From: an uncultured Pseudomonadota bacterium
Lineage (GTDB): Bacteria; Pseudomonadota; Gammaproteobacteria; Competibacterales; Competibacteraceae
NCBI GenBank assembly: GCA_903844665.1
Contig: CAIMUS010000320.1
Location: 1 to 35,707, forward strand
Length of the DNA stretch: 35,707 nucleotides
Direction of reading: 5' to 3'
A program made the position numbers and the translations under genes. This document shows positions 1 to 35,707 of the stretch, piece after piece; position 1 is the stretch's first letter; each line of letters starts with the position of its first letter. Below the pieces are notes generated by a model that searched no databases, had not been told where the DNA came from, and was given only the letters and a program-made list of their open reading frames with translations.

Positions 1-98
1 GGCCGTTCAGGCCCACTTTGTAACCGAATAACAATGTCATTTGATAATAGCATCCAGGATACGAAATGTCAAATTGTTGTTAAAAATCAATTCTTCAC

Positions 99-126
99 GT
101 AGGGGCGGTTCGCGAACCGCCCCTAC
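99..126. repeat. 28-bp perfect palindrome, copy 1
   Basis: A perfect 28-bp palindrome whose left half is GTAGGGGCGGTTCG. The same element recurs at 9373-9400 (identical) and 9494-9521 (one base different). It lies in non-coding DNA. It looks like a REP-type dispersed repeat; no function is visible. Confidence 0.9.
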
Positions 127-159
127 ATTGCTTTTGAGGGTGTCAAGGAAACCATGGTA

Positions 160-420
160 GTAGGAGTAGGCCGGAATAAGCGGAGCGTTAAGCGGAGCGT
201 TTCCGGCACCCGACGCATTGCCGGAAATAGCCGGCGTTGCGGCCTTATTCCGGCCTACGAGACTATTGCAGAACTCGTAGGGCAGAATAGAACTCGTAGG
301 GCGGAATAGGCTGTCAGGCCGTATTCCGCCGAATGCTTTCGGCTTACCCCCGGCATGCGGCGCATTACGCTACGCTAATCGCTACGCTAATGCGCCCTAC
401 GCGGACTTGCGCTAGTAGGA
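160..420. repeat. Cluster of nested palindromic (REP-like) repeats
   Basis: Bases 1-564 hold no gene I can support; this stretch is a mosaic of repeats. GTAGGCCGGAATAAG (166-180) is the exact inverse of 244-258. Nested inside, TTTCCGGCA (200-208) pairs with TGCCGGAAA (219-227). An imperfect 19-bp unit beginning AACTCGTAGGGC is repeated in tandem around 273-310. A block near 358-402 that includes GGCGCATTACGCTACGCTAA recurs at 16628-16660. These are typical intergenic dispersed repeats. Confidence 0.75.
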
Positions 421-564
421 GGAAGGTATAGATTTCTCCCCTCCTTGAAAAGGAGAGGAAAGCCTCAATCCCTACCCTGGTCAGCTCTGCAAGCAGGGAA
501 GAATTAGCCGTTAAGACTGTTGAACTTTCCCAGGAAGCCGGCGAGGACGCCGGCGTTCCCAGGT

Positions 565-830
565 TCAGTGACTCGTTGGCTGTTCCCAGAGGAGCCGTAT
601 TGCTTCCGGGCTGTTGGCCAGACTCGAAGCTTTTTGGATGCTCTTCAACATCTCGATATCCTGAACTGCTCTTATCGCTGGCATCAACACCACACCAGCC
701 GCACCGAATCTGACTTCCAGAGTAAGCTGGATAGCTTCGAGTAAGCCTTCCCGCAAGCCCTCCTGCAAGCCTTCCCGTAGGCCTTCCCGCAAGCCTTCTG
801 GCCGGCCTTGCTCTGAGGAACGAACCCCAA
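565..830 (-). pseudogene. Rpn-family (PD-(D/E)XK) nuclease/transposase, C-terminal remnant
   Basis: Only the C-terminal tail of an Rpn-type recombination-promoting nuclease is present. It has a run of EGLREG/EGLQEG repeats (about 738-800) followed by a segment containing LEVRFGAAG and ending near LLWEQPTSH, a tail typical of this family. The catalytic N-terminal domain is missing. The coding similarity ends near 815, where a dispersed-repeat fragment (GAGGAACGAACCCCAAC) and then a MITE-like element begin. Related families are mobile-element-associated nucleases. Family call is moderate; the loss of the N terminus is clear. Confidence 0.55.
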
Positions 831-836
831 CATTTC

Positions 837-950
837 GTAACCGTTCAGACCCCTCTCCCCGACCCTCCCCCACAAGGGGGGAGGGAGTTATTGCAAAACA
901 GCTACTTAGCGTATTCCCCCTCCCCTTGTGGGAGGGGGGTGAACGCTTAC
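837..950. mobile_element. MITE-like element, copy 1, with 9-bp target duplication
   Basis: The element begins GTAACCGTTCA and ends TGAACGCTTAC, which are inverted repeats with one mismatch. Inside are C-rich and G-rich arms that are also inversely repeated (CCCTCCCCCACAAGGGG on the left, CCCCTTGTGGGAGGGG on the right). It is flanked by an exact 9-bp direct repeat, CAACATTTC, at 828-836 and 951-959, as expected of a transposition target duplication. It encodes nothing. Related copies lie at 4781-4909 and, in part, 28025-28083. Confidence 0.7.
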
Positions 951-957
951 CAACATT

Positions 958-1545
958 TCAGCTCTTCTGCTTTACCCCTGTTTTCTCATAAAGTTTGGCT
1001 GCGGTGAGTGCGATCTCCGGCAGTCCGCCAATTACCGGCAGGTGGATCGTGCTCTCGTTGGTAAAAGCGAATTCTTCCCAGGTATTGCCGCCTTTCCGAT
1101 AGATACCGGTCACGTGATTGCGGGTGGAATCGATAATCAGATACAGCGACAGCGAGGGAAGCTGCATGTAATCCCGCTTTTTCTTGGCGCGGTCGAGATA
1201 CTGGGTGCCCGGCGAACTCACCTCGACCAGTACCAGAGGACGGTCGTAGTAACGTTCCTTTTTGCCTTCCTCGGCACATACCACCATGCAATCCGGGAAG
1301 TAACCATTTTCCTCCGTCAAGCATTCCGCCTTGAGGTTCGCATCGCCGGTGGTGACGTAACAGGCTGGAAACAACCGCCGCAGCAGCAGGTAGACATTGC
1401 CTTTGATAAGGTCATGATCGGGGGTTCCTCCCGTCATCAGGAAAAATTCACCACCGATCAACTCGTACTTGATCCCTTCCGGCCACGAGTCTATCCGGGC
1501 AAGAAAATCAGCATAACTCAGCAGTTTCCGGGCGGGCTTCAGCAT
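958..1545 (-). CDS. Uma2 family endonuclease (DUF820)
   Basis: A 195-residue protein of the Uma2/DUF820 family, which has a restriction-endonuclease-like PD-(D/E)XK fold and is common in bacteria rich in mobile DNA; its cellular role is not established. Visible signatures are YELIGGEFFLMTGG near residues 28-41, the FPDCMVV segment near residue 83 (active-site Asp), and LVLVEVSSPGTQYLDRAKK near 104-122 (Glu and Lys of the active site). Length is usual for the family. The stop codon lies just beside the target duplication of the neighbouring MITE-like element. It appears to be a single-gene unit. Family assignment is firm; function is not known. Confidence 0.85.
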   Translation of the reverse strand: MLKPARKLLSYADFLARIDSWPEGIKYELIGGEFFLMTGGTPDHDLIKGNVYLLLRRLFPACYVTTGDANLKAECLTEENGYFPDCMVVCAEEGKKERYYDRPLVLVEVSSPGTQYLDRAKKKRDYMQLPSLSLYLIIDSTRNHVTGIYRKGGNTWEEFAFTNESTIHLPVIGGLPEIALTAAKLYEKTGVKQKS

Positions 1546-1890
1546 GGTTGAATGTCCTAAGCCGGCAAGGACGCCAGCGCTCCCAGGGTCGGATTATACT
1601 ACCTTAAGTGGGGAGCTCCCTGCCGGCAGCGCCACCGCAACTTGAAATCGAAGCTTGATATTGTTGTATATCATAAGGAGCGATGTAGAACTTATTGGAG
1701 GTAACAGTACCTGACGTGATCATCCGGCAGGTACTGGATTGCCTTGCCGCGGTTTTGGAAGATGATTGGCCGCCAGCGGGCGAGAGGAATGAACGCTGAC
1801 TTGAGAGTCCGTCGCACTCTTGGCTTCAGGCCCAGTTCGTAGCGGAGACCGTTGAACATAACCGTGCCCGACTTACCCGGCCCACCCGCT
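1546..1890. other. Intergenic stretch with short repeat, no supported gene
   Basis: No gene can be supported here. The segment around 1559-1588 (CCGGCAAGGACGCCAGCG) repeats, with a few changes, a segment at 534-561, and looks like a short dispersed repeat. An open minus-strand frame of about 55 codons (1692-1859) matches no family I recognise. Confidence 0.4.
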
Positions 1891-1941
1891 TTGACACCTT
1901 GCCCTGATAAGACTATAGTGATGACTATAGTCTTACAGGAG
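1891..1941 (+). promoter_or_regulatory. Promoter and palindromic operator of the phd/vapC pair
   Basis: A near-consensus sigma70 promoter, TTGACA (1891-1896), 17-bp spacer, TATAGT (1914-1919). It overlaps a perfect inverted repeat, AAGACTATAG (1909-1918) and CTATAGTCTT (1925-1934), separated by 6 bp. An AGGAG ribosome site (1937-1941) lies 7 bases before the GTG start. A palindrome covering the -10 is what autorepression by a Phd/YefM-VapC complex would need. The repeat is seen; its role is inferred. Confidence 0.75.
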
Positions 1942-1948
1942 AACAGCC

Positions 1949-2179
1949 GTGAAAATGGTTTCAAAAAGCGTACTGAAAGCCAAAATGCTGGAGTATTTCC
2001 GGGAAGTGGAAACCGCCGGGGAAACCTTGATCGTGACCAGTAACGGCCAGCCGGTGTTGAGAGTGATTCCCTATTGCCAGGACTTGACCGTGGACGAGGC
2101 GTTCGCCGACGTGCGCGGCAAGATCCATTATCACGGCGATTTGCTGGAACCGACTACGGCGGAATGGGAAGTCGGTTGA
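1949..2179 (+). CDS. Type II antitoxin, Phd/YefM family
   Basis: A 76-residue antitoxin. The N-terminal half (through SNGQPVLRVIPY, about residues 31-42) is the DNA-binding Phd/YefM fold; the C-terminal tail is the part expected to wrap the toxin. The GTG start is chosen because AGGAG lies 7 bases upstream and the promoter/operator ends just before it. The stop TGA overlaps the ATG of the toxin (TGATG at 2177-2181), so the two are translationally coupled. Antitoxins of this type neutralise their toxin and repress their own operon. The antitoxin itself looks intact although the toxin is frameshifted. Confidence 0.88.
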   Translation: MKMVSKSVLKAKMLEYFREVETAGETLIVTSNGQPVLRVIPYCQDLTVDEAFADVRGKIHYHGDLLEPTTAEWEVG

Positions 2180-2566
2180 TGGTTGTCCTGGATACGCATG
2201 TTCTCGTTTGGTGGACTCTCGACCCGGTGCAGTTGTCTGCCCCGGCCAAACAAATCTGTAATGAGATATCAAACAGTGGCGCCATGATCAGCGCCATTTC
2301 CCTTTGGGAGATCGGCATCAAAATCAAACGGGGCAAACTGGAACTGGGTATCGAATTGAGTGACTACGTGCGGCGCCTCCAGTCATTAAAAGGCGTGGCG
2401 ATCATACCGGTCGATGTAGAACATTGGCTTGGCAATCTGAATCTGCCGTGGGAGCACCGCGATCCCGCCGACCGCACCATCGTTGCGACCCGCCCAACTC
2501 CATGATTTACCCCTGCTCAGCAAAGACGAAGCCATCCGGGCCTACTACCCCAAAACCATCTGGTGA
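2179..2566 (+). pseudogene. vapC: PIN-domain toxin VapC, frameshifted
   Basis: A PIN-domain ribonuclease toxin. VLDTHVLVW at the N terminus carries the first catalytic Asp, ISLWEIGIK the Glu, and HRDPADRTIVAT the later Asp residues. The frame that starts at the coupled ATG ends early at 2505. Reading on after dropping one base from the CCC run at 2489-2491 restores the usual C terminus (AQLHDLPLLSKDEAIRAYY) and a stop at 2564-2566, giving a normal length of about 128 residues. So a single-base insertion, or a sequencing error, has displaced the last 25 or so residues. The catalytic residues lie before the shift, so some activity is not excluded. Confidence 0.82.
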
Positions 2567-2606
2567 TGCTGCCGCCACAAGCCCGTAGGTTGCCGTAAAA
2601 ATCACG

Positions 2607-4706
2607 ATGTCCGCCGTCCCTGAGTCGCCAGCCACCATTTCCCTGCAGAATTTGAAAGGCGTCGGTCCCCGGCTGGTGCAACGTCTGCAACGGCTGGGTA
2701 TCACTACGCTGGAGCAATTGCTGTTCCATCTGCCGCTGCGCTATCAGGACCGCACCCAGATCACCCCGCTCGGCAGCCTGCAAGTCGGCGACGAAGCCGT
2801 GATCGAGGCGGAGGTGGTCCTGGCGGAAGTGAGTCAGCGGGGGCGGCGGGCCTTGCTCTGTTTGCTCCAGGACGGTACAGGCGGCCTGACCTTGCGTTTC
2901 TTTCATTTCAGCCCCGTGCAATACAAACTGCTGACGCAACCGGGCACAAGGCTGCACTGTTACGGCGAGGTGCGCAGCGGCGCCGGCATGCTGGAGATGG
3001 TTCATCCCGAATGCCGGCGGCTGGACGGGGAGGCGCCGCCGGTTCTGGAAGACTATCTGACCCCCGTCTATCCCACCACCGAAGGCTTACATCAACTGAC
3101 GCTGCGATCCTTGTTTCAGCAGGCGTTACAGCGGCTGGAGGAAGAGCCGGAATGCCTGCCGGAATGGCTGCCCCCCAGCCTGCGGGAACGGCTGAAGTTG
3201 CCGACCCTGGCCGCCGCCGTGCAGCGGTTGCATCGTCCGCCGGCGGCGCTGCCGCCGCTCGAGCTGGAGGCGGAATTGCAACTTGCCCGACGCCGCCTGG
3301 CGTTCGAGGAATTGCTGGCCCATCAGTTGAGCCTGCGCCAGTTGCGCGAACAGGTACAGCGCAACGCCGCCCTGCCGCTGACCGGCGGTGACGGGCTGCG
3401 CCGGCGGTTTCTGCAGGGGTTGCCGTTCACCTTGACGGCGGCCCAGCAGCGGGTGATTCAGGAGATCGACGCCGATCTGGTCCAGCCACGGCCCATGTTG
3501 CGGTTGGTTCAGGGCGATGTCGGTTCCGGCAAGACCGTGGTGGCGGCGGCGGCGGCTTTGCGGGCGGTGGCAATGGGTTTTCAGGCGGCGGTGATGGCGC
3601 CCACCGAGCTGCTGGCCGAACAGCATTACCAAAGTTTTTCCAACTGGCTGGCGCCTCTGGACCTGGAAGTGGCCTGGCTGACCGGCAGGCTCAAGGGCAA
3701 GGCCAGGGAAGCGATGCTGGCGCAAATCCGCTCGGGCGAAGCGGCCGTCGTCGTCGGCACCCATGCCCTGTTTCAGGAAGGGGTGGTCTTCGCCGGCCTG
3801 GCCCTGGTCGTCATCGACGAGCAGCACCGTTTCGGGGTGCACCAGCGGCTGGCCCTGCGCGAAAAGGGTCGTCAGGGCGGCTATTGCCCGCATCAGTTGA
3901 TCATGACCGCCACGCCGATCCCCCGCACCCTGGCGATGAGCGCTTATGCCGACCTGGATACCTCGATCATCGACCAATTGCCACCGGGACGGACTCCGGT
4001 GCAAACCGTGGTGATCTCCGAGAACCGCCGCGCCGAAGTCATCGACCGCATCCGCCTGGCTTGCGGCCAGGGCCGGCAGGCTTACTGGGTCTGTCCACTG
4101 ATCGAGGAATCCGAGGTTTTGCAATGCCAGGCGGCCGCCGATACCGCGCGCTATCTGGCTCAGACCCTGCCCGGCTTGCGCATCGGCCTGGTGCACGGGC
4201 GACTGAAATCGGCGGAGAAGGAACAGGTGATGGCCGCGTTCAAGGCCGGGGAACTGGAACTGCTGGTGGCCACCACGGTGATCGAAGTCGGGGTGGATGT
4301 GCCCAACGCCAGCCTGATGATTATCGAAAACGGCGAGCGGCTGGGATTGGCCCAGTTGCATCAATTACGCGGTCGGGTAGGGCGGGGCAGCGCCCAGAGC
4401 AGTTGTGTGTTGCTGTATCGCGGGCCGCTGTCGGAACAGGCCCATAAACGGTTGGCGATACTGCGCGCCAGCAACGACGGTTTCGAGATCGCCCGACGCG
4501 ATCTGGAATTGCGCGGTCCCGGCGAGGTGCTGGGCACCCGGCAGACCGGTGATTTGCAACTGCGGGTAGCCGATCTGATGCGCGATGAGGATCTGCTCGA
4601 TGCCGTACAGCAGACTGCCCGGGAACTGTTGCAGGATTATCCACGCCAGGCCCAGGCGATCGTTCGGCGCTGGATCGGGGAAGGGGAGCGCTATGGCGAG
4701 GTGTGA
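2607..4706 (+). CDS. recG: ATP-dependent DNA helicase RecG
   Basis: RecG remodels stalled replication forks and branched recombination intermediates. The 699-residue protein is close to the usual length. Residues 1-150 contain the helix-hairpin and OB-fold wedge (LKGVGPRLVQRLQRLGI near 16-32). The helicase core shows Walker A GDVGSGKT (303-310), the DEQH box (404-407) and TATPIPRT (434-441), with the C-terminal helicase domain after that (VATTVIEVGVDVPNA, QLHQLRGRVGRG). The ATG at 2607 starts a typical N terminus, though no strong ribosome site is visible. It follows the broken vapC closely, but a functional link is unlikely. Confidence 0.97.
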   Translation: MSAVPESPATISLQNLKGVGPRLVQRLQRLGITTLEQLLFHLPLRYQDRTQITPLGSLQVGDEAVIEAEVVLAEVSQRGRRALLCLLQDGTGGLTLRFFHFSPVQYKLLTQPGTRLHCYGEVRSGAGMLEMVHPECRRLDGEAPPVLEDYLTPVYPTTEGLHQLTLRSLFQQALQRLEEEPECLPEWLPPSLRERLKLPTLAAAVQRLHRPPAALPPLELEAELQLARRRLAFEELLAHQLSLRQLREQVQRNAALPLTGGDGLRRRFLQGLPFTLTAAQQRVIQEIDADLVQPRPMLRLVQGDVGSGKTVVAAAAALRAVAMGFQAAVMAPTELLAEQHYQSFSNWLAPLDLEVAWLTGRLKGKAREAMLAQIRSGEAAVVVGTHALFQEGVVFAGLALVVIDEQHRFGVHQRLALREKGRQGGYCPHQLIMTATPIPRTLAMSAYADLDTSIIDQLPPGRTPVQTVVISENRRAEVIDRIRLACGQGRQAYWVCPLIEESEVLQCQAAADTARYLAQTLPGLRIGLVHGRLKSAEKEQVMAAFKAGELELLVATTVIEVGVDVPNASLMIIENGERLGLAQLHQLRGRVGRGSAQSSCVLLYRGPLSEQAHKRLAILRASNDGFEIARRDLELRGPGEVLGTRQTGDLQLRVADLMRDEDLLDAVQQTARELLQDYPRQAQAIVRRWIGEGERYGEV

Positions 4707-4780
4707 GCCACGCTGGTGGATCCGGCTGGAGAGACACGCCAAATTCCTGTTCATTTAAAGACCGTTCGGCTAGACTTGGC

Positions 4781-4909
4781 GTAACCGTTCAGATCCCTCT
4801 CCCCGACCCTCCCCCACAAGGGGGGAGGGAGTTTTTTGCAAAACAGCAGCTTAACCTATTCCCCCTCCCCTTGTGGGAGGGGGTTAGGGGGAGGGGTGTG
4901 AACGCTTAC
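4781..4909. mobile_element. MITE-like element, copy 2
   Basis: Same element as 837-950: begins GTAACCGTTCA, ends TGAACGCTTAC, with the same C-rich/G-rich internal inverted arms and the shared core TTGCAAAACAGC. Flanks GACTTGGC (4773-4780) and GACTTGAC (4910-4917) match at 7 of 8 positions, a possible degraded target duplication. It fills most of the recG-tkt interval. Its hairpins could also end recG transcription. Confidence 0.65.
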
Positions 4910-4962
4910 GACTTGACAGCCTGAAATTTAAGCCGCATCCCCCATGTTTCCCGACTACATAT

Positions 4963-4968
4963 TATAAT
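4963..4968 (+). promoter_or_regulatory. Candidate -10 box upstream of tkt
   Basis: A perfect TATAAT about 60 bp before the tkt start. No good -35 lies at standard spacing; a TTGACA at 4913-4918 is too far away. A clear ribosome site, CAGGAGAG, precedes the ATG at 5029. Weak promoter call. Confidence 0.35.
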
Positions 4969-5028
4969 GTTCCGGCCATTGCAGGTGGCGGAGCGTGGTT
5001 TAATCATTGTGATCTCCAGGAGAGTGTG

Positions 5029-7026
5029 ATGCCTACGCATAGAGAACTGGCCAACGCCATTCGCGCCCTGAGCATGGATGCCGTGCAACAGGCGAATTCC
5101 GGCCATCCTGGCGCTCCTCTCGGCATGGCGGATATCGCCGAGGTGCTGTGGAACGATTTTTTACGCCACAATCCCGCCAATCCGACCTGGGCCGGGCGCG
5201 ATCGCTTCGTGCTGTCCAACGGCCATGCCTCGATGCTGTTATATTCCCTGCTGCATCTTAGCGGTTACGATCTGCCGCTGGCGGAATTGCAGCGTTTCCG
5301 GCAGTTCGAGTCCAGGACGCCCGGCCATCCGGAATACGGCTGCACCCCTGGTGTGGAAACCACCACGGGACCGCTGGGCCAGGGGCTGGCCAACGGCGTC
5401 GGTATGGCGCTGGCCGAGCGCACCCTGGCGGCTCACTTCAATCGTCCCGGTTACGCCATCGTCGAGCACTTTACCTATGTGTTCCTGGGTGACGGCTGTC
5501 TGATGGAAGGCATCTCTCACGAGGTTTGCTCCCTGGCCGGCACGCTGGGTCTGGGCAGGTTGATCGCTATTTACGATGACAACGGCATCTCCATCGATGG
5601 CGCGGTGCGGGGCTGGTTCAGCGACGATACCCCACGGCGCTTCGAGGCTTACGGCTGGCATGTCATTCCGGCGGTGGACGGGCATGAGCCGGAGGCCGTC
5701 GAACAGGCCATCGCGGCGGCCCGGGCGGTGACCGACCGTCCCAGCCTGATCTGCTGCAAGACGGTGATCGGCTGTGGCTCTCCCCACAAGGCAGGTACGG
5801 AACAGGTTCACGGCGCGCCGCTGGGCCCGGACGAAGTGGCCGCCACGCGGGAATCCCTGGGCTGGCCTCATCCGCCTTTCGTCATCCCGCCGGATATTTA
5901 TGCCGCCTGGGACGCCCGCGCCCGTGGCGACGCCTTGGAGTCGGCCTGGAACGAGTTATTTGCCGCTTATGCGGCGGACTATCCGCAACCGGCCGCCGAA
6001 TTCAACCGCCGGCTGGCGCGCCGGCTCCCCGCCGACTGGGAGTCTGGGTCCCGGGCCTTTATCCGCGCCACCGAAGAGAAGGCGCCTAACATTGCCTCCC
6101 GCAAGGCTTCCCAGAACGCGCTCGAAGCCTATGCGCCGCTGCTGCCGGAACTGTTGGGAGGTTCCGCCGATCTGAGCGAATCCAACAACACCCTCTGGAA
6201 AGGCGCCACCGAGATCAGCCGCGAACGGGCCGACGGCGCTTACCGCCAATAGGGCGTGCGCGAGTTCGGCATGAGCGCCATCCTGAACGGCATCGTGCTG
6301 CACGGTGGCTTCATTCCCTATGGGGGCACCTTCCTGGTCTTTTCTGATTATGCCCGCAATGCCGTGCGCATCGCCGCTCTGTCCCGCCTGCCGACGATTT
6401 TTGTCTATACCCATGACTCCATCGGCCTGGGCGAAGACGGTCCCACCCATCAACCGGTCGAACATCTGGCCAGCCTGCGGCTGATACCCAATCTGTCCCT
6501 GTGGCGTCCCTGCGATGCGACGGAAACGGCCGTGGCCTGGAAAGCCGCGATCGAACGCCGCGACGGTCCGAGTTGTCTCGTTTTCTCGCGCCAGAATCTT
6601 CCCACGCAACGGCGCACGGCGGAGGCATTGGCCGCGATCCAGCGTGGCGGCTATATTCTGCGCGACTGCGACGGCGCTCCCGAGGCCATTCTCATCGCCA
6701 CCGGTTCGGAAGTACACTTGGCCACCGCCGCGGCGGAGCGACTGGCCGAACGCGGCAGGCGAATCCGGGTGGTCTCCCTGCCGGCGGTCGACGTCTTCGA
6801 GGCCCAGGATGCCGCCTACCGGGAAGCGGTGCTGCCGGCCGCCGTCACCCGCCGGCTGGCGGTCGAAGCCGGCGTCACCAATTCCTGGTATAAATATACC
6901 GGGATGAGTGGCAAAATAATCGGCTTGGACCGTTTTGGCGCTTCGGCGCCGGGAAACGTATTGTTCAAGCATTTCGGTTTTACCGTGGAAAACGTGATCC
7001 GGACCGTCGAGGAACTGTTCCTCTGA
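5029..7026 (+). pseudogene. tkt: Transketolase interrupted by an in-frame TAG
   Basis: Transketolase moves two-carbon units between sugar phosphates (Calvin/pentose-phosphate pathways) with thiamine diphosphate. The ATG at 5029, just after CAGGAGAG, starts a 665-codon frame. N-terminal signatures are SGHPGAP (24-30), NGHAS (64-68), GPLGQG (114-119) and the cofactor motif GDGCLMEG (154-161). At codon 408 (6250-6252) the frame has TAG where transketolases have Tyr before the conserved GVREFGM. Downstream the same frame continues perfectly with [25 protein letters not shown] and the C-terminal domain. Truncation would remove the catalytic Glu of the REFG motif, so the 407-residue product should be inactive. 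A one-base change from TAT or TAC explains it. Possible explanations are a true recent lesion, a sequencing error, or low-level read-through. It heads the tkt-gap-pgk-pyk block. Confidence 0.88.
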
Positions 7027-7082
7027 CGCTGCCGGCAACATCCTCAGTGCTGTCATAAACCTCTATAAGTCAGGAGAAAAGC

Positions 7083-8093
7083 ATGGCGATTAACATTGCA
7101 ATCAATGGTTATGGCCGTATCGGCCGCAATATCCTGCGCGCCCTGTATGAATACAATCGCACCGGTGAATTCAAAATCGTCGCCGTCAACGATCTGGGCG
7201 ATCCCAAAACCAATGCCCATCTGACCCGCCATGACACGGTGCATGGCAAGTTCAAGGGTGAAGTGGCGGTCGAAGGCGATTCCATGATCGTCAACGGCGA
7301 CCGGATCCGGGTGCTGGCGGTCCGCAATCCGGCTGAGCTGCCCTGGCGTGACCTGGGCGTGGACGTGGTGCACGAGTGCACCGGCCTGTTCACCAGTAAG
7401 GAAAAGGCGGGCGCCCATCTGAGCGCCGGCGCCAGGAAGGTCATCATTTCCGCGCCGGGCGGCAAGGACGTGGACGCGACCATCGTCTATGGCGTGAACC
7501 ACAACATCCTGAAAGCCAGCGATACCGTCATCTCCAATGCATCCTGCACGACCAACTGTCTGGCGCCGCTGGTCAAGCCACTGCATGAAAAGCTGGTCCT
7601 GTTGCGCGGTTTGATGACCACCATTCACTCCTATACCAACGACCAGGTGTTGACCGACGTCTATCACTCGGATCTGCGCCGCGCCCGTTCCGCCACCCAG
7701 TCGATGATTCCTACCAAAACCGGCGCCGCCGCCGCGGTGGGTCTGGTGCTGCCCGAATTGAACGGCAAGCTGGACGGCTTCGCGATGCGGGTGCCCACCA
7801 TCAATGTGTCGGTGGTGGATCTGACCTTTATCGCCGGCCGCGACACCTCCGTCGACGAAGTCAACGCCATCGCCAAGGCGGCCTCCGACGGCGAGTTGAA
7901 GGGCATTCTGAATTACAATACCGAGCCGCTGGTTTCCATAGACTTCAATCATGACCCGGCTTCCTCCACCTTCGACTCCACCCAGACCCGGGTCCTCGGC
8001 AATCTGGTGAAGGTGCTGTCCTGGTACGACAACGAGTGGGGCTTCTCCTGCCGGATGTTGGACACCACCAAGGCGCTGATGAACGCCAAGTAA
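7083..8093 (+). CDS. gap: Glyceraldehyde-3-phosphate dehydrogenase, type I
   Basis: Interconverts glyceraldehyde 3-phosphate and 1,3-bisphosphoglycerate in glycolysis/gluconeogenesis or the Calvin cycle. The 336-residue protein has the NAD-binding [10 protein letters not shown] (7-16), VNDL (35-38; the Asp usually favours NAD), the catalytic SCTTNC (154-159, Cys155), and a downstream His in TIHSYTND (His182). The C terminus has [18 protein letters not shown] about 6 bases upstream supports the start. It sits 56 bp after tkt and shares its direction. Confidence 0.97.
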
Positions 8094-8105
8094 ACCCGCT
8101 GCCTG

Positions 8106-8149
8106 GCGAGGGAGCCTGACCCATCCGGACAGGTCCCTCGCGTCGTTTT
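8106..8149 (+). terminator. Hairpin between gap and pgk
   Basis: GCGAGGGA (8106-8113) pairs with TCCCTCGC (8134-8141), extended by CCTG/CAGG after a one-base bulge, and is followed by GTCGTTTT. It resembles an intrinsic terminator or attenuator that could lower pgk expression relative to gap. Confidence 0.5.
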
Positions 8150-8170
8150 CACTTCACGAAGGATGGCTGT

Positions 8171-9355
8171 ATGGCTGCTGTAATCAAAATGAGTGATCTG
8201 GATCTGGCGGGCAAGCGTGTATTGATCCGCGAAGATCTGAACGTGCCGGTCAAAGACGGCAAAGTGACCAGCGATATCCGCATTCGCGCCTCCCTGCCCG
8301 CGATGGAACAGGCCCTCAAGGCCGGCGCCCGGGTGATGGTGATGTCCCATCTGGGCCGTCCCAAGGAGGGCGAGTACGATGAAGCCGCTTCCCTGCGTCC
8401 GGTGGCCGAGCGCCTGAGCGAGTTGCTGGGACGGCCGGTGCGGCTGGTGAAGGACTGGATCGATGGTGTCGAAGTCGCGCCCGGCGAACTGGTGCTGTGC
8501 GAGAACGTGCGCTTTAACAAGGGCGAGGGCAAGGACAACGAGGAACTGGCCCGGAAGATGGCGGCGCTGTGCGATGTCTATGTGATGGATGCCTTCGGCA
8601 CCGCCCATCGCGCCCAGGTTTCCACCCATGGGGTGGCCAAATATGCCCCCATCGCCTGCGCCGGTCCGCTGCTGGCGGAGGAACTGGACGCGCTGGGCAA
8701 AGCCCTGGAAAGTCCGGCACGGCCTATGATCGCCATTGTCGGCGGTTCCAAAGTTTCCAACAAGCTGACCATCCTGGAATCCTTGTCCAAGGTGGTGGAC
8801 AAGCTCATCGTCGGCGGCGGTATCGCCAATACCTTTATCGCCGCGGCCGGTTACAAGGTCGGCAAATCCCTCTATGAGGCGGACCTGATCGAGGAAGCCA
8901 AGCGATTGATGGCGGCCGCCAGGGAGCGCGGCGGCGAAATTCCGGTACCCACCGATGTGGTGGTCGGCAAGGAATTCTCCGAGACCGCCGCCGCCACTAT
9001 CAAGCCGGTGGATCAGGTGACAGATGACGATATGATTTTCGACATCGGTCCGGAGACCGCCGCCCGCTATGCCGAGATGCTGAAGAGCGCCGGCACCATC
9101 GTCTGGAACGGCCCGGTCGGGGTGTTCGAGTTCGATCAGTTCGGCGCGGGCACCAAGACGGTGGCGCTGGCCATCGCCGACAGTCCCGCCTTCTCCCTGG
9201 CCGGCGGCGGCGATACGCTGGCGGCGCTGGACAAATACGCCATCAAGGACAGAATCTCCTACGTCTCCACCGGCGGCGGCGCCTTCCTGGAATTCCTGGA
9301 AGGCAAGAAACTGCCGGCGGTGGCCATGCTGGAACAGCGGGCTGCTAACAAGTAG
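8171..9355 (+). CDS. pgk: Phosphoglycerate kinase
   Basis: Transfers phosphate between 1,3-bisphosphoglycerate and ADP. The 394-residue length is standard. Visible are the N-terminal substrate-binding segment [11 protein letters not shown] (16-26), SHLGRP, the hinge region with [17 protein letters not shown] and the nucleotide motif GGGDT (345-349). AAGGA lies 8 bases before the ATG. The last codons AAC AAG TAG belong to a 21-bp tandem duplication and the TAG is supplied by a 28-bp palindromic repeat family, so the extreme C terminus (AANK) may have been reshaped by repeat insertion. TAG is thus a normal stop in this genome. Confidence 0.97.
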
Positions 9356-9521
9356 GGGCGGTTCGCTAACAAGTAGGGGCGGTTCGCGAACCGCCCCTAC
9401 CTCTGTCTTCTCTCTCCGGCTCTCCTCCCTGGCGAGGGGGGAGAGCCGCTTTCGTTTCCTGCCATGTAATTTAGGAATTACGCAGTGCAGGATGTAGGGG
9501 CGGCTCGCGAACCGCCCCTAC
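9344..9521. repeat. Tandem duplication plus two 28-bp palindromes after pgk
   Basis: A 21-bp unit starting GCTAACAAGTAGGGG is present twice in tandem (9344-9364, 9365-9385); the first copy contains the pgk stop codon. The second copy runs into a full 28-bp palindrome (9373-9400). Another copy with one mismatch lies at 9494-9521. All belong to the family seen at 99-126. Confidence 0.85.
9418..9447 (+). terminator. Strong hairpin downstream of pgk
   Basis: A 12-bp stem, GGCTCTCCTCCC (9418-9429) with GGGGGGAGAGCC (9436-9447), 6-base loop, one G-T pair, followed by GCTTTCGTTT. Probably an intrinsic terminator of the gap-pgk transcript, though the T tract is interrupted. Confidence 0.55.
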
Positions 9522-9565
9522 TTATATAATTCTCTGCAACCAGCCATCTTCCGAGGAGTTTCCCG

Positions 9566-11017
9566 ATGCTCAGGCGCACCAAAATCGTCGCCACGGTGGG
9601 ACCGGCCACCGACGATCCCCAGGTTCTGACCGGGATCGTTCGGGGCGGGGTCGATGTGGTGCGCGTCAATCTGGCCCACGGCGCCGCCGAGGACCATCTA
9701 CGGCGGGTGCGACAGGTACGGGAGTGCGCCGCCTCCATGGGACGCTATGTCGGGGTGCTGGCGGATCTGCAAGGTCCCAAGATTCGGATCGACCGCTTCC
9801 GCAACGGCGCCGTCGAGTTGCGGGAAGGCAACCGCTTCGTCCTGGATGCGGAACTGTCCACCGATGCCGGTACCGAAGAAACGGTAGGTCTCGCCTATAA
9901 AAATCTGCCGGGGGATGTCAAGGCCGGCGATACGCTGCTGTTGGATGACGGCCGGCTGGTTCTCGGCGTGGAAGCCGTCGAGGGTGGCAGGGTGATCTGC
10001 CGGGTCGTCATCGGCGGCACGCTCTCCAATAACAAGGGGATCAACCGTCAGGGCGGCGGTCTGTCGGCGCCGGCGCTGACCGATAAGGACCGCGAGGATA
10101 TCGCTATCGCCGCCCGGCTGAAGGCCGACTATCTGGCCGTTTCCTTTCCCCGCAGCGCCGCCGATATCGAGGAAGCCCGCGCCCTGTTACAGGCCGCTGG
10201 CGGACAGAGCGCCATGGTGGCCAAAATCGAGCGGGTGGAGGCGGTCGAGGCTCTCAAGTCCATTCTCGAGGTCAGCGAGGCGGTGATGATCGCGCGCGGC
10301 GATCTTGGAGTCGAGATCGGCGATGCCGAACTGCCGGGGGTGCAAAAGTATATTATCCGCCTGGCTCGCGAGATGAACCGGGTTTCCATCACCGCCACCC
10401 AGATGATGGAGTCCATGATCCATAGCCAGATTCCGACTCGCGCCGAAGTGTCGGACGTGGCCAATGCGGTGATCGATGGCACCGATGCGGTCATGCTGTC
10501 GGCGGAGACGGCGGCGGGCGATTATCCGGTGAAGGCGGTGGAAGCGATGGCGCGGATCTGTCTGGGGGCGGAAAAGCAATGGGAAACCCAGCATTCCACC
10601 CATCGGATCGATTCCCACTTCGACCGGGTGGACGAGGCCACGGCCATGGCGACCATGTATACGGCCAATCACCTGGGTGGGGTGGGCGCCATCGTGACGC
10701 TGACGGAATCGGGTACCACGGCGCTATGGATGTCGCGCATCAGTTCCGCGATTCCCATCTATGCGTTGACCCGCCATGAGTCCACCCGCCGGCGGGTGAC
10801 CCTGTACCGGGGCGTCTATCCGCTGCGCTTCGACGTGGTGCATGTCAATCCGTCCTGGGTCATTCAGGCCGCCGTCAACGCCTTGCAACACCGGCATCTG
10901 GTCAAGAATGGCGATCTGGTCATTATCACCAAGGGGGACTACAAAGGCGTGGCCGGCGGCACCAATACCATCAAAATCGTCCGGGTCGGTGACCGCATCG
11001 TGCCGGAGGGGGCGTGA
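9566..11017 (+). CDS. pyk: Pyruvate kinase
   Basis: Converts phosphoenolpyruvate and ADP to pyruvate and ATP. The 483-residue protein has the N-terminal RRTKIVATVGPAT, the B domain at about 70-160, catalytic AKIER (Lys220), the metal/substrate motif MIARGDLGVE (241-250) and ITATQMMESM (275-284). The usual NFSHG is NLAHG here (35-39), a mild variation. GAGGAG 7 bases before the ATG supports the start. It is the last gene of the tkt-gap-pgk-pyk block, and ends 3 bp from the convergent outer-membrane gene. Confidence 0.96.
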   Translation: MLRRTKIVATVGPATDDPQVLTGIVRGGVDVVRVNLAHGAAEDHLRRVRQVRECAASMGRYVGVLADLQGPKIRIDRFRNGAVELREGNRFVLDAELSTDAGTEETVGLAYKNLPGDVKAGDTLLLDDGRLVLGVEAVEGGRVICRVVIGGTLSNNKGINRQGGGLSAPALTDKDREDIAIAARLKADYLAVSFPRSAADIEEARALLQAAGGQSAMVAKIERVEAVEALKSILEVSEAVMIARGDLGVEIGDAELPGVQKYIIRLAREMNRVSITATQMMESMIHSQIPTRAEVSDVANAVIDGTDAVMLSAETAAGDYPVKAVEAMARICLGAEKQWETQHSTHRIDSHFDRVDEATAMATMYTANHLGGVGAIVTLTESGTTALWMSRISSAIPIYALTRHESTRRRVTLYRGVYPLRFDVVHVNPSWVIQAAVNALQHRHLVKNGDLVIITKGDYKGVAGGTNTIKIVRVGDRIVPEGA

Positions 11018-11020
11018 TCA

Positions 11021-11968
11021 TCAAAAGTGATGCACATACCGCAAGACAAAGCGCTTGCCCTGGGTACGATTTTCCGCCTGACTTTCGAAATAGGTATTGA
11101 AAAACAGGTGATCGTCCTTGGAAATATGGTAAAGCATCCCCGGACCCAGACCTAAGACCCGTTCCCGCCTGCCGCCGACCTCGTTGCCGTCGATCTCGGT
11201 ATCGGTGATCTGTCTGAGGTAATAGCCGTTCAAGCCTACCCGCAGTTGCGGCAGCACCTGATAGGCCAGCGTGAAATTGGCATGAATCGCCTGACCCGCC
11301 TGGATTTCGTCCGCGTCGGTGCTGCGCGGGGGATTATGATTCTCGCCATTCCATAGATAATGCAGGCGAATGCTGCTGGTCAGTTTTGGGGTGAAAAAAA
11401 CTGTGGCGGCCCAATAGGGATCGAACGAGAAAAAATTGCTGCCGGGATTCAGTTCGTGATTATTATCGTATTTGCCGGTCGGCAACAGAAACTGTAGCTC
11501 GATGCGATGCATGAAGATGGGACCTTCGGCTCCCATGATGGGGTCCCATTGCAGGAAGGGACCGATGGTAATATCGCCCAAGCCGCCATCGTTATCCTGG
11601 GGAAAGGGACCCGGGTCGCGATAGTCCACGTCCAGATGCACCACCGGAACGATCAGGTTCATGCCCCATTTGCCATCCAGCAGCACCGGCTGATCGGATT
11701 GATAGATGAACTGGGATACGGCCGCCCAGGCATCGAGCCTCGGATTTGGGAACGGTATCTGGTTGCCGTCTTTGTCCATAAATTTGTCGGCATGGTAGTA
11801 CTGGAGGTACCCGGTGAAGTAAAAGCCGGGACCGGCGGGAGGTCCGCCGTCCAGGAAGCTGGTAAGCCCCAGATTGACTGGGGGTAAATCATAGGCGTGG
11901 GCGGTGTTGACCCCTGGCAGAATGCAGCAGATGCTGCCGGACAGGATGGAAAGGATGCGCTTTATCAT
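11021..11968 (-). CDS. Outer-membrane beta-barrel protein, SphA/phenol-degradation MetA family
   Basis: A 315-residue protein with a signal peptide (about 1-25, cleavage after AHA) and alternating aromatic strands; it ends in Phe, as outer-membrane barrels do. The pattern, including GLGDITIGPFLQW and LPTGKYDNN, fits the Phenol_MetA_deg/SphA-like transporter family, whose members are thought to be channels for hydrophobic compounds. AGAGG upstream supports the start. It converges on pyk with no room for a separate terminator. Substrate unknown. Confidence 0.8.
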   Translation of the reverse strand: MIKRILSILSGSICCILPGVNTAHAYDLPPVNLGLTSFLDGGPPAGPGFYFTGYLQYYHADKFMDKDGNQIPFPNPRLDAWAAVSQFIYQSDQPVLLDGKWGMNLIVPVVHLDVDYRDPGPFPQDNDGGLGDITIGPFLQWDPIMGAEGPIFMHRIELQFLLPTGKYDNNHELNPGSNFFSFDPYWAATVFFTPKLTSSIRLHYLWNGENHNPPRSTDADEIQAGQAIHANFTLAYQVLPQLRVGLNGYYLRQITDTEIDGNEVGGRRERVLGLGPGMLYHISKDDHLFFNTYFESQAENRTQGKRFVLRYVHHF

Positions 11969-12166
11969 GATGGGCCTCTTTACTTATGATTTTAGGGCTT
12001 TATTGTAATTTATTCTGCCTGAATGTGGGGAGCGAAATTTTCTAGGGAACATTTAGCCTCGGCTTTCATGCGACTCAATACGCTTGTGTTACTGCACCCT
12101 ACGCTTGACGGCCAGGTTAAGCCGCATTGTGGGGCGCCAGCGGAGCACGTTGGTTGTAACTCGTGG

Positions 12167-12535
12167 TTAGCAGTCATTTTCCTCTTCATTTTCTTCTATG
12201 ATTATAGTTTGGAGCTGTGAAGCTACTTGCGGTAGTTCAAGGGCGACAATCTGCCAGACAATATCCAGGTTGACACCGAAGTAATGGTGGATCAGTCGAT
12301 CACGGGTTTCAGCCATACTCTTCCAAGGAATACCCGGATATTCGGCCCGGAGTTGTGTGGATAGGTTCTTGGTGGCTTCACCCAGGATTTCCAGATTGCG
12401 AAGAACAGCATCTTGAGTTTTTGTGTCAGCCACAAACGACTCATATGTCATTCCAGTGCTATAAGCCGTGATCCGGTGAATAGCCTCGCGAATGTCGCTG
12501 AGAAACTCTTGATCTGTTCGCTTAGACATACACAA
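12167..12535 (-). CDS. hepT: HepT-like ribonuclease toxin (DUF86)
   Basis: A 122-residue HEPN-domain RNase toxin. The RX4HXY signature is seen as RDRLIHHYFG; in characterised homologues the motif Tyr is AMPylated by the partner MntA, which silences the RNase. Length is standard. The start overlaps the end of the MntA gene by 14 bp, so the two are coupled. The very acidic tail (IIIEENEEENDC) is unremarkable. First genes of the AT-richer accessory block when viewed from the left. Confidence 0.88.
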   Translation of the reverse strand: MCMSKRTDQEFLSDIREAIHRITAYSTGMTYESFVADTKTQDAVLRNLEILGEATKNLSTQLRAEYPGIPWKSMAETRDRLIHHYFGVNLDIVWQIVALELPQVASQLQTIIIEENEEENDC

Positions 12536-12824
12536 TACTTTCCGTAATATTCTTGGCCACGCGTTTGATTCGGATGTTTTGAATACCCGCTGGCGTCAGT
12601 ACATCTACTTTTTGGCCCAACAAATCTTCCAAGTAGTCAACAAGTTGGAAGAAGCGGAATCCGATTGGGTACCCGAATTCAACAATGATGTCAATATCGC
12701 TGGCCTTGTTAGCCTGCTCTTTGGCGTAAGAACCAAACAAGCCAATCTTGCTAACGCCAAATTTGGCGGCAAGATAAGGCTGTTTCTCTTGTAGCAACTC
12801 GATAATTTTCCTTCTGCTTAGCAT
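12522..12824 (-). CDS. mntA: MntA-like nucleotidyltransferase antitoxin
   Basis: A minimal nucleotidyltransferase of 100 residues. The hallmark GSX10DXD is exact: GS, ten residues (YAKEQANKAS), then DID. In known MntA/HepT pairs this enzyme transfers AMP from ATP onto HepT. An ATG at 12824 is preferred because GAGGT lies just upstream; an upstream start at 12866 would run into an attC-like site. It precedes and overlaps hepT. Confidence 0.88.
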   Translation of the reverse strand: MLSRRKIIELLQEKQPYLAAKFGVSKIGLFGSYAKEQANKASDIDIIVEFGYPIGFRFFQLVDYLEDLLGQKVDVLTPAGIQNIRIKRVAKNITESIVYV

Positions 12825-12830
12825 AACAAC

Positions 12831-12894
12831 CTCTAACGTAGGAGTATATGACTCTGTTTTTTGCACTGGCTACGCTGGCTGGAACGAGTTAAGC
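12831..12894 (-). other. attC-like site (weak)
   Basis: On the minus strand this 64-bp stretch begins with GCTTAAC (12894-12888), matching RYYYAAC, and ends near GTTAGAG (12837-12831), 6 of 7 to GTTRRRY. Size is right for an attC but internal pairing is poor. It would end the DUF4160/DUF2442 cassette. Confidence 0.3.
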
Positions 12895-12895
12895 C

Positions 12896-12930
12896 CGTAG
12901 ATTGGGGTACGTTCCTCACCCCAATCTACG
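12896..12930. repeat. REP-like inverted repeat, left flank of DUF2442/DUF4160
   Basis: Arms CGTAGATTGGGGT (12896-12908) and ACCCCAATCTACG (12918-12930) with a 9-base loop. A second copy in the opposite orientation, differing by a base per arm, is at 13518-13552. Confidence 0.75.
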
Positions 12931-12941
12931 CACTGCGCGCT

Positions 12942-13199
12942 CTATGCCAGCCTCTTCTTTCTCGAAGGTCGATGAACAATCCCCAGCAAGCCGTCGATAG
13001 CAATGTCCTCATCCAGTAGAGGCCAATGGATGCCATACCCGGAGGGAGAAATTTCAAAAATGTTTCTTTCTTCCTCGGATACCGTTGCCAACCGTGAGGA
13101 AACCTTTGCCAGAGAAAAGGTCCTTCGTTCACCATCGATGGTCAGGCAGAGGTTTTCGCCTTCCAGCCAAACATCCGTAACTTGATGATGCTCATTCAT
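12942..13199 (-). CDS. DUF2442 domain protein
   Basis: An 85-residue DUF2442 protein with the family pattern: VTDVWLEGENLCLTIDGER near residues 7-25, then GYGIHWPLLDEDIAIDGLLG near 54-73. DUF2442 and DUF4160 genes are often adjacent and are suspected to be toxin-antitoxin-like modules. The ATG overlaps the DUF4160 stop by 4 bp. The gene itself is intact while its partner has an early stop. Confidence 0.85.
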   Translation of the reverse strand: MNEHHQVTDVWLEGENLCLTIDGERRTFSLAKVSSRLATVSEEERNIFEISPSGYGIHWPLLDEDIAIDGLLGIVHRPSRKKRLA

Positions 13200-13453
13200 T
13201 TCTGTCTCCTCTTCTTAAATTCATCCCATTGTTGCTCGATGTATTCAAAATGTTCGAAGATGATTTTCTTGATCTCTCTTCTATCCTTCGGGTTCAGGTT
13301 ATATGCAAATTCCTCCTCGACATCAAAATTTTCCCGATCCAGCCAGAATTTGCATTCTTTTTCTGCTTTCCGGGCATGCACATGAATAGACTCATTGCCT
13401 TCGTTGGCGTAGAAAAACAGTCGCCAGCCGAGAATTTAGAGAATAGTCGGCAT
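13196..13453 (-). pseudogene. DUF4160 protein with stop at codon 6
   Basis: From an ATG at 13453 the frame reads MPTIL, then TAA (13438-13436), then ILGWRLFFYANEGNESIHVH and on to a normal DUF4160 C terminus. The family typically starts MPTxLxxxGxRFFFY and contains HVHxxK, so the frame is genuine and interrupted only by this stop. One base (AAA to TAA) would explain it. No in-frame ATG restores the core, though a GTG at 13381 could start a truncated product. It overlaps DUF2442 by 4 bp. Confidence 0.75.
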
Positions 13454-13517
13454 AGTTACGCCTCCCACAATCTTGCATAATCGGACCCTCTCCCGCGGGA
13501 GTTCGTAGCCCGTAGCC

Positions 13518-13552
13518 CGTAGGTTGGGGTGAGGAACGAACCCCAACCTACG
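13518..13552. repeat. REP-like inverted repeat, right flank of DUF2442/DUF4160
   Basis: Arms CGTAGGTTGGGGT (13518-13530) and ACCCCAACCTACG (13540-13552), 9-base loop. It overlaps the end of the neighbouring minus-strand gene and supplies its TAG stop (13550-13548). A partial copy (GAGGAACGAACCCCAAC) is at 817-833. Confidence 0.78.
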
Positions 13553-13814
13553 CGCTACGCGCTGGTATTACAGAATGTTCTGAGACGGCAATTAAGATTT
13601 CTTCTCCATCACGTTTCTGTTTTTCGCATCTGACTACAGCGCCAGGCGGAAATTTCCATACTTCGTCTTCAGGGTCATAATCATCTGTAGGGAGCACCCG
13701 AAAGATGCTGGTATCCAGAGCCACACCCTGCGTGGGGCGAAATACAATCGTACCCTCTTCGAGAAGAGGAATATAGATGGTTGACTTAATACTTGAATCC
13801 GTCTCCGCCAACAT
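13548..13814 (-). CDS. Putative immunity protein for E5-like RNase
   Basis: An 88-residue acidic protein with no domain I can name firmly. Features are STIYIPLLEEGTIVFRPTQG (11-30) and FRVLPTDDYDPEDEVWKFPPG (38-58). It directly follows and overlaps (29 bp) the E5-like toxin gene, and a similar small acidic protein often follows such toxins, so an immunity role is inferred. The last residues and the stop lie in a palindromic repeat, so the natural C terminus may have been replaced. Confidence 0.6.
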   Translation of the reverse strand: MLAETDSSIKSTIYIPLLEEGTIVFRPTQGVALDTSIFRVLPTDDYDPEDEVWKFPPGAVVRCEKQKRDGEEILIAVSEHSVIPARSA

Positions 13815-14055
13815 GTATTACCTCGCCTGTCACATTATCTATCACTACGGAACGGCCGGTTTCCGGATGAACGTATCGGGTTGCAGAGTTACCTTTGTTG
13901 ATGAGATTTGGAGCAGGGTTCTTGGCGCCTGCTGCAATAGCTTCGTTTATTTGCTGCTCTGTCCAACCACGCTTGGCCATCTGGCTTTGCCACTTTTCAA
14001 GCGGTTTAAATTCGCCAAGCTTCCACGGTTTCGGTTCGATCATTGTCTCTGCCAT
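13786..14055 (-). CDS. Colicin E5-related ribonuclease domain, orphan toxin module
   Basis: An 89-residue protein resembling the C-terminal toxin tip of CdiA/Rhs-type polymorphic toxins. WTEQQINEAIAAG (31-43), NKGNSATRYVHPETGRSVV (53-71) and VTGEVIHVGGDGFKY (75-89) match the colicin E5-related RNase pattern; E5 cleaves anticodons of certain tRNAs. There is no secretion or delivery region: an in-frame TAA lies three codons before the ATG. It is therefore either a displaced toxin tip or a cassette-borne toxin. Family call is by motif only. A putative immunity gene overlaps its 3' end. Confidence 0.65.
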   Translation of the reverse strand: MAETMIEPKPWKLGEFKPLEKWQSQMAKRGWTEQQINEAIAAGAKNPAPNLINKGNSATRYVHPETGRSVVIDNVTGEVIHVGGDGFKY

Positions 14056-14138
14056 CCGCGTCGCTTAGTCGAAGCTACAGCTATCAACCTTGGCAAGCTG
14101 GCTTTCCTGTAGATTGCTATGGCCGAAACGATGATCAT

Positions 14139-14203
14139 GGCCGGAGGAACCTGGATTGCGCTTCGCAAGCTCCGCTCCATCCAGGCTACGCCGGCTACCC
14201 ATA
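14139..14203. repeat. Dispersed repeat, GGATTGCGCT...GGCTACG family
   Basis: Contains GGATTGCGCTTCGCAAGCTC and ends in AGGCTACGCCGGCTAC. Related copies occur at 14633-14722 and about 15815-15861. It interrupts the attC-like site that follows the small membrane protein at 14212. Confidence 0.6.
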
Positions 14204-14242
14204 AGCCGCACTTAGCGCGTCGGCTTAATGGGCTTGTTATGC
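14198..14242 (-). other. attC-like site, half, interrupted by repeat
   Basis: On the minus strand: GCATAAC core (14242-14236), then CCCATTAAGCCG pairing with CGGCTTATGGG, with one unpaired T as attC hairpins often have. The expected right end is missing because a dispersed repeat begins. The gene at 14212 ends inside it (C-terminal KPIKPTR). Confidence 0.5.
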
Positions 14243-14334
14243 GATGATTTACCAGCATGCCTCAAGGCATCAACCGTAACTACCGCAATGCCACCAATGA
14301 AAACCAGAAAAACGAGAATCAACAACCATTCCAT
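14212..14334 (-). CDS. Single-pass membrane miniprotein
   Basis: Forty residues: MEWLLILVFLVFIGGIAVV forms one membrane helix, followed by a short polar tail ending NKPIKPTR. The ATG overlaps the stop of the upstream two-helix protein (TGATG), with GGAGGAA as ribosome site, so the two are coupled. The last codons come from an attC-like site. No known function. Confidence 0.55.
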   Translation of the reverse strand: MEWLLILVFLVFIGGIAVVTVDALRHAGKSSHNKPIKPTR

Positions 14335-14561
14335 CACAGTTCCTCCAATTCGTCGATTTTTCTGTATGCCGCTCTGTTGACCCAGACGATTCCGGTGGTA
14401 ACAGAGAGCACAGCCAATGCGCATATTACTAATAAAAATATCGGCGCCTTAGTTATATTTTGTGCCAACCAAGCAACCAGAGATATATCGATGGCCACGA
14501 GGATACCGAACACGACCTTTAGCCACCCAATTTCTTCTTTCAGTTTGTCTGTTTTAGACAT
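14334..14561 (-). CDS. Two-helix small membrane protein
   Basis: A 75-residue protein with an N-terminal charged start (MSKTDKLKEEIGWLK) and two membrane helices at about 15-34 and 41-60, then a charged tail (RKIDELEEL). It is coupled by a 1-bp stop/start overlap to the miniprotein at 14212. I recognise it only as a conserved hypothetical; the tightly paired arrangement suggests one functional unit, possibly a toxin-antitoxin or stress pair, which is a guess. Confidence 0.6.
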   Translation of the reverse strand: MSKTDKLKEEIGWLKVVFGILVAIDISLVAWLAQNITKAPIFLLVICALAVLSVTTGIVWVNRAAYRKIDELEEL

Positions 14562-14583
14562 CTTTTTTCCTTATTTGTTTCAC

Positions 14584-14746
14584 GTATAACGGCGGGGCTC
14601 AGCGGCGCGAGTTTACGAGTTTCGCAGTAGTTGTAGCCCGGATGCAGGCCAGAGGCCGGAATCCGGGGTGTGGGGAGGAACCCGGATTGCGCTCCACAAG
14701 CTCCGCTCCATTCCCGGGCTACGCTGGTTGCAACGTCTTGTTAGGC
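14584..14746 (-). other. attC-like site containing a dispersed repeat
   Basis: On the minus strand it starts GCCTAAC (14746-14740), exact to RYYYAAC, and ends GCCGTTATACG (GTTATAC at 14590-14584). Between them lies a dispersed repeat (14633-14722) beginning GTAGCCCGGATGCAGG and ending CCCGGGCTAC on the plus strand. The upstream gene stops 14 bases before the site. Confidence 0.5.
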
Positions 14747-14760
14747 GGAGTACATCGCTA

Positions 14761-15255
14761 TTAGGTCCATGCATAGACGCACAAAGCAATCCAAGGTACA
14801 GTTGTTATCAAAAATCCTGGGACGAGATACCAGTTGATTCCCGTAAAGAAAAGCATACCAAGAATGAGCGTAGCTAGCGCAACTAGCGCCATGAAACGCC
14901 AAACGAGCTTTGCACCAGATAGCCCTCTCGGGTGATTGAGTTTGGTAAAAGACCCGTCTAGCTTGATCAATTCAACTTCCAAACCGATCATGATTTTTCG
15001 GGATCGCGCCATCGTATAGAGCATCACCGTAGTGCCACCGCCGATGATGAGCATTGGAACACCGGCTCCGAATTGTACTTCCAAATCTACTCCCCACTTG
15101 GTTGTATCAACAAGCTTGATTACAGTTACTTTATCCACAAGAAGCGAAACGGCTACGAAGATGGCTCCAAGAATCAGCGAGGGCCATTGAAATTGGGTGC
15201 TATTGTGATGCGTCCAGAGTCCGACGAGCGCTGAGTATTTTTCTTGATCGTTCAT
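14761..15255 (-). CDS. Hypothetical four-helix membrane protein
   Basis: A 164-residue protein with two pairs of hydrophobic segments: about 25-40 and 63-82, then 118-136 and 143-162, separated by a polar loop (ARSRKIMIGLEVELIKLDGS). No family recognised. It occupies a complete cassette between attC-like boundaries at 15289-15295 and 14740-14746. Function unknown. Confidence 0.6.
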   Translation of the reverse strand: MNDQEKYSALVGLWTHHNSTQFQWPSLILGAIFVAVSLLVDKVTVIKLVDTTKWGVDLEVQFGAGVPMLIIGGGTTVMLYTMARSRKIMIGLEVELIKLDGSFTKLNHPRGLSGAKLVWRFMALVALATLILGMLFFTGINWYLVPGFLITTVPWIALCVYAWT

Positions 15256-15288
15256 AGTAGGGCCTTAATTACACACAATCTCCAGAAC

Positions 15289-15528
15289 GCCTAACATGAA
15301 ATAGACACCCTAACTGGTGTCACAAATTACCCCAAAGGTGGCGTCTATTCCAGCCAAGTTGTCAAAAGTGGTTGTTTTGACAATGATTCGGCTTGGTAAA
15401 GACACCCTCTGTGAAAAAGATTTATACACCTTCCAACCATGGTTGACAAGCACCGACTGCTCGCTCAAGTCTGCGAGAAAATCCGACTGAAGCGCGGTAG
15501 CGTGGTCGGCTGCGGCGCTTGGTTAGGC
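15289..15528 (-). other. attC-like site split by an inserted hairpin-rich element
   Basis: On the minus strand: GCCTAAC (15528-15522) followed by CAAGCGCCGCAGCCGACC, and at the far end GTTAGGC (15295-15289), both exact to consensus. The 240-bp spacing is too long for attC. Inside lie GACACC/GGTGTC (15304-15321), AATAGAC/GTCTATT (15300-15349) and TTGTCAAAA/TTTTGACAA (15359-15383), suggesting a small inserted element. Confidence 0.45.
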
Positions 15529-15710
15529 TGCCACATGGATAATCACCTGTCATCACCGCAAAGTTGCTGTCAAACGCTCGCTTTAACCGCCGGTTCATGT
15601 TCTCATCAAGCAGCACGCGCATCGTGTTCCTCGGCCAAGGCAGAATCAAGCGCGATTTCCAGAAACGCCTGCGCCTGTTCCCGGTTTACACTTGGGAATC
15701 CGTCAAGAAA
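15422..15710 (-). pseudogene. Decayed duplicate of the DUF433/DUF5615 module
   Basis: Bases 15487-15710 repeat 16663-17110 closely but lack 224 bp. What is left is the end of a DUF433 gene (up to the shared stop region), the first 25 residues of DUF5615 (MRVLLDENMNRRLKRAFDSN and on), then a jump, out of frame, to the attC-like end. The remaining frame runs to 15422 with unrelated sequence. The pair at 16699-17236 is the intact copy. Confidence 0.8.
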
Positions 15711-15879
15711 TGCGTAAGCTACCAAATAGTATTTAATGGTGGGCTATGCCAATCCTATGAGGTTGATCACAATAACCGCCTTCACTGCCCTCGCAGCTTC
15801 ATACCCCAGTGGGGGAAGAACCCCCGCATTGTGCTCCGCAAACTTCGCTCCAGCCGGGCTACGCTGGCTGCCAAATGTC

Positions 15880-15927
15880 AAAATTCAGCGGCGAGCGAAG
15901 CGAGTCCGCTGGAATGCTGAGTTAGGC
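15880..15927 (-). other. attC-like site ending the PIN/antitoxin cassette
   Basis: On the minus strand: GCCTAAC (15927-15921), then CCAGCGG and CCGCTGA forming a stem (15911-15886) around CTCGCTTCGCTCG. The left core and stem are very typical of attC; the right end is replaced by a dispersed repeat. The antitoxin gene's last 13 codons lie within it. Confidence 0.6.
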
Positions 15928-16091
15928 ATGGGTGGAAATGCAGGTAGCGAAACATATGGATGTCCAGCGGCTATGCGTTCGGCTTCCGACTTCTTCAAGT
16001 CTTCATAAATCGCCCACAGGTCGAAATTGAATTTTGCGGCGTGCGCCTCTCGAATAGCCCGTACTTCATCAATAATTTCATCATTCAGCAT
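15885..16091 (-). CDS. Putative antitoxin of PIN toxin (68 aa)
   Basis: A 68-residue protein starting MLNDEIIDEVRAIREAHAAK with charged helices (DLWAIYEDLKKSEAE), a pattern common in small antitoxins that accompany PIN proteins. It follows the PIN gene with an 11-bp overlap. The C-terminal PNSAFQRTRFARR is read from the attC-like site and is probably not part of the ancestral fold. The partner role is inferred from position. Confidence 0.65.
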   Translation of the reverse strand: MLNDEIIDEVRAIREAHAAKFNFDLWAIYEDLKKSEAERIAAGHPYVSLPAFPPMPNSAFQRTRFARR

Positions 16092-16563
16092 TGTCTTCTC
16101 CTAAAAGTTCTTCAGGGGTACAGATAAATGGCAGAAATAATCCTTTCTGTTCGAGGAATGCCGAGATACCTCTTTGTATCTCGGGATTTGCAATATGTCG
16201 GCAGTTCCAAGTGAGCAGGTAGTCCACGCCATAAACCGTTGCAATAGCGATATGCAGTGCATCCTCTGCGGCCTTGGCTGGAACAATCCCATTTTCCACT
16301 AATTCCGAAGCGATGTTGACGGCATTCTCATCAATCAAAAGTAAGGGTAGATCAGCCAATACCGCCAGCCGCCTTTGTGCGGCAATTGGATCACCTGCAG
16401 CACATTCTCGCATGACTGATTCTGATATAAGCAATTCATATCGGTGGCGGGATTCCCACCAAGCCAGAGTAATCTGCTGGTGGGCGGCACCAAGAATTGT
16501 CTTGCTTGGACGAGCCGTCAGATAGCTAATGACAGAGGTTTCAACATAGACCTTGCGTTTCAT
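16081..16563 (-). CDS. PIN-domain ribonuclease toxin
   Basis: A 160-residue PIN-fold protein, likely an RNase toxin. The N terminus is VYVETSVISYL, with Glu at the place of the usual first Asp, as in one PIN subgroup. EDALHIAIATVYGVDYLLTWNCRHI (about 99-123) carries the central and C-terminal acidic residues. The ATG at 16563 begins a typical start. The small gene downstream is the likely antitoxin. The order toxin-first is less usual but known for this subgroup. Confidence 0.8.
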   Translation of the reverse strand: MKRKVYVETSVISYLTARPSKTILGAAHQQITLAWWESRHRYELLISESVMRECAAGDPIAAQRRLAVLADLPLLLIDENAVNIASELVENGIVPAKAAEDALHIAIATVYGVDYLLTWNCRHIANPEIQRGISAFLEQKGLFLPFICTPEELLGEDNAE

Positions 16564-16627
16564 CTGGATAACCTAATTACGAAATAGCGTAGCGTATTTA
16601 GCCGCGTGGGCGCCACCGAATCCATCC

Positions 16628-16660
16628 GGCGCATTACGCTACGCTAATGCGCCCTACGCG
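16628..16660. repeat. Dispersed repeat GGCGCATTACG...AATGCGCC
   Basis: An inverted repeat with GGCGCATTA and TAATGCGCC arms around CGCTACGC, followed by CTACGCGG. The same repeat occurs at about 358-402. It truncates the right end of the neighbouring attC-like site. Confidence 0.7.
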
Positions 16661-16662
16661 GG

Positions 16663-16704
16663 CTGAAGTGCGGTAGTGCGGTCGGCTGCAGCGCTTGGTT
16701 AGGC
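16663..16704 (-). other. attC-like site ending the DUF5615 cassette
   Basis: On the minus strand: GCCTAAC (16704-16698) then CAAGCGCTGCAGCCGACC, the left half of a typical attC. The DUF5615 stop codon TAA is inside the core. The right half is cut by a dispersed repeat. The duplicate at 15522 has the same sequence with a few changes. Confidence 0.5.
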
Positions 16705-17022
16705 TGCCACATGGATAACCACTCCCGCCTGCATCGTTTTCAATATCTTATTTATTTCCGGCACCGCCGGTGCGACGTCCTGGCGGCGGTTGCTTCGTGC
16801 AGAGACAATTATGATACCAAGCTTAATCCCGCTGAAATTCTGCTGATACTCAATACTTTTGTCCATGGTGACCAAGGCGTCAAACTCTGCTTCCGCTAAA
16901 CGTAGCAGTTCCCCATTTCTTTTACCGCTCCACCCACGCTCGGTAACTGTCATCACCGCAAAGTCGCTGTCAAGCGCTCGCTTTAACCGCCGGTCCATGT
17001 TCTCATCAAGCAGCACGCGCAT
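16699..17022 (-). CDS. DUF5615 PIN-like protein, likely toxin
   Basis: A 107-residue DUF5615 (PIN-like) protein. LLDENMDRRL (4-13) has the first acidic residues, DALVTMDKS (48-56) the second, and the C-terminal part continues with IIIVSAR. It overlaps the DUF433 gene by 17 bp; DUF433/DUF5615 pairs are regarded as likely toxin-antitoxin modules. The stop codon lies in an attC core. A decayed second copy is 1.2 kb away. Confidence 0.85.
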   Translation of the reverse strand: MRVLLDENMDRRLKRALDSDFAVMTVTERGWSGKRNGELLRLAEAEFDALVTMDKSIEYQQNFSGIKLGIIIVSARSNRRQDVAPAVPEINKILKTMQAGVVIHVAA

Positions 17023-17236
17023 CGTGTTCCTCGGCTAAGGCAGAATCAAGGGCGATTTCCAGAAACGCTTGCGCCTGTTCCCGGCTTACACTTGGGAATC
17101 CGTCAAGAAAATCGTCAAGGCCGTCTCCTGCTTTAAGGTAATCAATAAGCGTTTGAACTGGTACTCGGGTACCTGTAAAAACAGGAGTACCGCCGAGAAT
17201 ATCAGGATCCCGATTGATAATTTGCTCTCGCTTCAT
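17006..17236 (-). CDS. DUF433 protein, likely antitoxin
   Basis: A 76-residue DUF433 protein: DPDILGGTPVFTGTRVPVQT (10-29) is the family hallmark, followed by LDDFLDGFPSVSREQAQAFL. The ATG at 17236 is chosen because GGAGGTG lies 6-7 bases upstream. DUF433 has a winged-helix-like fold suited to DNA binding and autoregulation. Overlaps its DUF5615 partner. Confidence 0.87.
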   Translation of the reverse strand: MKREQIINRDPDILGGTPVFTGTRVPVQTLIDYLKAGDGLDDFLDGFPSVSREQAQAFLEIALDSALAEEHDARAA

Positions 17237-17333
17237 AAAATTCACCTCCGGAAAGTAGAACATCTCTCTGCCGTCCAGCTCACCAATTATATGGGACCAA
17301 TCGGATAAGGTGGACTATGCCCACTTTACCGGA

Positions 17334-17615
17334 CTAAACATTACCAACAAATGACTGGGTTAATATCTGTACTATCTCCTTTGGCACGTCAAGCAATACG
17401 AAGTAATCTACTGAATAAAGATAGTCTTCACCGCTCTCGTCAATAATCCGTAAATCTCCATCCAGGCTAGCCTCCTCATCGGGTAATACGCGATAAACCT
17501 TGTGCAATTCCAATGAGGCTGGATACTCGGAGTTATCGATACAGATAGCAAATCGAGGTATAGGATGTTTGCTGTGCAATATCTCAAATTCCATTCCCAA
17601 TAGCGATAATTTCAA
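17334..17615 (-). CDS. Conserved small hypothetical protein
   Basis: A 93-residue protein. The core FAICIDNSEYPASLELHKVYRVLPDEEASLDGDLRII (about 22-58) and DESGEDYLYSVDYFVLLDVP (59-78) resembles a widespread family of small acidic proteins of unknown role. The start may be the Met at residue 8. It is the first gene of the accessory block as transcribed, and lies just past the ccr terminator. No function can be assigned. Confidence 0.6.
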   Translation of the reverse strand: MKLSLLGMEFEILHSKHPIPRFAICIDNSEYPASLELHKVYRVLPDEEASLDGDLRIIDESGEDYLYSVDYFVLLDVPKEIVQILTQSFVGNV

Positions 17616-17638
17616 ATGACTGCATCAGTTTCCTTGAG

Positions 17639-17670
17639 CAAAAATCCCTCCCCCTGAGCGAAGGGGAGGG
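17639..17670 (-). terminator. Intrinsic terminator of the EMC operon
   Basis: Read on the minus strand: CCCTCCCC, loop TTCGCTCAG, GGGGAGGG, then ATTTTTG. An 8-bp GC-rich stem followed by five T residues about 50 bp past the ccr stop is a standard intrinsic terminator. Confidence 0.75.
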
Positions 17671-17718
17671 AATTCCTGCCAAACACAACCGCTGACGCGG
17701 TTCTTCTTAATCGAACCG

Positions 17719-19497
17719 TTATTTGGTCTTGAAGAACAGCTTGCGGACCACGTCGGTCATCGACAGGATGCCGACCGGGGCGCCGTTCTCCATGGCCACC
17801 AGGCGATGGATATGGCGGCCCGCCATCTGACTGATGGCTTTGGTCAAAGTGTCATTGACATCGCAGGTGGCGTAGCCCAGGGTCATCACCGCGCGGGTGT
17901 TGAGATGCCGCGCTTCCTCGGCCGTCTTGCCCTGCCGCGCCAGCGCCATGTCGGTCTGGCTGACCACGCCGATGGGCTGGCCTTCATCCATCACGATCAC
18001 CGAGTGAATCTTGTTATCGACCATGATCTGGGCCACGGACTCCAGGGTATCGGTGGGCTTGCAGGAGATCACACCCCGGTGCATCAGATCCTTGACCAGC
18101 GTGCCGTCGTCCTGAACGACCAACTCCAGGTCATCCAGATGTTGCGAGAAGTAATCCGGCGCTGGTTCCAACGGCATATCGATGGCGACCGTCGTGGGTG
18201 TGGTATGGGTATCGTTCGGTGCAATCGCTACGTGCCCGACCGCGCGCGGTGCACTTTCGGTGATGCCCTGACCGAACTCGGTGGCGCCGATCAGAATCGA
18301 CATATTGCCATGCGGATGCTTGTTCTGGTACATCAATTGATGCGCCATCGGCAACTCTTCGCAGGTAAAGGTGCGCGACAGGCAGGGATCGACCAGCCCT
18401 TGCAGCACCAGCCGGTTTACGCCATCGGCCTGCTCGTCGTTGGCGAAGTGTGAACCCTGCAGCCGTTTCTGCCGCATCCACAGATAGCGCAGATCGACGG
18501 TGGCGTTGTAGCCGGTGGTGCCGGCGCAAACGACGACCATGCCGCCGGTGTCGCAGACGAAGATCGAGGTGGGAATGGTGGATTCGCCCGGATGCTCGAA
18601 GACGATGCGGGGGCTGCGCTTGTCGCCCAGCACCTCCCAGATCGCCGCGCCGAACTTGCGCACGCCCTTCAACCAAGTGGCGTAGCCGGCGTTGTCCTTC
18701 CAGTGCGGCAGCATGCCCCAGTGGTCGAACTCACCGCGCATGATGCAGCCCTTGGCGCCCAGGCTTTCGCAATAGGCCCGCTTGTCTTCGCTGGAGATCA
18801 CGGAAATGGGGGTCGCGCCCAGGGCGCGGCAGATCTGAATGGCCATCGATCCCAGCCCGCCGGCGCCGCCCCAGATCAGCGTCACATCGCCTTTCTGCAC
18901 GGCATGCGTGCCCCAGCCACACAGCATCCGGTAAGCGGTCGCGCCGACCAGCATATAGGCCGCGGACGCTTCCCAGCTCAGATGCTCCGGCTTGGGCAGA
19001 CACTGGTGCGCCTGCACTTTGGTGAACTGGGCGAAGCTGCCCCAGTTGGTCTCGTAACCCCAGATGCGGAAGGAGGGCGAGTACATCGGATCGTTGCCGG
19101 CCTTGACCCAGGCACAATCCCGGTTCCAGGTACCGCAATGAATCACCACTTCATCGCCCACCCGGACATTGGTCACGTCCTTGCCCACTTTGTAGACGAT
19201 GCCAGAGGCGTCGCTGCCGCCGATGTGGAAGCGCTCCGGTTCGCCCTGCTTGTTGCGGGCGCCGATCACATCGACCGGAATGCCCAGCGCCGCCCAGACG
19301 TTGTTATAGTTGACGCCCGCCGCCATCACATAGACCAGTACTTCGTCATCGGCGATCGGGGGCACATCCATCACTTCCAACTGGAAGGCGTCGTTGGGTT
19401 CGCCGAAGCGCTCAGGCCGGATCAGCCAGGCGTGCATCTTCGGCGGCACTTCACCGAGCGGGGGGGCTTCGCCCATATCATACAGTTCTTTTGCCAT
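17719..19497 (-). CDS. ccr: Crotonyl-CoA carboxylase/reductase fused to a CBS-domain pair
   Basis: Ccr reductively carboxylates crotonyl-CoA to ethylmalonyl-CoA with NADPH and CO2, the key step of the ethylmalonyl-CoA pathway. Residues 1-410 are a complete Ccr: [12 protein letters not shown] (61-72, with the Asn of the CO2 pocket known from other Ccr), WGYET (146-150, with its Glu), [11 protein letters not shown] (209-219, NADPH fold) and LQGSHFAN (346-353, with the pocket His). Classical Ccr proteins end near 430 residues. Here an Ala/Pro/Thr-rich linker (about 412-466) leads to two CBS motifs, 468-525 ([40 protein letters not shown]) and 533-590 ([40 protein letters not shown]). CBS pairs usually bind adenine nucleotides. 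The ATG at 19497 follows GGAG by 7 bases; an earlier TTG is less likely. Last gene of the operon. Confidence 0.96.
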
Positions 19498-19517
19498 GGT
19501 CAACTCCAAGTAGTGTC

Positions 19518-19548
19518 GGCTTGAGTAGGTTGGCTACCCACTTAAGCC
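19518..19548 (-). promoter_or_regulatory. Hairpin in the ccr leader
   Basis: On the minus strand GGCTTAAGTGGG and CCTACTCAAGCC can form a 12-bp stem with one mismatch and one G-U pair, loop of 7, ending 9 bases before the GGAG of ccr. It could be an mRNA stability or translation element, or another dispersed repeat. Confidence 0.4.
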
Positions 19549-19567
19549 GGGACAGTTCTGTAGTTCT

Positions 19568-19645
19568 GTAGGGTGCGTTTTACGCACCATAAACGTGCCG
19601 TGCTTGGCACACACACGGGTGTGTGGTGCGTGGAACGCACCCTAC
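19568..19645. repeat. Inverted repeat GTAGGGTGCGTT...AACGCACCCTAC
   Basis: Exact 12-bp arms (19568-19579, 19634-19645) with an inner GCACACACACGGGTGTGTGG palindrome. Typical intergenic dispersed repeat. Its right arm merges into the 7-bp tandem array. Confidence 0.75.
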
Positions 19646-19739
19646 GCCTTACGCCTTACGCCTTACGCCTTACGCCTTACGCCTTACGCCTTACGCCTTA
19701 CGCCTTACGCCTTACGCCTTACGCCTTACGCCTTACGCC
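19644..19739. repeat. Thirteen tandem copies of ACGCCTT
   Basis: Thirteen perfect 7-bp units (19644-19734) plus a partial ACGCC, ending one base before the meaB stop codon. Perfect short tandem repeats of this length are prone to slippage. The array lies between meaB and ccr in the same operon, so copy number would change the intercistronic distance, not a reading frame. Confidence 0.95.
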
Positions 19740-19740
19740 A

Positions 19741-20739
19741 TTAGGTTGTGCGTTTCCAGTTCGCGAGAAACTGGTCGCGGAGGGAATCGTAGAGATCGAA
19801 CGGGGAACCCTGGCGCTGCGTCAGAGACTCGAACAACAGGGGTTCCCCACCCAGTTGCTCGATGCCGAAACGGCCGAATTCCTCCCGCAGGCGCTTGAGA
19901 ATCCATTCCCCCTGAAAGCGCTTACGCCGGGTGGCCAGCAGTTGGTGCTCGGTCAGCCAGCGGCGGTGGCTGTCGATGACATCCGCCAGTTTTTCGATAC
20001 CGCTGCCGGTGGTGGCGCTGACCGAGAGAGCCGGGACCTGCCAGCCGTCCGGGTCGATCTGCTTCTTCAAGGTCGTGCGCAGTTCCGTCAGCGTCTTACG
20101 GGCGGCGGCCCCCATATCCTCCTTGTTGACGACCAGGATGTGTGGGACTTCCATGATGCCCGCCTTGAGAAACTGAATGCTGTCGCCGGAGGCCGGCTGG
20201 GCCACGAAACAGGTGGTGTCGGACATCTTGGAAATGTCGATTTCCTTCTGTCCCACCCCCACGGTTTCGATCAGGACGATATCGAAGGCCGCCAGCATGG
20301 CCAGACTCATCGGCCAGACCTCGGCGCTCAAGCCGCCGAATTCACCCCGGCAGGCCAGGGAGCGGATAAACACATTGCTGCCGCCCTGATCGTGCGCCAG
20401 CATTCGCAGCCGGTCGCCCAGCAGGGCGCCGCCGCTCAGGGGACTGGACGGGTCCACCGCCAGAATCCCGACCGCCAACTGGCGCCGCCGCCAGACTTCG
20501 ATCAGGGCCGAGGTCAACGAGGATTTGCCGGCGCCGGGCGGACCGGTGATGCCGATCAGATGCCCGGCGGTGTTGAGTCTTTCACCGGGCAGGGTGGCGA
20601 GAAAGCGCGACGCTGCGCGGCGCGCCTGAGGACGTTTGTCGTCCAGCAGATTGAGAGACCGGGCGAGGGCCGCCCGGTCGCGGGCCGCCACGGCGGCGGC
20701 CAGCGCCTCCGGGTCGGGCAGTGCATGGCGGGCCAGCAT
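19741..20739 (-). CDS. meaB: Mutase-associated GTPase MeaB
   Basis: G3E-type GTPase that loads and protects the B12 cofactor of acyl-CoA mutases. The 332-residue protein has Walker A GPPGAGKS (66-73), the switch segment DPSSPLSGGALLGDR (96-110), ETVGVGQ (158-164) and the guanine-specificity motif NKED (205-208). The ATG overlaps the ecm stop (TGATG), so it is coupled to the mutase it serves. Its stop abuts the 7-bp repeat array. Confidence 0.95.
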   Translation of the reverse strand: MLARHALPDPEALAAAVAARDRAALARSLNLLDDKRPQARRAASRFLATLPGERLNTAGHLIGITGPPGAGKSSLTSALIEVWRRRQLAVGILAVDPSSPLSGGALLGDRLRMLAHDQGGSNVFIRSLACRGEFGGLSAEVWPMSLAMLAAFDIVLIETVGVGQKEIDISKMSDTTCFVAQPASGDSIQFLKAGIMEVPHILVVNKEDMGAAARKTLTELRTTLKKQIDPDGWQVPALSVSATTGSGIEKLADVIDSHRRWLTEHQLLATRRKRFQGEWILKRLREEFGRFGIEQLGGEPLLFESLTQRQGSPFDLYDSLRDQFLANWKRTT

Positions 20740-22745
20740 CAGGCCGCCTTCTGTTCGAACGGTTGCAGGCCGTTGGATTGACGGATGATGTCCACCAGAT
20801 CGAGCATGATGGTGTTCATGTCGATGTTCTTGGGCGTATAGACGGCGGCCACGCCCTGGGAGAGCAATACCCGCTCGTCTTCCACGGGGATGATGCCGCC
20901 GACGATCACCGGAATATCGGCCAGACCCGCCTTGCCCAGTTCCTTGAAGATCTCGTCCGCCAGTTCCAGATGGCTGCCGGACAGCACCGACAGGCCGATC
21001 AGATGGACGCCTTCCTCCAGCGCCGCCTTGGCGATCTGTTGCGGGGTCAGGCGGATGCCTTCATAGACGATCTCGAAGCCGACATCGCGGGCCTTGACGG
21101 CGATCTGCTCGGCGCCGTTGCTGTGGCCGTCCAGTCCCGGCTTGCCGACCAGGATGCGCAACGGCCGGCCCAGTTCCTCGCCGGTGCTTCGTACCCGCTC
21201 GCGCACCAGCTTGACGATAGCGCTGGGAGACTCCTCCTGTAGGCTGATGTCGATGCCGGTCGGCGGGCGATACTCGCCGAATACATCACGCAGCACCTGC
21301 GACCACTCGCCGGTGGTGACGCCGGCATGGGCGCAGCGGATGGAGGCCGGCATGATGTTTTCCCCGGTCTTGGCCACCGCGGCCAGGTTGGCCAGGGCGG
21401 CGTTGACCTCGGCCTGATTGCGTTGCGCCTTGAAGGCGTTCAGCCGTTCGATCTGTTCCCGCTCGGCGTTGGGATCGACCTTCATGATGCTGCTTTCGCC
21501 TTCGCTGACCAGCGGCGAGGGCGCGGTTTCCTTGTAGCAGTTGAGGCCGACGATTTGCAGATCGCCACGCTCGATGGCGCGCATCCGTTCGGTGTGGCTG
21601 GTAACCAGTTGGCGCTTGACATAACCGGTCTCGATGGCCGGAATCATGCCGCCGTTCTCCTGCACTCGCGCCATTTCCTCTTCGGCGCCCTTGATCAGGG
21701 CGTCCACCTTGGCCTGAATTACCATCGAGCCGTCGAAGATATCGCCGTATTCCAACAGATCGGTCTCGAAGGCCAGCACCTGCTGCATCCGCAAGGCCCA
21801 TTGCTGGTCCCAGGGACGCGGCAGGCCCAGCGCCTCGTTCCAGGCCGGCAACTGAACCGCCCGGGCGCGGGCGTTTTTGGACAGAGACACGGCCAGCATT
21901 TCCAGCACGATGCGCTGGACATTGTTTTCCGGCTGGGATTCGGTCAACCCCAGGGAGTTGACCTGCACCCCGTAACGGAACCGGCGCATTTTCTCGTCCT
22001 GCACGCCGTAGCGTTCCCGGGTGATCTTGTCCCACAACTCCACGAAGGCCCGCATCTTGCAGCATTCTTCCACGAAGCGGATGCCGGCGTTGACGAAGAA
22101 GGAGATACGGCCCACCACCTGCTCGAAGTCTTCCGGATTGACCTGGCCGGATTCCTTCACGGCGTCCAGCACCGTAATGGCGGTGGACAGGGCATAGGCC
22201 AGTTCCTGCACCGGGGTGGCGCCCGCTTCCTGCAGATGGTAACTACAGATGTTGGTGGGATTCCATTTGGGAATGTTCTTGACCGTATAACAGATGATAT
22301 CGGTAATCAGCCGGATCGACGGCCCCGGTGGATAGATATAGGTGCCGCGCGACAGGTATTCCTTGATGATGTCGTTCTGGGTGGTGCCCTCCAGTTGCAC
22401 CGGGGTGAACCCCTGCCGTTCGGCGACGGCGACATACAACGACAGCAGCCAGGCGGCCGTGGCGTTGATCGTCATGGAGGTGTTCATCTTCCCCAGGGGA
22501 ATCTGCTCGAACAGGGTCTCCATGTCGCCGATATTACCGATGGGCACTCCCACCTTGCCCACTTCGCCGCGGGCCAGTGGGTGGTCGGAATCATAACCGG
22601 TCTGGGTCGGCAGGTCGAAAGCCACCGACAGACCGGTCTGGCCCTTGGCCAGATTGGTGCGGTACAGTTCATTGGATACCCTGGCCGAGGCGTAGCCGGA
22701 ATAGGTCCGCATCAACCAGGGTTTATCGCGTTTCGTTTTTTCCAC
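20739..22745 (-). CDS. ecm: Ethylmalonyl-CoA mutase (MeaA-type, B12-dependent)
   Basis: Rearranges ethylmalonyl-CoA to methylsuccinyl-CoA with adenosylcobalamin. A single 668-residue chain holds the catalytic barrel (RTYSGYASARVSNELYRTN, about 14-32; LPTQTGYDSDHPLARGEVG, about 45-63) and a C-terminal B12 domain with LDGHSNG (538-544), SVLSG and VGG. The length and context (ccr, mcd, mch, meaB) favour Ecm over methylmalonyl-CoA mutase. The GTG start has AGGAGA 6 bases upstream. Coupled to meaB by a stop/start overlap. Confidence 0.93.
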   Translation of the reverse strand: MEKTKRDKPWLMRTYSGYASARVSNELYRTNLAKGQTGLSVAFDLPTQTGYDSDHPLARGEVGKVGVPIGNIGDMETLFEQIPLGKMNTSMTINATAAWLLSLYVAVAERQGFTPVQLEGTTQNDIIKEYLSRGTYIYPPGPSIRLITDIICYTVKNIPKWNPTNICSYHLQEAGATPVQELAYALSTAITVLDAVKESGQVNPEDFEQVVGRISFFVNAGIRFVEECCKMRAFVELWDKITRERYGVQDEKMRRFRYGVQVNSLGLTESQPENNVQRIVLEMLAVSLSKNARARAVQLPAWNEALGLPRPWDQQWALRMQQVLAFETDLLEYGDIFDGSMVIQAKVDALIKGAEEEMARVQENGGMIPAIETGYVKRQLVTSHTERMRAIERGDLQIVGLNCYKETAPSPLVSEGESSIMKVDPNAEREQIERLNAFKAQRNQAEVNAALANLAAVAKTGENIMPASIRCAHAGVTTGEWSQVLRDVFGEYRPPTGIDISLQEESPSAIVKLVRERVRSTGEELGRPLRILVGKPGLDGHSNGAEQIAVKARDVGFEIVYEGIRLTPQQIAKAALEEGVHLIGLSVLSGSHLELADEIFKELGKAGLADIPVIVGGIIPVEDERVLLSQGVAAVYTPKNIDMNTIMLDLVDIIRQSNGLQPFEQKAA

Positions 22746-22766
22746 GGCTGTTCTCCTTTGTTATTA

Positions 22767-23933
22767 TCAGGTCCGGCGCTTGATCAGCAGCCGGCGCTCG
22801 ATTTCGAAAATCTTATCGCCGATCTTGTCCTTCCCCAGTCCCTGCTTGTCGTTTTCCTTGATAAACAGATCGGCGCCGTGTTTTTCCAGGGCATTGGCCG
22901 CGCTGATATTCTTGACGCCGATGAACTGGAAGGTGACGATTCCCGCCGGATCGCTGTCCGGCAGCGACTCCACCGCCAGCACCCGCGACAGTCCCGCGAC
23001 GGTATCGCCCGAGATCGAAGGCTGGGTGTGATAGCCCTCGGTAAAGCCCAGTTCCCACAGGGCGTTTTCGCTGACATCGCGGCTCGCCAGTCCTTCCAGC
23101 CAGGCGAACACCAAGCCGCCGTAGACGATCGGCTCGCCGCTCATCTTGCCGGACAGCCCCTGGCTGTAGACCCGGTCGTAGTGCAACGGATGGGTGTTGC
23201 AGACCTTATAGGTCAGCGCTACATGCTCGTCGGTGATGGTGCGACCGTTGGCGTGAACGATGATGTCGCCCGGCGTATAGTCCTCGAAATAGGTGTTCGG
23301 ACCGGTGAGATGGGTGGGAAAGGCGCCCGTCACGGGCAAGTCCAGTGTCGGCTCGTCGACCCAGGGAAAATCCACCGGCTCGTCGGGCGCCGGGGTGGTG
23401 GGCGGCCGCTGGCCGCGCCAAGACACCATGATCTTGCGCTCGTATTGCAACACCACCCGATCGTGCTGATTGACGCCCAGGGTGCGGATCAGCACGATGC
23501 CGGGCTTGTCGGCGCCGCGTTCCTTGCGGTCGATCACCTTGGTGTAGGCGCGCACGGTGTCGCCCGGATAGACCGGGCGCAGGAACTGGGCGTTGTAATA
23601 ACCCAGGTTGGCGATGGCCTTCTCGGAGTCGTTTTGTACGCCCAGCGACAGCACTACGTTGAACACCATCTGTGGGCTGGCGGGCAGATCCGCAAAGCCG
23701 TGCGTCTTGGCGAAGTCGGTGTTCAGATACAGGGGATTGGTCTGCATGAAGGTGCGGGCGAAGTCCAGCATCGCCGCCCGCTCGAAGCTGAATCCCCGTG
23801 GATGGATGAACACCTGACCCGGTACGAACTCATCGAGATAGCGCCCGTATTGGGGCGCGCGCGCCCGCTCCAGCGAGACGGGCACTGTTCCGGCCAGTTC
23901 CTGTTGTGGAGTGAAAGCCAGAGATAGGGCCAT
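22767..23933 (-). CDS. mch: Mesaconyl-CoA hydratase (double hot-dog MaoC protein)
   Basis: Hydrates mesaconyl-C1-CoA to beta-methylmalyl-CoA in the EMC pathway. The 388-residue protein has two MaoC-like hot-dog halves; the second carries TITDEHVALTYKVCNTHPLHYD (about 238-259) with the typical hydratase His/Asp region, followed by YGGLVFAWLEG. It is somewhat longer than some known homologues. The ATG lies 3 bases after the mcd stop, and the last mcd codons contain the GGAGG ribosome site, so it is translationally coupled. Confidence 0.9.
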   Translation of the reverse strand: MALSLAFTPQQELAGTVPVSLERARAPQYGRYLDEFVPGQVFIHPRGFSFERAAMLDFARTFMQTNPLYLNTDFAKTHGFADLPASPQMVFNVVLSLGVQNDSEKAIANLGYYNAQFLRPVYPGDTVRAYTKVIDRKERGADKPGIVLIRTLGVNQHDRVVLQYERKIMVSWRGQRPPTTPAPDEPVDFPWVDEPTLDLPVTGAFPTHLTGPNTYFEDYTPGDIIVHANGRTITDEHVALTYKVCNTHPLHYDRVYSQGLSGKMSGEPIVYGGLVFAWLEGLASRDVSENALWELGFTEGYHTQPSISGDTVAGLSRVLAVESLPDSDPAGIVTFQFIGVKNISAANALEKHGADLFIKENDKQGLGKDKIGDKIFEIERRLLIKRRT

Positions 23934-23936
23934 AAC

Positions 23937-25649
23937 TTATACCTCCAGCGCCTGCTTGTCTTTGGCGCTTTTGGCCAGGGCCGGCGCGACGACCTTCAGC
24001 GCGAGCGTCTCTTCGGCGCCTTCGAAGATCGACAGCACGCGGGCGTCGATGAAATAGCGGCTGACCGGGGTTTCTTCGGCATAGCCCATGCCGCCGTGAA
24101 TCTGCAAGGCCTCGCGGGTGATCCATTCGGCGGTCTTGCAGGTGAAGAGTTTCACCATGCTGGCTTCCATATCGCCCTTGCCCTGATCCATCAGCCGTCC
24201 GACCGCGTAGGTGAACTGCCGGCTGGCCACCAGATAGGTCGCCATCCGCGCCAGCTTGACCTGGGTCAACTGGTAATCGGCGATCGGCTTGCCGAACACC
24301 ACGCGATCCTTGGCGTAGGACACAGCGCGTTCGAACGCGGCCTGCATGACGCCGATGGCGCGGGCGGCGGTCTGGATCCGGCCACCGGAGAAACCGGCCA
24401 TGGTGAAGTAAAAGCCTTTGCCCAGCCCGTCGGGACCGCCCAGCAGATTCTCGTCAGGGATGAAGAAGTCGTCGAAGAACAGGTCGAACGAATGCATGCC
24501 GCGGTAGCCGATGGTGGAGATGGCCTTGGCGCTCAGGTTGCCGCCGCCTTCCTGCTTGTACTCGAAGGCATGGCCGTCGTAACTCGGTTTCTCCGCCAGG
24601 AACATGGACAGGCCGCGATGGCCCAGCGACAGATCGGGATTGGTGCGGGCCAGTATCAGCAGCACGCCGGCCTTGCCGCCGAAGGTGCACCAGGTCTTGG
24701 CGCCGTTCAGCAGCCAGCCGCCCTCGGTCTTGGTGGCCTTGAGCCGCATATTGGCCACGTCGGAGCCGTAGTTGGGTTCGGTGACAGCCACCGCGCAGAG
24801 CGGATCGCCGACCGCGAGTTGCGGCAGCCACTTCTGTTTCTGTTCCTCGGTGCCGCCCTTGAGCAGGGCGCGGGCCAGAATCTCCGGCCGGGTGATCAGG
24901 CTGCCGGCGGCGCCCAGCGAACCCCGCGACAGTTCCTCGGTCACCACGATCATGCCCATGTTGTCTTCCTGCTCGTCGTCCTGCAGACCGCCGTACTGTT
25001 GCGGAATCGACAGGCCGAAGCAGCCCAGGTCCTTGACGTTTTCCAGGATCTCGTCGGGGATGATCAGGTCTTTCTGATGGACTTCCTTGGCCAGCGGCAT
25101 GACCACGTCGTTGGCGAAGCGGCGAAACTGCTCGCGCATCATTTCATGATGGTCGTCCAGCAGATAGGCGCCGGTCTGGCCGTCCAGGGCGCAGACGGCT
25201 TTGCCCAGATCGGCGATGCTCTGGGCGGCGAGTTGGGCGGTGCAGAACTGTTGCACCACCCCGCTTTCCAGCAGCGTCGCCAGTTTGCCCCGGCTGATGC
25301 CGAAATCGTCCGGCCGGGCGGACAGGCGGGCGCGGATGGAGTTGATGGCTTCGGCGGTGAACAGCAGGGCGAAGCGTTCCTCCAGGGTGGGGGCGGGATA
25401 GGAGCCGCCTACCGCTTCGCGGGCCTTCGCCGCATAGTCGAGGGCGAAGCGGGCGGCGTTGGCTTCCGCCGTGCAAAACGCCGCGTCATAGGCCACCAGT
25501 TGATATTGATCGATCTTGGTTGATGAAATCTGGCCGTTTTCGGTGGTCCGTTCCTTGAGGCTGGCCAGTACAATATCGACGGTTTTTTGCGCGGCTTCCA
25601 GCGCCTGTCCAGCCTGCCGTATAAGATCCCCTGCCTGATTTTCGGACAT
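23937..25649 (-). CDS. mcd: Methylsuccinyl-CoA dehydrogenase
   Basis: FAD-dependent oxidation of methylsuccinyl-CoA to mesaconyl-C1-CoA. At 570 residues it is longer than ordinary acyl-CoA dehydrogenases; the extra 150 or so N-terminal residues are typical of Mcd. Motifs are VTEPNYGSD (289-297), KTWCTFGGKAG, QIHGGMGYAEE (516-526) and a C-terminal IFEGAEE (541-547). First gene of the EMC operon; the start has GGGGG upstream. Assignment rests on length and operon context as well as family. Confidence 0.93.
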   Translation of the reverse strand: MSENQAGDLIRQAGQALEAAQKTVDIVLASLKERTTENGQISSTKIDQYQLVAYDAAFCTAEANAARFALDYAAKAREAVGGSYPAPTLEERFALLFTAEAINSIRARLSARPDDFGISRGKLATLLESGVVQQFCTAQLAAQSIADLGKAVCALDGQTGAYLLDDHHEMMREQFRRFANDVVMPLAKEVHQKDLIIPDEILENVKDLGCFGLSIPQQYGGLQDDEQEDNMGMIVVTEELSRGSLGAAGSLITRPEILARALLKGGTEEQKQKWLPQLAVGDPLCAVAVTEPNYGSDVANMRLKATKTEGGWLLNGAKTWCTFGGKAGVLLILARTNPDLSLGHRGLSMFLAEKPSYDGHAFEYKQEGGGNLSAKAISTIGYRGMHSFDLFFDDFFIPDENLLGGPDGLGKGFYFTMAGFSGGRIQTAARAIGVMQAAFERAVSYAKDRVVFGKPIADYQLTQVKLARMATYLVASRQFTYAVGRLMDQGKGDMEASMVKLFTCKTAEWITREALQIHGGMGYAEETPVSRYFIDARVLSIFEGAEETLALKVVAPALAKSAKDKQALEV

Positions 25650-25845
25650 GATGAGCCCCCGTTAAGGTCGCCGTGAGATGGAGTGGAGAAAGGAGTCGAA
25701 TAAGCCGGTGATACGGATAAGTCGTGCTAAGATACCAAGTTGCCGGTTGAAGGAACCGCCGGGCATGCCTGCTGCCGGAGGTGAGCCATCCCCATCCCGA
25801 AAGTTCACAGTGAGTCTGTTCGGGACTGCGCCGACTTGCCATGGG

Positions 25846-25905
25846 TTGTGCTGCAACATCGATGCTATCCTTTATTTGATAACATGTTGCACTGCGACAT
25901 GTCAA
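25846..25905 (-). promoter_or_regulatory. Candidate EMC operon promoter with TGC-rich operator-like sites
   Basis: On the minus strand: TTGACA (25905-25900), 18-bp spacer, TATCAA (25881-25876), giving a leader of about 220 bases. Inside the spacer lies TGTTGCACTGCGACA (25885-25899, plus strand) and a second similar site, TTGTGCTGCAACA, is at 25846-25858. Both resemble TGC-repeat sites bound by PhaR-type regulators of polyhydroxyalkanoate genes. Promoter plausible; regulator identity is a guess. Confidence 0.45.
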
Positions 25906-26099
25906 TCCTGTAGCAAAATCAAGGAATTCACAAGACTGTGTGGTATCGATTAAATGAAGTTTTCATTATAAACCTTATAAAGAGTGCCCAACAGCGATTC
26001 TTGTCGATCGGGCGGGTCGATCCAGTTAGACGCGCTCTCTACCGAGGTCAGTAATTAGCAGGGACGTTACGGGCGCGTCGTAACCCGACGTGGGGGTTG
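25906..26099. other. Intergenic end segment between EMC promoter and HNH gene
   Basis: The 450-bp gap between mcd and the HNH gene holds the candidate promoter and, at about 26066-26084, a small GTTACG/CGTAAC hairpin just past the HNH stop. Nothing else is seen. Confidence 0.35.
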
Positions 26100-26501
26100 C
26101 TATAGTTCTCCTTGTGCCATGAGTTCGGCTCGAAGCTGCATGCGTTCCGCTGCATTCATGCTAAGCGCTCGAACAGTTGCGCGGCCAATCGGTGTAAGTC
26201 CTGCAATCTGCACATCCTGTAAGGTAAAGTGTTCATCCCAGGCATCCTGACGGGGGTTGAACAGTCGTACCATGTTTCCCGTTACGGGATCGATACTCGT
26301 CAGATTCGGCCCCTTGTGCAGATTGCAACGAAAGCAAGCCAGCGCCAGGTTTGACGGATCGTCGGTTCCACCATGCTGGCGGGGGATAATGTGGTCGATA
26401 TGAAACAAGGCAAACGGAGCATGCCGTTGAAGTAAGCCGCAGTATTCACAACGGCTGCCGGCGCGGTCTCGTACCCGGCGGCGTAGTGCTCGATCCATCA
26501 A
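26100..26501 (-). CDS. HNH endonuclease
   Basis: A 133-residue HNH nuclease. CEYCGLLQ (18-25) and CFRCNLHKG (56-64) supply the zinc cysteines, and HIDHIIPRQHGGTDDPSNLA (33-52) the catalytic His and Asn residues of the HNH fold. Overlaps the upstream small gene by 4 bp. Such standalone HNH proteins are widespread; the role is unknown. Confidence 0.88.
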   Translation of the reverse strand: MMDRALRRRVRDRAGSRCEYCGLLQRHAPFALFHIDHIIPRQHGGTDDPSNLALACFRCNLHKGPNLTSIDPVTGNMVRLFNPRQDAWDEHFTLQDVQIAGLTPIGRATVRALSMNAAERMQLRAELMAQGEL

Positions 26502-26773
26502 GATACGGGCCGATAGCTTAAAACATTGCGCGCTTGGGATTGTAGTACTGCGATGAAATCCAAAGCGTGTACGTAAGCTTCATATTCAACTTGTTCGTCC
26601 TCGGTTAATGTACCTTCAGTGCTCTTATCGGCGAGTTCATCGAGGCGGTTTTGTACACTGGGGTCGGCACGAAGGTTGACAAGCGCTTGTGCGACTTCAG
26701 CCGTGAGGCAGAGCCCGATGGGTTTGAGCAGGCGCGCAAGAAAAGTCGTCGTATAGTCCGAGGTTTGAGGCAT
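26498..26773 (-). CDS. Small hypothetical partner of HNH endonuclease
   Basis: A 91-residue helical protein (MPQTSDYTTTFLARLLKPIG..., with ELADKSTEGTLTEDEQVEYEAY in the middle). Proteins of this type often lie just upstream of HNH nucleases. The ATG at 26773 is preferred to an upstream TTG. Coupled to the HNH gene by overlap. Function unknown; an immunity or accessory role is only a thought. Confidence 0.65.
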   Translation of the reverse strand: MPQTSDYTTTFLARLLKPIGLCLTAEVAQALVNLRADPSVQNRLDELADKSTEGTLTEDEQVEYEAYVHALDFIAVLQSQARNVLSYRPVS

Positions 26774-26920
26774 ATTCGATACCAGCAATGGAGAGAGCAA
26801 TAAACAGTAAAGCAATTTTATCAAAGATTAAGCAAAGTTTTTGATATAATTAATAATTGTATTTCTAGTGCTGTTGGAAGATCGTTACAAATACTGCCTT
26901 GACATCACCGGAACCGTCTG

Positions 26921-28003
26921 ATGAACCCCTCTATTATCAGTAAACTAGAACAACTCAGCGCCCGTCATGCGGAAGTGAGCGCCTTGCTGGCCGAACTGAA
27001 TGTTATCAACGATCAGGAGCGGTTCCGGGCGCTGTCGAAGGAGTATGCCCAGTTGCAGCCGGTGGCCGGAAATTTTGCCGCGTACCAGCAACTCCTGCAG
27101 GAACAGGCGGCGGCGCGGGAGATGGCCAGGGAGAGCGACCCGGAACTGCGGGTGCTGGCCGGGGATGAGTTGCTTGCCCTGGATGGGCGGTTCGAGGCGC
27201 TCGAACAGGAATTGCAGGCATTGCTGTTGCCCAGCGATCCGCACGACAACAGCAATATCTTTCTGGAAATCCGGGCGGGAACCGGCGGGGATGAAGCGGC
27301 TTTATTTGCCGGCGATCTGTTTCGGATGTATTCCCGCTATGCGGAGCTGCGGCGCTGGCAGGTGGAGGTGCTCAGCGTCAGCGAAGGGGAGCATGGCGGG
27401 TATAAGGAAATCATCGTCCGGATCATCGGCCGCGGCGCCTATTCCCGGCTGAAGTTCGAGTCCGGCGCGCACCGGGTGCAGCGGGTGCCCGAGACGGAAT
27501 CGCAGGGACGGATTCATACCTCCGCCGCCACCGTGGCTATCCTGCCGGAAGCCGAGGATATCGAGGCGATCGCTATCAATCCCAGCGATTTGCGGATCGA
27601 TACCTATCGTTCCTCCGGCGCCGGCGGTCAACATGTCAACAAGACCGACTCGGCGATCCGCCTCACCCATTTGCCGACCGGCATCGTGGTGGAATGCCAG
27701 GATGAGCGCTCGCAGCATAAGAACCGGGCGCGGGCCATGTCGCTGTTGCGAGCCAAGTTGCTGGCGGCCGAGCAACAGAAACAACGCGCCGCCATCGCCC
27801 AGACCCGGCGGCTGCTGGTGGGGACGGGCGACCGCTCCGAACGCATCCGCACCTATAACTTTCCCCAGGGGCGGGTGACCGATCACCGCATCAACCTGAC
27901 GCTGTATAAACTGCCCGATATTCTGTTGGGCTATCTCGACCCCATCATCGAGCCGTTGAATCAGGAATATCAGGCGGATCAATTGGCGGCGCTGGCGGAG
28001 TGA
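26921..28003 (+). CDS. prfA: Peptide chain release factor 1
   Basis: RF1 ends translation at UAA and UAG. The 360-residue length is standard. The stop-codon tripeptide is PET (190-192, the PxT form) and the peptidyl-tRNA hydrolysis motif is GGQ (235-237). Both are intact, so loss of UAG reading is not supported. prmC, the usual neighbour that methylates this Gln, is not downstream. TATAAT at 26845-26850 might be part of its promoter. Confidence 0.97.
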
Positions 28004-28024
28004 GCCCGGCCGGCCGGCTCGGTA

Positions 28025-28083
28025 CTCTCCCTCCCCCCTTGTGGGGGAGGGTTGGGGTGGGGGGTGGGGGGCTGAACGGTTAC
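28025..28083. mobile_element. Half MITE-like element, copy 3
   Basis: The right half of the element: CCCTCCCCCCTTGTGGGGGAGG hairpin segment (written here in part: CCCTCCCCC pairs GGGGGAGGG) and the terminal TGAACGGTTAC (28073-28083), exact inverse of GTAACCGTTCA. The left terminus is missing. It lies between prfA and the truncated xerD, and the hairpin may end prfA transcription. Confidence 0.6.
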
Positions 28084-28154
28084 TTTTCATGTTCTGCCGG
28101 CGCCGCTGAAAGCGGCGAAACCGAGCACGGCGGGTAAAGATCTCATGCTCCTGA

Positions 28155-28598
28155 ACTCCGGTCGATTTAACCCTCAATCAGGTCAGTCTGAACAGTGGTT
28201 GTCTCCGGATTAGTGGTAAAGGCGGGAAGGAGCGCTTGGCGCCCCTGGGTGAACAGGCCATGACATCACTGAGCCAGTATATGCAGTTCGCGCGTCCCCT
28301 CTGGTTGCGAGACCGTGCCTGTGCCGATCTGTTCATAACGCAACGGGGCCAGGCCATGACCCGGCAGGCTTTCTGGTATCTGATCAAACGCTATGCCTTG
28401 CAGGCGGGTATCGGCAAACCTCTGTCGCCGCATACCTTGCGGCACGCTTTCGCCACTCATCTGCTCGATCATGGGGCGGATTTGCGGGCGGTACAACTGT
28501 TGCTCGGGCATAGCGATCTGTCCACGACCCAGATCTATACTCACATTGCCCGGGCCCGGCTTAAAGAATTACATGCCCGGCATCATCCCCGTGGCTAA
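28155..28598 (+). pseudogene. xerD: Tyrosine recombinase XerD, C-terminal fragment
   Basis: The frame is open from 28155 and reads VDLTLNQVSLNSGCLRISGK, then KERLAPLGEQAM and the catalytic HTLRHAFATHLL, LLGHSDLSTTQIYTHI. The C-terminal His, Arg, His and Tyr of the active site are present, but the N-terminal DNA-binding domain and the first catalytic Arg are missing. A TGA precedes the fragment. Its place before dsbC is the usual one for xerD in gammaproteobacteria. Whether an intact recombinase exists elsewhere cannot be seen. Confidence 0.82.
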
Positions 28599-28669
28599 AA
28601 CCTGCTGGAACCGGCCTTAGGCAATCCCGGTCTTATCAATTTAATGCAATCACTTGTGGAAATTACACC

Positions 28670-29392
28670 ATGCTGCGCAAACTGTTTATAACCGTTCTTG
28701 CTTGCTGTGCGCTTCCTCTGCTGGCCGCGGAACCGGCCCAGCCCGATCTCAGTCGGCTACAAGCCCTGTTAGGAGAGGAAAAACCGGATAGCGTAAAGCC
28801 TACGGTAATACCGGGTCTGTACGAGGTCATGTTGCAGTCGAAAATTGTCTATTTAAGCCAGGACGGGCGTTTTATCATTCAGGGTGATCTCATCGACCTG
28901 AAGGAACGCACCAACCTGACCGAAGCCCGGCTCGACACGCAGCGATCCAAGGCCCTGGCGGCCATCGGCGAGAATCAAATGGTTGTCTTTGCACCGGCCG
29001 AACCGGCCAAGCATACGATCACGGTCTTTACCGACATCGATTGTGGCTATTGCCGCAAATTTCATCAAGAAATTGCGGACTACAATCGCAACGGCATTAA
29101 GGTCCGTTATCTAATGTATCCCCGGGCGGGCATCGGTTCCGATTCTTATGATAAAGCGGTCGCCGTCTGGTGTTCGCCTAATCGCCAGGAGGCGATAACC
29201 CGCGCCAAGAAGGGCGAAACGGTCGAACAAAAATCCTGTCCGAATCCGGTTAAAGAACAGTATGAGTTAGGGCAAGCCCTCGGTGTCCGCGGCACGCCGA
29301 CCATTATTTTGGAAGACGGCCAACTAATTCCAGGCTATGTGCCTGCCGCCAAATTGGCCACTATGCTCGATAATAAGGGTGCAACGAATTGA
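28670..29392 (+). CDS. dsbC: Thiol:disulfide interchange protein DsbC
   Basis: Periplasmic disulfide isomerase. Signal peptide about 1-20 (ends LLAAEP), N-terminal dimerisation domain, then thioredoxin fold with the active site CGYC (125-128), a second Cys pair (168, 190) as in E. coli DsbC, and the cis-Pro of RGTPTII (Pro210). The 240-residue length is standard. recJ, often next, is not present; the next gene converges. Confidence 0.93.
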   Translation: MLRKLFITVLACCALPLLAAEPAQPDLSRLQALLGEEKPDSVKPTVIPGLYEVMLQSKIVYLSQDGRFIIQGDLIDLKERTNLTEARLDTQRSKALAAIGENQMVVFAPAEPAKHTITVFTDIDCGYCRKFHQEIADYNRNGIKVRYLMYPRAGIGSDSYDKAVAVWCSPNRQEAITRAKKGETVEQKSCPNPVKEQYELGQALGVRGTPTIILEDGQLIPGYVPAAKLATMLDNKGATN

Positions 29393-29408
29393 TCGGCCGC
29401 AGTCACTT

Positions 29409-31301
29409 TCATGACATGACCAGGCGGTCCTGAACAGCGACTACTGTCCTCTGGGCAGACCGGTTGCCGGCCTGAAATTCAGGAATCAATGTTTCGATCA
29501 AACCTGCCGCCGCCTTCTCATCATAGCGCTTGCAGGCTTCCCGCAAGAGATCGAGTGTGGCGATAAAGCGAGGCCAATCCACCAGTTGGCAGTGTTGCGC
29601 CAGGAGTAACTTGGGATAGGGGGTCGATTTTAGCTCCTCTTCCTCATGAAAGAGCTTTTCATGCAGTTTCTCGCCAGGACGCAGGCCGATATACTCGATG
29701 GCGATATCTTTGCCGGGAAGCTTGCCGCTGAGCAGTATCATTTGTTCGGCCAGATAGCGGATATTGATAGGCATGCCCATATCCAGTACGTAAATTTCTC
29801 CTCCCCGACCGACAGCTCCTGCCTGCATAATCAATTGACTGGCTTCGGGAATGGTCATGAAATAACGGGAGACATCGGGATGGGTGACCGTTACCGGACC
29901 ACCTTGCTTGATCTGTTGGCGGAACAGGGGGATGACGCTGCCGGCCGAGTCCATGACATTGCCGAAGCGGACGATGACAAAATGCGTGCTGGAGCGATAA
30001 TTGAAATTCTGGCAATACATTTCGGCCAGTTGTTTGCTGGCGCCCATCACGTTGCTGGGATTGACCGCCTTATCGGTGGAAATCAAGACAAAGGTCTGGC
30101 AGGCATGGAGGTTAGCCGCTTTGGCTACGTTAATGGTGCCGAACAGATTGTTGCGGATGGCCTCGCGTACTTGTTGTTCCAATAAAGGGACATGCTTATA
30201 GGCGGCGGCGTGGAAGATGATTTGAGGCCGGTAAAGCCCCATCCAGTAATTGACGGCAGTGACATCGCAAACATCGCCCAGATGTGAGTGCAGGGTCAGC
30301 GCGGGAAAGCGGGCGCGCAGTTCCCTGTCGATCTCATAGAGATTGAATTCGCTGTGTTCAATGATGATCAGAGTGGCCGGCGCGAGGCGGGCAACCTGCC
30401 GGCACAGTTCAGAGCCGATCGAGCCTCCCCCCCCGCTGATCAGCACGGTTCGCCCGACTAACTGCCGGCGGATGGTTTCCCAATCGAGGGAGATGGGTTC
30501 CCGTCCCAGCAGATCCTCGATGGATACTTCACGCAACTCATGCGCCAAGGCATGCCTTTGCAGCAGATCCACCAAGCGTGGCAGAGCTCGAAACGGTTTA
30601 CCGCTGGCTTCGCACAGGCCGACGATGTGGCGTAATTCTTCGGTGGAGGCGGATGGAATGGCAATAAAGATCAGATCGATATCATAGCGGGAGATGACCT
30701 GGGGAATGGCCTTGCAGCGGCCGACTACCCGTAACCCACGCACCTCGGTGCCCGTTTTGTGGAGGTCATCATCCACAAAGACGACCGGATAGTAATCGCC
30801 CGCCGGGTTTTGCAGCAGTTCCCTGGCCAGAGCTTCTCCCGCTTGACCGGCGCCGACGATAAGCACCCGGTTGGCCGGCTTGTAGTTCAGACTGTGATCC
30901 TTGATCCAGCGGTAGAGGAAGCGTGGCAGGCCGAGCAAGCCCACCAGCAGCAGGCCATGCAGGATGAAGGCGGAGCGTGGTACGCTTTCCACCCCGAACA
31001 GCAGCAGAATCAGCGCCGCATTCAGCACGGCGCCCATGGTGACCGCCTTCAGGATACGCATGAAATCGTGCATCGAGGCGAACCGCCAGATGCCGCGGTA
31101 CAGGCCGAAATAGACGAACGTGCAGCCGTAGACGGCGAGAATCAGGGGAAGCAATGCCAGCGCCTTTTGCCAGAAAGGGGGCGGAATGGTTTCCAGGTTG
31201 AAGCGCAGCCAACAGGCCCCGAGCCAAGCCAGAGGCACCATCATCAGGTCGTGGATAAGTGCGGCTGTGCGATTGCGTAACCGGTCGAATAAGTTTTTCA
31301 C
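29409..31301 (-). CDS. CapD/WbpM-like nucleotide-sugar 4,6-dehydratase
   Basis: Membrane-anchored enzyme that converts a UDP-HexNAc to a 4-keto-6-deoxy sugar for surface polysaccharide. Residues about 15-135 form four membrane helices; a first Rossmann motif is GAGQAG (150-155), the second GGGGSIG (290-296). The usual Tyr-x3-Lys is Met-x3-Lys (VMGASK, Met419/Lys423), as in WbpM. Length 630 residues is normal. Overlaps the WecA-like gene by 4 bp; last gene of the cluster. Confidence 0.93.
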   Translation of the reverse strand: MKNLFDRLRNRTAALIHDLMMVPLAWLGACWLRFNLETIPPPFWQKALALLPLILAVYGCTFVYFGLYRGIWRFASMHDFMRILKAVTMGAVLNAALILLLFGVESVPRSAFILHGLLLVGLLGLPRFLYRWIKDHSLNYKPANRVLIVGAGQAGEALARELLQNPAGDYYPVVFVDDDLHKTGTEVRGLRVVGRCKAIPQVISRYDIDLIFIAIPSASTEELRHIVGLCEASGKPFRALPRLVDLLQRHALAHELREVSIEDLLGREPISLDWETIRRQLVGRTVLISGGGGSIGSELCRQVARLAPATLIIIEHSEFNLYEIDRELRARFPALTLHSHLGDVCDVTAVNYWMGLYRPQIIFHAAAYKHVPLLEQQVREAIRNNLFGTINVAKAANLHACQTFVLISTDKAVNPSNVMGASKQLAEMYCQNFNYRSSTHFVIVRFGNVMDSAGSVIPLFRQQIKQGGPVTVTHPDVSRYFMTIPEASQLIMQAGAVGRGGEIYVLDMGMPINIRYLAEQMILLSGKLPGKDIAIEYIGLRPGEKLHEKLFHEEEELKSTPYPKLLLAQHCQLVDWPRFIATLDLLREACKRYDEKAAAGLIETLIPEFQAGNRSAQRTVVAVQDRLVMS

Positions 31302-32332
31302 CCTGCCTGTCCGGTAGTTTGCCGTTCCAAATAGTTAACCCTCACCATCAGCGCACTATAGATCAATATCCAGGTTATCAGCAAGCCAGCCTGCCATCCG
31401 CTGGACAGGTATCGGGCAAGGAGCGCCGAGAAAGAACACGCCAGCATGAGCGCATATTCCAGCAATACCGTGTTGCGATGTCCCCAGCCGAGTTGCACCA
31501 GCCGCTGATAATAGTGGGTTTTGTGCGGCAGCCAGATTTTTTCTCTCCTGAGCGTCCGGCGCAGCAGGGTGATGGTGGCATCAACGATGAAGGGTGAGAA
31601 GATCAATACGGTTACCCACAGTGGAAACATGCCATCCCGACTGCCCCACAGGCTCAAAGCGGCCGCCAGAAAACCCAGTACGGAAGAGCCAGTATCCCCC
31701 AGAAAGATCCTGGCGGGAGGAAAATTGAACCAGAGAAACCCGGCGGCGGCGCCCGCTATCAGCAGACCAATCTGGGTGAACAGGGGGTTGTCCGCCTGCC
31801 AACCAAGAATAGCAAAGCTGCTAAAGCCGATAACCGTCATGCCGCCCGCGAAGCCATCCATGCCATCCATGAAGTTGTAGAGATTGATCATCCAAATGAT
31901 AAACCCCAGCGATAGGAGAACAGCCAGCCAGGGTGGCAGAATCAGGATCAAGCCGGGGAACTCGATCATATTCAGCCGCAAGCCCGCACCGACCAGCAGG
32001 GCTGCCGCCAGACCATGCGCCAGCAGGCGCACGCTTGGTTTGATCTCCGCGCGATCGTCGAGAAAGGATACCGCCGCCAGCAGCAGTGCGGCGGACAGGG
32101 CCAGACCAAGGCCGGGACTGGTGGAGAAGGGATAGGAGGCCCACACTACAGCGCCGCCTGCTATCAGTCCTCCCAGAACGGCGACCCCTCCGCTGCGGGG
32201 GACGGGCCTGGTATGTAGCGAGCGCTCGCTAGGGTGGTCGAGTAGATGCAGCCGGGAGGCGGGATTGCAGAATAAGCGAGTAAGTCCGAAGGACACCAGG
32301 AAGGCGATTAATGTGGGAATAACGATCATCAA
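31298..32332 (-). CDS. WecA/WbpL-like undecaprenyl-phosphate sugar-1-phosphate transferase
   Basis: Integral membrane enzyme that starts glycan assembly by moving a HexNAc-1-phosphate to undecaprenyl phosphate. About ten hydrophobic segments, the DD pair FLDDRAE (90-96), NLYNFMDGMDG (150-160), FLGDTGSS and the cytosolic LPHKTHYYQ loop are all MraY/WecA signatures. 344 residues is normal. Follows the epimerase gene by 28 bp. Confidence 0.92.
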   Translation of the reverse strand: MMIVIPTLIAFLVSFGLTRLFCNPASRLHLLDHPSERSLHTRPVPRSGGVAVLGGLIAGGAVVWASYPFSTSPGLGLALSAALLLAAVSFLDDRAEIKPSVRLLAHGLAAALLVGAGLRLNMIEFPGLILILPPWLAVLLSLGFIIWMINLYNFMDGMDGFAGGMTVIGFSSFAILGWQADNPLFTQIGLLIAGAAAGFLWFNFPPARIFLGDTGSSVLGFLAAALSLWGSRDGMFPLWVTVLIFSPFIVDATITLLRRTLRREKIWLPHKTHYYQRLVQLGWGHRNTVLLEYALMLACSFSALLARYLSSGWQAGLLITWILIYSALMVRVNYLERQTTGQAG

Positions 32333-32360
32333 ATTATGGCAGATTCGGTATTGCCGAAAG

Positions 32361-33257
32361 TTATGGCTTGTCGAGGGGATCTCTGTAGACGTCGAAGTTT
32401 GGTCTGAAAGGTCCTGGTGAAAACCCCCAATCCTGGCTCGCGGTGCTATGGTCGAATACCAGGTCCTGGTTCATCCGCTCGGCCATCGCAGCGCTGAGTT
32501 TGCGGAACGGCGGGAGTAGCCGCGCAGCCGCCACCGCCAGGCGGAAGCACCACAGGGGAACCCGAACAAGCCGAGGTCGGCGGCCCAGGGCCTCGAACAC
32601 CCGGCACGCCATATCACGATAGGTTAGAGTCTCGCCGCCGCTGATTTCATAAGCCTGATCGGCAAGATGCCGTGCTTCCAGAGCCAGGCGGCAGGCCATC
32701 GCCACCTCCCGTGCGTGAATGGGCTGACGCAAGCCATGTCCCTCTCCGAGCAGCGGAAAAAAACCGAATCGTTGGATGAACCGCGCCATACTGCTGATAT
32801 TGTGGTCGCGCCCATCCCCATAAATCAAGGTTGGGCGCAATATAATCCATTCGATCTTACTCTGTGAGGCCCAATCGGTAAGATCCCGCTCTCCGCCAGC
32901 CAGCCGCTCCGCCAACAGCCGCTCTGCGGGATCGGAAGATGCGGTCTTGATCCATCTGCTCGTGGAACTTACCGCAACCACCCGCCGCGCGCCACAGGAT
33001 GCGATCCAGGAAAAATACTGTGGCAGCATCCAGATCGGCGCCAGGGATATCCAGTATGAGCAAGCTGGTGTGGTATTGTCGCTGTTGCCCCCCACAGGAG
33101 GTCTATGCCAGGTGATACCCTCCGTTTTAGCAGTCCCCATTCTCTCCGCCTGGCGGGAGAACGCCTGTACCTGCCAGCCTGCGGTAACTAATTGCGGCAG
33201 CAAATAGGTTCCTACGAGGCTGCTTGCCCCAAGTACCCCTACCTGATGATCAAGCAT
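32361..33257 (-). CDS. NAD-dependent epimerase/dehydratase (polysaccharide cluster)
   Basis: A 298-residue extended SDR protein. VGVLGASSLVGTYLLPQL (6-23) is the Rossmann motif; VAVSSTSRW carries the Ser, and the usual YxxxK is not evident, which may mean altered chemistry or an ancillary role. The ATG at 33257 is within the end of the upstream gene (8-bp overlap), and is preferred because the Rossmann motif follows at once. Context suggests sugar nucleotide modification, but the substrate is unknown. Confidence 0.8.
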   Translation of the reverse strand: MLDHQVGVLGASSLVGTYLLPQLVTAGWQVQAFSRQAERMGTAKTEGITWHRPPVGGNSDNTTPACSYWISLAPIWMLPQYFSWIASCGARRVVAVSSTSRWIKTASSDPAERLLAERLAGGERDLTDWASQSKIEWIILRPTLIYGDGRDHNISSMARFIQRFGFFPLLGEGHGLRQPIHAREVAMACRLALEARHLADQAYEISGGETLTYRDMACRVFEALGRRPRLVRVPLWCFRLAVAAARLLPPFRKLSAAMAERMNQDLVFDHSTASQDWGFSPGPFRPNFDVYRDPLDKP

Positions 33258-34278
33258 GCTCACCCCGAATCCGACGCAGGCCATTGCGCAAGCCGTAATA
33301 TCCACCCACCAGGGCGAAGTGCAACCAGGTGCCAATCCAAACGGCGGCGGTCACCACCGCCGGGTAGCGTTTCCGGAAGAACTTATTATGAAACCGCACC
33401 ATTCCACAATGCTTGTGCCACTCCACCCGGACCGGCCGGCTCTTGCTGCAAGCGCCTTTGTGATGGGTGACTATCGCGTCAGGAACAAACAGAATCTTCC
33501 AATCCCGTTCGCGAAAGCGCATGCACCAGTCCAGATCCTCGCAGTGCAGAAAGTAGCCCTCGTCCATGAGACCCACATCCTCGAGCGCATGCCGGCGCAC
33601 GTACATACAGGCCCCGGATATTGCCTCGACCTCCACAGGTCGATCGGGCAGAGGGTTAGCGTTCAGCGAGAAGTCCGGGAACCACTGCGGCCACTGTCTA
33701 CTCAGGCGCGACAGCCCAAAAGCCCGTACAAAAGAACGCCACGGTGTGGGTACATCCCGTCTGCATCCGGCCTGTTCGGAGCCATCCGGATTGACGATCA
33801 GGGGACCTGTCATCCCCACCTGCAGGTTCAATTCGAGAACGGCTCGAAGCTTGCCGAACATATCTTTTTCCACTATGCAGTCCGGGTTCAGGATCATGAT
33901 ATAACGGCCCGAAGCCGCTCGGATACCCTGATTTACAGCGACAGCAAATCCCAGGTTGGCCTTATTGCATAGTATCGTCACCGGTTGGCGCTCTTCCTGG
34001 CTGCTCTCGGGTTTATTTGCCGGCCGCGTGTTGGAACTGCTCAATTGCCGTTCCAGCAGGACCAGGGAATCATCGCTGGAGCCATTATCCACGACAATGA
34101 TTTCGGAATTTGGCGAAGATTCTCTTACGGATTGCACGCAAGCGGATAGCAGGCTGCCCGCGTTGAAGTTCACTATGACTACGGATAGCGGCGTTTCGCT
34201 CATTGCGGGTAGCTTTCTATCTGCCGAACGCGGCCAGTCATGCCGATCCGCGCGGATTTGTATTTTTTCTAATTCCAT
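33250..34278 (-). CDS. Glycosyltransferase family 2 (rhamnosyltransferase-like)
   Basis: GT-A fold enzyme: LSVVIVNFNAGSLLSACVQS after residue 30, VVDNGSSDDS, the LNPDCIVEKDMF sugar-nucleotide motif and EDLDWCMRFRERDWKI near the C-terminal part. A hydrophobic segment near the end may anchor it. Start could be 34278 or an internal Met at 34203; the former overlaps the next upstream gene by 41 bp, so the latter is quite possible. Acceptor unknown. Confidence 0.88.
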   Translation of the reverse strand: MELEKIQIRADRHDWPRSADRKLPAMSETPLSVVIVNFNAGSLLSACVQSVRESSPNSEIIVVDNGSSDDSLVLLERQLSSSNTRPANKPESSQEERQPVTILCNKANLGFAVAVNQGIRAASGRYIMILNPDCIVEKDMFGKLRAVLELNLQVGMTGPLIVNPDGSEQAGCRRDVPTPWRSFVRAFGLSRLSRQWPQWFPDFSLNANPLPDRPVEVEAISGACMYVRRHALEDVGLMDEGYFLHCEDLDWCMRFRERDWKILFVPDAIVTHHKGACSKSRPVRVEWHKHCGMVRFHNKFFRKRYPAVVTAAVWIGTWLHFALVGGYYGLRNGLRRIRGEHA

Positions 34279-35212
34279 CCCACAAGCCCTTCAACATCAT
34301 ACGACCCTGCTCAAGGCGATCCGGGGACACCGCTAAAAAGAAAAAGAACGTTAAAACAAGCCGGATCGAATCGGAGAAAATCCATTTCCAGGAAGCATAG
34401 CTTCTTCGGTAAAGGAGGATACTGTTGCGGAACATATAGTAATGTCGCAAGGGAGTATGAATGGCGATATGGCGCCATCGACCCAGCCAGAGGCGGATGG
34501 CGGCGCCTTTGCCCAGGCTATGCTCCATTCTCGCCTCACCAATGCCATACGCACGATAACCCAGCGAGGCCGCCCGAAGAAACCATTCCGTATCCACGTG
34601 ATCGATGAACAGTCGCTCATCCATTCCACCCACCTGATCTAAGGTGGCTATGGGTATCAGGGAGCCGGAGGAGATCAAGAAGTCGACGGGAATAGGAGTG
34701 TTATCCAGTTGATCGCAATAAATGCGCTTGAATCTCAGCCAGCCGAAACGCACAAAAAATGAGGTATGGCCGGTACGAGGATCCTGGTAGCCGGGTCCTA
34801 CCGCCGCTACTCGTTTGCCTTCCGATTCCAGTTTCAGGCAGGCTTGCAGCAGCTTTTCCACCATATCCGAAGCCGGGATGCTGTCCTGATCGAGCAGAAG
34901 TACGTGGGTACAGCCCCTGGTTCGCAACCAGTTAATTCCTACGTTGTGGGCAGCAGCGATCCCGACATTCTGCCGTTGGGGGAGAATTTCCAGGGAAGGA
35001 ATGTTTGCCGCCAATCCCCGCAGGAAAGCGCGCGTGCTCTCCCTGGCACCGTTGTCGACCACAACCATACAAGCGACTTGCGTTGCCAGTGCCCGCAGCA
35101 GATGGTCCAGTACTTCCTGTTCAGGGAAGTAGATCACAATGACCGCGCCAACGGGCCCACCCTTTATTCTGTTCAGATTCATTTGGTGTTGCTGGCATTG
35201 ATATAAAAACAT
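34238..35212 (-). CDS. Glycosyltransferase family 2, RfbF-like
   Basis: A 324-residue GT2. The fold begins AVIVIYFPEQEVLDHLL, with VVVDNG, NVGIAAAHNVGINWL and the LLLDQDS metal/nucleotide motif. IDHVDTEWFLRAASLGYRA and EHSLGKG are typical of O-antigen rhamnosyltransferases. Start may be 35212 or the Met at 35182. First gene of the cluster as transcribed. Confidence 0.87.
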   Translation of the reverse strand: MFLYQCQQHQMNLNRIKGGPVGAVIVIYFPEQEVLDHLLRALATQVACMVVVDNGARESTRAFLRGLAANIPSLEILPQRQNVGIAAAHNVGINWLRTRGCTHVLLLDQDSIPASDMVEKLLQACLKLESEGKRVAAVGPGYQDPRTGHTSFFVRFGWLRFKRIYCDQLDNTPIPVDFLISSGSLIPIATLDQVGGMDERLFIDHVDTEWFLRAASLGYRAYGIGEARMEHSLGKGAAIRLWLGRWRHIAIHTPLRHYYMFRNSILLYRRSYASWKWIFSDSIRLVLTFFFFLAVSPDRLEQGRMMLKGLWDGIRKNTNPRGSA

Positions 35213-35336
35213 TATTTCACATAGCGTGATTGCCTTGGGATCAGTCCACAGAAACGCTGGGGGTTCATACGATAAGCAACTGGTATTTCACTCGACTATC
35301 AAGTTTTTTTCCCTTGACAGGACCAGAACATGCTGT

Positions 35337-35707
35337 TCATGCCGCCATACAAGCCTCCGCCCGATATTTCAATGACGGTGTAGGCTCAAGCCGGCCCCAG
35401 TCTCTGCCGTTCATATGCTTGGCCGAAGAGGTCAGGGGAAAGAGCTTTTTCGCTATCGCCACGATTTCATCTAACTTCTCGTGCGGATTCTGGGCGTTGA
35501 CAATGCCACGAATCACCTCCACCAGCGCCTCCATCCGAGATTTCTGTTGCAGGCTGCCGACTGTGTAAGCGGGCAGATTGTTTTCCAGGCGGGCTCGTTG
35601 TTCCGGGTGAAGGAGGAGGGCGTGGTCCAACAGCAGACTCAGGGTCAGGCTTCGGCTTGACCCCTCTTCGTCAAACGGCGGGGCGAATCGCCCCCATCCT
35701 TCATGTA
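35337..35707 (-). CDS. Unknown protein, C-terminal part (runs off the window)
   Basis: An open minus-strand frame enters from the right edge (HEGWGRFAPPFDEEG) and continues through LLLDHALLLHPEQRARLENN and MEALVEVIRGIVNAQNPHEK to a stop at 35337. The sequence is helical and charged; I do not recognise the family. The start lies outside the window. Confidence 0.5.
   Translation of the reverse strand, partial: HEGWGRFAPPFDEEGSSRSLTLSLLLDHALLLHPEQRARLENNLPAYTVGSLQQKSRMEALVEVIRGIVNAQNPHEKLDEIVAIAKKLFPLTSSAKHMNGRDWGRLEPTPSLKYRAEACMAA

Follow-up and report, generated by a model that had tools for sequence, protein, structure and literature searches.

Does a crotonyl-CoA carboxylase/reductase (Ccr) that runs on, in a single reading frame, into a pair of CBS domains represent a genuine enzyme architecture, and what might the added module contribute to carboxylation? 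The question is raised by a gene in a stretch of 35,707 nucleotides (hereafter, the window) from an uncultured gammaproteobacterium of the Competibacteraceae, a relative of glycogen-storing bacteria known from wastewater. It makes up contig C320 of a draft genome in 348 contigs (4.88 Mb, 98.9% complete). A sequence-only reading of this DNA had reported, at 17719-19497, one 592-codon frame made of Ccr, a linker and two CBS motifs, and had proposed that adenylates control crotonyl-CoA carboxylation in this organism. The interval and the frame were right, and both Pfam and TIGR01751 agree with them; the strand, which had been left unstated, is minus, and a plus-strand reading of 17719-19497 contains a stop.

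The ccr-CBS gene and its ethylmalonyl-CoA cluster

The features of the locus are collected in Table 1. Pfam assigns ADH_N (residues 50-171), ADH_zinc_N (214-360) and two CBS stretches to the protein, the best CBS stretch being residues 468-520 (80.6 bits against a PF00571 cut-off of 24). The NCBIfam model TIGR01751 (crot-CoA-red), whose cut-off is 378.55, scores 561.1 bits, its match covering residues 22-417 of a frame that starts four codons before the ATG. A GGAG sequence lies upstream of the ATG at 19497, the stop ends at 17719, and the protein ends right after the second CBS domain, with no ACT domain.

Table 1. Coordinates of the ccr-CBS gene, its parts, its neighbours and other features of the window
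Feature	Coordinates	Strand	Basis or remarks
Whole ccr-CBS gene	17719..19497	-	592 codons + stop, ATG at 19497
Ccr domain, residues 1-411	18265..19497	-	TIGR01751, PDB relatives, KsCcr residues, conservation counts
Pro-rich linker, residues 412-467	18097..18264	-	alignment; similar linker in CBS-less L087
CBS domain 1, residues ~468-525	17923..18096	-	PF00571, model, counts; H498, S513, T515, D516
CBS domain 2, residues ~533-590	17728..17901	-	Pfam, model, counts; H564, R565, S579, T581, D582
G+C-rich hairpin, then T run, just 3' of the ccr stop	17641..17670	-	by eye
MeaB-family GTPase, upstream neighbour	19741..20739	-	PF03308 232.4 bits; TIGR00750 238.9, just below cut-off 240.75
Acyl-CoA mutase with B12 domain (Ecm by context)	20739..22745	-	PF01642, PF02310; TIGR00641, TIGR00640
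Mesaconyl-CoA hydratase-like protein (Mch)	22767..23933	-	PF19315 92.9 bits, cut-off 26.5
Acyl-CoA dehydrogenase, long N-terminal extension (Mcd by context)	23937..25649	-	Pfam Acyl-CoA_dh domains
HepT/nucleotidyltransferase pair	12167-12866		
DUF4160 frame	13196-13381		
Second, degenerate-looking DUF5615-like start	15422-15649		by eye, no Pfam match
DUF5615/DUF433 pair	16699-17263		

The closest solved relatives of the catalytic part by sequence are AntE 4y0k, 9kva and 4gi2. In KsCcr, according to the accessible part of PMC10966969, N81, F170, E171 and H365 hold the CO2; these residues align with N63, Y148, E149 and H350 of the window protein. Among 64 fused Ccr sequences, N63 is present in 63 (one gap), Y148 in 64, E149 in 63 (one Asp) and H350 in 64. 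Tyrosine occupies the position of KsCcr F170 in all 136 Ccr sequences compared (64 fused and 72 unfused), and 7 of the 72 unfused sequences have Gln, and 3 have Asp, where the window protein has E149. Classical Ccr enzymes (TIGR01751; KsCcr 6owe, M. extorquens 4gi2, AntE 4y0k) have the catalytic domain, CO2-pocket residues and ethylmalonyl-CoA neighbours in common with the window protein. The difference lies in the tail: the ten Ccr-type PDB sequences each give one matched stretch that ends at the Ccr domain, and their 410-467 residues leave no room for a CBS pair.

The gene order is mcd-mch-ecm-meaB-ccr, all on one strand, with ccr as the last gene of the ethylmalonyl-CoA cluster and the hairpin behind it as the probable terminator. 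The upstream neighbours are of the kinds expected for the Ecm, Mch and Mcd steps of the pathway. For Ecm and Mcd the name is context-based, because the matched mutase and dehydrogenase models do not separate the types, and no NCBIfam equivalog cut-off is reached by the dehydrogenase. The same order recurs in Competibacteraceae and Accumulibacter loci of sufficient length. The CBS-less Oleiphilus group (L091, L093 and L095) likewise has mcd, ecm and meaB ahead of ccr, and a match to mch is absent from these three loci. The window protein is, judging by motifs and neighbours, a complete and probably active Ccr of an ethylmalonyl-CoA cluster, fused to a CBS pair.

The window genome holds one Ccr copy and three HpcH/HpaI-type lyase candidates above cut-off. 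Isocitrate lyase was not detected in it by a search that was positive in 8 of 14 control genomes. Given this negative result in a 98.9% complete genome, Ccr is probably its main C2 entry, and we infer that the ethylmalonyl-CoA pathway is probably the organism's acetyl-CoA route for growth.

Several other features of the window were recorded. Between meaB and ccr, at 19643-19739, a seven-base unit is repeated in tandem without mismatch (13.9 copies, 100% match). Its four-unit pattern occurs at this one site in the window genome, and the repeat might make the distance ahead of ccr variable. At gathering scores, Rfam matched nothing in the window. A transketolase gene is split over two plus-strand frames (5026-7026; 408 and 256 aa) that jointly span the domains of the family, which is a frameshift or sequence error. 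The region 12167-17263 is without large genes and carries toxin-antitoxin-like pairs.

Distribution and history of the fusion

That the window is a single contig of a 348-contig draft leaves room for the fusion to be an assembly chimera or the product of a frameshift. The family comparison makes this extremely improbable. Of the 37 Competibacteraceae genomes examined (the window's own included), 18, spanning 8 genus codes, carry a full-length fusion; 5 others hold broken or contig-edge pieces, and 14 are without a Ccr-level match. The relatives' full-length copies are 67-71% identical to the window protein from residue ~5 to ~592, which rules out chance and chimera. Among 22 other relatives examined, none gave a Ccr-level match. 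A second collection, partly overlapping the first, contained 211 stretches matching a search pattern. A relative is encoded in 193 of them, and the 80 top-ranked ones were retained, which gave 79 loci. One open frame of more than 540 residues is present in 52 of the 79, a proportion that is no frequency because the hits were ranked against the fused query. The CBS profile found 54 CBS-pair segments in those 52 loci, PF00571 matched 32 of 32 aligned fusions, and one fusion lies on a complete Defluviicoccus chromosome (CP058705).

Neither of the findings that the sequence-only reading had named as fatal to its proposal, a frameshift or chimera at the linker and a separate CBS gene in close relatives, was borne out: many assemblies carry an intact frame, and the 37 Competibacteraceae genomes yielded no separate CBS gene. 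Two candidates for such a gene were rejected. G033:C290 is a C-terminal match at a contig end with no room for the Ccr part, and G010:C170 is a broken-frame copy, also at a contig end. L089 is a broken-frame copy that holds CBS sequence, and the Ccr match of L090 runs to the contig end, so that any tail would lie beyond the contig. No complete stand-alone Ccr was found in the 37 genomes. The Ccr-CBS architecture is real and conserved.

Two full fused ccr genes occur in each of four Competibacteraceae genomes, on one contig in L174 and on two contigs each in G011, G021 and G026. One copy lies beside pathway genes and the other is without adjoining pathway genes; the two copies possibly differ in control.

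The fusion extends well beyond the single organism to which the sequence-only reading had confined it, occurring in Accumulibacter, Propionivibrio, Defluviicoccus, Rhodospirillales, Myxococcota, Actinomycetota and Chloroflexota. Six surveys were run with the whole protein as query at E 1e-60. Ccr was present in 4 of 369 genomes of Gammaproteobacteria (3 fused), 89 of 289 of Alphaproteobacteria (2 fused), 12 of 251 of Chloroflexota (1 fused), 27 of 188 of Myxococcota (3 fused), 3 of 121 of the Accumulibacter family (3 fused) and 104 of 346 of Actinomycetota (1 fused). Five survey centres had been chosen as fused and the sixth was the window's own genome; with all six left out, 7 of 233 Ccr-bearing genomes are fused, a count in which fused status follows from the extent of the query match, so that a strongly diverged CBS tail could escape notice, and in which a few rows, being pieces at contig edges, permit no call (e.g. 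G1086, G422). The fusion is rare overall. All complete Ccr proteins found in the Competibacteraceae and the Accumulibacter family nevertheless carry it.

Some individual loci deserve mention. Two Chloroflexota Ccr genes, L081:5257-7530 and L082:6974-9259, carry two tandem CBS pairs; L081 shows four CBS stretches in Pfam, and the second pair of L082, found by profile, is cut by the contig end. One Myxococcota genome (G1130, locus L150) holds both a fused and a CBS-less Ccr and so offers a natural test pair. The fusion at L058 comes from a metagenome-assembled genome named Kineosporiaceae, yet the tree places it with the Competibacteraceae copies, and it may therefore be misbinned.

To follow the history of the fusion, a tree of 91 Ccr domains was built with the CBS part left out (a quick tree, without bootstrap). 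The sample derives from 120 rows, from which 29 (16 with CBS, 13 without) had been dropped as near-duplicates, as one fragment or in thinning well-sampled groups. All 37 fused representatives fall within one Ccr clade of 44 (SH-aLRT 98), and none of the 47 rows outside that clade is fused. Seven of the 44 clade members are without the CBS part, which is thus dispensable in those seven. The tree requires 4 changes between the fused and CBS-less labels, at least 3 of them forced by starred branches, and a single clean origin, with the fused rows alone as a clade, was rejected (AU p 0.0009). Because the fused rows are not a clade, one gain followed by losses, or several gains, remain. The simplest reading of the tree is one old fusion that spread between phyla and was lost a few times; repeated gain of the CBS part is also compatible with it. 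Ccr and CBS distances among the 37 fused representatives are correlated (r 0.864; none of 2000 permutations as high), which indicates that both parts travel together.

The CBS-less members of the clade were inspected individually. L087:7001-8356 encodes a CBS-less Ccr that retains a linker of the fusion type and then meets a stop, and no CBS sequence was found in three frames in the next ~700 bases. A linker ending in a stop suggests loss of the CBS part, and L087 is likely a relic of such a loss. For L094, whose match extends past the stop, neither a three-frame reading nor the CBS profile revealed a CBS domain. A profile hit at L091 was rejected as a CBS-GGDEF protein 1.6 kb downstream, a protein of another kind; the CBS profile gave no other hit across these seven loci.

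The CBS pair and its putative ligand sites

A model of the CBS pair was built from an alignment of 42 CBS-pair segments and reached a pLDDT of 90.9. A full-length AlphaFold model, based on 32 rather close sequences, had a mean pLDDT of 53.8, with the Ccr part poor. By VIA-align, two solved structures tie as nearest to the CBS-pair model: NE2398 (2rc3, Z 18.6) and AcuB with AMP and ADP (9s4v, Z 18.4; rmsd 2.0 Å over 126 aligned residues). The window CBS pair also matches AMPK gamma at profile level (E 2e-17).

The [ST]xx[DN] motif is widespread among CBS domains, and H564-R-L together with S579..D582 of the window protein presumably corresponds to the HRL..SxxD pattern of AMPK gamma. In AcuB, the accessible portion of PMC13121692 reports, the ribose-holding residues are Asp52 and Asp122, and His34 forms a bridge between the alpha-phosphates. 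D516, D582 and H498 of the window protein occupy these positions, a correspondence drawn from spacing (His34 to Asp52, 18 residues) and aligned ranges rather than from coordinate superposition. Across 65 CBS pairs, drawn from 63 distinct proteins of which many are closely related, D516 is conserved in 65, D582 in 64 (one gap), H498 in 63, H564 in 65 and R565 in 64. AcuB Arg33 and Arg51 correspond by spacing to Ile497 and Thr515. Because these two arginines are not kept, the putative phosphate pocket differs from that of AcuB; other basic residues, H564 and R565, are present. The CBS fold and the two ribose-type sites together indicate an adenosine compound, and AMP, ADP or ATP would be the likeliest putative ligand as judged from residues and model.

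Known regulated systems offer partial parallels. AMPK gamma, whose CBS modules the window protein shares, has four CBS repeats and is a separate subunit of a kinase. IMP dehydrogenase and CBS-pyrophosphatase are metabolic enzymes with internal CBS regulation; their catalytic domains are unrelated to Ccr, and their module is an insert or lies elsewhere instead of forming a C-terminal tail. In cyanobacteria, the CBS-CP12 protein has a CBS pair tied to the control of CO2 fixation (structure 5nvd, Z 16.7 against the CBS model), whereas this regulatory protein is unfused to the carboxylase. Built-in Bateman regulation of IMP dehydrogenase is described in the consulted part of PMC11303537. AcuB, according to the accessible portion of PMC13121692, is the energy-charge sensor of acetyl-CoA synthesis in Bacilli; it shares with the window protein the CBS-pair fold, the positions of the ribose-holding Asp and bridging His, and a role at acetate assimilation. 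It differs in being a stand-alone adaptor with a C-terminal ACT domain that acts on acetyl-CoA synthetase via the deacetylase AcuC, while the window CBS pair is fused to the enzyme itself.

A possible energy gate on carboxylation

We consider it just on the probable side of even that the window encodes an ethylmalonyl-CoA-pathway Ccr whose covalent C-terminal Bateman module, predicted from sequence and model to bind adenine nucleotides, gates carboxylation by energy charge. The CBS pairs of neighbouring subunits would pair, and adenine nucleotides (AMP or ADP versus ATP) would occupy two sites per chain. Nucleotide loading would alter how the subunits hold together and would shift the open/closed cycling of the Ccr oligomer, which would set the rate of reductive crotonyl-CoA carboxylation. 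In this way, energy charge would gate the flow from the acetoacetyl-, 3-hydroxybutyryl- and crotonyl-CoA pool into the ethylmalonyl-CoA pathway, with its C4 compounds, glyoxylate and propionyl-CoA for PHV. By analogy with AcuB, high AMP might be expected to inhibit Ccr, the direction being a guess.

CBS pairs dimerise, and if such a dimer, attached to the C-termini of Ccr, changed with nucleotide loading, it could speed or slow active-site closing, because KsCcr has open and closed subunits and because oligomeric state is linked to activity in the family. AcuB forms a dimer (PMC13121692, accessible portion), KsCcr is a dimer of dimers with both kinds of subunit (PMC10966969, likewise in part), and the oligomeric state of Ccr-family enzymes varies (PMC12632816, in the part consulted). 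Furthermore, an energy gate at Ccr would make sense because acetyl-CoA, NADPH, PHA and growth meet there and because the hosts cycle between anaerobic feeding and aerobic growth.

The module might instead sense another adenosyl compound or an ion, such as SAM/MTA, Ap4A, c-di-AMP, NAD(P)H, a CoA ester or Mg-ATP, in which case Ccr would follow C1, stress or redox state. MTA/SAM-bound 3kpc (Z 18.0), Ap4A-bound 9s4y (Z 17.3), c-di-AMP-bound DarB 8ad6 (Z 16.6) and Mg-ATP-bound CNNM 7msu (Z 16.5) all match the CBS model well, and the pathway itself uses CoA esters and NADPH. The matches to the AcuB ribose Asp and bridging His, together with the AMPK gamma profile, favour plain adenylates, and we regard a different ligand as unlikely, if a serious contender. 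A purely structural module, which would stabilise or link Ccr oligomers or dock a partner with no ligand sensing, seems to us quite improbable. The dimerisation of CBS pairs and the variable, activity-linked oligomeric state of Ccr speak for it, as does the top PDB profile match of the CBS pair, a ribosome-bound CBS protein (9zni). A scaffold would not, however, need putative ligand sites that are near-invariant (63-65 of 65) where the commonest residue of the median CBS column reaches 80%, and the CBS part is missing from some members of the clade.

If the energy-gating reading holds, it bears on bacteria in which the pathway is already under discussion. The pathway has been proposed to supply propionyl-CoA for PHV in Contendobacter, and propionyl-CoA and redox balance in the anaerobic phase in Accumulibacter (PMC8956781 and PMC12604563, in their accessible parts); in Defluviicoccus, including strain SSA4, it is reported complete (PMC9041414, likewise). 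Storage polymer set against assimilation, the picture drawn by the sequence-only reading, is therefore too simple, because Ccr can also feed PHV storage. In the main texts of these three papers, as far as they were accessible, CBS is not mentioned, and in the part of PMC2948502 consulted, allosteric regulation is left out of account. A full-text search of non-subscription papers returned no description of a Ccr with a CBS domain, in line with the earlier statement that none was known, and the architecture is apparently undescribed.

A broader proposition is held more tentatively, at somewhat less than even: that a distinct, horizontally spread Ccr lineage with its own energy-charge sensor sets the flux from 3-hydroxybutyryl- and crotonyl-CoA into ethylmalonyl-CoA. 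It would have been kept by unrelated polyphosphate and glycogen accumulators (Accumulibacter, Propionivibrio, Competibacter, Contendobacter and Defluviicoccus) since the anaerobic/aerobic cycle swings ATP, PHA and redox state. To our knowledge, a sensor-bearing Ccr would, if true, be the first allosterically controlled enoyl-CoA carboxylase/reductase. Enzymes of this kind are used in synthetic carbon fixation, and an evolved, switchable carboxylase would then be on offer for engineering. They have been called the fastest CO2-fixing enzymes (PMC12632816, in the part consulted). The fusion is carried by bacteria well known from biological phosphorus removal and by their competitors, where the ethylmalonyl-CoA route is debated as a source of propionyl-CoA, PHV and redox balance; if the proposed gate is true, the energy state of the cell may switch the carbon-fixing step of that route directly.
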